Shown piece by piece: positions 1 through 64,000 of a stretch of DNA of 64,000 nt. A model generated the notes under the pieces. The model was not told the DNA's origin. It worked only from the letters and a program-made list of their open reading frames with translations, and did no database searches. A program made the position numbers and the translations under genes. This stretch comes from Chloroflexota bacterium. Its GTDB lineage: Bacteria > Chloroflexota > Dehalococcoidia > Lucifugimonadales > JACPQL01. The DNA lies in NCBI GenBank assembly GCA_016190445.1, contig JACPQL010000005.1, positions 30,733 to 94,732 of the forward strand, in the 5' to 3' direction. Each line of letters opens with the position of its first letter. Position 1 is the stretch's first letter.

Positions 1-3000
1 CCTCGTCCCCTGGCTCGTCCAGGGCACCGTTGTCATTGCTATCTCTAAAGACCTCCCACAGCCAACTGGTGGGGTGGCCCAGGGAGGTGTCCTCCAGCTC
101 CACTTCGTCCTCTGGAGCGTCGCCCCCGGTGGGGTCAACGGTGAAGCGCGCCGTGGGCGGCTGTATCACCTGCATGGTGGTCGTCGCGGTCTCGGTGCCT
201 CCCGTGCCCGACACCTTCACGGCGGCGTAGAAGGTGCCCAGCGCCCGGTAGGTGTAGGTGGGCGTGGCGTTGAGGTTGGAGCCCACAACCCGGAAGTGGC
301 AGGTGGCGGTAGTGGGGTCGGTGCACTCGAAGCTCCACTGGTACCGCAGGTTGGCCCCCTGGCTGCCGCTGGCGTCAAAGGCGACCTGGTAGTTGGGCTG
401 GATGCGCCACACGCCACCTTCGGGGGTCACGGAGGGGATGGTGCCGCTCACTGCCAGGACGGCGTTGACCACGTGGATGAACCCCTGGCGGGTGATGCTG
501 TCCGACCCGAAGGCGTTGGTGGAGGTGAGAGTCACGTCGAAGGCGCCGCCCTCCACGTACGTATGCGCCGGGTCCTCGTCGGGGCTGAAAGCGGCGCCGT
601 CGCCGAAGTCCCACTCCCACTGGGTGGGATCATTAAGCGAGCGGTCGTCGAACTGGACCGCATGAGGCGCCACCCCTCTCCGCGAGTAACCGGGGGCCAC
701 GGCGAAGCGCGCCTGGGGCGCCGCACCCACGAAGATGGCGCCCGCACGCTCCAGCGCCGCCGACCCTCCGGGGCCGGCGACCTCCAGTCTCACCGAGTAG
801 GTGCCGCCGGCCCGGAACCGATGGCTCGGGTCCTGTTCCGTGGACTCGTACACCACAGCCCCGGCCTCGTTCCTCACCCGCCAGGACCACTGGTCCACCG
901 TGCCACTGGAGCGGTCGGTAAAGTTGACCGGCGGCGTGCTGGTCTGGCCAGGGCCTATGGCAGTGGAGGTGGGCGCCACGTCGAAGTCCACGCTAATGGT
1001 CCGCACATACGCAGACCGGGTCAGCGGGTCCGAGGCCAGCTCGCGGCCCGCCACCGTGCGGAACACCCGAAGAGTCACGTCGAAGTCGTTGCCCTGGTTG
1101 AAGGTGAAGGTGGGATTCTGGAGAGTGCTGTTCTGTTCCACCGAGCCGGGCACCGTCCACAGCCAGCGAGTGGGCGAGCCCGTGGACCTGTCCTGGAAGG
1201 CCACCGTCAGCGGCCCCGGGCCGCCGAGGGAAGTGGGGGTCACGTTACCGGTGCGCGCGCCCACGGTGTCGAAGTCGGCCACGGGCCTGGCCTCCACCGT
1301 GACCAGGTTGGACAGCGTGAGTGGGTGGCTGCCCGCCGGGCCCGTGACCCGCAGTCTCACCGAGAAAACGCCCGCTATCGCGTAGGTAAAGGAGGGATTG
1401 GCCGCCGTGCTATCGAACGCGCCGTCGCCGTTGAAGTCCCACGCCCAGCCCGTGACGGTGCCCTGGGATGGGGCCGATGAGAAGTTCACCTGCTGGCCCT
1501 GGCCTATGGTGAAGGGCGTGGTGGTGCCGTTGGCGGTAAAGAGCGCCCGGATCACCCGTACATAGGCCTCCCTCTCGACAGAGTCAGAGCCGAAGGCGTT
1601 GCTCACCTCCAGGCGCACAGTGAAGTCGCCGCCCTCGTTGAAGACGAAAGTGGGGTTCTGGAGGGTGCTGGTCTGGGCCGCCGAGCCGGTCACCGTCCAT
1701 AGCCAGCTAGTGGGGCTGCCCATGGAGAGGTCAACGAGGCGCACGGGGGCGGGCCCGTTGGCGGGGGTCGCCGGGTCATTGGTGAAGTCGGCGATGGGCG
1801 CCTGGTTCACCGTCACCACGCCCGGCTTCGTCAGCTCCGCGATCCCCGCTGCCCCCGTGACCCGCATCGTCACGTTGTAGGTGCCACCGGCGGTGTAGCC
1901 GTTGGAGGGGTTGGGCCCGCTGGCGTCAAAGACCGGCGCCGTTGAGGTGTTCCGGTCGAAGTCCCAGGAGTAGGAGGCGATGGTCCCCCCGGCGTCACTG
2001 AAGAAGAGCACCGTGAATGTGGTGGTCTGGGCGGTGATGGTCCCCACCGCCGGGTCCGGCTGTGTGTGGAAGGCGGCCTTGATGGTGCGCACGAAGTTCG
2101 GCTTGGGCAACTCGTACGTGCCCGCAGGGCCAGTCACCTGGAGGGTCACGGCGAAGTCGCCGCCGTTGGGGAAGACCAGGCTGGATGTCGCCTCCGTGCT
2201 GGTCACGGTGGCCGCCCCTGGACTCGTCCACCTTCGCAGCGCAACCGTGCCCGACGTCCTATCGCGCAGCCCCACCGAAAGCGGCCCCGGGCCGTCGGGC
2301 GCGGGCGTCACGTTCCCCGTGGTGGGCGAGGTGGCCTCGAATAACAGCGATAGCGTCCGTATGTAGTCCGCCCTGGGCAGCGAGAAGGTGCCCGCGGGCC
2401 CCGTCACCCGCAAGGTCACATTGAAGTCGCTGCCAACGGAGATAAGGAAGCTGGGCGTCGAGGTGGTGCTGGTGCCCAACTGCACGCCTGTCAGCCTGTT
2501 CACCACCGTCCACAGGCGGCTCCCCACCGTGCCCTCGGTATTGTCGCGCAGCCCCACGGTGAGCGGACCCGGGCCGCCGTCGGCCACAGGCGTCACGTTG
2601 GCCGTCGTGGTGGTGGTGGGCTCAAAGGCCAGGCGCAGCGTGCGGATGAGGTTGAACTTGCTGATCGAGTAGCTCCCTGCCGGCCCAGTCACATCCAGAG
2701 CCACATCAAAGTCGCCGCCAGCGGCGACGGCGAAGATGGGGAATTCCTGAGTGCTGGTGGCCGTCACCTCGCCCGTCAGGGCGTTGATCACCCTCCACAG
2801 CCGTGCGGTCTCCGTTCCGCTCGTCCGGTCCCGTAGCCCGACGTCCAGCGGCCCTGGGCCGTCCGGCGCGGGCGTCACGTTGCCCGCGGTGGGCGTGGTG
2901 GCGTCGAAGCTAAGGAGCAAGGTCCGTATGAAGTTCGTCCTGGGCAACGAGAAAGTCCCCGCGGGCCCCGTCACCTGCAACGTCACGTTGAAGTCGCTGC

Positions 3001-6000
3001 CCACGGATATGAGGAAGCTGGGCGTGGAGATGGTGCTCCTCCCCACCTCCTGGCCCGTCAGCCTGTTCACCACCCTCCACTCACGCGACGTCTCCGTGCC
3101 CGACGTCCGGTCCGCGAGCCCCACCGTAAGGGGCCCTGAGCCATCGGGCAGCGGCGCCACGTTGGCGGTGGTGGTAGTGGTAGCGTCAAAGGCCAGGGAC
3201 AGCGTGCGGATGAAGTTATCCTTGGCCAGCGAGAAGGGGCCCGCGGGCCCCGTCACATCCAGGGTCACGTTGAAATCGCTGCCATCACCGATGACGAAGC
3301 TGGGAGTGGAACTGGTGCTGGTGGCCGCCACCTGGCCGGTGAGCCTGTTGACTACCGTCCACAGCCGTGAACTCTCGGTGCCCACCGTCCTGTCCCTCAG
3401 CCCCACCGTCAGCGGGCCTGGGCCGCCGTCGGCCACAGGCGTCACGTTGCCCGTGGTGAGTGTGGTGGCATCGAAGGCCAGGAGCAGAGTCCGCACATAG
3501 TTGATGCGTGTGACCGTCTTGGTGCCGGCGTCGTTGGTCACCCTGAACTGGATGCTCACGTCTCCGCCGGCGCTGAAGTTGAACTGCCCAGACCGCTGGG
3601 TGCTAGTGGACACTCCCTCCCCGCCGTCCGGCTGTCCGTTCCCGTTCTGATCCAAGAAGAACACCCAGTCCCAGGCCCTCGGATTGTCCAGGGTAAGGTC
3701 CTCAAACTGGATGGTCAGCGGAGCGCGCCCCTGGCGCGGCGTGGCACTGAAGTCCACCTTGGTGATGCGGAGCCGCCCGTCAAAGACGCTCCTGGGGATG
3801 ATGTCGCTCCCATCGGGATGGCGCATCACCAGTTGGGCGTCGTCAATGTCCAGAGCGGTCGCCGAGTCCTCCGCCCCGATGGCCTCAAGGACCAGTGAGG
3901 CCGCGCGAACGAGCCCCGTCAGCCCTCCCAGGTCGGCATCGGCCAGCAGCACCACACCCGGTGTGGAGGTGTCCGCCGTGTCCGGCATCCCAGCGACTCC
4001 CGGCTCCACGCGGAGGAGCCGCGCCACCGCGGGGTCATAGGTGATGCGCAAAGAATAGGACCCCAGGCCAGGGGCCAGCAGGTTGAGGAGCTCCACCGGC
4101 AAGGTGGTGATTGTGCCCTGGAAGACCACCGCCGTGCCAACTCGGGCGGTGGCCTGGAGCACCACCTCCACGGTTGCGGTGGCCGAGCGGGTCACGCCGG
4201 CGATGGTGGCCTGCGCCCGCACCACCCCCGCAAAGGTCCCCGGCGTGCTCCCTGCGGTGAACAGGCCCGTCGGACTTATGGAGCCCGCTGTCGCGTTCAG
4301 CACGCTCCAGGCGAAAGTGGCCGTTACCGGGTTCCCAAAGGCATCAAAGGAACTGGCCTGGAACTGTGCCGTGGTGTTGGTGGGCAGCACCACCGAGGTG
4401 GGCGTTATGGCCACCCTGTCCAGGGGACCGGGAAGGACGGTGACGCTGGCGGTGGCCGCCCGGGTGATGCTCTCCGCCGTGCCCTGCACTCTTACCACGT
4501 CGGGATAGTTCCCGGCCCGCGTTCCAGCGGTGAACAGGCCCGTCTGGTTGATGGTGCCTGCCAACGGGTCCAGCACACTCCAGGCAAAGGTGGCCGCCCT
4601 AAGGTTGCCAAAGACGTCAAAGGCTTGCGCCTGGAACTGCACCGTCTGCTGGACAGCCACGCTGGTTGACGTGGGGCTTATGGTGACGCGGTCCAGGGGC
4701 CCGGGCGTAACCGTCACGCTCGCATTCGCCGCCCGGGTGATGGCGCCGGAGGTCGCCTGCACCCGCACCACATTGGCAAAGGTCCCGGCCCGCGTCCCAG
4801 CCGTGAACAGTCCCGCCTGGGTTATGGTGCCCACAGTCGCGTCCAGCACGCTCCAGGCAAAGGTGTCACCCGTCCGGGAGTTCCCAAAGGCGTCAAAGAA
4901 GCCGACCTCGAACTGCGCTGTCCCCTGCACCGGCACGGTCGCCGCCGCGGGGGTTACCGCAACGCGATCCAGCGGCCCGGGCGTGACCGTCACGCTGGCA
5001 TTCGCCGTCTTGGTGATGCCACCGGCGGTGGCCTGTACCCTCACCACGTTGGGGAAGGCGCTGGCCTTGGTCCCAGCCGTGAAGAGGCCACTCTGATTGA
5101 TTGTGCCCGCCAGCGCGTCCAGCACGCTCCAGGCAAAGGTGGCCGTCCTAAGGTTGCCAAAGACGTCAAAGGCTTGCGCCTGGAACTGGGCCGTCTGCTG
5201 GACAGCCACGCTGGTTGACGTGGGGCTTATGGCGACATGGTCCAGCGGCCCGGGCGTCACCGTCACGTTGGCGTTCGCCGTCCTGGTGGTGCCATCAACC
5301 GCGGTGGCCTGTACCCTCACCACGTTGGGGAAGGCGCTGGCCTTGGTCCCAGCGGTGAAGAGGCCACTCTGATTGATTGTGCCCGCCAATGCGTCCAGCA
5401 CGCTCCAGGCAAAGGTGTCGCCCGTGCGAGGGTTCCCCAGAGCATCGAAGGAGGTGGCCTGGAACTGGACCGTCTGCTGGACGGGTACGCTGGGCGATGT
5501 GGGGGTTATGCTGACGCGGTCCAGGGGGCCCGGTGTGACCGTCACACTGGCCGTCGCCGTCCGGGTGATGGCTCCGGAGGTCGCCTGCACGCGGACCACG
5601 CCCGCAAAGGTCCCCGGCGTGCTCCCTGCAGTGAACAGGCCCGCCTGGTTTATGGAGCCCGCCGTCGGATTCAGCACGCTCCAGGTGAAGGTGTCGCCCG
5701 TGCGGGGGTTGCCCTGGGCGTCAAAGGATGTGGCCTGGAACTGGACCGCCTGCTGGACCGCAATGGTGGCAGCCGAGGGGCTGATGGTGACGTGGTCCAG
5801 GGGGCCCGTCTCGATCACTCGAGGGGTACGCTGGACCTGCCAGCTTGCGCAGCCATTTGTGGTGCGCAGGATGCCAGCACGCGCCGTCACCAGCCACCCG
5901 GTGGATGGGTCCACAAGATGGATACCGGTGGGCTGCCTTCCATCCAGGCCCAGGGAGAGAGCCGCCCACAACGCACCACCATCGCCGGTGCGCAGCGCCT

Positions 6001-6961
6001 TGTCCACGACCTCGGCGACACAACCGACGGAAGCGTCGGCGAAGGAGACCGAGACCAGGTCCGAGGCGACCCCGCTGCTCTGCGCAACCCAGGTGGCGCC
6101 CCCGTTGCTCGTGCGCAGAATGACCCCACCCGCACCCACCGCCCAGCCATCGGAGGCGTTGGCAAAGTCCACCGACGCCAGGTTCGCCGCCGTCCCGCTG
6201 CTCTGCGCAACCCAGGTAGCGCCCCCATTGCTCGTGCGCAAGATGGCCCCGCCGGCACCCACCACCCAGCCATCGGAGGCGTCCGCAAAGTCCACCGACG
6301 CCAGGTTCGCCACCGTCCCACTGCTCTGCGCAACCCAGGTGACGCCCCCGTTGCTCGTGCGCAGGATGGCCCCGCCGGCACCCACCACCCAGCCGTCCGA
6401 GGCGTTGGCAAAGTGCACCGATGCCAGGTTCGCCGCCGTCCCACTGCTCTGCGCAACCCAGGTGACGCCCCCGTTGCTCGTGTGCAGGATGGCCCCACCG
6501 GCACCCACAGCCCAACCATCGGAGGGGCTGGCAAAGTGTACCGACGTCAGGTTCGCTGTGACCCCTGGCACCTCAGTCCACGTGACCCCGCCGTCGCTGG
6601 TGCGCAGGATGACAGCATTGCCCACCGACCAGCCGACCGAGGGATCAACAAAGTGGACCGAGGCCAGACCTCCCACCTGGATGGCAGCAGCGGGCGCTGG
6701 AGAAACGGTAGCGACCATCTGGCCTGAGAGTATGCCGACCGGGCCAGTGGACTCGCCCGCAGGCGCCTGGCCAAGAGCGGTAAGCGGAAAAGCACCCTGG
6801 GAGGAACTTTCTAGAAAATGGTGCGCTCCGGTGCCAGGACCGGGGGCACCTACAGCTTCCGTGCCTTCACTGGCAACCGACAGGGCAACGAGGAAAACCG
6901 TGGCCAAAAAGCCAAAGGCTGCAGTGAACAGCCAACCTCTTAGCCCAGTCTCACGGTGCAA
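1..6961 (-). CDS. Giant secreted multidomain repeat protein, 3' end truncated by window edge: signal peptide, YCF48/BNR-like propeller repeats, Big/Ig-like repeats, cohesin-like domain, PKD-like repeats
   Basis: Manual translation of the minus strand: ...GWLFTAAFGFLATVFLVALSVAS (signal), GGAILRTSNGGVTWVAQSSGTAANLASVHFANASDGWVVGA repeats, GPLDRVSITPTSPSVPVQQTVQFQATSFDALGNPRTGDTFAWSVLDA repeats, PTQWEWDFGDG (PKD). Open to base 1. Probable TTG start at 6961 with GGAGAA upstream; start uncertain. Absent from ORF track because it has no stop inside the window. Confidence 0.85.
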   Translation of the reverse strand, partial: MHRETGLRGWLFTAAFGFLATVFLVALSVASEGTEAVGAPGPGTGAHHFLESSSQGAFPLTALGQAPAGESTGPVGILSGQMVATVSPAPAAAIQVGGLASVHFVDPSVGWSVGNAVILRTSDGGVTWTEVPGVTANLTSVHFASPSDGWAVGAGGAILHTSNGGVTWVAQSSGTAANLASVHFANASDGWVVGAGGAILRTSNGGVTWVAQSSGTVANLASVDFADASDGWVVGAGGAILRTSNGGATWVAQSSGTAANLASVDFANASDGWAVGAGGVILRTSNGGATWVAQSSGVASDLVSVSFADASVGCVAEVVDKALRTGDGGALWAALSLGLDGRQPTGIHLVDPSTGWLVTARAGILRTTNGCASWQVQRTPRVIETGPLDHVTISPSAATIAVQQAVQFQATSFDAQGNPRTGDTFTWSVLNPTAGSINQAGLFTAGSTPGTFAGVVRVQATSGAITRTATASVTVTPGPLDRVSITPTSPSVPVQQTVQFQATSFDALGNPRTGDTFAWSVLDALAGTINQSGLFTAGTKASAFPNVVRVQATAVDGTTRTANANVTVTPGPLDHVAISPTSTSVAVQQTAQFQAQAFDVFGNLRTATFAWSVLDALAGTINQSGLFTAGTKASAFPNVVRVQATAGGITKTANASVTVTPGPLDRVAVTPAAATVPVQGTAQFEVGFFDAFGNSRTGDTFAWSVLDATVGTITQAGLFTAGTRAGTFANVVRVQATSGAITRAANASVTVTPGPLDRVTISPTSTSVAVQQTVQFQAQAFDVFGNLRAATFAWSVLDPLAGTINQTGLFTAGTRAGNYPDVVRVQGTAESITRAATASVTVLPGPLDRVAITPTSVVLPTNTTAQFQASSFDAFGNPVTATFAWSVLNATAGSISPTGLFTAGSTPGTFAGVVRAQATIAGVTRSATATVEVVLQATARVGTAVVFQGTITTLPVELLNLLAPGLGSYSLRITYDPAVARLLRVEPGVAGMPDTADTSTPGVVLLADADLGGLTGLVRAASLVLEAIGAEDSATALDIDDAQLVMRHPDGSDIIPRSVFDGRLRITKVDFSATPRQGRAPLTIQFEDLTLDNPRAWDWVFFLDQNGNGQPDGGEGVSTSTQRSGQFNFSAGGDVSIQFRVTNDAGTKTVTRINYVRTLLLAFDATTLTTGNVTPVADGGPGPLTVGLRDRTVGTESSRLWTVVNRLTGQVAATSTSSTPSFVIGDGSDFNVTLDVTGPAGPFSLAKDNFIRTLSLAFDATTTTTANVAPLPDGSGPLTVGLADRTSGTETSREWRVVNRLTGQEVGRSTISTPSFLISVGSDFNVTLQVTGPAGTFSLPRTNFIRTLLLSFDATTPTAGNVTPAPDGPGPLDVGLRDRTSGTETARLWRVINALTGEVTATSTQEFPIFAVAAGGDFDVALDVTGPAGSYSISKFNLIRTLRLAFEPTTTTTANVTPVADGGPGPLTVGLRDNTEGTVGSRLWTVVNRLTGVQLGTSTTSTPSFLISVGSDFNVTLRVTGPAGTFSLPRADYIRTLSLLFEATSPTTGNVTPAPDGPGPLSVGLRDRTSGTVALRRWTSPGAATVTSTEATSSLVFPNGGDFAVTLQVTGPAGTYELPKPNFVRTIKAAFHTQPDPAVGTITAQTTTFTVLFFSDAGGTIASYSWDFDRNTSTAPVFDASGPNPSNGYTAGGTYNVTMRVTGAAGIAELTKPGVVTVNQAPIADFTNDPATPANGPAPVRLVDLSMGSPTSWLWTVTGSAAQTSTLQNPTFVFNEGGDFTVRLEVSNAFGSDSVEREAYVRVIRALFTANGTTTPFTIGQGQQVNFSSAPSQGTVTGWAWDFNGDGAFDSTAANPSFTYAIAGVFSVRLRVTGPAGSHPLTLSNLVTVEARPVADFDTVGARTGNVTPTSLGGPGPLTVAFQDRSTGSPTRWLWTVPGSVEQNSTLQNPTFTFNQGNDFDVTLRVFRTVAGRELASDPLTRSAYVRTISVDFDVAPTSTAIGPGQTSTPPVNFTDRSSGTVDQWSWRVRNEAGAVVYESTEQDPSHRFRAGGTYSVRLEVAGPGGSAALERAGAIFVGAAPQARFAVAPGYSRRGVAPHAVQFDDRSLNDPTQWEWDFGDGAAFSPDEDPAHTYVEGGAFDVTLTSTNAFGSDSITRQGFIHVVNAVLAVSGTIPSVTPEGGVWRIQPNYQVAFDASGSQGANLRYQWSFECTDPTTATCHFRVVGSNLNATPTYTYRALGTFYAAVKVSGTGGTETATTTMQVIQPPTARFTVDPTGGDAPEDEVELEDTSLGHPTSWLWEVFRDSNDNGALDEPGDE
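2040..3510 (-). repeat. Tandem ~290-bp PKD-like repeats
   Basis: Recurring translated motif STPSFLISVGSDFNVTLxVTGPAGTFSLPxxNFIRTLxLAFDATT. Confidence 0.8.
4100..5820 (-). repeat. About six ~272-276 bp tandem Ig-like (Big) domain repeats
   Basis: The motif gtccagcac[ga]ctccaggcaaaggtg recurs near 4296, 4568, 4844, 5118, 5394 and 5669; 5037-5110 and 5313-5386 are almost identical. Confidence 0.85.
6020..6560 (-). repeat. Four to five near-identical 123-bp (41 aa) tandem repeats encoding YCF48/BNR-like propeller units
   Basis: The motif ctctgcgcaacccag recurs at 6078, 6201, 6324 and 6447, an exact 123-bp period. Confidence 0.9.
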
Positions 6962-7515
6962 GTCACACTTCTCCGGGACAGACCCTTGACGTGTGCCGGC
7001 CCCCTAGCATCCTGCTGCCCTTCTACCCTCCCCCTCTCCCCATCTATCTACAGACCCTGGAAACTGGGTCCCTCAGCGGTGGCCACCCCCTATGAGGCGG
7101 AACAAGCTGGCAAGAATGCCGCCCCCACCGCTCAGACCTGCATATGTCTCTATCGGTAACGCCAGCCCGCTGGCACCGTCACAAGCCCCACCAGCAGCCG
7201 TCCCAGCCGGGAACCTGGTCGTTATTAGAGCGGGACGCCGTAAGTTACCAGTACGGGCACACCACCAACTCCACACCAGCCCCCAGAGCCGCGATCCTTC
7301 TTGCCTTGCACCGGAAACGGCGCGTCCGGCGCCCCTCGGCTAGCCGTTTCCCCCTTTCCAGCGGTGCGGGAGTATAGCATGGGGTATACCTAGCGTCAAC
7401 CCTGAAGGCGACACACGCCAGAATGCGATGCACTTGGCGCAGGCCTTTGGGGACAATCCGGCCACGCTGCCCCGCCCGACTCTTGGCAAGCGCCTTCCAC
7501 CATTACAAAAGGGAC

Positions 7516-7540
7516 GCGGCGGCCAACCCGTGGCCGCCGC
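7516..7540 (-). terminator. Rho-independent-like terminator after acyl-CoA dehydrogenase gene
   Basis: GCGGCGGCC-AACCCGT-GGCCGCCGC hairpin; on the minus strand followed by GTCCCTTTTGTAA. Confidence 0.6.
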
Positions 7541-7567
7541 GCAGAGGTCGCAAGTCCAGCCTTGGTA

Positions 7568-8701
7568 CTAGCGAAGAGCCAACTCCGCAACCTTCTCGGC
7601 ACAGTAGTCCACGTCACCAAATGTGACCTCGTAAGCTTTGTTGCGCCGGGTGTAGAGCTGAAGGTCGTACTCGGTAGTGAAGCCAATAGCACCGTGGCTC
7701 TGGTGCGACAGCACTGTGATACGCTGGGAGGCCGCACTCACAAACGCCTTGGCCAGGACCACCTCCCGCTCTGCCGTTAGCCCCTCAGCTATCCGCCAGG
7801 CAGCCGAGTAGGTGATGTGACGGGCACCCTCCACGTCCCTGGCCATGTTGGCGCAGTGGTGCTGGAGGGCCTGGAAGGAGCCTATGGGGCGCCCGAAGGC
7901 GATACGGTTCTTCAGGTACTCCACGGTTATGTCCAGGGCCGCCTGGATGCCGCCCAGGATCAGGGCGGAGGAGGCCGTCGCACCCAGGAGCAGCACCCGG
8001 TCCACTATCTTGCCCCCCTGGCCCACACCACCCAGAAGCCCCTCAGGACCCACGTAGACGTTCTTGAAGACCACCTCGTACTGGCGGTCCCACGCTATGG
8101 AGCGCAGCGGAGTCATGGTGATGCCCCGTGCCTTGGCAGGTACCACTAACCAGGTGACCCCCACGCCCGGGTCTCTCCCTGCCCCAGTGCGCGCCGCCAC
8201 AACGAAGTAGTCCGCCGAGTTGGCGTAGGGCACCAGAATCTTGGTCCCGTTCAGGTCGAAGCCGGCACCAGCCTGGGTGGCCCGCATCTCGACGCCGGCT
8301 GCATCGTACCTGCCGTTGGGCTCGGTAAGCGCCAGCGACATAATGCGCTGCCCGCTGGCGATCTTGGGCAGGTGCTCCTGCTTCAGCCCCTCCGAACCGA
8401 ACTCCAGGATAGGTATGCCACACAGCCCCACCGTGCTCAGGTAGGGACCGGGCAAACACGCCTTCGCCACCTCCTCCAGGAGCGCACAAAGCGTCACGAA
8501 GTCCTGGCCGTCGCCGCCGTACTTCTCGGGGAAGGGGAGCCGCAGCCAACCCACATCAGCAATCTTCTGCCAGAGCTCGGTAGTGAAGCCCTTCTCGTCC
8601 TTCTCCATGGCCCGGACATAACTCTTGGGGCACTCCCGCGCCAGGAATTCCTTGGCGCTGCTCTGGACCATCTTTTGCACTTCATTCAGGCCGAAGTCCA
8701 T
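7568..8701 (-). CDS. Acyl-CoA dehydrogenase family protein
   Basis: 377 aa; MDFGLNEVQKMVQSSAKEFLARECP, LALTEPNGRYDA, GAIGFTTEYDLQLYTRRNKAYEVTFGDVDYCAEKVA typical of the ACAD superfamily. Confidence 0.93.
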   Translation of the reverse strand: MDFGLNEVQKMVQSSAKEFLARECPKSYVRAMEKDEKGFTTELWQKIADVGWLRLPFPEKYGGDGQDFVTLCALLEEVAKACLPGPYLSTVGLCGIPILEFGSEGLKQEHLPKIASGQRIMSLALTEPNGRYDAAGVEMRATQAGAGFDLNGTKILVPYANSADYFVVAARTGAGRDPGVGVTWLVVPAKARGITMTPLRSIAWDRQYEVVFKNVYVGPEGLLGGVGQGGKIVDRVLLLGATASSALILGGIQAALDITVEYLKNRIAFGRPIGSFQALQHHCANMARDVEGARHITYSAAWRIAEGLTAEREVVLAKAFVSAASQRITVLSHQSHGAIGFTTEYDLQLYTRRNKAYEVTFGDVDYCAEKVAELALR

Positions 8702-8735
8702 CTTAGCCTCCCGTTAGAGAGATGGTGTGGCTGAC

Positions 8736-9914
8736 CTAGCCCCTGGGCAGCCCAAGACCCCTCATGGCGATGACGTTCCGGTTGACCTCAGAGGTGCCGC
8801 CCCCCACGGTGCGGCCAAAGTTGTCCAGATAGCCGTTCTCTATCCTTCCCCGCAGGGGCGCCCACTTGGACCCAGGCTCAAGCTGCGCCAGCGGCCCCAG
8901 CATCCTCAGGCCCAGCCGGTACGTCCGCTGAAGTAGCTCGGGCCCGAAGATCTTACAGATGGAGGCCTCCTTGTTCGGGACCTGCCCCTGGCTCTGAAGC
9001 GAGGCGATGTTGTAGCAGACCCAGCGCAGCGCCTCCGTCTCAATGTAGCAGTCCACCAGCTCCCGCTTTATGCCTGGCCGGTCCAGCACCGTCCCGCCAT
9101 CGTACCGAGTCTCCCTACCGTACTTCACCAGCATGTCTACGAGACGCTTCTGTCTCCCGTAGCGCTCCACCCCGGAGCGCTCGAAGTCCAGGAGGGCAGC
9201 CCCCACGTACCAGCCCATGTCCTTCTCGCCCACGATGTTGGCCTTGGGCAATCGCACGTCGTCAAAGGTTACCAGGGCGCGGGACTTGCCCCACATCATG
9301 GGGACCTTGGTGACCGTGATCCCCTGCGTCTTCATGTCCAGCAGGAAGAAGGAGATGCCCCGGTGCTTGCGCACCTCCGTGTTGGTGCGGGCCAGAAGGA
9401 ACATCATGTCGGCGTTCCCGTGGGCCCCGTTCCAAATCTTAGAGCCGTTGATCACGAAGTCGTCGCCGTCCTCCACCGCCCTCGTCTCCAGGCTGGCCAG
9501 GTCCGAGCCGTGCCCAGGCTCCGAGTACCCCTGCGCCCACACCCAGCGCGCCTCTGAGATGCCGGTGAGCCAGTGCTTCTTCTGCTCCTCCGTGCCGTGC
9601 ATTATGATGATGGGGCCCACCTGGTTGACGGAGTTGTCCGCCCCGGGTGCACCCCAATAAGAGCCGACCTCCCTGAAGACCAGTTGCCTCATGGGGGAAG
9701 CAGCCTGCCCGCCGTACTCCTTGGGCCAGGCCATGGTCAACCAACCCTGGCGGGCCAGCCTCCTACGGAAGTCCCGTGCGAAGGCCGCCCCCTCGGGCTC
9801 CTCGAAGTCAACCAACCCCTCCCTCTCCTCCCAGTCCGAGGGAAGCTCCTTGCGCAGAAACCCCTCCACCTCTTTGCGAAACGCCTCCTCTTCTGGCGCG
9901 AAGCGAAAGTCCAT
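8736..9914 (-). CDS. Acyl-CoA dehydrogenase family protein
   Basis: 392 aa; WLTMAWPKEYGGQ, WAQGYSEPGHGSDLASLETRA, GGGTSEVNRNVIAMRGLGLPRG. Confidence 0.94.
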   Translation of the reverse strand: MDFRFAPEEEAFRKEVEGFLRKELPSDWEEREGLVDFEEPEGAAFARDFRRRLARQGWLTMAWPKEYGGQAASPMRQLVFREVGSYWGAPGADNSVNQVGPIIIMHGTEEQKKHWLTGISEARWVWAQGYSEPGHGSDLASLETRAVEDGDDFVINGSKIWNGAHGNADMMFLLARTNTEVRKHRGISFFLLDMKTQGITVTKVPMMWGKSRALVTFDDVRLPKANIVGEKDMGWYVGAALLDFERSGVERYGRQKRLVDMLVKYGRETRYDGGTVLDRPGIKRELVDCYIETEALRWVCYNIASLQSQGQVPNKEASICKIFGPELLQRTYRLGLRMLGPLAQLEPGSKWAPLRGRIENGYLDNFGRTVGGGTSEVNRNVIAMRGLGLPRG

Positions 9915-10035
9915 CTGGCTCCCTCCTTACTACTTCCCTCTTGTACCCGTGCCCATCCTGGGCGGATGGTACTATACGCGGGGCCCACGGTGGCGTCAAG
10001 GCAACTCCACCGCCTCTGGGGATGCATCCTACAGG

Positions 10036-10062
10036 CCGTTGCAAAACGGGGTTTTGCAACGG
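10036..10062. repeat. Perfect 12-bp-arm palindrome CCGTTGCAAAAC-GGG-GTTTTGCAACGG just after a stop codon
   Basis: Direct inspection; same arms at 63900-63926. Confidence 0.85.
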
Positions 10063-10065
10063 TTT

Positions 10066-11259
10066 CTACCGCACCACGCCCGCCTGCCGCAGACTGGCCA
10101 CTTGCTGAGGAGTATAGCCAAGCCCCCTCAGCACCTCGTCGGTGTGCTGCCCCAAGAGAGGCGCAGGCAACCTCACCCGGGGCTCCTTGCGACTGGCCGA
10201 CAGCTTGAACGGCGCGTTGGCCATGGTGACCCGGCCAGCAACAGGATGGTCCTGCTGCACAAACATCTCGTTGGCCACCACCTGCGCGTCCCGGGGCACG
10301 TCCTCCCGCTCCACCACCGCCGCGCAGGGCACCCCTGCCTCCTGGAGGCGGGGCAGCCAGTGGTCGCGAGGGGCCTTGGCAAAGGCATCCCCCAGCACCG
10401 AGAAGAGCGCATCCGCATTCCTGGTCCGGCCGGCGTAGCTGCCGAAGCGCTCGTCCTCCGCCAGGTGCTCCAGCCCCAGGACACGGCACGCAGCCCGGAA
10501 CTGGTGGTTCTCCGACGCCACAAAGTTGATCCAGAGGCCGTCGGCGCACAGATAGCAGAAGGCGACGGCACTGGGCTTGGAGCCAGACAGGGGCGTGTCG
10601 TCACCCTCCACCCACACCAGGGCCTGCATCTGCATGGCTACGCCCTGGTTCAGCAGCGAGCACTCCACCTTCTGGCCCAGCCCCGTCTTCTCCCGTTGCC
10701 AGAGGGCCACCACTACAGCGTAGGCCATGTCCATGCAGCCCGACATGTCGTTGATCATCACCACGGAGGGTATGGGCGTGCCGTCAGGAAGACGCCTGGT
10801 GGAGAGCACACCGGAGCGGGACTGGGCCACGATGTCATAGCCAGGAAGATGTGCCTCAGGCCCGTCCTCACCAAAGCCGCTCACGCTGGCGTAGACCAGC
10901 CTGGGGTTGAGACCGGCCAGGGTATCGTAGTCCAGGCCAACGCGCTTGGCCGTGCCTGGACGCAGGTTGATAATAAAGGCATCGGCCCACCGGGCCAGCC
11001 GGTGGACCACCTCTCTGCCCTCCTCCCGGCGGGCGTCCAGGGAGATGCTCCGCTTGTTGCGGTTGAGCGCCAAGAAGGCGTGGCTCAGGCCCGAAGCGGC
11101 CAGTTTGGCGCTGGTGCCCCGGTGGCGTGTGCCGTCGCCCTCCAGGGTCTCCACCTTAATCACCTCCGCGCCCTGGTCCGCCAGGTACATGGCCGCGCCA
11201 GGCCCGAAGTAGACCTGGGCCATGTCCACAACCTTGATGCCTTCCAGCGGCAGCCCCAT
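10066..11259 (-). CDS. Family III CoA-transferase (CaiB/BaiF)
   Basis: MGLPLEGIKVVDMAQVYFGPGAAMYLADQGAEVIKVETLEGDGTRHRG; PGYDIVAQSRSGVLS; ORF start trimmed to internal Met. Confidence 0.93.
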   Translation of the reverse strand: MGLPLEGIKVVDMAQVYFGPGAAMYLADQGAEVIKVETLEGDGTRHRGTSAKLAASGLSHAFLALNRNKRSISLDARREEGREVVHRLARWADAFIINLRPGTAKRVGLDYDTLAGLNPRLVYASVSGFGEDGPEAHLPGYDIVAQSRSGVLSTRRLPDGTPIPSVVMINDMSGCMDMAYAVVVALWQREKTGLGQKVECSLLNQGVAMQMQALVWVEGDDTPLSGSKPSAVAFCYLCADGLWINFVASENHQFRAACRVLGLEHLAEDERFGSYAGRTRNADALFSVLGDAFAKAPRDHWLPRLQEAGVPCAAVVEREDVPRDAQVVANEMFVQQDHPVAGRVTMANAPFKLSASRKEPRVRLPAPLLGQHTDEVLRGLGYTPQQVASLRQAGVVR

Positions 11260-11287
11260 TTCCCTGCCACCTCCGCGATGTAGACCA

Positions 11288-12460
11288 CTAGCCCCTGGGC
11301 AGACCGAGCCCCCGCATGGCGATGATGTTGCGCTGCACCTCAGAGGTCCCCGCCGCAATGGTGGCGCTCACGGCCTGAAGGTACAGGTCCTCGATGCGCC
11401 CACCAAAAGGAGCCAGGCCCTCCTCAGCGGTGAGCTGCCCACGGAGGCCCAGCAGGTTAATGCCCACACCAGCCACCCGCTGGAGCATCTCGGAGCCGAA
11501 CACCTTGGAGATGGAGGCCTCCTTATTAGGGACCAGCCCCTGGCCCTGCATCCATGCCACCCGGTAGGCCAGCAGCCGCGACACCTCCACGTTCACCAGC
11601 AGGTCCGCCAGGGCGCAGCGCACCCGCAGGTCCTGCCAGAGAGACCCACCGTCAGCCCGGGTCTCGCGGGCGTAGGCCACCAGTCGCTCCACGGCCTTGC
11701 GACCAACGGCGGCGTACTGCACACCGGAGCGCTCGAAGTCCAGGAGTGTGGTGGCCACATACCAGCCCCTGTTCTCGGGCCCCATCATGTTCCCCCGAGG
11801 CACCCGCACATTGTCAAAGAAGGTCATGTTGAACCCGGAGCGCCCCGTCATCTGGGTGATGGGCTTGACGGAGATGCCCGGCGTCTTCATGTCCACCAGA
11901 AAGTAAGATATCCCTCTGTGCTTGGAGGCGGTGGGGTCGGTGCGGGCCAGGACGTGGATCCAGTCAGACTGCTGTGCCTGGCTGGTCCACACCTTGACCC
12001 CGTTGATCACATAGTCGTCGCCGTCGCGCACGGCCCTGGTCTGGAGAGAGGCCAGGTCCGAGCCCGACTCCGGCTCGCTGAACCCCTGGCACCAGAACAC
12101 CTCCGCCCTTGCTATGGGCGGCAAGAAGGCGCGCCTCTGCTCCTCGGTGCCGTGGACAATGAGACAGGGGCCCACCATCCGGGGTCCCTGCCCGCCGGTG
12201 GGGGCGTTGGCTGAGACCGCCTCCTCCCGGAATATGGTCTGAGCGACCTGCGAGGCCCCCCTACCTCCGTACTCTTGGGGCCAGGCCATGGTGAGCCATC
12301 CCCTACGGGCCAGCTTCTTTTCCAGCTCCTGGGCCGCCTCGAACCACTCGGGCGTGTCCTGGAAAAGCGACTCGCCCCGCCACTCGGCGCGTAGGAACTG
12401 TCGCACCTCCTGGCGAAAGCTCTCCTCCTCTGGCGTAAACCCAAAGTCCATCGCCCTCAC
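11288..12460 (-). CDS. Acyl-CoA dehydrogenase family protein
   Basis: 390 aa; WLTMAWPQEYGGRGAS, WCQGFSEPESGSDLASLQTRAV, AAGTSEVQRNIIAMRGLGLPRG. Confidence 0.94.
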   Translation of the reverse strand: MRAMDFGFTPEEESFRQEVRQFLRAEWRGESLFQDTPEWFEAAQELEKKLARRGWLTMAWPQEYGGRGASQVAQTIFREEAVSANAPTGGQGPRMVGPCLIVHGTEEQRRAFLPPIARAEVFWCQGFSEPESGSDLASLQTRAVRDGDDYVINGVKVWTSQAQQSDWIHVLARTDPTASKHRGISYFLVDMKTPGISVKPITQMTGRSGFNMTFFDNVRVPRGNMMGPENRGWYVATTLLDFERSGVQYAAVGRKAVERLVAYARETRADGGSLWQDLRVRCALADLLVNVEVSRLLAYRVAWMQGQGLVPNKEASISKVFGSEMLQRVAGVGINLLGLRGQLTAEEGLAPFGGRIEDLYLQAVSATIAAGTSEVQRNIIAMRGLGLPRG

Positions 12461-12509
12461 CCCCTCTAGCGACGCCGCTGCCCCACTTTATGGAAGCGAT
12501 GTCCCTCTG

Positions 12510-12956
12510 TCAATCGGAGCCGTCTGCCAGACCCCCATCGCCATCGCGCTGCTGCCCGAGCGCACGGTACAGGGGCAAGAGATGAGAACTGATCTGCGTC
12601 CCGGGCCGCCGCTGCCGCACCATCTCAATGCCCTCCTCCAGAGGGATACCCCGGCTCATGGCCAGGTGGCAGGCCACCACAAAAGGTGAGCGGCTGACCC
12701 CTTCACTACAATGCACCAGGACCCTGTGGCTCCTGGCCAACTCCCTCAGCTCCGCCAGCGCCCAGGCCAGGGCCTGGGGCGGGTTCCCCATGCCGTCCAC
12801 CATCTCCACCAGGCGCCACGCAAATCCCTCCAGGGCCAGGAAGGTGGGGAACCCGTTGAGGCACAGCACGCCAGTGATGCCCCGGGCCCGCAGGCCCCGG
12901 TAGTCCAGCGCGTCCTCAATGGCGCCGACGGCGATATCCTTGGTGATCCAGTCCAT
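12510..12956 (-). CDS. Dual-specificity (cysteine) protein phosphatase-like protein
   Basis: Translation contains VLVHCSEGVSRSPFVVACHLA, the HCxxGxxRS phosphatase signature; start chosen at MDWITKDIAVG. Confidence 0.85.
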   Translation of the reverse strand: MDWITKDIAVGAIEDALDYRGLRARGITGVLCLNGFPTFLALEGFAWRLVEMVDGMGNPPQALAWALAELRELARSHRVLVHCSEGVSRSPFVVACHLAMSRGIPLEEGIEMVRQRRPGTQISSHLLPLYRALGQQRDGDGGLADGSD

Positions 12957-13069
12957 AGCGCGTGGCCGTAGCTTACGCCACGCGAGCAGTCTGGACAAGT
13001 GGGGCGCAAGAGGCCACAATGTTGCGGGCCGACCCGATGGGCGGGACAACTCATCAGACCACAAGTTCA

Positions 13070-13094
13070 GGGCCGGAGCTAGTGGCTCCGGCCC
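13070..13094. promoter_or_regulatory. Perfect 10-bp-stem hairpin in the 5' leader of the cyclase gene
   Basis: GGGCCGGAGC-TAGTG-GCTCCGGCCC followed by TTCCAAATGAGGAGGCATTATG (RBS and start). Confidence 0.5.
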
Positions 13095-13113
13095 TTCCAA
13101 ATGAGGAGGCATT

Positions 13114-14046
13114 ATGACCGCACCAGACCTGGACGAACTGGGCACCAAGGTGCGCAACTGGGGCCGGTGGGGGCCAGACGATGAGCGAGGCACTCTGAAC
13201 TTCATCACGCCGCAGAAGGTGGCCCAGGCGGCGGGCCTGGTCCGCCAGGGTAAGGTGTTCTCCCTGGCCATCCCCTTTGACCGCGACGGCCCCCAGACGG
13301 GGCGAAGGCGCCGCACCAACCCCATCCACACCATGGCCCTGGACGGCGGCGACTTCGCCGCTACCGGCGGCGAGAACGGCCTGGGCATCGCCGACGACAT
13401 GGTGGTCATGTTCCTTCAGTGTGCCACCCAGTGGGACTCCCTGGCCCACGTCTTCTGGAAGGGCAAGCTGTACAACGGCCACGGCTGGGAGGTTATCACC
13501 AGCTCCGGCGCCCAAAAGAACAGCATAGATAAGGTGGCCAGGGGCATCATCTCCCGCGGCGTGCTCCTGGACCTGGCGCGGTCCAAGGGCGTGGAGATGC
13601 TGGAGGCGGGCTACGTCGTTACCCCCCAGGACATGGACGCCTGCGCCAAGGCCCAGGGGGTGGAGGTGGCCTCCGGCGACGTGCTCCTCCTCCGCACCGG
13701 GTACATGAGGAAGTTCACCATGGAGCGCGACCGGGATGCCTACATGGGCACCATGCCGGGCATTGGCCTGGAGGTGGCCCCCTGGCTCCACCGGCGGGAG
13801 GTGGCCGCCGTGGCCGCGGACACCATGGCGGTAGAGGTGATGCCCAGCCAGGTCCCCGGAGTGCGCATCCCATTGCACGTGCTCCTGATCCGGGACATGG
13901 GCATGACCCTGGGGGAGATGTTCAACCTGGACGAACTGGCGGAGGACTGCGCGCGGGACGGCGTGTATGAGTTCCTGTTCGTGGGGCCGCCTCTGCCTGT
14001 CACAAGGGCAGTGGGCTCGCCGGTCAACCCTCTGGCCGCCAAGTAG
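13114..14046 (+). CDS. Cyclase family protein (kynurenine formamidase-like metal-dependent hydrolase)
   Basis: 310 aa; WGRWGPDDERGTLNFITP, LAIPFDRDGPQTG, AVEVMPSQVPGVRIPLHVLLIRDMGMTLGEMFNLDELA. Confidence 0.85.
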   Translation: MTAPDLDELGTKVRNWGRWGPDDERGTLNFITPQKVAQAAGLVRQGKVFSLAIPFDRDGPQTGRRRRTNPIHTMALDGGDFAATGGENGLGIADDMVVMFLQCATQWDSLAHVFWKGKLYNGHGWEVITSSGAQKNSIDKVARGIISRGVLLDLARSKGVEMLEAGYVVTPQDMDACAKAQGVEVASGDVLLLRTGYMRKFTMERDRDAYMGTMPGIGLEVAPWLHRREVAAVAADTMAVEVMPSQVPGVRIPLHVLLIRDMGMTLGEMFNLDELAEDCARDGVYEFLFVGPPLPVTRAVGSPVNPLAAK

Positions 14047-14158
14047 CCCCAAGGGTGCCCTTGCCTGCCCCACGCCCTCTGCTTATAATCGGGCCACCTT
14101 AGAAGAAGGTCGCTGAAATAAGAGGTGTCCAGAGGGGCTTTGCCCCTTTGGCGGGGGC

Positions 14159-14256
14159 CTGGGGGTGTCCCCCAGATACAGTTCTTACCCCCTTCCTGGC
14201 CAGGAAGGGGGTAAGGGGGATGGTCGTCCTGACGCGTCGGGATTCATCACCCTGTT
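14159..14256. repeat. Intergenic palindrome-rich repeat, copy A (~98 bp)
   Basis: ctgggggtgtcccccagataca...ttacccccttcctggccaggaagggggtaa...gacgcgtcgggattcatcaccctg; near-identical to 18851-18948. Confidence 0.88.
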
Positions 14257-14295
14257 AGGTCCGGTACAAAAGGCGCCGGAAGGAGGAAGGCTGCC

Positions 14296-14616
14296 ATGAG
14301 CCTGGGCAACGTCTATGCGCTCGCCGGAGGGACCACCAAGGCCACCACCCGCGAGGAGTGGGAGCGTGCACTGGCGCAGGTGTGGGACAGGGCGTCCCGC
14401 GCTATCAGTGGCGCCCGTGGCTTCAGGAGCATGCGGGCCATGTGGAACACGGAGAACAACCGCCAGGCCATCATCATGGGGGAGTGGGAGACCCTGGCTG
14501 ACCGCCTGAACTACGAGGCGACGGTCGCTTCCGAGGTGAGGTCAACCTTCAACCCTCTCTTTGTGGAGATGCCCCTCCGCCCCAAATACGTGGTGGTGCG
14601 CGAGACCCTCAAATAG
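14296..14616 (+). CDS. Small uncharacterised protein, possibly antibiotic-biosynthesis-monooxygenase (ABM/dimeric alpha-beta barrel) like
   Basis: 106 aa ORF with good RBS (GGAAGGAGGAAGG), contiguous with the UGSC locus; fold assignment tentative. Confidence 0.6.
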   Translation: MSLGNVYALAGGTTKATTREEWERALAQVWDRASRAISGARGFRSMRAMWNTENNRQAIIMGEWETLADRLNYEATVASEVRSTFNPLFVEMPLRPKYVVVRETLK

Positions 14617-14629
14617 GCAGGAGGCATTG

Positions 14630-15196
14630 ATGAGCTTTGCCGATGGCGGCTTCGTGGTGCTCAACCCTGTGGGAGAGGTGGGCCGCCAGCGCGCCCAGGA
14701 GAAGCTGTCGCCCCGGCTGAGCAGCCTGGCCACCAAGAGGCTCGGTCTCCTGGACGACGGCTTCTCGGGCAGCGACATCTATTTCAAGGAGATAGAGCGC
14801 CTGCTGCGCGAGGGGTCCCCAGACCTGGTGACCCGCCACTGGGTAAAGGAGATACTCTCCCGCCCAGCTCCCCAATCGCTGGTGGAGGAGGTCGCCTCTC
14901 AGTCCGACGCCGTCATCGTGGGGCTGTGCGCCTGAGGGTCCTGTACGTCGGGCTGTATGCACGACGCGAACAACCTGGAGCAGCGGGGGATACCCACTGT
15001 CACTATCGCCCACGACAACTTCGTGGCGGCGGCCCGCGCCCAGGCAAGAGTCCTGGGCCGGCCCAACCTGAAGCTGGCGGTAATGCCACGCCCCATGCCC
15101 ACCTGGGACGCGGACACCCAGCGGGCAGTATGCGCCAGGCTGTACCGCCAGGTACTGGAGGGCCTGCTAGATCACGTCCCCGCAGCCGCACGCTAG
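14630..15196 (+). CDS. UGSC-motif family selenoprotein; Sec encoded by in-frame TGA at 14933-14935 (188 aa)
   Basis: Reads VIVGLCA-U-GSCTSGCMHDANNLEQRGIPTVTIAHDNFVAAARAQARVLG through TGA to TAG; CAGGAGG RBS before ATG 14630; ORF track splits it into 14561-14935 and 14957-15196, which are in the same frame. Confidence 0.9.
14946..14966 (+). promoter_or_regulatory. Candidate bacterial SECIS element of UGSC gene 1
   Basis: CGTCG-G-GC-TGTAT-GC-A-CGACG hairpin; apical loop begins 18 nt after the TGA. Confidence 0.6.
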
Positions 15197-15220
15197 GCCA
15201 CGGGATCGACTGGAGGACCA

Positions 15221-15760
15221 ATGCCCATCTACGAGTTCGAGGGAAAGCGCCCCAGCATCGGCGCCTCATCCTATGTGCACCCCACTGCCGTCCTCATCGG
15301 CGACATAGTCATAGGGGAAGGGTGCTGGATCGGCCCCAACACGACCATTCGCGCCGACTACGGCAAGATCCGCCTGGGGGACTTCTCCAACATCCAGGAC
15401 AACTGCGTGCTGCACGGCATGGAGACCACCCTGGGGAGGTACTCCCACCTGGGACACGCCTGCGTGGTGCACGGAGCCACCCTGGGAGAGCACATACTGG
15501 TGGCGATGAACGCGGCGGTCCTGGACGGCGCGGTCATAGGCGACTGGTGCGTCGTCGCCGCCGGCTCGGTGGTCGCGCCCAGGGCCCGGATCCCAGCGAA
15601 GAAGATGGTCATGGGTGTGCCAGCCGCCATCGTGGGCGATGCCCCGCCGGACCGTGAGCGTAACTTCGACTGGACCCATACCAAGGGCTACCTGGGCCTC
15701 CCCAAACGCTACCGCGAGGGCCTGAAGGAGATATCCCTGGACGAGGTCAGGGCACAGTAG
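15221..15760 (+). CDS. Gamma-class carbonic anhydrase / left-handed beta-helix family protein
   Basis: 179 aa hexapeptide repeats: IGDIVIGEGCWIGPNTTIRADYGKIRLGDFSNIQDNCVLHG, GHACVVHGATLGEHILVAMNAAVLDGAVIG. Confidence 0.9.
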   Translation: MPIYEFEGKRPSIGASSYVHPTAVLIGDIVIGEGCWIGPNTTIRADYGKIRLGDFSNIQDNCVLHGMETTLGRYSHLGHACVVHGATLGEHILVAMNAAVLDGAVIGDWCVVAAGSVVAPRARIPAKKMVMGVPAAIVGDAPPDRERNFDWTHTKGYLGLPKRYREGLKEISLDEVRAQ

Positions 15761-15766
15761 GTGCCA

Positions 15767-15790
15767 TTGCAAAAGCTGAACAGCTTTGCA
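15767..15790. repeat. Degenerate TGCAAA-type stem-loop after stop codon
   Basis: TTGCAAAAGCTG-AA-CAGCTTTGCA, arms match with one bulge; resembles 10036-10062 and 63900-63926. Confidence 0.5.
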
Positions 15791-15819
15791 CCGGCAGCCC
15801 AGAAAGGAAGGCACCACCA

Positions 15820-16011
15820 GTGACCACGGTGGAACAGGTCCAGAAGGCCGTCGCTGAGGCGATGAAGGAGGCTATGGCCCGCAACGGCGCCGCCACCAGG
15901 CTCCTGCCATTCACCGCGGCGGAGATCAGGTTCATTCAGGACGTGGTCGCAGGCGCCCTCGCCAGGGTGCTGGTGGTGGATACCCAGGAGCAAGGCGGTC
16001 CCACGGCGTAA
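15820..16011 (+). CDS. Small uncharacterised protein (63 aa)
   Basis: ORF MTTVEQVQKAVAEAMKEAMARNGAATRLLPFTAAEIRFIQDVVAGALARVLVVDTQ between gamma-CA and the GLPV/PPT gene, co-directional; AAGGAAGG upstream. Confidence 0.6.
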   Translation: MTTVEQVQKAVAEAMKEAMARNGAATRLLPFTAAEIRFIQDVVAGALARVLVVDTQEQGGPTA

Positions 16012-16040
16012 AGGGCGCCAGGGCATCGGAGACGCTGAGA

Positions 16041-17117
16041 ATGGAACTCAAGGCTGAGCAAGTGCGGGTGGCCTCGTACTGGGAATGGCTGGAGCTGGCC
16101 TACCAGCGGCGGTGGACCGACGGCCTGCCGGTGGTCCCACCCACACCCGACAGGGTGGAGACCATGGTGGCTTATCTGGGGCGAGACCCCCAGGAGGTCG
16201 TCGGCGAGGTACCCCCTTCCTACGGGAAGGCCACCATCGAGAAGCTGGCCGTAAACTCGGTGATGGCGGGCTGTCTCCCGGAGCACTTCCCTGTGGTGGT
16301 GGCCGCGGTGGAGGCCATGCTGGACCCGTTCTTCAACCTGAATGGCGTGCAGACCACCACCCACGGCAGCGAGCCTCTGATAATAGTCCACGGGCCGGTG
16401 GTCCGGGAGCTGGGCTTCAATACTGGCGTGGCCGTGTTCGGCAAGGGCTCCAGAGCCAACGCCACCATAGGGCGGGCGGCAAAGCTGGCGCTTTGGAACA
16501 TCGGCGGCAGCTATCCAGGGGAGCCCGACCGCACCAACTTCGGGCACCCCGGCATGTGGTCCTTCTGTATTGCCGAGAACCAGGACTACGCCGCGCCAGG
16601 ATGGGAGCCACTCCACGTAGAGCGGGGTATCGCCCTGGGCAAGAGCGCGGTAACGGTCTTCTCCTGCGAGGGCCCGCAGACCGTGGGCGACTACGGCGCC
16701 GCCAAGCCGATCCTGGACGCCATCCGCCGGGACCTGCGCTTCATGGGGCAGCGCATGGGCCAGAAGCTACTGGTCTTCAACCCGGAGGTGGCCAACATAC
16801 TCTCCTCCCAGGGGTGGACCAAGAACGCTGTGCGCCGGTACCTCTGGGAGAACACCAAGGTGACCGTGGCGGAGCTGCGTGAGCCCGGCTCCGACGGCTC
16901 GGTGGCCGGCACCGCCGACGAGTACGCCCGCATGGTCTACCCGGAGTGGATAGACATGTCCCGCCCCGACTTCCAGGTGCCCATCTGCCCTGGGCCGGAG
17001 GACATCATGGTCCTGGTCACCGGAGGCACCGGCAAGATCACCGTCTGCTGCACCGGCTGGACCTTCGGCGGCCGCGCCGTCACTAGGGAGATACCCCAGC
17101 CGGCGGGCCGCCGCTAG
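16041..17117 (+). CDS. Uncharacterised ~360 aa protein, paralogue of 25928-26968 (here called GLPV-PPT family), linked to UGSC selenoprotein
   Basis: TDGLPVVPPTPDRVETMVAYLGRDPQEVVG, SRANATIGRAAKLALWNIGG, GWEPLHVERG, PEDIMVLVTGG motifs shared with 25928-26968. Confidence 0.85.
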   Translation: MELKAEQVRVASYWEWLELAYQRRWTDGLPVVPPTPDRVETMVAYLGRDPQEVVGEVPPSYGKATIEKLAVNSVMAGCLPEHFPVVVAAVEAMLDPFFNLNGVQTTTHGSEPLIIVHGPVVRELGFNTGVAVFGKGSRANATIGRAAKLALWNIGGSYPGEPDRTNFGHPGMWSFCIAENQDYAAPGWEPLHVERGIALGKSAVTVFSCEGPQTVGDYGAAKPILDAIRRDLRFMGQRMGQKLLVFNPEVANILSSQGWTKNAVRRYLWENTKVTVAELREPGSDGSVAGTADEYARMVYPEWIDMSRPDFQVPICPGPEDIMVLVTGGTGKITVCCTGWTFGGRAVTREIPQPAGRR

Positions 17118-17203
17118 CGGGTCCCTGAAACAGAGAGCCCACTGGGAGCCCAACCCCCCCTGGCGGACTCGCCAGGCAGGAATTCCGGCAAGGAGGCTTT
17201 GGT

Positions 17204-17725
17204 ATGGCGACTCAGCCACCCACCCCAGGGCCCAGCCAGCTCGCGATCACAGCCCAGGACCAATACAGAGAGTGCGCTGCTTCCTGGCGAGCGCATGACC
17301 GCAACATCTGGCAGATCCCCGCAGTCATCGCGCTGCTCGACGGCGCTGGCCTCGTTTCCGCCTTTGGCTTGCCGCTCACCATGCTGATGCGGGAGGCAGT
17401 GGTGGGGGTGGCACTCCTCCTGACGCTAGCCCTCACATACGCCTTGGCAGCGCATCGCCATTGGGCCCAGGTGGAGCGCCAGACTCTTGTGACCATAGAG
17501 GTCCAGGCCCAACAGGTCCCCTTGCTTCACTGGCCCGGCCCACGAGACAGAAACGCCCGCGCCAGCGACTATTGGCACACACAGGACGCGCCCTGGTGGT
17601 ACTGGAAGTCAGCCTATGTACTCCTCTTCATAGCTATGTTGCTGGTCATAGTGCTGTTGATAGCGCTGCTGGTCCTCAACCCCATCTTCCCAGACCTGGC
17701 CCGGGAAGCACCGGCAGTGCGGTGA
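17204..17725 (+). CDS. Membrane protein of unknown function
   Basis: 173 aa with several hydrophobic segments (AVVGVALLLTLALTYALAAH, YVLLFIAMLLVIVLLIALLVL); GGAGG RBS. Confidence 0.7.
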   Translation: MATQPPTPGPSQLAITAQDQYRECAASWRAHDRNIWQIPAVIALLDGAGLVSAFGLPLTMLMREAVVGVALLLTLALTYALAAHRHWAQVERQTLVTIEVQAQQVPLLHWPGPRDRNARASDYWHTQDAPWWYWKSAYVLLFIAMLLVIVLLIALLVLNPIFPDLAREAPAVR

Positions 17726-17819
17726 AAAAGGGGAGTGCACAAAGCTCTGGGCCGTCACCAGGGAAATACCGGAGCACATGGGCCGCCGCTGAACACACCT
17801 TTTCAAGGAGGTACCCTAC

Positions 17820-18779
17820 ATGGCAACCGTCACCCTCGGAAGCGGCACATTTCTGTACGAAGTGGTGGAGGGATGGGCCAAGCTCCCCTCGGGCTGGTCA
17901 TTCAAGGAGGTGGCAGGCGTCGGCGTGGACGCCCACGACCGCGTTTACGCCTTCTCCCGGGGCCAGCACCCCATGACGGTGTTCGACCGCGACGGCAACT
18001 TCCTCACCTCCTGGGGCGAAGGGAAGTTTGCCCGCCCACACGCCGTCACCATGGGGCCGGACGACACCATGTACTGCACCGACGACGGCGCCCACGCTGT
18101 GTTCAAGTGCACGCTGGAGGGGAAGGTGCTCATGACCCTGGGCGTGCCGGGCAAGCCTGGCCCCTTCCAGGGCGGCCAGCCCTTCAACCGGTGCACCCAC
18201 GTCGCCCTCTCCCCTACGGGCGACATCTACGTCTCCGATGGCTACGGCAACTCCCGCGTCCACAAGTACACCGCCGATGGCAAGCTCCTCCTCTCCTGGG
18301 GCGAGCCCGGCACCGACCCAGGCCAGTTCAACCTCCCCCACAACATCGCAACCGACACGGCGGGCTACGTGTACGTGGCAGACCGGGAAAGCCATCGCGT
18401 CCAGGTCTTCGACCCTAGCGGCCGATACGAGACTCAGTGGAACAACCTGCACCGCCCCTGCGGGCTCTTCATAGACAAGGACAGGGGCTCCGGCCAGCTC
18501 TGCTACATCGGCGAGGCGGGCCCGGGCATGGCCGTGAACAAGAACGTGCCCAACCTGGGGGCCAGGGTCAGCATCCTCACCCTGCAAGGCTTGCCCCTGG
18601 CTCGCCTGGGCGACAGGCTCCCGGGCGAAGGGCCAGGACAGTTCATCGCGCCTCACGGCGTGGCCGTGGACTCCCACGGCGACATCTACGTGGCGGAGGT
18701 CTCCTGGACGGCCTACGGCCAGTACCTGACCCCACCACGGGAGGTGCGCACCCTCCAGAAGCTGGTGAGGAAACACTGA
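17820..18779 (+). CDS. NHL-repeat / 6-bladed beta-propeller protein (peptidyl-alpha-hydroxyglycine alpha-amidating lyase-like)
   Basis: 319 aa; VGVDAHDRVYAFSRGQHPMTVFDRDGNFLTSWGEGKFARPHAVT, GDIYVSDGYGNSRVHKYTADGKLLLSWGEPG. Confidence 0.88.
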   Translation: MATVTLGSGTFLYEVVEGWAKLPSGWSFKEVAGVGVDAHDRVYAFSRGQHPMTVFDRDGNFLTSWGEGKFARPHAVTMGPDDTMYCTDDGAHAVFKCTLEGKVLMTLGVPGKPGPFQGGQPFNRCTHVALSPTGDIYVSDGYGNSRVHKYTADGKLLLSWGEPGTDPGQFNLPHNIATDTAGYVYVADRESHRVQVFDPSGRYETQWNNLHRPCGLFIDKDRGSGQLCYIGEAGPGMAVNKNVPNLGARVSILTLQGLPLARLGDRLPGEGPGQFIAPHGVAVDSHGDIYVAEVSWTAYGQYLTPPREVRTLQKLVRKH

Positions 18780-18850
18780 TCAGACGAAAGTGCTCAACAG
18801 GTTCCTGAAAAAGGGGTGTGCGGTCCCGACAGGTCGGGATTGCCGGGGGT

Positions 18851-18948
18851 CTGGGGGTGTCCCCCAGATACAATATTACCCCCTTCCTGGCCAGGAAGGG
18901 GGTAAGGGGGATGGTCGTCCCGACGCGTCGGGATTCATCACCCTGCTA
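18851..18948. repeat. Intergenic palindrome-rich repeat, copy B (~98 bp)
   Basis: Contains perfect palindromes TTACCCCCTTCCTGGCCAGGAAGGGGGTAA (30 bp) and TCCCGACGCGTCGGGA (16 bp); matches 14159-14256. Confidence 0.88.
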
Positions 18949-20178
18949 GTACAGCGCCTGCTCTTTCACCAGACGCTCGTACTCCTCGGCGGGGATCTCC
19001 AGGAGCTGGCGGAAGACGTACTCGTTGTGCTCGCCCAGCAGGGGAGCGTGGCGTCGCACCGATCCCGGCGTGTCCGACAAAAGCCACGGCTGGCCGTACA
19101 GCCACTCCAGCCCCACCTTGGGGTGCTCCACCTCCACGTGGAACCCTCGCTCCCTAAAATGGGGGTCCAGGAACTGGTCCTCGATGTTCATCACCGTCAT
19201 GGCGGCCACGCCCGCCCCCTGGAGGAACTCCGTCACCTCATGGGCATCGTGCTGACAGGTCCACTCCGCGATGCGAGCGTCCAGCTCGGCGCGGTTCCTC
19301 TGGCGCTGGAAAGCGTCGGCAAACTTCGTGTCCCTGGCCCACTCCGGGTCCCCCAGGGCCCGGCAAAAGGCCTGCCACTCCTCCTCCGATGCCACCGCAA
19401 TGGAGACCCACCTGTCGTCGCCCCGGCAAGGGTAATTGTTGTGGGGCGCCATCATGGGGTGGTAGTTGCCCATGGGGCCCGCCACCCGCCCGTTCATTGC
19501 GTAGTCCATGATGGCCTCGCCCAACATGCTGGTGGTGGCCTCCCATTGGGACACCTCAATGTACTGCCCCTCTCCGGTGCGCCGGCGGTGATAGAGGGCC
19601 GTGGCCGTCGCCACGGCGGCGTGCATCGCGGCCAGGGCATCGCTCCAGGCCGCCTGGAGCTGTCCCACCAGTGGCTCCCCCTCGTAGCCCACCATGCTCA
19701 TGAGCCCCGAGAGCGCGTGGATTATGGTGGCGTAGGCGATGATGTCCTTCAGTGGGCCCGACTCCCCCGCCGCGGGCATGGAAACAACGATGATGTCCCG
19801 CCGGATGGCCCGCAGCTCCTCGTACCCCAGGCCCAGCCGCTCCATCACCCCCGGCGCGAAGTTGTTGGTGACCACATCGGCCATCGGGACCAGGCGCTTG
19901 ATGAGCGCCACCCCCTCAGGGTGCTTGAGGTTGACGGTGATGCTCAGCTTGTTGCGGTTGAAGCCGTGAAAAGCAGGCTGGAGATCGGGCCAGAGGCCCC
20001 GGTCTCCTCCAGCCACGTCATCCCCCACGATGGGGCGGCCCAGGCGGAGCCCGTCCATGCGGGCGCGGGACTCCACCTTGATCACCTCGGCGCCCATGTC
20101 GGCAAGGAGCTGGGCCGCCATGGGGCCGGCCCAGGCGCTGCCGAAGTCCAGCACTCGGTACCCTTCCAGCGGCTGCAC
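18946..20178 (-). CDS. Family III CoA-transferase (CaiB/BaiF)
   Basis: MQPLEGYRVLDFGSAWAGPMAAQLLADMGAEVIKVESRAR; 410 aa. Confidence 0.94.
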   Translation of the reverse strand: MQPLEGYRVLDFGSAWAGPMAAQLLADMGAEVIKVESRARMDGLRLGRPIVGDDVAGGDRGLWPDLQPAFHGFNRNKLSITVNLKHPEGVALIKRLVPMADVVTNNFAPGVMERLGLGYEELRAIRRDIIVVSMPAAGESGPLKDIIAYATIIHALSGLMSMVGYEGEPLVGQLQAAWSDALAAMHAAVATATALYHRRRTGEGQYIEVSQWEATTSMLGEAIMDYAMNGRVAGPMGNYHPMMAPHNNYPCRGDDRWVSIAVASEEEWQAFCRALGDPEWARDTKFADAFQRQRNRAELDARIAEWTCQHDAHEVTEFLQGAGVAAMTVMNIEDQFLDPHFRERGFHVEVEHPKVGLEWLYGQPWLLSDTPGSVRRHAPLLGEHNEYVFRQLLEIPAEEYERLVKEQALY

Positions 20179-20180
20179 GG

Positions 20181-21392
20181 CTATATCACCCCCGCCGCTC
20201 GAAGGCGCGGCAGATCATCCGGTATGTAGCCCAGGAGGTCGCAGAGCACCTCCCGGTTGTGCTGGCCGAGGGTGGGAGCAGGGAGACGCAGGCCCCAGGG
20301 CGTGGCGGAGAAGCGGTAAGGAGGGCCGGGATAAGTCAGCCTGCCCGCATCCGGGTGCCCCAACTCCTGAAAGTAGCTACGACTGGCCAGGTGCTCGTCG
20401 TGGACCACCTCCTGGATCGTCTGTACTGGAACGCAAGGGATGCGGTGCTCCCGACACAGGGCAAATATCTCTTCCTTGGTGTGCTCCATGAACCAGGGTA
20501 TGATCAGCCCCTCCGCCTCGTCCGGGTACTGCTCCGTCATGGCGCGGCGGTCCCGGTAGCGAGGGTTGTTGGTCCACTCCGGATTGCCCAGCAGGGCCAG
20601 GAAACGCTGGTACTGCTCCATCTGGGGGCAGTTGATACAGACGTAGCCGTCCTTGCAGGGGAGCACGCAGTTGGGGTACAGACCCAGACGGAACCGGTTC
20701 CCTGCCCGGTAGCCCGGTATGCCCTTGTAGATATAGGTGGGAAGGTGGTAGCCGGTGAGGAGCACCCCCACTACCTGGGCCTCGGCCACATCCACAAGCT
20801 GGCCCCTGCCGGTGGCTTCCCGGGCCACCAGGGCCATGACCGTGGCCAGGGCGGCGCCGAGTCCCGCCATGAAGCTGACCTGCGCCGCCGGCACCACCAG
20901 CGGCTCCCTCTGCGGCGTGCCGTTGCCAAAGCTGATGCCCCCCGCCGCATTGGCGCTCAGGTCGTGCCCCTTGTAGTCACGGTAGGGCCCCGTGCGACCG
21001 TATGGGGTGAGAGATGCAACGATAAGCCTGGGGAACCGCTCTTTCAGGGAGACGTAGTCCAGCCCCAAGCCATCCACGAAAGAGGCCCCCTGGTCCTCCA
21101 CCAGCACATCTGCGCTCTCCAGAAGACGCAGAAGAATGGCCCTGCCTGTGGCCTTCGAAGGGTTCAGGGTGATGCCCCGCTTGTTGGCGTTCAATGCCAG
21201 GTAGAGGCCGCTCTGCTCCCGGTGAGGCACATCGCCGGGGAAGGGGCCGTGGCGGCGCGACCGGTCGCCCCGCGGGTGCTCCACCTTCAGCACGTCGGCC
21301 CCCATGTCGGCGAGGGTGCGGGCGCAGAAAGGTGCAGAGACGTACTCGCCCCACTCGATGACCTTCACTCCCTCGAGGGCCATGCGGCTCAT
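20181..21392 (-). CDS. Family III CoA-transferase (CaiB/BaiF)
   Basis: MSRMALEGVKVIEWGEYVSAPFCARTLADMGADVLKVEHPRGDRSRRHGPFPGD; start trimmed. Confidence 0.93.
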   Translation of the reverse strand: MSRMALEGVKVIEWGEYVSAPFCARTLADMGADVLKVEHPRGDRSRRHGPFPGDVPHREQSGLYLALNANKRGITLNPSKATGRAILLRLLESADVLVEDQGASFVDGLGLDYVSLKERFPRLIVASLTPYGRTGPYRDYKGHDLSANAAGGISFGNGTPQREPLVVPAAQVSFMAGLGAALATVMALVAREATGRGQLVDVAEAQVVGVLLTGYHLPTYIYKGIPGYRAGNRFRLGLYPNCVLPCKDGYVCINCPQMEQYQRFLALLGNPEWTNNPRYRDRRAMTEQYPDEAEGLIIPWFMEHTKEEIFALCREHRIPCVPVQTIQEVVHDEHLASRSYFQELGHPDAGRLTYPGPPYRFSATPWGLRLPAPTLGQHNREVLCDLLGYIPDDLPRLRAAGVI

Positions 21393-22612
21393 TCGAAGAC
21401 CTGCTGCCCCGCCAGGCGCTCCACCTCGCCCGCCCCCATGCCCAGCACCTGGCAAAGCACGTAGTCGTTATCGCCTCCCAAAAGAGGGCCGTGGCGCCGC
21501 ACGCTGGCCGGCGTGGCGGACAGGCGCCAGGGCGGCACCTGCACATGCGTTGTCCCCAGCTTGGGGTGCTCCACATCCTGCCAGACGCCCCTGGCCCGCA
21601 GGTGCGGGTCTTCGAACAGGTCTTTGGCGCTGAAGGAGGGGATGGCAGCAACCCCCGCTTCTTGCAGTTCCTGCATGGCCTGGCGGGCATCCCGCTGGCA
21701 GGTCCACGCCCCGATGATGGAGTCCAGCTCCGCCTGCTGCGCCCACCGCGCCGCGCCGTCGGCGAAGCGGGGGTCCGCAGCCAGGTCCGGCCTGCCCAGC
21801 ACGAGACACAGGGCGCGCCACTCATCATCGGTGCCCACCGCCAGGCTGAGCCAGGTGTCATTTTCCTTACAAGGGTAGCAGCCGTGGGGGGCCATGAGGG
21901 GGTCCCGGTTGCCCCGGCGCGGCGTGACCCGCTGGTTCATGGCGTAGTCCATCACGGCATCCCCCAGGTGGCGAGTGATGGCCTCTGCGGCGGCGTGGTC
22001 TATGTACTGGCCCACGCCGGTGCGCTGGCGATGGTACAGTGCCGCCAGCACGGCGAAGGTCAGGTTGGTGCCCACCCGCATATCTATGCTGTCCCGCAGT
22101 TCGGTGGGCGGGCCGTCCTGATAGCCTGTGATGGAGCCCATACCGCTCATGGCATTGAACACGTTGGCGTAGCCCGCCAGCTCCCGCCACGGGCCCGTGG
22201 AGCCGAAGGCGCAGGATGAGGCCATGACCAGCGTGGGGTTGACCTGCCGGAGCACCTGATAGCCTAGTCCAATTCGGTCCATCACCCCAAGGCGAAAATT
22301 CTCCACCACCACGTCGCTCACCGCCACCAGGCGCTTGATTATCTGGACCCCCTCGGGGCGACGCAGGTTCAGACGCAGGCCAAGCTTGTTCAAGTTGGCG
22401 CTATTGAAGGTGGGCGACGAATCCAGGTCGCCGCTTACGGAGTAGGCACCGCGCCTCATGGCGTCGGGGTACTGGGCCGTCTCCACCTTTATGACCTCGG
22501 CGCCCAGCATCCCCAGGAAGAGGGTGCAGCCGGGTCCAGCCAGCGCCCACGTGAAGTCCACCACACGGACTCCCGCCAGAGGGCCACTCCCTTCCTGCAT
22601 CCCTTCCAGCAT
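21389..22612 (-). CDS. Family III CoA-transferase (CaiB/BaiF)
   Basis: MLEGMQEGSGPLAGVRVVDFTWALAGPGCTLFLGMLGAEVIKVET; 4-bp overlap with next gene. Confidence 0.93.
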   Translation of the reverse strand: MLEGMQEGSGPLAGVRVVDFTWALAGPGCTLFLGMLGAEVIKVETAQYPDAMRRGAYSVSGDLDSSPTFNSANLNKLGLRLNLRRPEGVQIIKRLVAVSDVVVENFRLGVMDRIGLGYQVLRQVNPTLVMASSCAFGSTGPWRELAGYANVFNAMSGMGSITGYQDGPPTELRDSIDMRVGTNLTFAVLAALYHRQRTGVGQYIDHAAAEAITRHLGDAVMDYAMNQRVTPRRGNRDPLMAPHGCYPCKENDTWLSLAVGTDDEWRALCLVLGRPDLAADPRFADGAARWAQQAELDSIIGAWTCQRDARQAMQELQEAGVAAIPSFSAKDLFEDPHLRARGVWQDVEHPKLGTTHVQVPPWRLSATPASVRRHGPLLGGDNDYVLCQVLGMGAGEVERLAGQQVFE

Positions 22613-22614
22613 CG

Positions 22615-23841
22615 TTAGACCACACCCGCCCTGTGCAGCTCCGCCAGCTCTCCAGGCGCCAACCCCAGCAGACCGCAGTACACCTCCCGGTTGTGCTGGC
22701 CCAGAAGAGGGGCTGGCCCCTGCTGGCTGCGGGGCGCCTCTGAGAAGCCATAAGGGCGAGACGGATACGCCAGTCTCCCGGCAGACGGGTGCTCTATCTC
22801 CTCGAAGAAATCCCTGGCGGCGAACTGCGGCGAGTGGAACACGTCCTCGGTGGTGGCGAAATAGGCCGCGGGACACCCACTGGGCGCAGCCGTCTGGAAG
22901 ACCTCTTCCTTGGTGTGGGCAGCCACCCACTCCCTGAGCACAGCGTTCACCTCGTCCCGGTGACGATAGCGGTCTTCCCAGGTGCGGAACCTCTCTTCAG
23001 TGCCCAGCTCAGGACGCCCCATGGCTGCGGTGAGCCCCTGCCAGTGCCGGTCTTCCCGAGGGTAAAGGATGACATAGCCGTCCTTGCAGGGGAAGATACC
23101 GCCGAAGTGGTAGGAGCGCCGCCGCGTCACCAGCTCGCCGGTGTTGGCGAAGAGCTGGATGTTCAGCAGGTTGAGCATCATGGCCGCCTCCTGCTTGGAG
23201 ACATCCACGTGCTGGCCAGAGCCCGTCAGGTTGCGGGCGATGAGGGCCGCCACCGTGGCGATAGCGGCATGGAGACCACCATCGTACTCCGCCAAATAGG
23301 TCCCTCCCTGCACCGGCTCGCGGCCCGGGAAAAGCTCGTTGCTCAGACTACCAGGCAGGGTGTATCCCTCTCCTCCCGCGTGGAACAGGTTCATCGGGTA
23401 GGCCCTGTACTGGCTGTAAGGCCCCGTCTGGCCGAAGGGCGTCACGGAGGTGTACACCAGGCGGGGGTTGAGGGAGCAAAGCGCATCGTGGTCGAGGCCA
23501 ATGGCCGCCATGACGCCCGGAGTGGCGTCCTCCACCAGCACGTCAGCGGACGCGGCCAGGCGACGGAACAGGTCACGCCCCGTGGCTGTCTCCAGGTTCA
23601 GGGTGACGCCCTGTTTGCTGGTGTTCAAATACAGGAAGAGGCCGCTCAGCTCATCGTCAGGCAAATCCTCGGGGAAGGGGCCACGCCTCCGGGCGGGGTC
23701 TCCGCCTCCTGGCCCCTCCACCTTGATAACGCGGGCCCCCAGCTCGGCCAGCAGCTTGCCGCAGTAGGGGCCCGCCACCATGGTGGCATACTCCAGAACC
23801 GTTATCCCGGCCAGCAGGTCCCGCTCTGCCATAGCTGTCAT
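22615..23841 (-). CDS. Family III CoA-transferase (CaiB/BaiF)
   Basis: MTAMAERDLLAGITVLEYATMVAGPYCGKLLAELGARVIKVEGPGGGDPARRRGPFP; ATGA overlap with upstream gene. Confidence 0.93.
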   Translation of the reverse strand: MTAMAERDLLAGITVLEYATMVAGPYCGKLLAELGARVIKVEGPGGGDPARRRGPFPEDLPDDELSGLFLYLNTSKQGVTLNLETATGRDLFRRLAASADVLVEDATPGVMAAIGLDHDALCSLNPRLVYTSVTPFGQTGPYSQYRAYPMNLFHAGGEGYTLPGSLSNELFPGREPVQGGTYLAEYDGGLHAAIATVAALIARNLTGSGQHVDVSKQEAAMMLNLLNIQLFANTGELVTRRRSYHFGGIFPCKDGYVILYPREDRHWQGLTAAMGRPELGTEERFRTWEDRYRHRDEVNAVLREWVAAHTKEEVFQTAAPSGCPAAYFATTEDVFHSPQFAARDFFEEIEHPSAGRLAYPSRPYGFSEAPRSQQGPAPLLGQHNREVYCGLLGLAPGELAELHRAGVV

Positions 23842-24950
23842 GAGCCGCGAAGGGGCAGGGCCACCACCGCCAGGCCCACAGCCGTCACCTCCCGCCGCTG
23901 GTTCTCCGCCCAAATCTCCATGTCCACCAGGTGCTCGCCCTTGTCCACGCGCTTGCCCTTGACCCGACCCCTGCACCAGGTGGTGTCCCCGACGAAGTTG
24001 AAGCGGCGCAGCTCCACCCTGATGCGCCGCAGAAAGCCGTCGTCACCTGTCCAGTTGGTCATCAGGTGGCCCAGCCAGGAGACCCGCTGAGGGCCGTAGT
24101 CATACGGCCCCGGCAGCCCCACCTCCTGTGCCCGGCTCCGCTCCATGTGCACCAGCTCCGGCACGTCCACAGCGCCGGTGGTGGAGTCCACCATGCCCAC
24201 GGCGGGGTGCTGCCTCTGGTACTCCAGGGCAAAGCGGTGGGCCCGGATATAGGGAGAGCCGGCCCCGATGAGCCAGGCGTAGATGTCTCGCAGGCTCAGG
24301 GGGCCCTTCACCACCGGGGGCAGCTCCTCACCCTCTTTCACGTCCTCCCAGTAGCGGGGCGTCGCACCACGAATCTCCTCCTGGTCGTAGGCCCGGTAGA
24401 CGGCCTCCAGCTCCTCGGAAGCGTGGCTGGCGGGCTGGACGTCCCGGTAGCGGCCCCGTTCCCCGGCGGCGCCTCGCTCCACCCGGACGCTCCACCCCAG
24501 GCACTTGCCCACCATCTCTCCTGTCTGGTTGCGGTACACTCCCTCCACATATTCGATGAACGAGCGGCCCGCCGCTCTACTCCGCTTCTCCTGAACATCC
24601 ACCAGCCGGGTACTACACGAGAGGGTATCGCCCTCTCGCACCGGCAGGCAGAACTCCCAGTCGCTGCCGGCGTTCCACGCGTGGATGCCGGGGAAGCCCA
24701 CTCGGCCCGTCACCCAGTAGACGCTGCCCAGAAAGCACGGCGGCGCAACTATGCCCCCGTAGCGGCTCTTCCGGGCGTAGGCTGGGTCGCGAAAGAGGGG
24801 GTTGGCATCGCCGATGCCGTCGCAGAAGTGGCGGATGGCATCTCTGGTGGCCTGGGTGTTAAACAGCGCCGTTGGATGGTGCTCCACCCCGATGCGGCGG
24901 CGCACGTCCTCCACCATCTCCTGGGTAATGACAGCGTGGCGTTGCGTCAT
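23838..24950 (-). CDS. Two-domain MaoC / FAS1-like dehydratase (hot-dog fold hydratase)
   Basis: 370 aa; AIRHFCDGIGDANPLFRDPAYARKSRYGGIVAPPCFL and GEELPPVVKGPLSLRDIYAWLIGAGSP, C-terminal FNFVGDTTWCRGRVKGKR. Confidence 0.88.
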   Translation of the reverse strand: MTQRHAVITQEMVEDVRRRIGVEHHPTALFNTQATRDAIRHFCDGIGDANPLFRDPAYARKSRYGGIVAPPCFLGSVYWVTGRVGFPGIHAWNAGSDWEFCLPVREGDTLSCSTRLVDVQEKRSRAAGRSFIEYVEGVYRNQTGEMVGKCLGWSVRVERGAAGERGRYRDVQPASHASEELEAVYRAYDQEEIRGATPRYWEDVKEGEELPPVVKGPLSLRDIYAWLIGAGSPYIRAHRFALEYQRQHPAVGMVDSTTGAVDVPELVHMERSRAQEVGLPGPYDYGPQRVSWLGHLMTNWTGDDGFLRRIRVELRRFNFVGDTTWCRGRVKGKRVDKGEHLVDMEIWAENQRREVTAVGLAVVALPLRGS

Positions 24951-25906
24951 GAGGACGAACCCTGCCCCGCGCCCACCGGGGGGATCGTAATACGCGGGAC
25001 CACGTCCCTGGCGATGGTCTCCAAGGTAGCCGGAATGTCCTCCGGGTGGCAGGCCCAGCTAAAGAGCACCATCCTGGCCCCGGCATCCACATACTCCTGG
25101 AGGCGCTGGACGCAGTGTTCCGGGGTGCCCACCAGGCAGTATTGGCCCACCAGCCGCTGGAAGTCTCCCGCCACGTACCGTGAGCCGAGGTTCGCCGCGG
25201 CGACCCGCATCGCCTTCTCACCGTCCGCATAGATAGACGTATGGATGTAGAGCGCGAACGTGAACCCTTCCAGAGAGCGGCCCGCCTCCCAGGCCAGACG
25301 AGCGATGGCATCCACGCTCTGGCTGTACCGCTCAGGGCTATACAGGTAGGGGAGCCAGCCGTCGCCGAAGGCCACCGCCCGGCGCATGGCGGCCTCCTGC
25401 CGTCCCCCCACCCAAACCGGTGGGTGGGGCCTCTGCACCGGCGCGGGCCGCAGGGTCACATCGTGGAGCTGGAAGAACCGCCCATCAAAGTTGACCGTGT
25501 CCTCGGTCCAGAGGCGGCGCAACAGCGTCAGCGCCTCGTTGGCCCTGGCCCCCCTCTCCTGCACGGCCACGCCGCTAGCCTCAAACTCTCCCGGAAACTC
25601 TCCCCCGACCCCCACGCCAAGGGTAAGCCTGCCCCCCGAGGCCACATCCAGTGTGGTGGCCGCCTTCGACAGCACTACGGGGTTGTGCAAAGGCAGGAGG
25701 ACAATGGAGCTGAGCAGCCGGATGCGCTGCGTGGCACCCGCCGCCACCCCCAGCAAAGTCAGGGCGTGGGCCGAGGGGCTCCGGGACATCATATGCTCAC
25801 CGGAGGCCACGTAGTGGAAGCCCAGGGCCTCGGCGTGGCGGGCCATCTCCGCCGCCTTGGCGATGCTACCCAGGGTTATGCCAAACTCCAGCCTGCTGTC
25901 TGCCAT
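24947..25906 (-). CDS. LLM-class (luciferase-like, flavin/F420-dependent) oxidoreductase
   Basis: 319 aa; EFGITLGSIAKAAEMARHAEALGFHYVASGEHMM, LTLGVGVGGEFPGEFEASG, HPPVWVGGRQEAAMRRAVAFGDGWLP. Confidence 0.92.
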   Translation of the reverse strand: MADSRLEFGITLGSIAKAAEMARHAEALGFHYVASGEHMMSRSPSAHALTLLGVAAGATQRIRLLSSIVLLPLHNPVVLSKAATTLDVASGGRLTLGVGVGGEFPGEFEASGVAVQERGARANEALTLLRRLWTEDTVNFDGRFFQLHDVTLRPAPVQRPHPPVWVGGRQEAAMRRAVAFGDGWLPYLYSPERYSQSVDAIARLAWEAGRSLEGFTFALYIHTSIYADGEKAMRVAAANLGSRYVAGDFQRLVGQYCLVGTPEHCVQRLQEYVDAGARMVLFSWACHPEDIPATLETIARDVVPRITIPPVGAGQGSSS

Positions 25907-25927
25907 GATGCACCCTCTCGTCCTTGC

Positions 25928-26968
25928 TCAGATGATCTCTTTGGTAACCATCCAGGAATCGCCAAAGATGGGGAGGAAGACCGCATGGTAAGGCTCCGGG
26001 CCGCCAGCCACCAGGACCATGATATCCTCCGGCCTCCTGGCCACGTGGACCATGCCGTCCTTGATGACCGGCTCGATCCTCTCGAGGCGCATCAGGTCCG
26101 GGGACAGCCGCGACTCCGGGAAGGCGCTGTGCTCGTACAGGAACCGCTTCACGTCCTGCTTACTCATGCCCTCGCGAATTGCCAGGCTCGCATGGCCCGA
26201 GGTCACGATTATGCCCGGCTCGCCCCGGCCCAGCAGGACGTTGTTCCCAGCCATCTGCCCCATGCCATCGGCCATGTGCATGAGCATGTCCTTCCAGTGG
26301 ACACACGTGGCCGTATGAACATTCAGGGTGCCGCTGGGTGCGAAGACCGTCACAGTGCTCTGCTCAGGCTTGAAGCCGCGCTCCACATGAAGAGGTTCCC
26401 ATGGCGAGTTCTCTTCGTCCTCACCAAAGCAGAAGCTGTACTTGCCAGGAAAGCCGTGGATGGCTTTGTCCACCAGTTCATTCTTGGCCCCACCCACGTT
26501 CAGCAGTATGAGCCGCATGGCCCGACCAATGGTGGCGTTGGCCTGTGCGCCAGGGCCCAGACATCCCCGCCGGCAGTTGATGCTCAGGGTCCCCCGCACG
26601 GGCCCGTTGATGATCACGCCTACGGCACAGGGATTGGTGGTGGCCTGGACCGCATCTATGTTGAACTGGCGCTCCTGGAGGCACCCCACCGCGGCTATCA
26701 GCACCGGCATGTACTCCGGGCGGCATCCGGCCATCACCGCATTTACGGCTATCTTCTCCACCGTGGCCACACCGTTCATGGGCCCCACGATACCCACCGC
26801 CACCTGCGGGTCACGGCCACACGCCTCCACCATGCGCCACACCCGCTCCTCGGTGGGTGGAATCACAGGCAGGCCGTCGCCCCACCCGCGCCGCATCACC
26901 TCCTCGTTGACCCGCTCCAGGGAGTCCTCAAACTCAACGACGTCGGACGCCAGACGTCCTTTGGACAT
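25928..26968 (-). CDS. Uncharacterised ~350 aa protein, paralogue of 16041-17117 (GLPV-PPT family), linked to UGSC selenoprotein 2
   Basis: WGDGLPVIPPTEERVWRMVEACGRDPQVAVG, AQANATIGRAMRLILLNVGGA, WEPLHVERGF, PEDIMVLVAGG; start trimmed to MSKGRLASD. Confidence 0.85.
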   Translation of the reverse strand: MSKGRLASDVVEFEDSLERVNEEVMRRGWGDGLPVIPPTEERVWRMVEACGRDPQVAVGIVGPMNGVATVEKIAVNAVMAGCRPEYMPVLIAAVGCLQERQFNIDAVQATTNPCAVGVIINGPVRGTLSINCRRGCLGPGAQANATIGRAMRLILLNVGGAKNELVDKAIHGFPGKYSFCFGEDEENSPWEPLHVERGFKPEQSTVTVFAPSGTLNVHTATCVHWKDMLMHMADGMGQMAGNNVLLGRGEPGIIVTSGHASLAIREGMSKQDVKRFLYEHSAFPESRLSPDLMRLERIEPVIKDGMVHVARRPEDIMVLVAGGPEPYHAVFLPIFGDSWMVTKEII

Positions 26969-27011
26969 CACTCCGACCTCTCCTCTCCCTCTAGCGCCAT
27001 TGTAATGTACA

Positions 27012-28217
27012 TTACGCAATCACACCTCGCGCCGCCATCTCCGCCATCTCCACCGCCGAGTATCCCAGAGAGCCCAACACCTCCCGGGTATGCTCGCCCC
27101 GCCGGGGCGCAAAGCGCCGGAAGCCACCCGGCGTCTCGGAGAGGCGCAGCGGCACACCCACCTGGCGCACCACCCCTGTCTCCGGGTGCTCCACCTCCAC
27201 CACCATGCCCCTGCTGCGCACCTGCGGGTCCTCCATCACCTCCTCCAGTTCGTACACTGGGCTGAAGCAGGTATCCGCCTCCTTGAGCACAGGCATCCAC
27301 TCCTCCAGGGTGCGCGTGCCCAGCACCGTCTGCACGGCCCCGACGGCCTCCTTCTGCCTGCGGCGCACCCCCTCCGGGTCCGGCATATAGGCGTCCATGC
27401 CAAGCGTCTGGATATCCTCGTAGTAGGGTACGTACCGCTCCAGCCCCAGCGCCCGGCAAAGGCGCTCCCAGAACACCACAGTGCCAAAGGAGAAACAGAT
27501 GTACCTGTCGTCTTTGGTCCGGTACACGTGGCTGGGACGCCGCCCCCGCACCGGCTTCATCCCGTCGGAGAGGAAGAGTGGCCAGTGACGGGTCCCCATC
27601 CAGTAGACCATGGTGTCGGCGCAGGAGACATCCACAAACTGGCCCCGTCCAGTCTCCTGCCGCACCCGGAGGGCCAGCAACACGCCAATAACCGCGTTCA
27701 TGCCGGCTGCGTAGTCCGCCACGGGCACGGCGGGGATGACGTGGCTGCCGTCGGGGCCGCCGGTGATGCCCAGCACTCCCGATATGGCCAGGTAGTTGGG
27801 GTCGAAGCCTGGCACGTCCCGGTACGGCCCGTCTTGGCCATAGCTGGACACCGAGCAGCACACAATCCTGGGGTTGGTCTCCTTCAGAGTGGGATAGTCT
27901 ATGTCCAGCCGAGCGGTCACGCCTGGCCGGAAGTCGTCCACCACCACGTCGGCTACGCGCACCAGGCGGTAGAAGGCCTCCCTGCCGGCGGCGTCCTTCA
28001 AGTTCAGGGCAATGCTGCGCTTGTTGCGCTCCAGAGCGGAGTAGGCCAGGCGGCGGCCCTCGCGTTGGTCTATGATCCCCTTGGGCGCCGACCTGGCGGC
28101 CGGGTCCTCCACCTTGATGACGTCCGCCCCCATGTCCCCCAGCATCACAGTGCAGAAAGGGCCGGGGATAAACCGGGTCAGGTCAATTACAGTCACACCC
28201 TCCAGTGGAGCGGCCAT
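27012..28217 (-). CDS. Family III CoA-transferase (CaiB/BaiF)
   Basis: MAAPLEGVTVIDLTRFIPGPFCTVMLGDMGADVIKVEDPAARSAP; 401 aa. Confidence 0.94.
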   Translation of the reverse strand: MAAPLEGVTVIDLTRFIPGPFCTVMLGDMGADVIKVEDPAARSAPKGIIDQREGRRLAYSALERNKRSIALNLKDAAGREAFYRLVRVADVVVDDFRPGVTARLDIDYPTLKETNPRIVCCSVSSYGQDGPYRDVPGFDPNYLAISGVLGITGGPDGSHVIPAVPVADYAAGMNAVIGVLLALRVRQETGRGQFVDVSCADTMVYWMGTRHWPLFLSDGMKPVRGRRPSHVYRTKDDRYICFSFGTVVFWERLCRALGLERYVPYYEDIQTLGMDAYMPDPEGVRRRQKEAVGAVQTVLGTRTLEEWMPVLKEADTCFSPVYELEEVMEDPQVRSRGMVVEVEHPETGVVRQVGVPLRLSETPGGFRRFAPRRGEHTREVLGSLGYSAVEMAEMAARGVIA

Positions 28218-28249
28218 GTGCTTACCTCTGCGGCCCAGGGCGACGAGCG

Positions 28250-29377
28250 CTAGAACGGGGCAGGATGCCTGGTGGGCAGGACAACCGTGGCCTTGCCGGT
28301 GGCGGTGCTCTCCTTGCGCTGGTTCTCGGCCCAGACATCAATATCCACCAGGTGGTTCTCGCCCTCCTGGCGCTTGCCGGTCACCCTGCCTCGGACCCAG
28401 GTAGTGTCTCCTATGTAGTTGAAGCGACGCAACTCAACGTAGAGCCGCTTCAGAAAGCCGTCGTCTCCCATCCAGTTGGTGAGCAGGTGGCCCACCCAGC
28501 AGCAGCGCTGGCAGCCGTAGTCGTAGGCCCCCGGCAGGCCAGCGCTGGAGGCAGCGTCCTGGACATCGTGCACCCGGATGATGGCCTCGCGCGCCCCTGT
28601 AGTGGGGTCCTGCCAGCCCCAGGAGGGGTGCCGCATTATCTCCCTTAGCTGAAGGCCATGGGAGATGCCCCCGATGCACCCCGCCACGAAGGCGTACAGG
28701 TCGCCGTGACTCAGCGGCCCCTTCACCACCGGCCTAAGCTCCTCACCCACCTGCACATCATCCCAGAAGCGGGGGTTGCTGCCCCGTATCTCCTCGGAGA
28801 GAACGGCCTCCTCAATGGCCTTCTGTTCCTCTCGGGTGTACTGGTACGGCTCATACTTGTACTTGCCCCGCTCGCGGGCGCCGCCGCGCTCCGCCCGCAC
28901 CTGCCACCCCTTGCCCCTGGCCACCACCTCACCCCGCTGGTTGCGGTACGTGGCCACGCTGTACACAATGGCGATGCGCCCGGCGAAGCGGCCCTCCTTC
29001 TCCTGCACGTCCGTGAACTGCTCCTGGACGTTGATGCGGTCCCCCTCTCGGATTGTCTGGTACCACTCCCAGTCGTTCCCGGCGTGAAAGCCGTGCACCC
29101 CAGGGAGACCCCCCACCCTACCCGAGACCCAGTACACGCTGTAGAGGAAGGTGGGCGGGGCGATTATAGTCCCGTGCCTGGTGCCGCGGGCGTACTCCTC
29201 GTCCCAGTAGAGGGGGTTGGAGTCGCCGACGCCCTGGCAGAAGTGCCGGACGGCGTCCCGGCAGGCGAACTCGTTGAACACACCCACCCCGTACTGGCTG
29301 AGGCGGTTGTACCTGCCTATCTGCGCCCGAAGCTCTGCCAACCCCTCATCGGTTATCCTCGCCTGTTCCAGAACCAT
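28250..29377 (-). CDS. Two-domain MaoC / FAS1-like dehydratase, paralogue of 23838-24950
   Basis: DAVRHFCQGVGDSNPLYWDEEYARGTRHGTIIAPPTFLYSVYWVSGRVG; VGEELRPVVKGPLSHGDLYAF; start at MVLEQARI with GGAGAAG RBS. Confidence 0.88.
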   Translation of the reverse strand: MVLEQARITDEGLAELRAQIGRYNRLSQYGVGVFNEFACRDAVRHFCQGVGDSNPLYWDEEYARGTRHGTIIAPPTFLYSVYWVSGRVGGLPGVHGFHAGNDWEWYQTIREGDRINVQEQFTDVQEKEGRFAGRIAIVYSVATYRNQRGEVVARGKGWQVRAERGGARERGKYKYEPYQYTREEQKAIEEAVLSEEIRGSNPRFWDDVQVGEELRPVVKGPLSHGDLYAFVAGCIGGISHGLQLREIMRHPSWGWQDPTTGAREAIIRVHDVQDAASSAGLPGAYDYGCQRCCWVGHLLTNWMGDDGFLKRLYVELRRFNYIGDTTWVRGRVTGKRQEGENHLVDIDVWAENQRKESTATGKATVVLPTRHPAPF

Positions 29378-29533
29378 GCCCTCTTCTCCTTGCCACTGGC
29401 GTACCGTCATACTGGTGATACACACCCATGCCGATCCTTCCAAAGTGGAAGGAGAAAAACGAGATGCCTGCCAGCCTCTTGTCTGTGCGCCGATAAGGGC
29501 CATCTGGAGCCTGGAGTCCACACCCCGGAACTC

Positions 29534-30073
29534 CTACGGCTCTCGCCTGGTCAGCTTCTCCACCATGGAGTCGAAGGTGCGCTCCGCCAGGGCGCGGACC
29601 TCCTCATCGGTCATCTCCTCCACATTGGAGGGCCACACCACAATGGGGAAATCGCGCTTTCCCCGCGCCCTGGCCACGGAGTTGGCCAAGTTGACAAAAC
29701 GCTCCGTCACCAGCGCCACCGAGGGAACACCCCGCTCATCCAGGCTTATCGCGTCGTGGACACTCCACGTTGTGCAGGACCCTCAGTGTCCCAGGCCCAC
29801 GATGGCGGCGTCGCCCTTCTTGGCCATCTCCTCCAGGAGCTCCGCAGGGGCGGGTCCCGATGCATTGGTGTGAAGCGCCTTTATGACGCTTCCCGCCTCA
29901 TGCTTGGAAACGGCCACCTCTTCGAGGCGCTCCATGCCGATGAGAAAGCTACGCCAGCCGTTGCTCATGATGCCCAGCGTCTTGCCACTCAGGGAATCCA
30001 GGCGCTCCGCGTTCCCATCCCTGCGGTCCTGGGGAATGCCCACAGGACTGAGTATGCGTATGGTCTGTGCCAT
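29534..30073 (-). CDS. UGSC-motif family selenoprotein, second copy; Sec encoded by in-frame TGA at 29783-29785 (179 aa)
   Basis: Minus strand reads AAIVGLGH-U-GSCTTWSVHDAISLDERGVPSVALVTERFVNLANSVARARG through TGA to the downstream stop; ORF track splits it into 29783-30073 and 29534-29719. Confidence 0.9.
29755..29769 (-). promoter_or_regulatory. Candidate bacterial SECIS element of UGSC gene 2
   Basis: Perfect 6-bp stem CGTGGA-GTG-TCCACG; loop starts 20 nt after the TGA. Confidence 0.6.
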
Positions 30074-30156
30074 AGGCGGATACCTCCCCCCGGCCCTTGA
30101 CGGCCCTATTCAAACACACAAGGCGAGCTCGATGCTAGCATGGGGCACAGCTAGTG

Positions 30157-30915
30157 TCAACGCGAGGGGAAACGGCTGGGAAGGCGCCCCAGGCGCTGAA
30201 GCTGGAGCAGGCCCTTGCGAGTGTCGCTGGCTACCCGGGCCCCGTCCCAGAGCCGGAGCCTTAGCTTGAACAGCCAGTAGGTGAACTCCTTGCGCTGATT
30301 CAGGGTCATGGAGTGGCCCACCCGCCGGCCACGCTCGGCGCAGAACTCTCGAAACAACTCCTTCTGGCTGCGCCTGTAGATCCGGCCATAGGCCAGGTCC
30401 TCCAGCCCTGGGGGAATCTCCAGGCCACGGGCGCAGAACTCCTTCGCCACCTCCCCCTCCACTGCAAGAATGAGGGCCTCCTCCACCTCCACGCCGTAGT
30501 AGAAGTTGACGTGGGCGCGATACTTGTCCGACCCTACCGCCTGGCGGAACTGTCGCTCGTCCAGGCCGCCGGGTAGCTCCCCACAGAAGAGGAGGTGCTC
30601 CAGCTCCTCTCGAGGTATGACCCCATTCACCTCCAGGCACAGCCGCTCCGCCAGCGCCAGCCAGTCGAATGCCTCTCCTTGCAGCAGGTAGCGGATGTGG
30701 CGGCCCTGGAACTCCTCCTCCGGGGCCGTCCACGTGGCCACCGCCTCCAGAAGCGCCTGGCCCCAGGGGCGGCCCTCCTCCACACTACGTACAAAGTGGC
30801 GAACGACCTCCTGACCCTCCTCGGGCAGAGAGCCACACGTAGCGTGATGACCATCCTGAAAGTCCATAGCCCTCACACCAGCCACCAACAGGGATCCCCT
30901 TTGCCAGTATATCAA
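30157..30915 (-). CDS. Uncharacterised conserved-looking protein
   Basis: 252 aa ORF, stop overlapping-strand arrangement directly downstream of polX; well-behaved composition (DWLALAERLCLEVNGVIPREELEHLLFCGELPGGLDERQFRQAVG). Confidence 0.7.
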   Translation of the reverse strand: MIYWQRGSLLVAGVRAMDFQDGHHATCGSLPEEGQEVVRHFVRSVEEGRPWGQALLEAVATWTAPEEEFQGRHIRYLLQGEAFDWLALAERLCLEVNGVIPREELEHLLFCGELPGGLDERQFRQAVGSDKYRAHVNFYYGVEVEEALILAVEGEVAKEFCARGLEIPPGLEDLAYGRIYRRSQKELFREFCAERGRRVGHSMTLNQRKEFTYWLFKLRLRLWDGARVASDTRKGLLQLQRLGRLPSRFPSR

Positions 30916-32666
30916 ACGGCGCTGGCAGCGGCCCGCTTTCTGCCGAGGCCACGCAGGAACTCTTCACGTGGCAGTGTATTGAGAATGTCGCGTGCCTGAC
31001 ACCAGGCACGACGCGCCACGTGCACCCCAAAACGCATGTTCGCCAGATGGCCCGTCGCATGGGCGTCAGTGCTGATGAGCAGAGGCGCCCCCAGTTCCCG
31101 GGCACGCATGGCGTGCAGGTCTTTCAGGTCCAGACGCTCCGGCGAGCTGTTCACCTCCAGGACAGTCCCCGTCTCCGCTGCGGCCCGGAAGAGCGCCTCC
31201 CAGTCGGCGTCAATGGGGTCCCGGCTGCCCAGCAGGCGGGTGCTGGGGTGGCCAATGACGGTGACGTACTTGTTGCGCATAGCCCGGATGATGCGCTCCG
31301 TCATCTTATCGGCAGGCTGGGCCATGGAGGAGTGCACCGAGGCCACCACCACATCCAGCTCAGCCAGCAACTCATCGGGGTAGTCCAGGGAGCCGTCAGC
31401 CCGGATGTCCACCTCCGAGCCGCACAGCACCCTCATGCCATTGAACCTGCCGTCCAGAGAGCGGAGCAGGCGCACCTGCTCCCGGAGGCGCTCTGGACTC
31501 AGGCCGTTGGCTATCCCCCTGCCCGCCGAGTGGTCCGTGATGGCCACGTACTGGTAGCCACGGGCCGCCGCCGCCTGTAGCATCACCTCCAGGGGCTGAC
31601 GGCCATCGCTCCAGTCAGTATGGACGTGCAGGTCGCCCCGGATGTCGTCCTCGGTCACCAGAGGAGGCAGCGCGCCCCTCGCCGCCAGCTCGATCTCAGC
31701 CCCACCCTCCCGGAGCTCCGGCGGGATGTACTGGAGCCCCAGACGGCTGTAGAAGGCCTCCTCGTCGGAGAACTGCTCCACCTCACCCGTGTCCACGTGT
31801 TTGATACCGTACTCGCTGAGGGAGAGGCCCATGCGGTTGGCGTAGTCACGCAGCCGGATGTTGTGCTGCTGGCTGCCGGTGAAGTACTGGAGGAGGGAGC
31901 CATAGGCCTCCTCGGGCACGAAGCGCAGGTCAATCTGCACCCCCGCCTGAACGTAGACGCTGGCCTTCTTGGGGCCGTGGGCCAGCACCTCCACCACCAT
32001 AGGCAGCTTGACTAAGGCGTCAATCACCTGCTCCGGGTCGCAGGCGGTGCCCATGATGTCTATATCACCCACCGTCTCCCGCCAGCGGCGCAAGCTGCCC
32101 GCGGCGTTGATGTGGCCTATGCCTGGGCAGCGCTGCCTCAGCTCCGCCATGACCTCTTCAGCCAGAGGGAGGGCCCTGCCCACGAGGATGCGGTCCTCCT
32201 TGGAGCGGAGGGAGCGGATGTGGCGCAGGATGTTCTCGGCGGACTTCTGCCCCAGGCGGGGGAGCTCCGCCAGGCGGCCATCCTGGGCGGCCTTCTCCAG
32301 CGCCTCCACCGTGCTGATGCCCAAGTCCTGGCAGATGCGCATGGCCGTCTTGGGGCCGACACCCGGCACGTCCATGAGCTTGAGCAGCCCGTCAGGGAAC
32401 TCGGACTTTAGCCCTTCGTAGTACTGGAGACGGCCCGTAGAGAGCAGCTCCTGGACCTTCTTGGAGATGGCCTCGCCTATGCCCGGAAGCTCTCGCAGCT
32501 CCTTCCCCTCCTGCACATACCGGGCAAGCTCCACCGGCAGGTGCTCGATGGTGCGTGCCGCCCGCTGGTAGGCACGTATCTTGAAGACGGACTCGCCCTT
32601 CAGCTCCAGCAGGCCAGCTATGTTCTCAAAGACCTCCGCAATCTGCGCGTTGTTCATCATGGCCAC
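30912..32666 (-). CDS. polX: DNA polymerase/3'-5' exonuclease PolX (PolX plus PHP domain)
   Basis: 584 aa; HhH region LRELPGIGEAISKKVQELL, DVPGVGPKTAM, SLRRWRETVGDIDIMGT, PHP motif DLHVHTDWSDGRQPLEVMLQAA. Confidence 0.95.
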   Translation of the reverse strand: MAMMNNAQIAEVFENIAGLLELKGESVFKIRAYQRAARTIEHLPVELARYVQEGKELRELPGIGEAISKKVQELLSTGRLQYYEGLKSEFPDGLLKLMDVPGVGPKTAMRICQDLGISTVEALEKAAQDGRLAELPRLGQKSAENILRHIRSLRSKEDRILVGRALPLAEEVMAELRQRCPGIGHINAAGSLRRWRETVGDIDIMGTACDPEQVIDALVKLPMVVEVLAHGPKKASVYVQAGVQIDLRFVPEEAYGSLLQYFTGSQQHNIRLRDYANRMGLSLSEYGIKHVDTGEVEQFSDEEAFYSRLGLQYIPPELREGGAEIELAARGALPPLVTEDDIRGDLHVHTDWSDGRQPLEVMLQAAAARGYQYVAITDHSAGRGIANGLSPERLREQVRLLRSLDGRFNGMRVLCGSEVDIRADGSLDYPDELLAELDVVVASVHSSMAQPADKMTERIIRAMRNKYVTVIGHPSTRLLGSRDPIDADWEALFRAAAETGTVLEVNSSPERLDLKDLHAMRARELGAPLLISTDAHATGHLANMRFGVHVARRAWCQARDILNTLPREEFLRGLGRKRAAASAV

Positions 32667-32681
32667 CGCCCCCGAAATCCC

Positions 32682-33059
32682 TTAGCCCACCACACGCAGC
32701 CTCACCGGAAAGTGGGGGCTGCCCCGGTACCAGGTGTTCACCGTCCTGGCCCCGTACTTTCGGCGAAAAAGCCCCATGACGAAGGCATCGGCGGCCTCAG
32801 GCGCATCAAAGGGCGTGGCCTCCACGGCGATGTCCCGGTCCTTCACCCGCAGACTCGCCGAGGGACGGGCCCGGAGATTGCGGTACCAGTCGGTGGGCCT
32901 GCCCTGGCTGGAGACGCCGCTGAGGAAGTAGACGTGGCCGTCCTGGTAGGCGAACCAGAGCTCCACAGTGTGCGGCCCTCCGGTGACGCGCCCCGTGGTG
33001 GTGAGGTCCAGCTCCCTGGCCTCACGGAGCACGGCCTCCAGGTCGCCTGCTAGCGCCAT
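32682..33059 (-). CDS. Pyridoxamine 5'-phosphate oxidase / F420-dependent nitroreductase-like protein
   Basis: LTTTGRVTGGPHTVELWFAYQDGHVYFLSGVSSQGRPTDWYRNLRARPSASLRV. Confidence 0.85.
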   Translation of the reverse strand: MALAGDLEAVLREARELDLTTTGRVTGGPHTVELWFAYQDGHVYFLSGVSSQGRPTDWYRNLRARPSASLRVKDRDIAVEATPFDAPEAADAFVMGLFRRKYGARTVNTWYRGSPHFPVRLRVVG

Positions 33060-33070
33060 GGCCTTCCCCC

Positions 33071-35740
<2,670 letters not shown>

Positions 35741-35867
35741 GAAGTATCACTTCCTCTGCCTGAGACCGGGGCAAAGAGACATACCTTACCTATTGTACCG
35801 CACCCGTCACGCACTGACGAAGACAGAAAGAGAGGGGGTGGACCTCCGCGAGCAGGGCCATAGGGCC

Positions 35868-36815
35868 CTATTCGAACATGGCGCCCACAGAGAGGCCGTT
35901 GTGAATGCGGTGAATGGCCTCCCCCAGGAGGTCCGCCACCGAGAGGACGGTGATGCGCTTGTTGCACTTCTCAGGAGGCACCGGAATGCTGTCGGTGACT
36001 ACCAACTCCTGAAGGATACTCTTCCCCACCCGCTGAGCCGCCTGCCCTGAGAGCACCGCGTGGGTGGCGCAGGCGTACACCCCCAGTGCTCCTCGCTCAT
36101 TGACGGCGTTCGCCGCGGCCACCATGGAGCCGCCAGTGTCCACCTCGTCGTCCACCAGGATGACGGTGCGGCCCGCCACGTCGCCTATGACGTTCAGGCT
36201 CTCTGTCCGCTCCAGGTTGCCGATACGCCTTTTTTCGATGATGGCCAGAGGGACGCCCAGGCGGGAGGCGAAGTCCCGCGCGCGCTTGCTTATGCCAATG
36301 TCCACGGCCACCACCACCGGGCTGGGAAGCTCCTTCTCCACAAAATAGCGGGTGAGGATGGGCAGGGCCGTAAGCTCGTCCACAGGTATGTTGAAGAAGC
36401 CCTGGATCTGCCCCGCGTGGAGGTCCAGGGTCAGGACCCGGTCTGCCCCGGCCACGGTGAGCAGATCAGCCACCAGCCTGGCCGTGATGGGCACCCTGGG
36501 CTGGTCTTTCTTGTCGGTGCGGCCGTAGCCGTAATGGGGGATCACCGCCGTGACGCGCCCCGCGGAGGCGCGCCTGGCGGCATCAATCATGATCAACAGC
36601 TCCATGAGGTTGTCATTCACGGGGACGCATACAGGTTGGACCAGGAAGACATCCCGCTGGCGGACGTTCTCCAAGATGCGCACGAAGGTGTTATCGTTGC
36701 TGAACTTGAACACCTCCACCTTCCCGATAGGGATGCCCAGGTACTGACATACCGCGCTGGCCAGCTCAGGGTTAGCGTTGCCAGTGAATACCTTCAACTC
36801 TTCGTAGAGCGCCAT
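35868..36815 (-). CDS. prs: Ribose-phosphate pyrophosphokinase
   Basis: 315 aa; FTGNANPELASAVCQYLGIPIGKVEVFKFSNDNTFVRILENVR, DLHAGQIQGFFNIPVDEL, VILVDDEVDTGGSM. Confidence 0.97.
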   Translation of the reverse strand: MALYEELKVFTGNANPELASAVCQYLGIPIGKVEVFKFSNDNTFVRILENVRQRDVFLVQPVCVPVNDNLMELLIMIDAARRASAGRVTAVIPHYGYGRTDKKDQPRVPITARLVADLLTVAGADRVLTLDLHAGQIQGFFNIPVDELTALPILTRYFVEKELPSPVVVAVDIGISKRARDFASRLGVPLAIIEKRRIGNLERTESLNVIGDVAGRTVILVDDEVDTGGSMVAAANAVNERGALGVYACATHAVLSGQAAQRVGKSILQELVVTDSIPVPPEKCNKRITVLSVADLLGEAIHRIHNGLSVGAMFE

Positions 36816-36976
36816 GTAGCCCCCCGCAAGAGCCCGGAGTACCCAGGCGGATTATAGCACAGGTGTAAGAACGGGCTGCGTCCCTAACGGGCCCTGGAAA
36901 TTGGGGCCCACCGAACGTACAATCGCGGCGCAAGTGGCCCTCGAACAGGGCCCATCAGGACCATGGAGGAAAACGA

Positions 36977-37972
36977 TTGGCACCAGCAAAAAGCACCAGC
37001 CTGGTGGCAGGAGTTGACCTGGGGGGCACCAAAGTAAGGGCCGCCGTGATCACCACCGACGGCAAGGTGTTGGGCGACTCTGTGCTCCCCACGCCGGCCC
37101 AGAACGGGCCGGAGGCCGTCGTCCAGACCATTGCCGACGCGGTGCGCGAGTCATGCCAGCGGGCATGGACCGTCCCTGCCGCGCTGGAGGCCATTGGGCT
37201 GGCCGCCGCCGGCCTGTGCGACCAGAAGCGAGGGGTGGTGGTCTACTCCCCAAACCTGCCCGGCTGGGATAACTTCCCGGTGTCTGAACGGCTCTTCCGC
37301 AGGCTAGAGCGCCCCACGTTCCTCGACAACGACGTCAACCTGGCTGCGCTGGCGGAGCAGAGGTTCGGCGCCGCCAGGGGGCACCGCAACGTGGTGTACA
37401 TAGCCATTGGCACAGGCATCGGCGGCGCAATCATCATCAACGGCGAGCTGCACCGTGGTGAGACCGGCATAGCCGCCGAGGTGGGCCACATGACCGTGGC
37501 ACCAGATGGCCCCCCGTGCGCCTGCGCCAACAGGGGCTGCCTGGAGGCACTCTCCTCCGGCAGCGCCCTCGCCCGCGAGGCGCGGCTGCTCCTACAGCGC
37601 GGTGTAGCATCGTCTCTGGCGGAGCTGGCGCGAGGGGAGGACTACACCGCCATCACCTCCGAGGCGATATTCGCCGCACTGGCCCAGAGCGATGCCCTTG
37701 CCCGGGAGGTGGCAGAGCAGGGGACCTACTACCTTGGCACGGGGCTGGCGAGCCTGGTGAACATCTTCAATCCCGGCCTTCTGATAGTGGGCGGCGGCCT
37801 GGCTGACCAGTGGGAGGACTACATAGCTCCGGCCCTGCGGGTCATGGAGCAGCGCGTCCTGCCAGGCATGGCGCGGAGTCTCTCCGTGGTGCCGCCCGCC
37901 CTGGGCAGCGAGGCCGGCGTCCAGGGTGCAGCCGCGTATGCGAGGGAAAGACTGATGGCGAAAAGCCGCTGA
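36977..37972 (+). CDS. ROK family glucokinase/sugar kinase
   Basis: 331 aa; GVDLGGTKVRAAVI, IGTGIGGAIIINGELHRGETGIAAEVGHMTV, CACANRGCLEALSSG; TTG start with GGAGG RBS. Confidence 0.94.
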   Translation: MAPAKSTSLVAGVDLGGTKVRAAVITTDGKVLGDSVLPTPAQNGPEAVVQTIADAVRESCQRAWTVPAALEAIGLAAAGLCDQKRGVVVYSPNLPGWDNFPVSERLFRRLERPTFLDNDVNLAALAEQRFGAARGHRNVVYIAIGTGIGGAIIINGELHRGETGIAAEVGHMTVAPDGPPCACANRGCLEALSSGSALAREARLLLQRGVASSLAELARGEDYTAITSEAIFAALAQSDALAREVAEQGTYYLGTGLASLVNIFNPGLLIVGGGLADQWEDYIAPALRVMEQRVLPGMARSLSVVPPALGSEAGVQGAAAYARERLMAKSR

Positions 37973-37978
37973 CCCCGG

Positions 37979-38040
37979 GCTCACCCTTCGACGGGTCCGA
38001 CTCCGTCGTGACTCCGATGAAGTCGGAGCTCAGGGTGAGC
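37979..38040. repeat. Intergenic GCTCACCCT...AGGGTGAGC palindromic repeat
   Basis: ggctcacccttcgacggg...gagctcagggtgagcgg; related to 40690-40755 and 46230-46305. Confidence 0.6.
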
Positions 38041-38069
38041 GGAGTCCGCGCCTGCTGGCGGTGAGTTTG

Positions 38070-38150
38070 TAGGGTGGGTGTAGCGCAGCGGAACCCACCA
38101 TCAAAACACATTCCAGCCGGAAGGTGGGGATCACCACCCTACCGTGGGCC
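38070..38150. repeat. GTAGGGTGGGT...ACCCACC REP-like palindromic repeat
   Basis: tagggtgggtgtagcgcagcggaacccacca followed by aaggtggggatcaccaccctacc. Confidence 0.5.
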
Positions 38151-38192
38151 GCGTGTAGTCAATGCAGTCGAGGTGATTCCACAAACGAAAGA

Positions 38193-38214
38193 GGCCGGGG
38201 CGATTGCCCCGGCC
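38193..38214 (-). terminator. Rho-independent terminator for HYR-domain gene
   Basis: GGCCGGGG-CGATTG-CCCCGGCC; minus-strand downstream sequence TCTTTCGTTTG. Confidence 0.75.
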
Positions 38215-38236
38215 CTTTCCATACCCTTAGCTTAGT

Positions 38237-39457
38237 TTACTTCACCACAAACTGTACGGTGTGGCCTACGGGGTCACCGGAGACAGTCAGGTCTACCTGG
38301 TAAGTGCCGGATGTGAGGCCCTTGGTGCTGAGGTTGTATATGTAGCCACCCAGGGTCGCGTCATAGCGGAAGTTGCTCTCCGGGTTCGCCTTGCCCGAGT
38401 CCACGGCATCTGAAGTGGTGCTATCCGAGACCTTGGTCACCGAAGCCGCGTTGACAGTGACGCCAGCAGACGAGACGTTAGCGCCGCTGTTGTCGCACAG
38501 TTGGAGCTTGATCGGGATAGTGCTGCCGGACTTGACGGCCTTCGTCTGGTCGTAGAGGGCACAGACACCGTAGGTGACCGAGTAGCTGTTGGAGTCTGAG
38601 CCTGCGTTTCCAGAGAAGTCCGTCGCCGTGACCGTCACCGTATGCAGACCTACCGCGGTGGAGTACCCGCTCACCACGACCGCAGGGCTGGGATCAACAG
38701 CGTCACTTACCGTGTAAGCCAGCACAGGGACAGCGCCCAGCACATAGGAGCCGCTGTCAGCAGGCGCGGTGATGGTCACCACCGGCGGCGTCGTGTCCTC
38801 CACCGTCACGGTGAAGGACCCGGTGTCGGTGAGTCCGCCAGAGTCGGTAGCCGTGCAACTCACCGCGGTGCTGCCCAGAGCAAAGGTGGTCCCTGAGGAA
38901 GGAGTGCAGACGGGAGCCAGCGGCCCATCCTCGGCGTCAACGGCTGTAGCGACAAAGGCCACTACCGCACCGCCAGGCCCCGTGGCCTCAGCGGTGATAT
39001 CGGCGGGCACCGTCACCACCGGCGGCGTGTTAGCTGGGGCCAACACGTGCAAGGTGAAGGCCGCGGGGCCGGTACTGTAGGTGCCGGGCCCTGCATCGCT
39101 CACGCTCACAGTAATCGAGTAGTCACCTGCGGCGCTCGCAGTGAAGGTGACTGACTGGAAGACGCCGCAGGTCGTGAACACCAGGGACGAGGGAGCAGGC
39201 GTCACCCCGGCGGGCGCGCTGATGGTGACCGTGGCCGCCGAGCCATCGCTGGCATTACACCCACTTTGCCCGTCGCCACCAGTGCCCGTGATCTTATATC
39301 CGACACTTGTAGAACCGCCGACAGTGAAAGTGTCACTTCCGGGGTTCGCGGCAACGTTGTTGTTGACGTTGTCGGCCAGGGCCACCGAGGCCAGCGCCAG
39401 GAGCGCCACCACGGCTGCCACCACCACCCCCCATACCCCCGCCTTTGGTATCCTCAC
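38237..39457 (-). CDS. Secreted HYR/Ig-like domain protein
   Basis: VRIPKAGVWGVVVAAVVALLALASVALA signal; PPVVTVPADITAEATGPGGAVVAFVATAVDAEDG (HYR); C-terminal SGSTIPIKLQLCDNSG...YIYNLSTKGLTSGTYQVDLTVSGDPVGHTVQFVVK. GTG start with AAGGAAGG RBS. Confidence 0.85.
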   Translation of the reverse strand: MRIPKAGVWGVVVAAVVALLALASVALADNVNNNVAANPGSDTFTVGGSTSVGYKITGTGGDGQSGCNASDGSAATVTISAPAGVTPAPSSLVFTTCGVFQSVTFTASAAGDYSITVSVSDAGPGTYSTGPAAFTLHVLAPANTPPVVTVPADITAEATGPGGAVVAFVATAVDAEDGPLAPVCTPSSGTTFALGSTAVSCTATDSGGLTDTGSFTVTVEDTTPPVVTITAPADSGSYVLGAVPVLAYTVSDAVDPSPAVVVSGYSTAVGLHTVTVTATDFSGNAGSDSNSYSVTYGVCALYDQTKAVKSGSTIPIKLQLCDNSGANVSSAGVTVNAASVTKVSDSTTSDAVDSGKANPESNFRYDATLGGYIYNLSTKGLTSGTYQVDLTVSGDPVGHTVQFVVK

Positions 39458-39911
39458 GTTCAGCCTTCCTTTCGCCTCACACAGTCCCGAGTGCAAAACC
39501 CGGACTCGTCCTTGCCATCTTCCATTCAGGGCGGACCCAGACACCATGCCAGCTCCGTGTCTGCCTTTTCACCGCCTGTCCACACGGTCCTCCCGGCCTC
39601 AAAACAGATGCAAGTTTATGCATCCGTTGCACATGAAATCAAGCGGGTTCTGACCTATCCAGACCTCCCATCTTTTATGGAGTTTTTATGGCATCTAAAC
39701 CTGGCCCATGCTTGGCCACCGGGCTTCGCGCATCTACAGGCACCAGCGGGAGCTCACCAGAAGGGGTGACCCCTTCCGTCACCCCCGTTTCACCCGCCGT
39801 TCACCCACACGCGGGATGGGAGGTTTAGTGAGGTGGTGGTAGGTTGGTGGTGTGGAGACCAGCCGAGGGCTGTGCCTGACGAGCCCCTCAGACTCCACGG
39901 AGGTGGACGAC

Positions 39912-40112
39912 ATGGTGACCTTGCGGAACGGCGCGGCAGCAGGGGAACTGCTTACAGTAGCCCAGGTGGCCGCGCTGCTGAACGTGCACCCCAACACGGT
40001 AAGGCGCTGGGCCGAGATCGGCGTGCTACGAGCGTGCCGCATCGGGCCGCGGCGAGACCGGAGGTTCTACCGGTCAGAGGTGGAGCATCTTCTAGAGGCC
40101 AGGCCCCGATAG
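39912..40112 (+). CDS. Helix-turn-helix (MerR/excisionase-like) DNA-binding protein
   Basis: LLTVAQVAALLNVHPNTVRRWAEIGVLRACRIGPRRDRRFYRSEVEHLLEA. Confidence 0.85.
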   Translation: MVTLRNGAAAGELLTVAQVAALLNVHPNTVRRWAEIGVLRACRIGPRRDRRFYRSEVEHLLEARPR

Positions 40113-40284
40113 ATGGGGCCCTTGAGCCTGGGTGAGGCGACGGCGGTGTGGGGCGCAGCTCGCACAAGGGCTGGAGGCGACGGACTAGCCTGCCGGGTCT
40201 CGCCTCGCCCTAGCAGCAGTGCCGCCGACTCTCCATCAAGCATCCTACGCGTCGGACATGCTACAATGACAAAGCATTTGGCCC

Positions 40285-40617
40285 ATGACCAAGAACGACC
40301 GCTCTTCAGCTAGCCGCCGTCGGCGAACGCACGGCTGGACTTTTCTCACCAGCCACGCGGTGGTGTTCCTTCATGTGACAGGCCATCCCAGTGACACCAT
40401 TCAAGAGATCTCTGAGCACCTTGGCTTGGCGACTCGAACCGTCGCCGGTGTTCTGACAGACCTACGGCGCGAGGGATACGTCAGGGCAACCAGAAAGGGA
40501 CGCCAAAACGTCTACGACATCAATCCTGAGATGCCAATGCGGCACCCCTCTCAGATGGACCACAAGGTCGCCGACTTCTTCTCTCTGTTCAACAAGGACA
40601 CAAGACGACCTGGATAG
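40285..40617 (+). CDS. Winged-helix transcriptional regulator (MarR/ArsR-like)
   Basis: 110 aa; HPSDTIQEISEHLGLATRTVAGVLTDLRREGYVRATRKGRQNVYDI. Confidence 0.85.
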   Translation: MTKNDRSSASRRRRTHGWTFLTSHAVVFLHVTGHPSDTIQEISEHLGLATRTVAGVLTDLRREGYVRATRKGRQNVYDINPEMPMRHPSQMDHKVADFFSLFNKDTRRPG

Positions 40618-40689
40618 CTACAGGTCACGCTGACGACCTTGCTCCCGGTTCGACCATCTCCCAACGAGCGGGGAAACCCTCTCTTCCCG

Positions 40690-40755
40690 CTCATCCTGAG
40701 CTCCGACTTCCTCGGAGTCTCGACATGGTCGGACCTGTCGAAGGATGAGCGGCTT
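40690..40755. repeat. CCGCTCATCCT...AGGATGAGCGG intergenic palindromic repeat
   Basis: ccgctcatcctgagctccgacttcctcggagtctcgacatggtcggacctgtcgaaggatgagcgg. Confidence 0.8.
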
Positions 40756-40781
40756 GTGCCAGCCGTGCTTAACTCAGTACC

Positions 40782-41564
40782 CTAGCGCCCCTTGTACACC
40801 GGCTTCCGCTTCTCCACGAAGGCCTTGGCCGACTCCTCAAAGTCCTCGGTGAGGTTGAGCCTGAGGGCTCTCGCATAGAGTTCCGCATCTGCCACCAGCT
40901 TCAGTGGGGCAAAACGCAGCATCCGCACGCTGGAGCGCACCGCCAGGGGCGGGACCTCCATGAGGCGCTCGGCCAGCTTCTCTGCCCCCGCCACGTGCTG
41001 GCCCTTGGGCACCAGCCGGTTGACCAGCCCCATGCGATAGGCCTCCTGGGCCGAGATAGGGTCGCCGGTGAGGACCATCTCGGCGGCCACCTTGCTGGCC
41101 ATGTTAGGCCAGAGCCGGGCCCAGATGGTGGCCCCCTGGATGCCCCGCTTCAGTTCGGTGATGCCGAACTGGGCATCCTCGGCGGCCACAATGAGGTCGC
41201 ACTCCGCAGTCAGGGAGCAGGCCACGCCCAGGCAGTAGCTGTGGACCGCAGCGATGACCGGCTTCCAGTTGGCCGTTCGCCCCAGGAAGCCATCAACGCC
41301 ACCACCACGCGTCACCACCGCCGCCCTCCGCTCCTGACGAGTGGTGCCGGCGAACCGTTGCTTCACGTCGGCACCAGCGGAGAAGCACCGGCCCGCCCCG
41401 GAGATGATGGCCACCCATGCCTCGTCCTCCAGGTCGAACTCACGGAGCGCCTGAACCACCTCGCTCTCCAGAGGGTCGTTGAAGGCGTTGAGCGACTGCG
41501 GCCGGTTCAGGGTGATATAGGCTATCCGTCCCTTTACTTCGTATAGCACGTTCTCGTAGGGCAT
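40782..41564 (-). CDS. Enoyl-CoA hydratase/isomerase family protein
   Basis: 260 aa; MPYENVLYEVKGRIAYITLNRPQSLNAFNDPLESEV, AIISGAGRCFSAGADVK. Confidence 0.94.
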   Translation of the reverse strand: MPYENVLYEVKGRIAYITLNRPQSLNAFNDPLESEVVQALREFDLEDEAWVAIISGAGRCFSAGADVKQRFAGTTRQERRAAVVTRGGGVDGFLGRTANWKPVIAAVHSYCLGVACSLTAECDLIVAAEDAQFGITELKRGIQGATIWARLWPNMASKVAAEMVLTGDPISAQEAYRMGLVNRLVPKGQHVAGAEKLAERLMEVPPLAVRSSVRMLRFAPLKLVADAELYARALRLNLTEDFEESAKAFVEKRKPVYKGR

Positions 41565-41640
41565 CTCCCCAGCCTCCTTCCGAACTCTGCGTCAGCGCCC
41601 TTCCATCGCAGCCTCTGGGCAAATTCTTCCGGACCGGGCC

Positions 41641-42420
41641 CTAGCGGCCCTTGTACACCGGCTTCCGCTTCTCCACGAAGGCCCTGGCCGACTCCTCAAA
41701 GTCCTCAGTCAAGTTCAGCTTGAGGGCCTGAAGGTACGTGTCCGCATCGGCCACCATTTGCAGCGGCGCGTGCCGGACTACCCGGACGCTGGAGCGCGCC
41801 GCCAGCGGGGGTACCTCCATGATGCGCTGCGCCAGCTTCTCTGCCTCGGCCAGGTGCTGGCCCTTGGGGACCAGCCGGTTCACCAGCCCCAGTCGGTAGG
41901 CCTCCTGGGCCGAGATCGGGTCGCCGGTGATGGCCATCTCAGCGGCTACCTTGCTGCCCATCGAGAGGATGGTCCTGGCCCAGATCCGGCCCCCTGGGAT
42001 GCCCCGTTTCAGCTCCGTGATGGCGAACTGGGCATCCTCAGAGGCCACTATCATGTCGCACTCCACGGCCAGCGACATGGCCACTCCCAGGCAGTAGCTG
42101 TGGACCGCAGCGATAACCGGCTTCCAGTTCAGGGTGCGTCCCAGGAAGCCCTCGATGCCCCTGCCCCGCACACTGGCGGCGGCCCTCTCCTTCCGGCTCG
42201 GAGCAGCGAACCGCTGCTTCACGTCCGCGCCAGCGGAGAAGCACCGGCCTGCCCCCGAGATGATAGCCACCCAGGCGTTATCGTCCAGGTCGAACTCATG
42301 CAGCGCCCCGAACACCTCATTCTCCAGGGGATCGTTGAAAGCGTTGAGAGACTGGGGACGGTTCAGGGTGATATAAGCTATCCGTCCCTTCACTTCGTAG
42401 AGCAGATTCTCGTAGGGCAT
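41641..42420 (-). CDS. Enoyl-CoA hydratase/isomerase family protein (tandem paralogue)
   Basis: MPYENLLYEVKGRIAYITLNRPQSLNAFNDPLENEVFGAL; start trimmed from ORF 42594. Confidence 0.94.
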   Translation of the reverse strand: MPYENLLYEVKGRIAYITLNRPQSLNAFNDPLENEVFGALHEFDLDDNAWVAIISGAGRCFSAGADVKQRFAAPSRKERAAASVRGRGIEGFLGRTLNWKPVIAAVHSYCLGVAMSLAVECDMIVASEDAQFAITELKRGIPGGRIWARTILSMGSKVAAEMAITGDPISAQEAYRLGLVNRLVPKGQHLAEAEKLAQRIMEVPPLAARSSVRVVRHAPLQMVADADTYLQALKLNLTEDFEESARAFVEKRKPVYKGR

Positions 42421-42611
42421 CTCCTTGCCTCCATTCGCGTATGCTTTCTTTGGCCGCCGTCTGAACGGCGCGAATGTAGCAGGGGGTGGCTGGCGTGTCA
42501 AGCGTGCCAGCCCTCCGTTTGCAGGCGGTGGCGGGAACTTCTTGAAGGTCTCTTGCGTCCTAAGAGCAGAGGGCTGGGGGAACACCCAAGCCACAACATG
42601 GGAGGTAGATC

Positions 42612-43559
42612 ATGAGCAGAGTCATTGGCAACGGGAAGAGACGGATGCTGGCGGCGCTGGCTGTCGGCATCTCTCTAGCAGCCCTGCTGGTGGCGTGCAC
42701 CGGGGCCGTGCCCCAGGCACAGTCCGACGGCAACACCCCTGGCGGGGGCGCACCTGCTGACACCACGGGGGTGAGTCCCAGCACCGGCGAGTCGCCATCG
42801 TCTGGAGCAGGTGGTCTGGTCAGCACCGGCGGGGCACAGAATGTGGGCCAGTTCACGGCCGAGTATGCATCGGGCGTCCTGGCGGCCCCCATGATGGCCA
42901 ATGGCCAGCAACAGGGCATCTTTGTATCGGGCGACGGTACCGTGATGGCAGTGCCCGACGTGGCCATCTTGAGCCTGGGGATAGAGGCGCGGGCTGCCAC
43001 TGTGGCTGAGGCCCGCCAGCAGGCGGCAGAGGCCATGAGCAAGGTTATGGACTCTCTTAAGGCCAACGGGGTGCTCGAAAAAGACATCCGCACCAGCTAC
43101 TTCAACATCCAGCCCGAGTACCAGTGGATAGAGCCCTCCTTTGGCAAGCCCGGCAGGCAGGTCATCGTGGGCTATATGGTGAACAACCAGCTCACGGTCA
43201 AGGTCCGCGCTCTGGACAAGATAGGCGACGTCATTGACCAGGCGGCTATCGCGGGAGGCGACCTGACGCGGGTCCAGGGCATAAGCTTCACCATTGACGA
43301 CACCAAGCCTCTTGAGACGCAGGCGCGTGAGAAGGCGGTGAAGGACGCCTTGGCCAAGGCACAGCAGTTCGCCGATCTGACCGGCGCTACCCTGGGGAGG
43401 CTGGTGTACATCAGTGAGAGCGGTGGCTTTGTGACTCCCTATCCTGTAGCCAGGATGGCCCTTGAGGGGGCCAAGGCCGCCGACTTCGCCAGCACGCCCA
43501 TAAGCACTGGGGAGATGGAGGTGAGAGTCAGCGTGCAGGCGGTGTTCGCTATCGAGTAG
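42612..43559 (+). CDS. SIMPL (DUF541) domain lipoprotein
   Basis: Lipobox AALLVACTG; GDGTVMAVPDVAILSLGIEARAATVAEARQQAAEAMSKVMDSLKANGV. Confidence 0.9.
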   Translation: MSRVIGNGKRRMLAALAVGISLAALLVACTGAVPQAQSDGNTPGGGAPADTTGVSPSTGESPSSGAGGLVSTGGAQNVGQFTAEYASGVLAAPMMANGQQQGIFVSGDGTVMAVPDVAILSLGIEARAATVAEARQQAAEAMSKVMDSLKANGVLEKDIRTSYFNIQPEYQWIEPSFGKPGRQVIVGYMVNNQLTVKVRALDKIGDVIDQAAIAGGDLTRVQGISFTIDDTKPLETQAREKAVKDALAKAQQFADLTGATLGRLVYISESGGFVTPYPVARMALEGAKAADFASTPISTGEMEVRVSVQAVFAIE

Positions 43560-43569
43560 TCGGGGTCCT

Positions 43570-43635
43570 GCCCCGACGTGATTCGCGTCGGGGCTTCGCG
43601 GGAGTGGCGGCGGGCAGAGCATGGCTGCCCGCCGC
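43570..43635 (+). terminator. Two consecutive strong hairpins downstream of the SIMPL gene
   Basis: GCCCCGACG-tgattcg-CGTCGGGGC (43570-43594) and GCGGCGGGCAG-agcatgg-CTGCCCGCCGC (43607-43635). Confidence 0.6.
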
Positions 43636-43723
43636 TTCGTGTCTCCAACTGGTAGTGTCGCCACCGGGCCGGACAGTGGCCTATAATGGCCAGACGACCT
43701 GCTAGTACGGAGGCCGCAAGCCC

Positions 43724-44887
43724 GTGGGGGAGATATTTCAGGGCACAAGGGTACTGGACCTGAGCTGGGGCATCGCCGGCCCCCTGGCCACGATGCTCCT
43801 GTGCGACTACGGCGCCGATGTGGTGAAGGTGGAGCCACCCGGCGGAGACCCCTTCCGCAAGCTGCCAGGCTACCTGGTCTGGTGCCGGGGCAAGCGGAGC
43901 GTGACGCTGGACCTGAAAACGGCTGGCGGCCAGGAGGTGCTGCGCCGCCTGGCTGGGAGCGCCGATTTGCTGGTGGAGAGCTTCAGCCCAGGGGTCGCCC
44001 AGCGCTTGGGGGCCGGGTTTGAAACTCTGAGGGAACGCAACCCCCGCCTGGTCTATTGCTCCATCTCCGGCTACGGGCAGGAGGGACCCTACCGGGACCT
44101 GCCGGGCTATGAGCACCTGGTGTCGGCGCGCAGCGGCGTGTACGAACAGCCCGGCTTTCGTGAGGGGCCCAGCCTGGTAGTGCTGCCCGTGGCCAGTCTG
44201 GGAGCGGCGCTCCTCGCGGTGCAGGGCATCTGTGCCGCTCTCTACGTTCGGGAGGCCACAGGCCGCGGCCAGCGAGTGGAGACCTCGCTCTACGCAGGCG
44301 CACTGGCCATGCAGTCCCAGATGGTGAAAGGGCAGGGTATCCCATCCTACCTCCAGGTCCAGGGACCCAGGACCCCCTTCGGCGCCAGCCCCTTCTACCG
44401 CCTCTACCGGTGCGCCGACGGCCAGTGGCTCCAGCTCGGCTGCATCAACGTGCGGTTCGTGCAGAAGGCCGCCGTGGCCATGGGCCTGGCCGCTGTCATT
44501 GCTGAGCCCCGCTTCGGTGATGGCCGCACCATCCCCACCGACGATGCCCGCCAGGAGCTTGTACGCATGCTCTCGGAGCGGTTCCTTGAGAGGCCAGCCT
44601 CGGAGTGGGCGTCCATCCTGGACGCCGCAGACGTCCCCTACGCGATACCCATGTCCACCGAGGAGTTCATGGACGACCCCCAGGTCCGGCACCTGGGGAT
44701 GGTGGTGGAGGTGCAGGATGCAGCGCGTGGCCTGGTGAAGCAAATGGGCCTGCCCATCCTCTTCCACGGTGCGCCGGGGAGGGTGAAGGGCCCGGCGCCT
44801 GCCGTCGGCGAGCACACCCTACAGGTGCTGGCGGAGCTGGGGTACACGCAAAAGGAGATGAGGCAGTTGGTGCCAGGGGGCGAGTGA
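43724..44887 (+). CDS. Family III CoA-transferase (CaiB/BaiF)
   Basis: GEIFQGTRVLDLSWGIAGPLATMLLCDYGADVVKVEPPGGDPFRKLPGY; GTG start. Confidence 0.93.
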   Translation: MGEIFQGTRVLDLSWGIAGPLATMLLCDYGADVVKVEPPGGDPFRKLPGYLVWCRGKRSVTLDLKTAGGQEVLRRLAGSADLLVESFSPGVAQRLGAGFETLRERNPRLVYCSISGYGQEGPYRDLPGYEHLVSARSGVYEQPGFREGPSLVVLPVASLGAALLAVQGICAALYVREATGRGQRVETSLYAGALAMQSQMVKGQGIPSYLQVQGPRTPFGASPFYRLYRCADGQWLQLGCINVRFVQKAAVAMGLAAVIAEPRFGDGRTIPTDDARQELVRMLSERFLERPASEWASILDAADVPYAIPMSTEEFMDDPQVRHLGMVVEVQDAARGLVKQMGLPILFHGAPGRVKGPAPAVGEHTLQVLAELGYTQKEMRQLVPGGE

Positions 44888-46047
44888 TGGCTGGACCTCT
44901 GACCGGTGTTAGAATTCTGGACCTCTCCATGTACATTGCCGGGCCATATGGCCCAGGGCTCCTGGCCGACATGGGCGCCGACGTGGTGAAGGTGGAGCCC
45001 CTGACGGCGGACCCGCTGCGGAACGGCGTGGCAGGGTTTCTCACCTGGAACCGGGGCAAGCGGGGCATCGCCGTGGACCTGAGGCTCCCCGCAGGGAGAG
45101 AGGTAGTCCATCGACTGGCAACCGGGGCGGACGTGGTGGTGGAGAACTACCGCCCGGACGTTGCCGAGCGTTTGGGGGTGGACTACAAGACCCTCGCTGC
45201 TCTGAACCCCAGGCTTGTCTACTGCACTGTGACCGCCTACGGCTCCACGGGGCCCAACCGGCGACGGCCTGGCGTTGACCCCATCCTCCAGGCGGAGAGT
45301 GGGGTGATGCGCGCCCAGGGCGGTGACACGGCCCCACCCGTGTTCCTGCGTATCGCCGTCTGCGACTACTACGGCGCCATGCTCAACGCCACCGGTATCC
45401 TCATGGCCCTCTTCCATCGGGCGCGCACAGGCCGGGGACAGCGCCTGGAGACATCGCTCCTTCAAGCAGGCATCTTCGCCAACTCCGACGCCTTCGTCGC
45501 CTACGAAGGGAAGCCGCCCCGTCAGCAGGCAGACCCCCAACACTACGGCTTCGGCGCCCTGGACCGGCTGTACCAGACCGAGGACAGCTGGCTCTTCTTG
45601 CAGGTCTGCACCGATGCCCAGTGGAGGGCGCTGGCGGATGCACTGGGGCTTTCGGAGGACCCGCGCTTCGCCACCAGGGTCTCTCGCCAGCAGCACGACT
45701 CCGAGCTAGGCCAGACACTGGCAGATCGGTTCGCCGGTGGGCCCACGGAGCGATGGCTTGCGTTTCTGGAGACCAGGGGAGTGCCGTGCGCCCCCGTGGC
45801 CCTGGACTACCATCAGGCCTTCTTCGACGACCCTCACCCCCTGGAGACGGGGATGGTGGCAGAACGGGAGCACCCCACCTATCAGCGGGTGCAGCAGTCA
45901 GCCAACCTGGTCCGGTTCTCGGAGGGAGGGGGTCCGGCACCCCTGGCCGGGCCCACGGTGGGCCAGCACACAGACGAGGTCCTGAAGGAGCTGGGCTACT
46001 CGGCAGAGCAGATCGCGGAGCTGCGTCAGGCCAAGGTGGTCGCGTAG
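44887..46047 (+). CDS. Family III CoA-transferase (CaiB/BaiF)
   Basis: MAGPLTGVRILDLSMYIAGPYGPGLLADMGADVVKVEPLTADPLRNG; TGATG overlap with the preceding gene. Confidence 0.93.
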   Translation: MAGPLTGVRILDLSMYIAGPYGPGLLADMGADVVKVEPLTADPLRNGVAGFLTWNRGKRGIAVDLRLPAGREVVHRLATGADVVVENYRPDVAERLGVDYKTLAALNPRLVYCTVTAYGSTGPNRRRPGVDPILQAESGVMRAQGGDTAPPVFLRIAVCDYYGAMLNATGILMALFHRARTGRGQRLETSLLQAGIFANSDAFVAYEGKPPRQQADPQHYGFGALDRLYQTEDSWLFLQVCTDAQWRALADALGLSEDPRFATRVSRQQHDSELGQTLADRFAGGPTERWLAFLETRGVPCAPVALDYHQAFFDDPHPLETGMVAEREHPTYQRVQQSANLVRFSEGGGPAPLAGPTVGQHTDEVLKELGYSAEQIAELRQAKVVA

Positions 46048-46229
46048 CCGGAAAATAGCGATTGACCCTTGTAGGGCATCCCGACCTGTCGGGACGAACC
46101 TGCCCGTACGGTACGGTCGGGTTGGGAAACCCGACCTACTGCGAGGAGCCAAGGTGGTCGCGTAGAAGTCGCCTTGTCTCCCGCCCGTGGCTCGATTATC
46201 CTTACGCCAGCACCCCTCAGAAAAAGGCC

Positions 46230-46305
46230 ACTCGCCCTTCGACGCTCAGGACGAGCGGCACACGCCGGCCCCGCTCATGGTGAGCTTGTCGAACCATGAG
46301 CGGCA
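46230..46305. repeat. CCGCTCATGGT...ACCATGAGCGG intergenic palindromic repeat
   Basis: cgcccttcgacgctcaggacgagcgg...ccgctcatggtgagcttgtcgaaccatgagcgg. Confidence 0.8.
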
Positions 46306-46375
46306 CATCCGTTTTCCATGCGGGGGTGGCGAAGTCTTGCTTCATGAAGGACTTACAGGCAAAGGAGGCCCACCG

Positions 46376-47530
46376 GTGACACAGCAAGCACAGTACGACC
46401 TGTTGCTACGAGGCGGGAACCTGCTGGACCCGGCCCAGAAGGTCAACGCCAGCCGCGACGTTGCCTTTCGGGGTGGTCGCGTGGCTGCGGTGGCAGCGCG
46501 AATAGACCCGGCCCAGGCCAGGGAGGTCATTGATGTCACCGGCAAGCTGGTCACCCCTGGCCTGATAGACGCCCACGGCCACTTCTACCACGGCTCCAAC
46601 CCTAGCCCCGTGCATCCGGACAAGGCGTGCCTGCCCTCTGGTGTGACCACGGCAGTGGACGGTGGGACCGCCGGGTGGGCCAACTTCCCGGCCATGCGGG
46701 ACTACGTGTTTCCCGCCCAGAAGGTGCGGCTCCTGGCCTTCCTCCATATCGGCGCCCTGGGGCTGGCCCCCAACCGGGCGGTGGGAGGCGAGCTAAGGGA
46801 CATTCGGCTGGTGGACCCCGACCATACCGCGGAGACGGTGCGACAGAACCGTGGCCTCCTTCTGGGGGTGAAGGTGCGTATGCATGTGGAGGCCGTGGCC
46901 TACTGGGAGGCCAGGAGTGCTCTGAAAGCGGCCCGCCTGGCTACCGACAGGTGCGGCGGGAAGCTCATGATTCACGTGAGCGGCACCCCAATCCCCCTGC
47001 CCGAGGTGCTGGAGGTGCTGGGCCCCGGGGACATCATGACCCACGCCTTCAACGGCAACCCTGAGAACATGATAGGCCACGATGGCAAGGTGAGGCCACA
47101 GGTCCGCGCCGCTGCCGAGCGGGGCGTGGTGATGGACGTGGGCGACGCCGGAGTCCACTGCGACATCAACGTGGTCAAGGCAGCCATGCGGGACGGCCTC
47201 CTCCCCACCACCATCAGCACCGACATCCATACACCGCCACCGGGCCGGGTCGTCTACAAGCAGCACGAGCTCCTGGCCAAGTTCATGGCGCTGGGCATGT
47301 CCCTGGAGCAGGTGGTCGCCGCCAGCACCAGCGCGTCAGCCAAGGTGATCGGGCTGGACAAGGAGATAGGGAGCCTTGGCGTGGGCATGGCGGGCGACGC
47401 CGCCGTGTTCACCCAGGAGGAGGGCCGCTTCACCTACCAGGACATGGCGGGGAATCATGTGGTGGGGGACAAGCGTCTTGTCCCCGTGCTCACCATCAAG
47501 GACGGCCAGGTGGTCTGGCGGGCCGGCTAG
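46376..47530 (+). CDS. Amidohydrolase/dihydroorotase-like metal-dependent hydrolase
   Basis: YDLLLRGGNLLDPAQKVNASRDVAFRGGRVAAVAARI, KLVTPGLIDAHGHFY; GTG start after AAAGGAGG. Confidence 0.9.
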   Translation: MTQQAQYDLLLRGGNLLDPAQKVNASRDVAFRGGRVAAVAARIDPAQAREVIDVTGKLVTPGLIDAHGHFYHGSNPSPVHPDKACLPSGVTTAVDGGTAGWANFPAMRDYVFPAQKVRLLAFLHIGALGLAPNRAVGGELRDIRLVDPDHTAETVRQNRGLLLGVKVRMHVEAVAYWEARSALKAARLATDRCGGKLMIHVSGTPIPLPEVLEVLGPGDIMTHAFNGNPENMIGHDGKVRPQVRAAAERGVVMDVGDAGVHCDINVVKAAMRDGLLPTTISTDIHTPPPGRVVYKQHELLAKFMALGMSLEQVVAASTSASAKVIGLDKEIGSLGVGMAGDAAVFTQEEGRFTYQDMAGNHVVGDKRLVPVLTIKDGQVVWRAG

Positions 47531-47582
47531 CGCCCGCTAAGCATTGAGTGTTGCCTACTTGAACCATGCCAGGGAGGTGACC

Positions 47583-48455
47583 ATGTCCGCCAAGTCGCAA
47601 CTGCACGAAATGCTCCAGCGAGGGGAGACGGTGGTGGCCCCCGGCGCCTACGACCCCCTGACGGGGCGCATCGTCCAGCGCATGGGGTTCAAGGCCTGCT
47701 ACGTGGGTGGGTGGATGACCGGCGCTCACCTGGCCACCACGGAGCCCCTGACCACTCTCACCGAGCAGGTGGAGGTGGGCCGGAAGGTGGCGCGGGCCGT
47801 GGACATCCCTGTCATTGTGGATGCCGACGCAGGCTTCGGCGAGCCCCTCCAGGTGGTCCGAGCCGTCCACGAGTACGAGGAAGCGGGCATAGCCGCCATC
47901 CACATCGAAGACCAGGTTTACCCCAAGCGGGCCTCCTACCACCGGGGCCTGGAACACGTGGTGCCCAGGGAGGAGTTCCTGGCCAAGATACGCTACGCTC
48001 TGAAGGCCAGGCGGGACAGGGACTTCCTCATCATCGCCCGAAGCGACGCGGGCCACGCAGCGGGGGGCTCCTGGCAGGAGGCGGTGGCCCGCCTCCAGGC
48101 AGCGGCAGAGCTGGGTGCCGATGCCATAATGCCCCTGACCCGCACCAGCGAGCAGATGGAGCAGTTGCGCTCCCTCATGCCCAACCCCCCTGCCCCCATG
48201 CTCACCACCGCCTATTTCAACGGGCCATCGGTGAAGGAGATGGAGGCCCTGGGCTTCCGCATCATCATCTATCCCATCGCCACAATAGCCGCAGCGGTGA
48301 GCGCAATCATGGACCTCTATGCCGGGGTGAGGGACGCCGGAGAGTGCCGGTTCGACCCGCAGAAGGCCCAGAGTGTGCGCTCTGAGATCGAGGCGGCCAT
48401 AGGTCTGCCGGAGTACTACAAGCTGGAAGACGAGACCACAGAGCGTAGGGGCTAG
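47583..48455 (+). CDS. Isocitrate lyase/PEP mutase family protein (2-methylisocitrate lyase-like)
   Basis: LHEMLQRGETVVAPGAYDPLTGRIVQRMGFKACYVGG, VDADAGFGEPLQVVRAVHEYEEAGIAAIHIEDQVYPKR. Confidence 0.93.
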   Translation: MSAKSQLHEMLQRGETVVAPGAYDPLTGRIVQRMGFKACYVGGWMTGAHLATTEPLTTLTEQVEVGRKVARAVDIPVIVDADAGFGEPLQVVRAVHEYEEAGIAAIHIEDQVYPKRASYHRGLEHVVPREEFLAKIRYALKARRDRDFLIIARSDAGHAAGGSWQEAVARLQAAAELGADAIMPLTRTSEQMEQLRSLMPNPPAPMLTTAYFNGPSVKEMEALGFRIIIYPIATIAAAVSAIMDLYAGVRDAGECRFDPQKAQSVRSEIEAAIGLPEYYKLEDETTERRG

Positions 48456-49060
48456 CTCGGGCGCACCGCCTCGAAGATGTCGTGGGTGCGGCAATAGAGG
48501 TTGCCCACCAGGCGGCCCACTGCCTTCAGCCTGTGAGGGTCCACCCGTTCCCCCTGTATGAGGTCGTCCCTTACATGGAGCAGGAGGACCTCCCCCAGCA
48601 CCACCATCGTTTCGCCTTTCCCCTTGCCCACCGGGACCAGTTGGCTTAGCCGGCACTCCATGTTCACGGGCGACTCGGCCACCCGCGGAGGCCGCACCCG
48701 CTCGGAGGGGACCGGGGTGAGGCCCGCGACCTTGAATTCGTCCACATTGGCCGGGTAATCTCCCGCCGTCATGACCATCGCCTCAGCTATCTCGTCCACC
48801 ACCACGTTGACGACGAATTCCCCCGTCTGCTCGATGTTCCACAGGGTGTCTTTGGGCCTCTCCCGCTTCTCGCCAGAAAAGCGGGAGATGGCCAGCATGA
48901 GCGTGGGCGGCGTATAGGAAACAACGTTGAAGAATGAAAAGGGCGCCAGGTTATTGGCACCTCCGGTAGAGGTGGTAGATACCAGGGCGATGGGCCTGGG
49001 CACCACAACGCCGCCCAGAATGCCACTGAACCCCTCGAACTTGAGTGGGTCTATCCTCAT
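48452..49060 (-). CDS. Flavin reductase family protein
   Basis: MRIDPLKFEGFSGILGGVVVPRPIALVSTTSTGGANNLAPFSFFNVVSYTPPTLMLAIS; start trimmed. Confidence 0.92.
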   Translation of the reverse strand: MRIDPLKFEGFSGILGGVVVPRPIALVSTTSTGGANNLAPFSFFNVVSYTPPTLMLAISRFSGEKRERPKDTLWNIEQTGEFVVNVVVDEIAEAMVMTAGDYPANVDEFKVAGLTPVPSERVRPPRVAESPVNMECRLSQLVPVGKGKGETMVVLGEVLLLHVRDDLIQGERVDPHRLKAVGRLVGNLYCRTHDIFEAVRPS

Positions 49061-49216
49061 CTCTTCCTCCAAAGAAAGGCCGGGGGTATGTGGTAACTGT
49101 CTTGTGGTGGGAGTATAGCAGAGCCTGGCGTACAGCCTCTTGGCTAATGCGCCCAAGGGTGTAGAATAGCACGGCGTCGCGATGCACGCCGGAGAGCGAC
49201 GAGAAAGGAGGGTGGT

Positions 49217-50005
49217 ATGACCGAGCCGGTGCTGGTGTACACGAAGCACGAGGGCGGGCGCATAGTGGTTATGCGCATGAACAGGCCTGACCGGTTGAAC
49301 GCGCTGAACGTGGAATTGATGGACGCCATCGCCGAGGGGTGGCAGCGCTTCGCCGACGACGACGAGGCGTGGGTGGCCATACTAACGGGGACCGGTGAGC
49401 GGGCCTTCTGCGCCGGCATGGACCTCCGGGCGCGGGCTGAGGCCGACGCCGCCGGCAAGGAGGTGCGACCCCGACGGCGCAGTGTCTTCCCCCTGGTGGA
49501 TACTCTGAAGCTGTTCAAACCCACCATCGCCGCCGTCAACGGCTATGCTCTGGGGGGTGGCTTCCACATGATGCTCAACTGCGACGTGGCCATAGCGGCA
49601 GAGCACGCCGAGTTCGGCATCCCGGAGTCCCGGTGGAACCTGGCCCCACCCTTCCCCACCACCCTCACCCGGCTCATCGGCCTGCGCAGGACCCTGGAGC
49701 TGGCTCTTTGGGGCGCCCGCCGCATCCCCGCCCAGCGGGCGTATGAGATTGGCCTGGTGAACAAGGTGGTCCCCAAGGAGCAGCTCATGGACGAGGCCAT
49801 GAGTTGGGCCAAAGAGATACTGGAGCTGGGCCCGCGGGCGGTGTGGGACCTCAAGGAGAGCATCTACCGCACGCTCCACATGGAGGCTCCCGTGGCATAT
49901 GGCTTCGCCGAGGGCCTGGGCCAGAACCTGAAGGGGATGGAGGACAGCGTCGAGGGCCCCAAGGCCTTTGCAGAGCGCAGGAAGCCCGAGTTCAAGAACG
50001 CTTAG
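49217..50005 (+). CDS. Enoyl-CoA hydratase/isomerase family protein
   Basis: VVMRMNRPDRLNALNVELMDAIAEG, AILTGTGERAFCAGMDLRA, NGYALGGGFHMMLNCDVAIAAEHAEFGIPE. Confidence 0.94.
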   Translation: MTEPVLVYTKHEGGRIVVMRMNRPDRLNALNVELMDAIAEGWQRFADDDEAWVAILTGTGERAFCAGMDLRARAEADAAGKEVRPRRRSVFPLVDTLKLFKPTIAAVNGYALGGGFHMMLNCDVAIAAEHAEFGIPESRWNLAPPFPTTLTRLIGLRRTLELALWGARRIPAQRAYEIGLVNKVVPKEQLMDEAMSWAKEILELGPRAVWDLKESIYRTLHMEAPVAYGFAEGLGQNLKGMEDSVEGPKAFAERRKPEFKNA

Positions 50006-50171
50006 GCAGCGTGCCCCCGTGTGCCCTGGAGCCTGGCCTTTGCGACCTTGACTTTGCTCGGCCACCGTGCCATTCTCTGCGAGGGGCGCCGGCGGCAAGC
50101 TGAATATTGGCGTATTCCCCACGATGCCGAAGGATAGCTGGTGCAAGTCTGCGCAAGCAAGGAGGTGCCAG

Positions 50172-50486
50172 ATGCTTTTCGTCGCCACTCACACTCATGC
50201 GCCCGAGTCCTGCCCTGTGAACGACCCGGTGTCGGTGCATGAGATGGCCAAGGCAGAGCACGCCAAAGAGTGCGGCGTGACGGTGCTGGGTAGCTACATC
50301 GCCCCGCCCGAGCACCTGATGTACTTTGTCCTGGATGCCAGCGACTACTCCTCGGTGGTCAAGTTCTTCCGGCCGCTGATGAAAATAGGCCTGCCCCGTA
50401 TTACTCCCGTCCAGACGCTGGAGGAGGCTACGGGTATCTTCCCCGTGACGCCGCGCCGCGGCGGTAGGCGGCGGACGCGGGCCTGA
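50172..50486 (+). CDS. Small uncharacterised protein (about 104 aa)
   Basis: MLFVATHTHAPESCPVNDPVSVHEMAKAEHAKECGVTVLGSYIAPPEHLMYFVLDASDYSSVVKFF; resembles small alpha/beta ferredoxin-like-fold proteins. Confidence 0.7.
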   Translation: MLFVATHTHAPESCPVNDPVSVHEMAKAEHAKECGVTVLGSYIAPPEHLMYFVLDASDYSSVVKFFRPLMKIGLPRITPVQTLEEATGIFPVTPRRGGRRRTRA

Positions 50487-50598
50487 GCGACGGGCTTCGA
50501 TGGCCCTGCGGTACCCCGAAAGTGAAGTGAGGCCGGGCCCAATAAACGGACCCTCGGCATAGTTGGGTGTGCCTATACCCGCTGTACAGGAGGAGACT

Positions 50599-51555
50599 AT
50601 GAGTGACAAGAGGATTGGCGTTGCGGCCATGGGCGGAGACGCCAGCGCTGTGCTGGCCCGTATACAGGAGTTGGAGCGCCTGGGTATGCCGGCGGCGTGG
50701 CTGACCACCGGGGGCGCGGGTCTGGATGCTCTGACACTTTTTGCCGCTGCCGCAGTGCGCACAGAGCGCATCCTGCTGGGCACCTGCATCACGCCCACCT
50801 GGCCGCGCCATCCGATAGTGGCGGCACAGCAGGTGCAGGTGGTGGGCAAGCTGGCACCGGGGCGCTTCCGCCTTGGGGTCGGCCCCAGCCACAAGGCAGG
50901 GATGGAGCGCACCTTTGGGGTAAACTTCCAGGCGCCGCTCACCAACCTTCGCGAGTACGTCCACATCGTCAAGACGCTGCTCCAGCAGGGAGCGGTGGAC
51001 TTTGACGGGCGTCACTACCATGCCCACGCCCGCATCCCGGAGCCCATATCCGGTGTGCCTGTGATGGCTTCGGCGCTCCGGCGCGGCTCCTTCCTGGCGT
51101 GCGGCGCAGAGGCCGATGGCGCTATTAGCTGGGTCTGCCCTGGCACCTACCTGCGCGATGTGGCCCTCCCCGCCATGCGGCAGGGCGCACAGCAGTCGGG
51201 CCGCCCTGTTCCGCCGCTGATTGCCCACGCGCCCGTATGTGTCCACGACAACGCCAGTGAGGTGCGCGCCGCCGCCAAAGAGCAACTGGCGAACTACCCC
51301 GCCAACCCCTTCTACACCCAGATGTTGGTGGATGCCGGCTTCCCCGAGGTGGCCAAGACCAAAGCCTGGAATGATGCCATGCTGGAGGCGGTGGTGCTCT
51401 CTGGAAAAGAGGAGCAGGTGACGAGGCGGCTGAAGCAACTTTTCGACCTGGGGGCCAGTGAAATCATCGTCTCGGTGGTCACCGCCGGGGCCAACCCGGC
51501 GGCATCGTGGCAGCGGACGGTGCGGCTGCTGGCGGAGGCGGCCAAGGGCGTCTAG
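50599..51555 (+). CDS. LLM-class flavin/F420-dependent oxidoreductase
   Basis: RIQELERLGMPAAWLTTGGAGLDALTLFAAAAVRTERILLGTCITPTWPRHPIVAAQQVQVV, GRFRLGVGPSHK; AGGAGGAG RBS. Confidence 0.92.
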   Translation: MSDKRIGVAAMGGDASAVLARIQELERLGMPAAWLTTGGAGLDALTLFAAAAVRTERILLGTCITPTWPRHPIVAAQQVQVVGKLAPGRFRLGVGPSHKAGMERTFGVNFQAPLTNLREYVHIVKTLLQQGAVDFDGRHYHAHARIPEPISGVPVMASALRRGSFLACGAEADGAISWVCPGTYLRDVALPAMRQGAQQSGRPVPPLIAHAPVCVHDNASEVRAAAKEQLANYPANPFYTQMLVDAGFPEVAKTKAWNDAMLEAVVLSGKEEQVTRRLKQLFDLGASEIIVSVVTAGANPAASWQRTVRLLAEAAKGV

Positions 51556-51672
51556 GCACGGGGCGTTCGGTCTCCGGAACACGTTCTGGAAAGCATTGGG
51601 GATAAGCACCCATCATTCACCAGTGGGACCGCTGGGGTAGTCCACGTACAAGAACGACGGGAGACCAACGTT

Positions 51673-53886
51673 ATGAGGGCAGGTGTCCGGGTCTTGGTGG
51701 TCTCCGGCATTCTACTGTTCTTGGCCTGTACTCAGCCTGCTCCTACGCCTACAACCATCCCTACGCCATCCCCAACTTCCACGCCCACGGCCACGCCAAC
51801 GCCGTTGCCAACTCCTACGCCCACGCCAATTCCACCGCCGGTGGCCTCGTTTTCAGCCAACGCCTCCTCAGGCAGCGCACCCTTAGCCGTTCGGTTCACC
51901 GACGCCTCCCAAGGCCCTGTCACATCCTGGCAATGGGACTTCGGCGATGGGTCCTCCAGCACGGAGCAGAACCCAACCCACCAGTACACCAAAGTCGGGA
52001 CTTTCACGGTGCGGTTGGTGGCGGCTGGCCCTGGGGGCCAGGACGCGGCCACGAAGGATGGTGCAATACAGGTTCTTTCTGGCCCACTGGACGCCGTCCT
52101 GGTTAGCGCTACGACTGTGGCTGTATCGGTCCGGGAATCTCTCCGTCTGAGTGCCAGGGCCGTAGACGAGTTCGGCAACGATATTAGCAGCGTTGCACTT
52201 GTCTGGAGGGCCACGGACCCCGCCGTGAGGGTTGATGACACAGGTCTACTGACCGCGGGGACCAAAGCAGGAATCTATCGAGGCGTGATAAGAGTATCGG
52301 CGAGCCAGGGTGCCCAGAGCCGACAGACTACCATTGACGTGACCGTCCGGCCAGGGGCGCTGTCCAAAGTCGTGCTGGACCCAGCCCAGGTTACCCTGGA
52401 CATAGGCGCTACCCATCGTTTCACTATCAAAGCCCTGGACGAGTTTGGCAACGAGATTCCCGACCCCATAGTATCCAGGAGTGTTACCCCTGCCTCGGGC
52501 GCGTGGGACGCCGGCGGCGTTTTCACCGCGGGAACCAAGGCTGGGCAGTTCCTGGGCGCTGTGCGTGTCGAACTGGTAAGCGGGACGGCCCGAGTGACGG
52601 CAACGGCAGACGTTACTATTCGGCCAGACCCACTGGCCAGCGTGGCGGTGCAACCGGCCTCGCTGAGCGTCCAGAAAAAGGGAGACATCCATCAGTTCAG
52701 CGCCTCAGGCTTCGACCGACACGGGAACGAGATCCCAGGCCTTGCTTTCGCATGGGAGTCCACGGGTGGCCAGATAGACCAGAACGGCATCTTTACCGCG
52801 ACTGGCGTGTTTGGTCGCCATAAGGTCACTGCGTCAGCCACGTTCAAGGATAGTCGGCATAGCGGCTCAGCCCTGGTCACCATTCCGCCAACGTGGACCG
52901 TTACAGGAGGAATGGCCAACGCCCGGGTGGATATTGCGGTACTGCTGCCGAACGGCCAGGTGCTTACCGTGGGCGGTGCGCCTTCTGGCACCGAGGCGGC
53001 GGAGCTTTACGACCCGGCGCAAGGGACGTTCCGCAGTGCAGCAACCTCTCAGTGCGAACATGGGACAGGGGCCACCGCTACCCTATTGCCGGACGGGAAG
53101 GTACTGGTCGCTGGCGGGACCTTGGACCGGCGGTGTGCTCAGATCTATGACCCGGCCACCCAGTCATTTACCCAGACCGGGAGTCTACAGGTCGGCCACG
53201 CTAACCACTCGGCCACTCTCTTGTCCAACGGGAAAGTGCTTGTCGTTGGCGGTGATGTGGCTGGGGTCAGCAAGGCGGAGGCTGAACTGTACGATCCCGC
53301 AACCGGCAATTTTGTCTTGGCAGGTAATTTGCGAACGGACAGGACTCGACACGCTGCGGCACTACTCCCTAGCGGGAAAGTGCTCATCGCTGGTGGTCAC
53401 CAGCTCACGGCTGGACAGGCCCAGTGCCTCCGTGCTGCGGAGCTTTATGACCCTGCCACAGGCACGTTCGACGATGTGGGGAACACCCTTTACGCGGGCT
53501 GCGAGGTCAGAGCCATAGTGCTGCAGAACGGCAAGGTCCTGCTCACTGAGGGGAGCCAGGGTGTTGCCGAAGTCTACCAGCCCCTCAACAGCACCTTTAG
53601 CCCAGCAGGAGAGATGAACAGGCGCAGAGCTAACTACACCGCGACCTTGCTCCCGGATGGAAGGGTGCTCGTTGCAGGTGGCCATAACGCGGTTTCGCCA
53701 ACCTTACAGCCATTAGACTCTGCCGAGCTGTACGACCCGGAAACCAACAGCTTCACTGCAACAGCCAGTATGAAGCAAGCTAGGCTGAACCACACCGCGA
53801 CACTGCTGGCAGACGGGAGGGTGCTTGTAGTGGGGGGCTCTGGCGCCCTCAACGCCTTGCTCAGTTCGGCTGAGCTGTTGGAATGA
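51673..53886 (+). CDS. Lipoprotein with Pro/Thr-rich linker, PKD domain, three Big/Ig-like repeats and C-terminal Kelch/galactose-oxidase-like propeller
   Basis: Lipobox [68 protein letters not shown]; repeated [18 protein letters not shown]...[11 protein letters not shown]. Confidence 0.9.
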
Positions 53887-53932
53887 CGCCAATGTCTCTT
53901 GGAAGCAATACCAACGAGAAACGGTGCTCTCG

Positions 53933-55183
53933 TCAATTGTGGCTTCTACCGGCCATGGTAAAGGACTTGCTGGCGAGGGCGACGACGTGCCTGGCGATGG
54001 CCAGGGAGGAGGTGGCCGCCGGAGAGGGGGCGTTCAGCACGTGGAGGGCGTTCTCCACCTCCACAATGCTGAAGTCGTCCAGCAGGTTGCCCCTCCGGTC
54101 CACTGCCTGTGCTCGCACGCCCGCCCCGCCGGGCGCCAGGTCCTTATCACGGATCTCGGGCACGAGCCGCTGAAGGGCATGGGCGAAGGCCCGCTTGCTG
54201 AAAGAGCGGTAGAATTCCGCCAGGCCCGTCTTCCAGTACCTTCTGCTCATGGCCCAGAAACCTGGATAGGCGAGGGTGCGCATGAGGTCCGGCAGGTCTA
54301 TCCTCCACCTCCGATAGCCCTCCCTTGCGAAGGCCAGGACGGCATTGGGGCCGACCTCTACCCCCCCGTGAACGGTCCGGGTGAGGTGGACACCAAGAAA
54401 CGGGAACAAGGGATCAGGAACGGGGTAGATGAGACCTTTCACCAGGTGGCGACTCTCCGGCGCCAGAGTGTAGTACTCACCCCGAAAGGGGATGATGCGC
54501 ACATCGGAGGAGAGGCCCATCATTCGCAGGATGACGTCGGAGTAGAGCCCGGCGCAGTTGATGAGCTGGACGGCCCGAATGTCGCCCTGGGTGGTCTCCA
54601 GGCCAAAGAGCCCGTCAGACCGGGCTATCTTCATGACCCTGGCCCCTGTAAGTAGCTCCACGCCGCTCCTCTGCATCGTCGTAACGTAGGCCCTGGCCAC
54701 CTCCCGATAGTCCACGATGCCTGTCCCCGGGGAGTAGAGGGCCTTGATCCCCCGAGCATGGGGCTCCAGCTCCCGCAGGCGCTCGGGTCCGATCATTTCT
54801 AGACCCTCCACCCCGTTGGCGGTGCCCCGCATATACAGGGTATCCAGAGCCGGCAGCTCCTCCTCCGTGGTGGCCACCACCACCTTGCCCACCGGCTCAT
54901 GCCGGACGCCGTGCAGGTCGCAGAAGTCCCGCAGCGCCCGCGCTCCCGCTACGCACAGCCTGGCCTTCTGGGAGCCGGGGCGGTAGTAGAGACCGGAGTG
55001 GATTACACCGCTGTTGTGGCCCGTCTGGTGGCCGGCCACCTCTTTTTCTTTCTCTATCACCGCCACCCGAAAACGCGGATAGCTGGCGGATAGCTCCATG
55101 GCCGTGGCCAGGCCAACAATGCCGCCTCCGATTATGGCCACGTCGTACTTGTAGGAAGTCACAGGCTGTCTCCTGAGGTACAC
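53933..55183 (-). CDS. lhgO: L-2-hydroxyglutarate oxidase (LhgO family FAD-dependent oxidoreductase)
   Basis: YDVAIIGGGIVGLATAMELSASYPRFRVAVIEKEKEVAGHQTGHNSGVIHSGLYYRPGSQKARLCVAG. Confidence 0.92.
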   Translation of the reverse strand: MYLRRQPVTSYKYDVAIIGGGIVGLATAMELSASYPRFRVAVIEKEKEVAGHQTGHNSGVIHSGLYYRPGSQKARLCVAGARALRDFCDLHGVRHEPVGKVVVATTEEELPALDTLYMRGTANGVEGLEMIGPERLRELEPHARGIKALYSPGTGIVDYREVARAYVTTMQRSGVELLTGARVMKIARSDGLFGLETTQGDIRAVQLINCAGLYSDVILRMMGLSSDVRIIPFRGEYYTLAPESRHLVKGLIYPVPDPLFPFLGVHLTRTVHGGVEVGPNAVLAFAREGYRRWRIDLPDLMRTLAYPGFWAMSRRYWKTGLAEFYRSFSKRAFAHALQRLVPEIRDKDLAPGGAGVRAQAVDRRGNLLDDFSIVEVENALHVLNAPSPAATSSLAIARHVVALASKSFTMAGRSHN

Positions 55184-55280
55184 CCGGCGCTGAGGGTGAT
55201 AAGGGAAGGGGCCCGGCTATGCGGGTCCCCTTCCAATGGTGTGGTCTCCATAATGCCAGGCCGAGGCGCCGGCAGTGAAG

Positions 55281-55526
55281 CTACACTAACGTCTTCACCT
55301 CGATGACGTCGCCTTTGCCAAGCTTCATGCCCATGGCCTCATGGTACTTATGCACCGCCTCGGCGCTGGGGGCCTCCGTCAGGCACCACGATTCATCCTT
55401 GGTGAAGAATGCATTGAGCCCCTTCACCCCCTGGGGACTCGCCATGCCAGCCCGTATGACCTTCCGCGCCTCCTCAGCCATCTGGGGCGACAAGGTCCCT
55501 TTATGGTGGTCCAAGTACATAGGCAT
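55281..55526 (-). CDS. SCO4226 / DUF4242-like (nickel-binding family) small protein
   Basis: MPMYLDHHKGTLSPQMAEEARKVIRAGMASPQGVKGLNAFFTKDESWCLTEAPSAEAVHKYHEAMGMKL; GGAGGTGGGGAGA RBS. Confidence 0.75.
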   Translation of the reverse strand: MPMYLDHHKGTLSPQMAEEARKVIRAGMASPQGVKGLNAFFTKDESWCLTEAPSAEAVHKYHEAMGMKLGKGDVIEVKTLV

Positions 55527-55853
55527 TCTCCCCACCTCCCAGAGAAATGATGCATCTAACCCAATCATGCTACCAGTTGCACCACATACTGTCAAGCTAC
55601 CGGCCATACCAGCTCCATCCCGTGGGGAATGAAGGTCATGAGCTATGAGAGTCGTACAGGACGTGGCGAGAAACAGAGCACGCGCCACTCACACAGGTAC
55701 GGTGGTGCGAATAGGAAACTGCGAGGACTTCGAAGGGGCTTCTGGTCGCTTATGGGGCGGCCCGGCAGTCCAGACAAGCCTGGCTTACCAGTAGTCTCAA
55801 ATGCCACCCATGGTCCGACTGGCTCACCATGAGCGGCCGCTTGGGAATGGCCT

Positions 55854-56219
55854 CTAGGAGACCTTTTTGATCCTCTTCGTCGCCCGAATGTTGGCCCCCA
55901 GCCCAAGGATGTTGGACACCACCACATCTCCCACATTCACCGGTGCCTGGACCGTCACCTGGGCCAGGGATTGCATGACGTCGCGCATCCGGTCCTTGGG
56001 AACGGGGCTATCGGTCTTCACGCTCACCAGGGGGATCTCTCCTCCCACCACCGGCACCGAGGAGGTCACGACCCGGCGAGGATCAAATATCTCGCTGCGA
56101 ATATAGGGCCACGCCAGCTTGCAGGCGGCCTGCTGGACGTCCAGCAGGTCGGTCTCGTTCCACTCGGCAGTCACGTGGCAGCCCACAGGGCAAACGGCGC
56201 AGATCAACTCTCCCTTCAC
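55854..56219 (-). CDS. DUF1667 domain protein
   Basis: MKGELICAVCPVGCHVTAEW...QQAACKLAWPYIRSEIFDPRRVVTSSVPVVGG; overlaps upstream FAD oxidoreductase. Confidence 0.9.
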   Translation of the reverse strand: MKGELICAVCPVGCHVTAEWNETDLLDVQQAACKLAWPYIRSEIFDPRRVVTSSVPVVGGEIPLVSVKTDSPVPKDRMRDVMQSLAQVTVQAPVNVGDVVVSNILGLGANIRATKRIKKVS

Positions 56220-57457
56220 TCCGTCACCTCCACCGTTATCTCACCCTCCTTGGGAAACCGGTCGGCCCGAAGCTTCACCCTGATCATCTGGGCAGGGGCA
56301 ACCATCAGTTCCCTCATCTTCCGTATGACCTGACCGTTGCTCCGGAAGACCACGTGGCGGTCCTTCTCCGGGGCCAGCGCCCGCAGGGAGAACTCCACCG
56401 CATCCTCGCCGCTGATCTGATAGGGCAGCACGTAGCGGACCCCCTGGCCCGGCTTCACCTTGATGGGGCTGGACGGCAGGGACCCGGCGGCAGCGTACCT
56501 AGCGGCGCTCCGGCCCGCCGCCTCTGCCTCCAGAGTCACGTAGTCCACCACGTCGTGAACGTGGAGCACATTGCCGCAGGAGAAGATGCCCGGCACCGAG
56601 GTCTGGAACCAGTCGTCCACGATAGCCCCGCCTGTCACCGGGCTCAGGGCCACGCCCGCTTTCTTGGAGAGTTCGTTCTCCGGGATGAGGCCCACCGAGA
56701 GCATCAGTGTATCGCACTCCACGAAACGCTGGGAGCCCGATTTTACTCCCCACTTGGGCCCCACCTGCGCCAGGGTCACGCCCTTCACCCTGCCGGTGCC
56801 GTGGATGCGAGTGACCGTGGTGCTGAGGTAAAGAGGGATGCCGAAGTCCTCCAGGCACTGCACCACGTTGCGGGCAAGGCCACTGGGGTAAGGTAGTATC
56901 TCCGCCACGCACTCCACTTTGGCCCCTTCCAGGGTGAGCCGTCTGGCCATGATGAGCCCTATATCCCCGGAGCCCAGGATCACGACCTGCCTGCCCACCA
57001 TGATGTTGCGCAGGTTCATATAGTTTTGCACCACACCCGCCGTGTACACCCCGGCGGGGCGGGGGCCAGGTATGCCGAGGGCACCCCGCGTCCTCTCCCT
57101 ACAGCCCATGGCCAGGACGACAGCCCCAGCCTTGATCCTTCGCATACCCTCTGCCGAGCAGACGGTGAGCACCTTCTCCGGCGTCAGGTCCAGCACCATG
57201 GTGTTGAGACAGAAGTCCGCTTTGGCCTCTTGCAGCTTGTCAATGTATATCTGGGCATACTCTGGCCCCGTGATGGACTCGCCTAGCACCTTCGTGCCGA
57301 AGCCATCATGGATACACTGGTTGAGAATGCCGCCCAGTCGCTCGTCCCGCTCGATGAGTAGGACCCGCTCAGCCCCGGCGTTCTTCGCCGAGGTAACAGC
57401 GGCCAGACCAGCGGGGCCGCCACCAATGACGGCGACGTCTACCTCTGTGGTGTGCAT
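56216..57457 (-). CDS. NAD(P)/FAD-dependent oxidoreductase
   Basis: MHTTEVDVAVIGGGPAGLAAVTSAKNAGAERVLLIERDERLGGILNQCIHDGFG; start trimmed. Confidence 0.93.
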   Translation of the reverse strand: MHTTEVDVAVIGGGPAGLAAVTSAKNAGAERVLLIERDERLGGILNQCIHDGFGTKVLGESITGPEYAQIYIDKLQEAKADFCLNTMVLDLTPEKVLTVCSAEGMRRIKAGAVVLAMGCRERTRGALGIPGPRPAGVYTAGVVQNYMNLRNIMVGRQVVILGSGDIGLIMARRLTLEGAKVECVAEILPYPSGLARNVVQCLEDFGIPLYLSTTVTRIHGTGRVKGVTLAQVGPKWGVKSGSQRFVECDTLMLSVGLIPENELSKKAGVALSPVTGGAIVDDWFQTSVPGIFSCGNVLHVHDVVDYVTLEAEAAGRSAARYAAAGSLPSSPIKVKPGQGVRYVLPYQISGEDAVEFSLRALAPEKDRHVVFRSNGQVIRKMRELMVAPAQMIRVKLRADRFPKEGEITVEVTE

Positions 57458-58914
57458 GTAAGGTCTTTGACCTCCCCGGCAAAAAGTGAGGAGCTGGGGC
57501 CCTTCAGGGATATCTCGGTCAGGGGTACGTGGTATTCGTTCACCAGCATGTCCACCACGCGGGGGCCACAGAACCCGCCCTGACAACGGCCCATGGTGGC
57601 CCTGGCCCTGTACTTGATGGAGTTCAGGCTGCGGGCGCCCAGCGGGTTTTCGATGGCCGCCTTTAGCTCTTTCCTGGTCACGGTCTCGCACCGGCAGACG
57701 ATGTGGCCATAGTCAGGGTCCTGGGCCACCAGCTCCGCCTGTTTCTCCGGCGGCAGGTCCCGGAAAGTGACCGCTCCGTTGCGCTTGGAGGTGAAGTGGC
57801 CGTTGGGCACCAGCGATAGGTGCCTGCCCACCCACTGGGCCACGTCCAGCGCGATGGCGGGCGCCGCCGTGAGGCCGGGCGACTCGATCCCCACCAAGTG
57901 GAGCATCCCCGGGCACTCTGGGACCTCCTCGATGATGAACTCGCCGAAGCCGCCCACCGAGGATGGCGTGGTCTTGGCCCGAATGCCAGCGTAAGCGGCG
58001 ATGACGTCCCTTGGGCTGATGGCTGGAAGAATCTCCTGTGCTTCCTTGAGCAGCTTGCGCGCCACGGCCCTGGTGGTGGCCACGTCGTCCTTGCGCCGCA
58101 CGTATTCCGCGCTGGGCCCGATGAGGATGTTCCCGTCTATGGTTGGCGTCAGGTGCACCCCCAGGCCGGGGCCACCCTTGGGCGGCACCGGGTACACCAT
58201 ATGCTTGATCAGGCCCCCTTTGGCACTGTCTATGATGAAGTACTCGCCTCGGCAGGGGTAGACCTTGTAGCGTCGCACCCCAGCCAGCCTGGCCACGTGG
58301 TCGGAGTAGAGGCCCGCGGAGTTGATCACCAGCTTGCTGCCAATGGCCCCGCGGCGGGTGGTGATCCTGAAGGAGCCTTCCTTGCCCGATATTGCCGTCA
58401 CCTCCGCCTGGAGCAGTACGTCGGCCCCGTTGGCAACGGCGACCTCGGCCAGGGCAATGGTGAGGTGAAAGGGGGAGGTTATTGCCGCCGTGGGAACGCT
58501 AAGGGCCGCGACCCCGCCGACGTTGGGCTCCATCTTCTTGACGGTGGCGCCGTCAACGATCTCCAGAGAGGGGACGCCGTTGGCGTCGCCCGTGGCCTTG
58601 AGCTTGTGCAGTTCAGGGACCTCGGCCTCGGTCAGGGCGGTTACCAGCTTTCCGACCCTTTTGAAGGGCACATCCAGCTCGGCACATAGCCCTTCAAACA
58701 TCCTGGCCCCTGCCACGTTGAGGCGCGCCTTCAGCGAGCCCGTCTTCACGTTGAACCCGGTGTGCACCACAGCGCTGTTCTTGCCGCTGGTGCCCCGACA
58801 GACGTCGGCCTCCTTCTCTAGGAGGGCCACCTTCAGCCGGTACTGGGTCAGCTCGCGGGCAATGGCGCATCCCACAACCCCCCCACCAATCACTGCCACA
58901 TCGTACTGTTCCAT
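57439..58914 (-). CDS. FAD-dependent glycerol-3-phosphate dehydrogenase (GlpA-like) with C-terminal BFD-like [2Fe-2S] domain
   Basis: MEQYDVAVIGGGVVGCAIARELTQYRLKVALLEKEADVCRGTSGKNSAVVHTGFN; C-term IVCRCETVTRKELKAAIENP...ARATMGRCQGGFCGPRVVDML. Confidence 0.93.
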   Translation of the reverse strand: MEQYDVAVIGGGVVGCAIARELTQYRLKVALLEKEADVCRGTSGKNSAVVHTGFNVKTGSLKARLNVAGARMFEGLCAELDVPFKRVGKLVTALTEAEVPELHKLKATGDANGVPSLEIVDGATVKKMEPNVGGVAALSVPTAAITSPFHLTIALAEVAVANGADVLLQAEVTAISGKEGSFRITTRRGAIGSKLVINSAGLYSDHVARLAGVRRYKVYPCRGEYFIIDSAKGGLIKHMVYPVPPKGGPGLGVHLTPTIDGNILIGPSAEYVRRKDDVATTRAVARKLLKEAQEILPAISPRDVIAAYAGIRAKTTPSSVGGFGEFIIEEVPECPGMLHLVGIESPGLTAAPAIALDVAQWVGRHLSLVPNGHFTSKRNGAVTFRDLPPEKQAELVAQDPDYGHIVCRCETVTRKELKAAIENPLGARSLNSIKYRARATMGRCQGGFCGPRVVDMLVNEYHVPLTEISLKGPSSSLFAGEVKDLTCTPQR

Positions 58915-59238
58915 ATGTCCCTTCCTGGCGCTATGGCTCTAGGCTTTTCGCCAGACATCGGTGTGTCCGTATGGCACCTTGAAAAAGATACCGGTAGCCC
59001 CTGGGTGTGTCAATTCTCAAACCTGACTGGGGTAGCAGGTCCCCTGTGGATGATGGTGAGATGTGACCACGAAGAAGCATATGCCTGACCCGAACAGCTA
59101 TCTTAGCAGAAAGGGCGTAGATGCGCTAGAGGAGGACAATGAAAACCGACACGTTGACCGGCGGAGTCTTCCAAACTATCCTCTGTTTGCTCTTCTGGGC
59201 GTTGGCTGGCAGCTCAGCCTTCGGGGCCAGAGGGCGCT

Positions 59239-60612
59239 TTGACGGCGACGGAGGTGGGCATGGCTCGTCAGGTCAGCCAGCAGGAGATTGACACGTTTGT
59301 CCGGCGCCGTGGGCTGTTCACCAGGCGTCAGGTGCTGGGTGGGGCGGCGGTAGTCGGCGCAATGGCCCTGGGTGGTGCGCTGGACCGCCTTGTTCTGGCC
59401 CAGCAGGTCTCCGAAGACACCACCAGAGTCCAGGGAGGTCCCGCCTCCGACGTCAGCAAGGGCCGTTCGCAATTCGAGCAGCCCAAACGCACGGTCACGA
59501 CGGCCTACGCTGGAATCCCCCAGATCAGCGGCACCGACCAGTCCCAATTGGTGGGTGTGATTACCCCTTCGGACCTGCACTTTGAGCGCCACCATGCCGG
59601 TATCCCCGACATAGACCCGCGGCGCTACAAGCTCCTCGTTCATGGTCTGGTCGAGCGTCCCATGGTCTTCACTCTAGACGACCTCAAGCACTTTCCACAG
59701 GAGTCCTTTCCACACTTTGTTGAGTGCTCCGGAGACAGCTCAGGCCACTATCGTGGCCTGCTGGAGACGGCCACAATCGTAGACACAAACCCCCTTTACA
59801 GCAACAGCGAGTGGGTCGGGGTGCCACTGGAGATACTTTTCCGCGAGGTGGGAGCCAAGAAGGAGGCCCGCTGGTTCCTCGCCGAGTCCTACGACGGTGC
59901 AGCCATGACCCGCAGCGTGCCCATGAGCAAGGGCTACGATGACGGCATGTTGACCTACGGGCAGAACGGGGAGGCCGTCCGGCCCGAGCAGGGCTATCCG
60001 GTGCGCCTGCTCCTCCCCGGCTGGGAGGGTAACATCAATGTGAAGTGGTTGCGCCGTATCGAGGTCTCAGACAGGCCCTTCATGACCCGAGAGGAGACCT
60101 CCAAGTACACGGACCCGCTGCCGAGGGAGGGCAAGGCGCGGCAGTTCACCTTCGAATGGGACGCCAAGTCGGTCATCACGCAGCCTTCGGGCGGTATGAC
60201 TGTGCGGGGTAAAGGCTTCGTGGAGGTCCGTGGGCTAGCCTGGTCAGGCAGAGGCAAGATAGCCCGGGTAGAGGTGAGCACCGACGGGGGGAAGACCTGG
60301 GGTCTTGCCTCCCTCGCGGAGCCAGTTTTATCCAAGACCAGCACCCGCTTCCGCTATCCCTGGTTTTGGGAGGGTCAGGAGGCCATCATCCTGAGCCGTT
60401 GCACCGACGAGACAGGCTACATACAGCCCACCCGCAACCAGTTGTTGCTGGTCAGGGGGGAATCCAACTACCACTACAATGGCATCCAGGCCTGGAAGAT
60501 TCAGCCCAGCGGCACGGTGGTACAAACCTACCATGAACCGCCACTTCAAGCAGCCTTGCCGACGCATTTGGCCGGGCTGTGGCCCCTCACACCAGACTGT
60601 GGCCTGGTGTAG
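59239..60612 (+). CDS. Molybdopterin-dependent sulfite oxidase family protein (SorA-like) with twin-arginine-type N-terminus
   Basis: RRGLFTRRQVLGGAAVVGAMALGG; DLHFERHHAGIPDIDPRRYKLLVHGLVERPMVFTLDDLKHFPQESFPHFVECSGD (Mo-ligand Cys); WEGNINVKWLRRIEV. Confidence 0.93.
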   Translation: MTATEVGMARQVSQQEIDTFVRRRGLFTRRQVLGGAAVVGAMALGGALDRLVLAQQVSEDTTRVQGGPASDVSKGRSQFEQPKRTVTTAYAGIPQISGTDQSQLVGVITPSDLHFERHHAGIPDIDPRRYKLLVHGLVERPMVFTLDDLKHFPQESFPHFVECSGDSSGHYRGLLETATIVDTNPLYSNSEWVGVPLEILFREVGAKKEARWFLAESYDGAAMTRSVPMSKGYDDGMLTYGQNGEAVRPEQGYPVRLLLPGWEGNINVKWLRRIEVSDRPFMTREETSKYTDPLPREGKARQFTFEWDAKSVITQPSGGMTVRGKGFVEVRGLAWSGRGKIARVEVSTDGGKTWGLASLAEPVLSKTSTRFRYPWFWEGQEAIILSRCTDETGYIQPTRNQLLLVRGESNYHYNGIQAWKIQPSGTVVQTYHEPPLQAALPTHLAGLWPLTPDCGLV

Positions 60613-60623
60613 GAGATGGAGCG

Positions 60624-61286
60624 ATGAAAGGCGTAGAAGCGCTGTTGGCCCTGGCCCTTGCGGGCATAGCCCTTCTTGCCACAGCCTGCCGAGGGCCAGC
60701 GGGCCTCCCCAGTCCTACCCAGTCCAATTTGCTGCTGGCACCGCAGGCCCAGCCTACACCCGTAGGGCCATCGGCCACTGGTCCTGGCTACCGGGGCGCC
60801 TATGGCTTGGGGCGCGACGCCACACCCGAAGAGATTGCTACCTGGGACATAGACGTTATGCCCGATGGCACCGGCTTGCCCCCAGGCAGCGGCACGCCTG
60901 CCCAGGGAGCAACCATCTTCGCTGCCAAGTGCGCGAGCTGCCACGGTGACAAAGGACAGGGTGGTCTGCCTGCCACCAGCGAAGTCCTGGTGGACACCAG
61001 ACCCTGGTTCGAGAGGGGGAACCCGAGACCAGTGGGACCGCGAACCATCGGCAACTACTGGCCCTTTGCCACTACCGTGTTCGACTACGTGCGTCGGGCC
61101 ATGCCTTTTGACAAGCCGGGGTCGCTGACTAACGATGAGGTATACGCCGTGGTCGCCTGGCTACTGAACCAGAACAAGATCATCGGCGAGAAAGATGTAA
61201 TGAACGCGCAGACCCTTGCCAAGGTCCAAATGCCTGTCCGCGACCTCTTCGTCCCCGACCCACGCCCCTGGCCCGAGTACCAGTAA
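60624..61286 (+). CDS. Cytochrome c lipoprotein (SorB-like), partner of the sulfite oxidase
   Basis: LALALAGIALLATACRG lipobox; GATIFAAKCASCHGDKGQGG haem site; adjacent downstream of SorA-like gene. Confidence 0.9.
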   Translation: MKGVEALLALALAGIALLATACRGPAGLPSPTQSNLLLAPQAQPTPVGPSATGPGYRGAYGLGRDATPEEIATWDIDVMPDGTGLPPGSGTPAQGATIFAAKCASCHGDKGQGGLPATSEVLVDTRPWFERGNPRPVGPRTIGNYWPFATTVFDYVRRAMPFDKPGSLTNDEVYAVVAWLLNQNKIIGEKDVMNAQTLAKVQMPVRDLFVPDPRPWPEYQ

Positions 61287-61426
61287 CCGCCTCTGCTCGA
61301 AACCCCCATCAGCGGCAATGGCAATGGCGGGATACGCCGCGTGGTACAATAAAAGTCGTCCGTCGCAGTGTTATGAAGTGCGTGGTCGTTGTCTGCTCTG
61401 GCGGCACACGGTGAGAGCCGCCTGGG

Positions 61427-62197
61427 GTGGAGATGCTGACGCTGGCTGGCAAGGGCGCTCTGGTTGTGGGCGCCAAGCGTGTGGGGCAGCACATTGTACG
61501 CCGGTTGGCCGAAGAGAAGGTCAACCTGGCCATCGCCTACCGTAGCTCCAAGGCAGAGGCGGAGCAGCTCTACCAGGCTGTGGCGTCTGTGGTGGAGCGG
61601 GCCTGCCTGCTCCATGGTGATGTAAACGTCCAGGAGGACGTGCAGCGCATGGCAAGGAGGGCCAGGGAGGAGCTGGGTGGGCTATCCTTCGTCATCAACC
61701 TCGCCTCTGGGTTTACCAGGACACCCTTCGCCACCCTTGACGCTAGCGCATGGGACTATGCTATGGTCGCTGCGAGGGGCAGCTATCTGCTGGCAGTGCA
61801 TGCCGCCCGCCAGATGATGGACAACAGCGGCCCAACCCGGGGCCACATCCTCCTGTTCAGCGACTGGGCGGCGAAAGAGACCCCCTATCGGGACTACCTG
61901 CCTTACCTGACCGCCAAAGCGGCCATTGACTTTATGACCAGGGCCTTCGCAGTGGAGCTGGCGCCTCACGGCATCCTGGTCAACGCCATCGCTCCCGGCC
62001 CGACGATGCGCCCTCCCGACCTGGGCCAGGACGTGTGGCAGCGAGGCATCCTGGCCCACACGCCGCTTCAGCGCCAGTCCTCCGCAGAAGAGATAGCGGA
62101 GATGGTGGTGGCATTGCTCAAGAGCGAGACCATCACAGGAGAGACCATCCGCGTGGACTCCGGCAGACACCTGGCGGGCCCGGGTGTGGGAGGATAG
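61427..62197 (+). CDS. SDR family oxidoreductase
   Basis: LAGKGALVVGAKRVGQHIVRRLAEEKVNLAIAYRSS; YLPYLTAKAAIDFMTRAFAVELAPHGILVNAIAPGP. Confidence 0.92.
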   Translation: MEMLTLAGKGALVVGAKRVGQHIVRRLAEEKVNLAIAYRSSKAEAEQLYQAVASVVERACLLHGDVNVQEDVQRMARRAREELGGLSFVINLASGFTRTPFATLDASAWDYAMVAARGSYLLAVHAARQMMDNSGPTRGHILLFSDWAAKETPYRDYLPYLTAKAAIDFMTRAFAVELAPHGILVNAIAPGPTMRPPDLGQDVWQRGILAHTPLQRQSSAEEIAEMVVALLKSETITGETIRVDSGRHLAGPGVGG

Positions 62198-62205
62198 AGG
62201 GTAGC

Positions 62206-62616
62206 GTGCCGCTACACAGGGTTACAAGGGCCATCGAGTTCTGCTACGGACACCGCCTGCTGGACTACAGTGGGAAGTGTCGTCACCTGCACGGCCATAA
62301 CGGGCTGCTGGAGGTGGAGATAGAGGCAGAGTCACTGGACGGGTTGGGCATGGTGGTGGACTTTGGCGTCGTGGCCGACCTGGTGAAGGGCTGGGTTGAC
62401 GCTAACCTTGACCACCGGATGGTGCTGTGCCGACGGGACCCGGTGGTGCCTCTCCTCGCCGAGATGGGTGAACCCCTCTACCTTATGGACGAGAACCCCA
62501 CGGCGGAGAACATCTCCAAGCACGTGTTCCAGCAAGCGCAGAGGCAGGGCCTACGGGTGTCTGAAGTGAGGCTCTGGGAGACGCCTTCCAGCTACGCGAC
62601 CTACAGGGAGGACTAG
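62206..62616 (+). CDS. queD: 6-carboxy-5,6,7,8-tetrahydropterin synthase (QueD family)
   Basis: AIEFCYGHRLLDYSGKCRHLHGHNGLLEVEIEAESLDGLGMVVDFGVV...LDHRMVL; GTG start inferred at 62206. Confidence 0.92.
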   Translation: MPLHRVTRAIEFCYGHRLLDYSGKCRHLHGHNGLLEVEIEAESLDGLGMVVDFGVVADLVKGWVDANLDHRMVLCRRDPVVPLLAEMGEPLYLMDENPTAENISKHVFQQAQRQGLRVSEVRLWETPSSYATYRED

Positions 62617-62618
62617 AC

Positions 62619-63266
62619 TTGGAGAGGGTAGCAGCACTCGCCAGTGGCGGGCTGGATAGCTCCGTGCTTCTGGCAGACCTGGCGCAAGAGGCTATGGTTT
62701 TCCCGCTGTACGTCCAGATGGGGCTGGCCTGGGAGGAGGTGGAGCGGAGGGCGCTTAATGCCTTTGTGGACGCCCTCCGTAGCCCCAACGTGCAGCCCAT
62801 AACCACGCTCTCCGTGCCTGTCCGGCAGGTCTACGGCCAGCACTGGAGCCTCACGGGCATCGGCGTGCCGGGCGCGGAGGCACCAGACAGCGCGGTCTTT
62901 CTCCCCGGGCGGAACGTGCTGCTCATCGGGCTGGCCGCGGTCTGGTGCAGCACCCACGGCGTCTCGCGCATCGCTATTGGCTCGCTGGGGGGGAACCCTT
63001 TCCCAGACGCCACACCGGACTTCTTCGAAAGCTTTGGGAGGGCTCTCAGCCTCGGACTGGCACACCCGGTCAGCATCGAGGCGCCCTACCGGGGCCTGCA
63101 CAAAGAGGACCTGATCCGCCAGCGCCAGCAATTGCCGCTGGAGCTGACGCTCACCTGCATGGCCCCTACGAATGGCATTCACTGCGGCAGGTGCAACAAG
63201 TGCCACGAGCGGCAAGTGGCCTTTGCGACAGCCCGTGTGGCGGACCGCACCCGCTACGCCGCGTAG
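62619..63266 (+). CDS. queC: 7-cyano-7-deazaguanine synthase (QueC)
   Basis: ALASGGLDSSVLLADLAQE (PP-loop); C-term LTCMAPTNGIHCGRCNKCHERQVAF zinc motif; TTG start. Confidence 0.92.
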   Translation: MERVAALASGGLDSSVLLADLAQEAMVFPLYVQMGLAWEEVERRALNAFVDALRSPNVQPITTLSVPVRQVYGQHWSLTGIGVPGAEAPDSAVFLPGRNVLLIGLAAVWCSTHGVSRIAIGSLGGNPFPDATPDFFESFGRALSLGLAHPVSIEAPYRGLHKEDLIRQRQQLPLELTLTCMAPTNGIHCGRCNKCHERQVAFATARVADRTRYAA

Positions 63267-63278
63267 AGAGAGGGAAAA

Positions 63279-63896
63279 GTGAACAGAGCGCAACGTTTGG
63301 AGAAGCTCAAGCCGCTCCTGCGAGAGGTGCTGGTGGTCCTGGGGGAGGACCCGGACCGGGAGGGACTGCGCCGCACGCCGGAGCGGTGGGCGGACGCCCT
63401 CTTGACCTACACCCAGGGCACGCTGGAGGACCCTCAGGAGCACCTGAGGGTGATTTTCCAACTCAACGAGGACGACTATCCTATCGGCTCAGAGGACATG
63501 ATTTTGGTGGACAGGATCGAGTTCACCTCCACCTGCGAGCACCACCTGGCCCCCATGCACGGCCTGGTGCACATCGCCTACATACCCAACCCCCAGAGCA
63601 GGGTCATCACCGGCCTCTCCAAGCTGTCCCGAGTGGTGGAGGTGTTTGCCCGGCGCTTGCAGGTCCAGGAGCGGATGACCCAGCAGATAGCCCGCGCCAT
63701 AGATGAGCACCTGAACCCTCTGGGAGTCATAGTGGTGGCGCAGGCAGTCCATTACTGCATGATCGCTCGGGGCGTGGAGCAGCGCGCCAGCAGCACCACC
63801 ACCACAGCGCGTCGCGGCCTCTTCCTGGACAAACCCGACCTGGAGGCCAAGTTCCAGGAGTACCTGCGCCTGCGGCTGGACGCCAGCAAGGTGTAG
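63279..63896 (+). CDS. folE: GTP cyclohydrolase I (FolE)
   Basis: GLRRTPERWADALLTYTQG, DRIEFTSTCEHHLAPMHGLVHIAYIPN, VITGLSKLSRVVEVFARRLQVQERMTQQIA. Confidence 0.96.
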   Translation: MNRAQRLEKLKPLLREVLVVLGEDPDREGLRRTPERWADALLTYTQGTLEDPQEHLRVIFQLNEDDYPIGSEDMILVDRIEFTSTCEHHLAPMHGLVHIAYIPNPQSRVITGLSKLSRVVEVFARRLQVQERMTQQIARAIDEHLNPLGVIVVAQAVHYCMIARGVEQRASSTTTTARRGLFLDKPDLEAKFQEYLRLRLDASKV

Positions 63897-63899
63897 AAG

Positions 63900-63926
63900 C
63901 CGTTGCAAAACGAAGTTTTGCAACGG
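63900..63926. repeat. Perfect 12-bp-arm palindrome CCGTTGCAAAAC-GAA-GTTTTGCAACGG after folE stop
   Basis: Same arms as 10036-10062. Confidence 0.85.
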
Positions 63927-64000
63927 GGTCCCCTGTTCCCCCCGGGGGGAGCCTTGTCTCTCACACTCCCCTGGGGTTCCAAGGGGCGAAGCCCCTTGGC

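Follow-up and report, generated by a model that had tools for sequence, protein, structure and literature searches.

Two protein families encoded close together in a Chloroflexota genome, the selenoprotein family UGSC and a family here called GLPV, almost certainly act as one unit. They very likely form one enzyme, because they are nearly always found together and often as a fused gene. From the genomic context, we infer a two-subunit selenocysteine (Sec)/thiol enzyme acting on imported organic acids, although the reaction is unproven. GLPV is a label coined here for the unnamed protein family of two genes in the stretch of 64,000 nucleotides that was analysed (the window).

The initial annotation had described these two genes as clear paralogues, and this is supported by 39% identity over 320 residues (BLASTP, E 9e-64) and by the presence of the motifs that it quoted (among them DGLPV[VI]PPT, WEPLHVERG and PEDIMVLVxGG). 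It had also placed each of them near a co-directional UGSC selenoprotein gene. Both pairs indeed have UGSC upstream and GLPV downstream in the same direction, and each UGSC gene contains one in-frame UGA (Table 1). A gamma-carbonic-anhydrase-like gene is found together with a small ORF in the gap of 844 bp in the first pair; that of 2565 bp in the second pair is occupied by a FAS1_DH/MaoC-type gene as well as one for CaiB. Such spacing is unusually loose for the family. Acyl-CoA dehydrogenases are also among the neighbours of the window pairs. Elsewhere in the window, five CaiB/BaiF CoA-transferase genes, one of them that of the second gap, lie within ~9 kb (18946-28217, minus strand), and a protein of >2300 aa with YCF48-type/PKD-like-looking repeats, encoded at 2-6961 (minus strand), extends past the window start.

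Table 1. Features of the two UGSC-GLPV regions of the window
Feature	Position	Strand	Length	Remarks
PF04199 cyclase family gene	13114..14046	+		upstream of UGSC1
UGSC1 selenoprotein	14630..15196	+	188 aa	one in-frame UGA
Sec UGA of UGSC1	14933..14935	+		U-G-S-C motif
SECIS-like hairpin after UGSC1 UGA	~14946-14966	+		GU loop; by eye, tentative
Gamma-carbonic-anhydrase/PaaY-like gene	15221..15760	+		hexapeptide repeats; between UGSC1 and GLPV1
Small ORF	15820..16011	+	63 aa	between carbonic-anhydrase-like gene and GLPV1; coding-like composition only
GLPV1	16041..17117	+	358 aa	open ORF
F420/FMN luciferase-like oxidoreductase (TIGR03619)	24947..25906	-		downstream of GLPV2
GLPV2	25928..26968	-	346 aa	open ORF; paralogue of GLPV1
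CaiB/BaiF CoA-transferase (PF02515)	27012..28217	-		between UGSC2 and GLPV2
FAS1_DH_region/MaoC-type dehydratase	28250..29521	-		between UGSC2 and GLPV2
UGSC2 selenoprotein	29534..30073	-	179 aa	one in-frame UGA
SECIS-like hairpin after UGSC2 UGA	~29769-29755	-		by eye, tentative
Sec UGA of UGSC2	29783..29785	-		U-G-S-C motif

Membership of the UGSC family, as judged by the PF24696 score together with a U/C-G-S-C motif, is met by UGSC1 (141.4 bits, E 4e-41) and UGSC2 (147.5 bits, E 5e-43; Pfam cut-off 25); the equivalog cut-off of NCBIfam NF041046 (125 bits) is not reached by either protein (97.7 and 107.8 bits). Sec coding is evident in both genes: the Pfam match extends across the in-frame UGA, and the source genome encodes both tRNA-Sec (anticodon TCA) and SelB, so that the UGAs are readable as Sec. 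The SECIS-like hairpins must be regarded as tentative, since by folding energy neither post-UGA region was better than its shuffles. Haloarchaeal and mycobacterial versions of UGSC have Cys instead of Sec.

The earlier observation that the pair occurs twice holds for the window only, as the source genome (2.02 Mb in 52 contigs, ~81% complete) contains four GLPV and four UGSC genes, all four linked. On contig 28, UGSC is directly upstream of GLPV, whereas on contig 20 (L004) the two constitute a single reading frame through the UGA of the UGSC motif, that is, a natural fusion. The tRNA-Sec gene (C28:664-757, L168) is located ~2 kb from the contig 28 pair.

Among 301 genomes of the phylum, GLPV was detected in 32 and UGSC in 32; both were present in 31, with one genome containing GLPV only and one UGSC only, so that they co-occur in 31/33 genomes having either family (Fisher p 6e-40). 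A same-strand UGSC gene lies <300 bp away from 58 of the 69 GLPV genes of these genomes (upstream in 44 cases, downstream in 14) and within 5 kb of a further four. Only a limited number of candidates was scored in each genome, and many seeming orphan UGSC genes turned out to be an effect of this search, GLPV adjoining four of the seven that were re-examined; the co-occurrence and linkage figures for the phylum are therefore lower bounds. Scanning of GTDB genomes yielded at least 597 relatives. The best 80 loci are distributed among Chloroflexota, Rokubacteria/Methylomirabilota, Beta-, Alpha- and Deltaproteobacteria, Binatia, Acidobacteria, Poribacteria, Nitrospinota and Actinomycetes, including Mycobacterium gordonae. 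UGSC is on the same strand as GLPV in every cross-phylum locus with UGSC inside the examined stretch (66/66); the remaining 14 have no UGSC in that stretch, and some of them stop at a contig edge. In two Poribacteria genomes in which no UGSC adjoins GLPV, one UGSC is found elsewhere in the genome. Plasmids of haloarchaea, Variovorax, Roseovarius and others also carry GLPV relatives, several of which are annotated as 'hypothetical protein' beside a 'UGSC family (seleno)protein'. Such linkage is thus seen in haloarchaea as well as in about ten phyla of bacteria, and the enrichment on which the initial annotation had made its proposal depend extends well outside the window.

Fusions of UGSC and GLPV across the Sec codon are common and contain exactly one in-frame UGA, at UxxC. 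The two families also co-evolve: for 125 non-redundant pairs, their distance matrices are correlated with r 0.74 (0.82 for UGSC-first pairs), as compared with permutation maxima of 0.11 to 0.17, although part of this correlation is due to shared descent of the host genomes. Co-occurrence, same-strand linkage, fusion and correlated trees all support the original suggestion that the two proteins act together. A physical complex remains inferred, with indirect support from the fusions and from the predicted structure of a fused protein. On two haloarchaeal plasmids (L185:8983-11645 and L189:7279-9978), one Cys-type UGSC gene is located between two different GLPV genes, which suggests a heteromer.

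Plasmid pairs adjoin genes for TRAP and tripartite-carboxylate receptors and CaiB genes. The trxB gene adjoins the pair in Variovorax and Roseovarius, but it cannot be considered a general neighbour, being present at 2/7 of the plasmid loci viewed, with one weak match in 80 other loci. TctC is common near betaproteobacterial pairs; we place little weight on it as a specific neighbour, because its density is just 1.5-fold above the local background.

The pair is strongly amplified in a groundwater Chloroflexi MAG, JACPQD01 (5.0 Mb; the genome of loci L142, L093, L117, L123 and L139), which yielded at least 150 UGSC and at least 150 GLPV matches. Genes were counted in 626 kb of this genome (loci L222-L261), where 122 UGSC and 123 GLPV genes are present, 79 of the latter being fused to UGSC and 39 separate yet adjacent. 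No gene is more than 0.91 identical to its nearest paralogue, and this speaks against strain mixing as the origin of the copy number. Exactly one UGA occurs in 115 of the UGSC genes, and reassignment of this codon is unlikely, since all 115 are located within U-G-x-C. SelB was found in this genome; tRNA-Sec was unresolved among the 150 of 737 candidates that were scored. SBP_bac_5 lipoproteins are the second largest family in the examined DNA and lie within 3 kb of 101 of the 123 GLPV genes (99 on the same strand); tandem UGSC-GLPV-SBP cassettes recur, and most UGSC genes lie in them. The largest published selenoprotein gene counts for bacteria are 57 and 63, a maximum exceeded by the at least 115 UGA-containing UGSC genes of JACPQD01. 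Amplification of the cassette would accordingly revise the known ceiling on the selenoproteins used by one bacterial genome.

GLPV has not proved to be a known enzyme unrelated to selenoproteins, an outcome that would have refuted the initial proposal: neither Pfam nor NCBIfam has a family that it matches, and it matched none of the PDB sequences; a search of PDB sequences with profiles of both UGSC and GLPV likewise gave no credible match. Nor did GLPV display homology to the GRDB, GrdE/PrdA-type (hhalign) or UGSC profiles. The structure prediction suggested at the outset gave AlphaFold2 models of GLPV1 (pLDDT 93.6, pTM 0.93) and of a natural UGSC-GLPV fusion from groundwater Chloroflexi (pTM 0.93 over both domains). 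The top PDB match of GLPV in Foldseek is class I [4Fe-4S] fumarate hydratase (E 2.6e-4, prob 0.90), but its TM-score is only 0.25-0.30 and the fold is for this reason not clearly assigned. The weak likeness to the alpha subunit of class I fumarase (7xky) and to Toblerone-fold cyclic amide hydrolases, with TM-scores of 0.15-0.30 and no common active-site motif noticed, is probably a local pattern match. Residues D27, P34, G77, G118, R145, W188 and G328 of GLPV are strongly conserved, and C78 is present in 118/125 pairs. Cys78 does not appear to be a fixed redox partner of Sec, since most Sec-less pairs retain it and the U-S-T-C class has lost it.

The fumarase match may hint that the pair is one lyase/hydratase-type enzyme, in which GLPV would form the body that performs catalysis, and UGSC would be a mobile domain with a Sec/Cys that serves as acid/base or metal ligand, or is idle. 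This would be consistent with the existence of fusions that have lost Sec and both Cys (MGTS) in Sporomusa termitida and Vibrio europaeus (L187:8317-10041 and L188:8323-10008), which adjoin aconitase X and DUF126 genes. However, apart from the low TM-score, the three conserved Cys ligands expected of a class I fumarase or Fe-S hydro-lyase are absent, Cys78 alone being widely kept, and retention of the C..C (Sec or Cys) pattern in 119/125 pairs argues for a real selenol/thiol role. We consider a lyase or hydratase unlikely, without dismissing it.

Alternatively, UGSC may be a thioredoxin-like thiol oxidoreductase or peroxidase, with GLPV as its protein substrate or docking partner. The UxxC motif is compatible with this, and UGSC was called likely Trx-like in the accessible part of Zhang and Gladyshev 2008 (PMC2398784). 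The fold predicted here is contrary to that assignment: UGSC is modelled as a parallel three-layer alpha/beta/alpha structure in which Sec starts a helix after a central strand, its structural matches are lumazine-synthase-like, and no thioredoxin is found among the 50 Foldseek matches listed. Moreover, >100 paralogues paired with solute-binding proteins would be ill-suited to a housekeeping redox protein, and the profile homology of UGSC points instead to GRDB. Altogether, a thioredoxin-like role is improbable. The idea that UGSC and GLPV form no complex and merely share operons, catalysing consecutive steps of the same pathway, can appeal to the 0.8-2.6 kb and the other genes that separate the window pairs, but deserves hardly any credence in view of the frequent single-chain fusions, near-absolute co-occurrence and matching trees.

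Profile-profile alignment of UGSC with GRDB (probability 93%, P 3.5e-7) gave a score of 49, as compared with at most 19 in 100 column shuffles, and aligned the Sec of UGSC onto the Sec/Cys of the GrdB/PrdB C-terminal domain. Judged by this sequence comparison, UGSC is a distant homologue of the GrdB/PrdB Sec domain. The kinship is visible by profile-profile alignment only; compared with profiles at E 0.01, the window UGSC proteins matched UGSC alone and not GRDB (PF07355). No match to GrdE (PF09338) was found in the source genome. The same genome encodes the C-terminal domain of GRDB/PrdB as a protein on its own, in a Cys version (CPVC; C20:67748-68152, L149). The family of this protein is also present, without GrdE, in many further genomes of the phylum.

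The explanation that we prefer is a single cytosolic, Sec-dependent enzyme of which UGSC and GLPV form either the two subunits or the two domains. UGSC would carry the Sec nucleophile and the resolving Cys (UxxC), while most of the substrate pocket would come from GLPV, which has a fold of its own and in which D27, G118, R145 and W188 are conserved and Cys78 nearly so; the distance from Sec to this pocket is unmeasured. Diverged paralogues may take different imported small organic acids or CoA esters thereof. In glycine and proline reductases, Sec attacks an activated substrate, from which a substituent is reductively cleaved. The GrdB/PrdB relationship and the occasional trxB linkage lead us to infer that the most likely reaction of the UGSC-GLPV enzyme would be of this kind, after which the UxxC pair would form a selenenylsulfide to be reduced by the thioredoxin system. 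The CaiB, acyl-CoA dehydrogenase and MaoC neighbours and the SBP_bac_5 association count in favour of such an enzyme; the Sec/Cys-less pairs, the rarity of trxB linkage and the lack of homology between GLPV and GrdE/PrdA count against the mechanism. Indeed, some paired UGSC proteins have neither Sec/Cys nor the second Cys, so thiol chemistry is not universal, and the labels 'redox enzyme' and 'substrate-binding subunit' of the initial annotation remain inferences, as do the substrate class and the reductive chemistry. With no biochemistry known, the full mechanism is offered as a tentative proposal, plausible but somewhat short of an even prospect.

UGSC is among the commonest selenoprotein families of aquatic metagenomes, with 255 sequences in the GOS set according to the accessible part of PMC2398784. 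That part also describes UGSC fused to a conserved domain, 'Unknown_1', in aquatic sequences, and Unknown_1 may be GLPV. The description of the system as undescribed needs to be qualified for the fusion reported in 2008. Unlike the present analysis, the accessible part of that paper gives no linkage statistics, separate-gene partner or GrdB relationship, and the NF041046/PF24696 family entry records neither a partner nor a function. The literature found, insofar as its text was available, likewise gives no function or partner for UGSC. The function of UGSC is now directly testable, since the family has a nearly obligate partner, a fold prediction and a homology to reductases of the Stickland type, and since Cys versions are available in cultured Variovorax, Roseovarius, Natrinema and Mycobacterium. 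Natural Cys versions of the pair are, for example, those of Variovorax SRS16 (WP_162571218, WP_162571219) and Natrinema zhouii (WP_226778461, WP_226778460).

Compared with the known reductases, UGSC resembles GrdB/PrdB (GRDB, PF07355) in corresponding to their C-terminal alpha/beta domain, with Sec equally placed, and both families have a conserved E-x2-G-(I/V)-P segment after Sec. Unlike GrdB/PrdB, UGSC has neither the N-terminal half nor the third Cys. The partner also differs, GLPV not being a proprotein of the GrdE/PrdA type. It is tempting to speculate, though this is rather doubtful as a whole, that UGSC and GLPV represent a further class of Sec reductase beside glycine and proline reductase, diversified into substrate-specific cassettes, each including a dedicated solute-binding protein, and, with >115 Sec genes in one Chloroflexi genome, accounting for the largest bacterial selenoprotein set reported.
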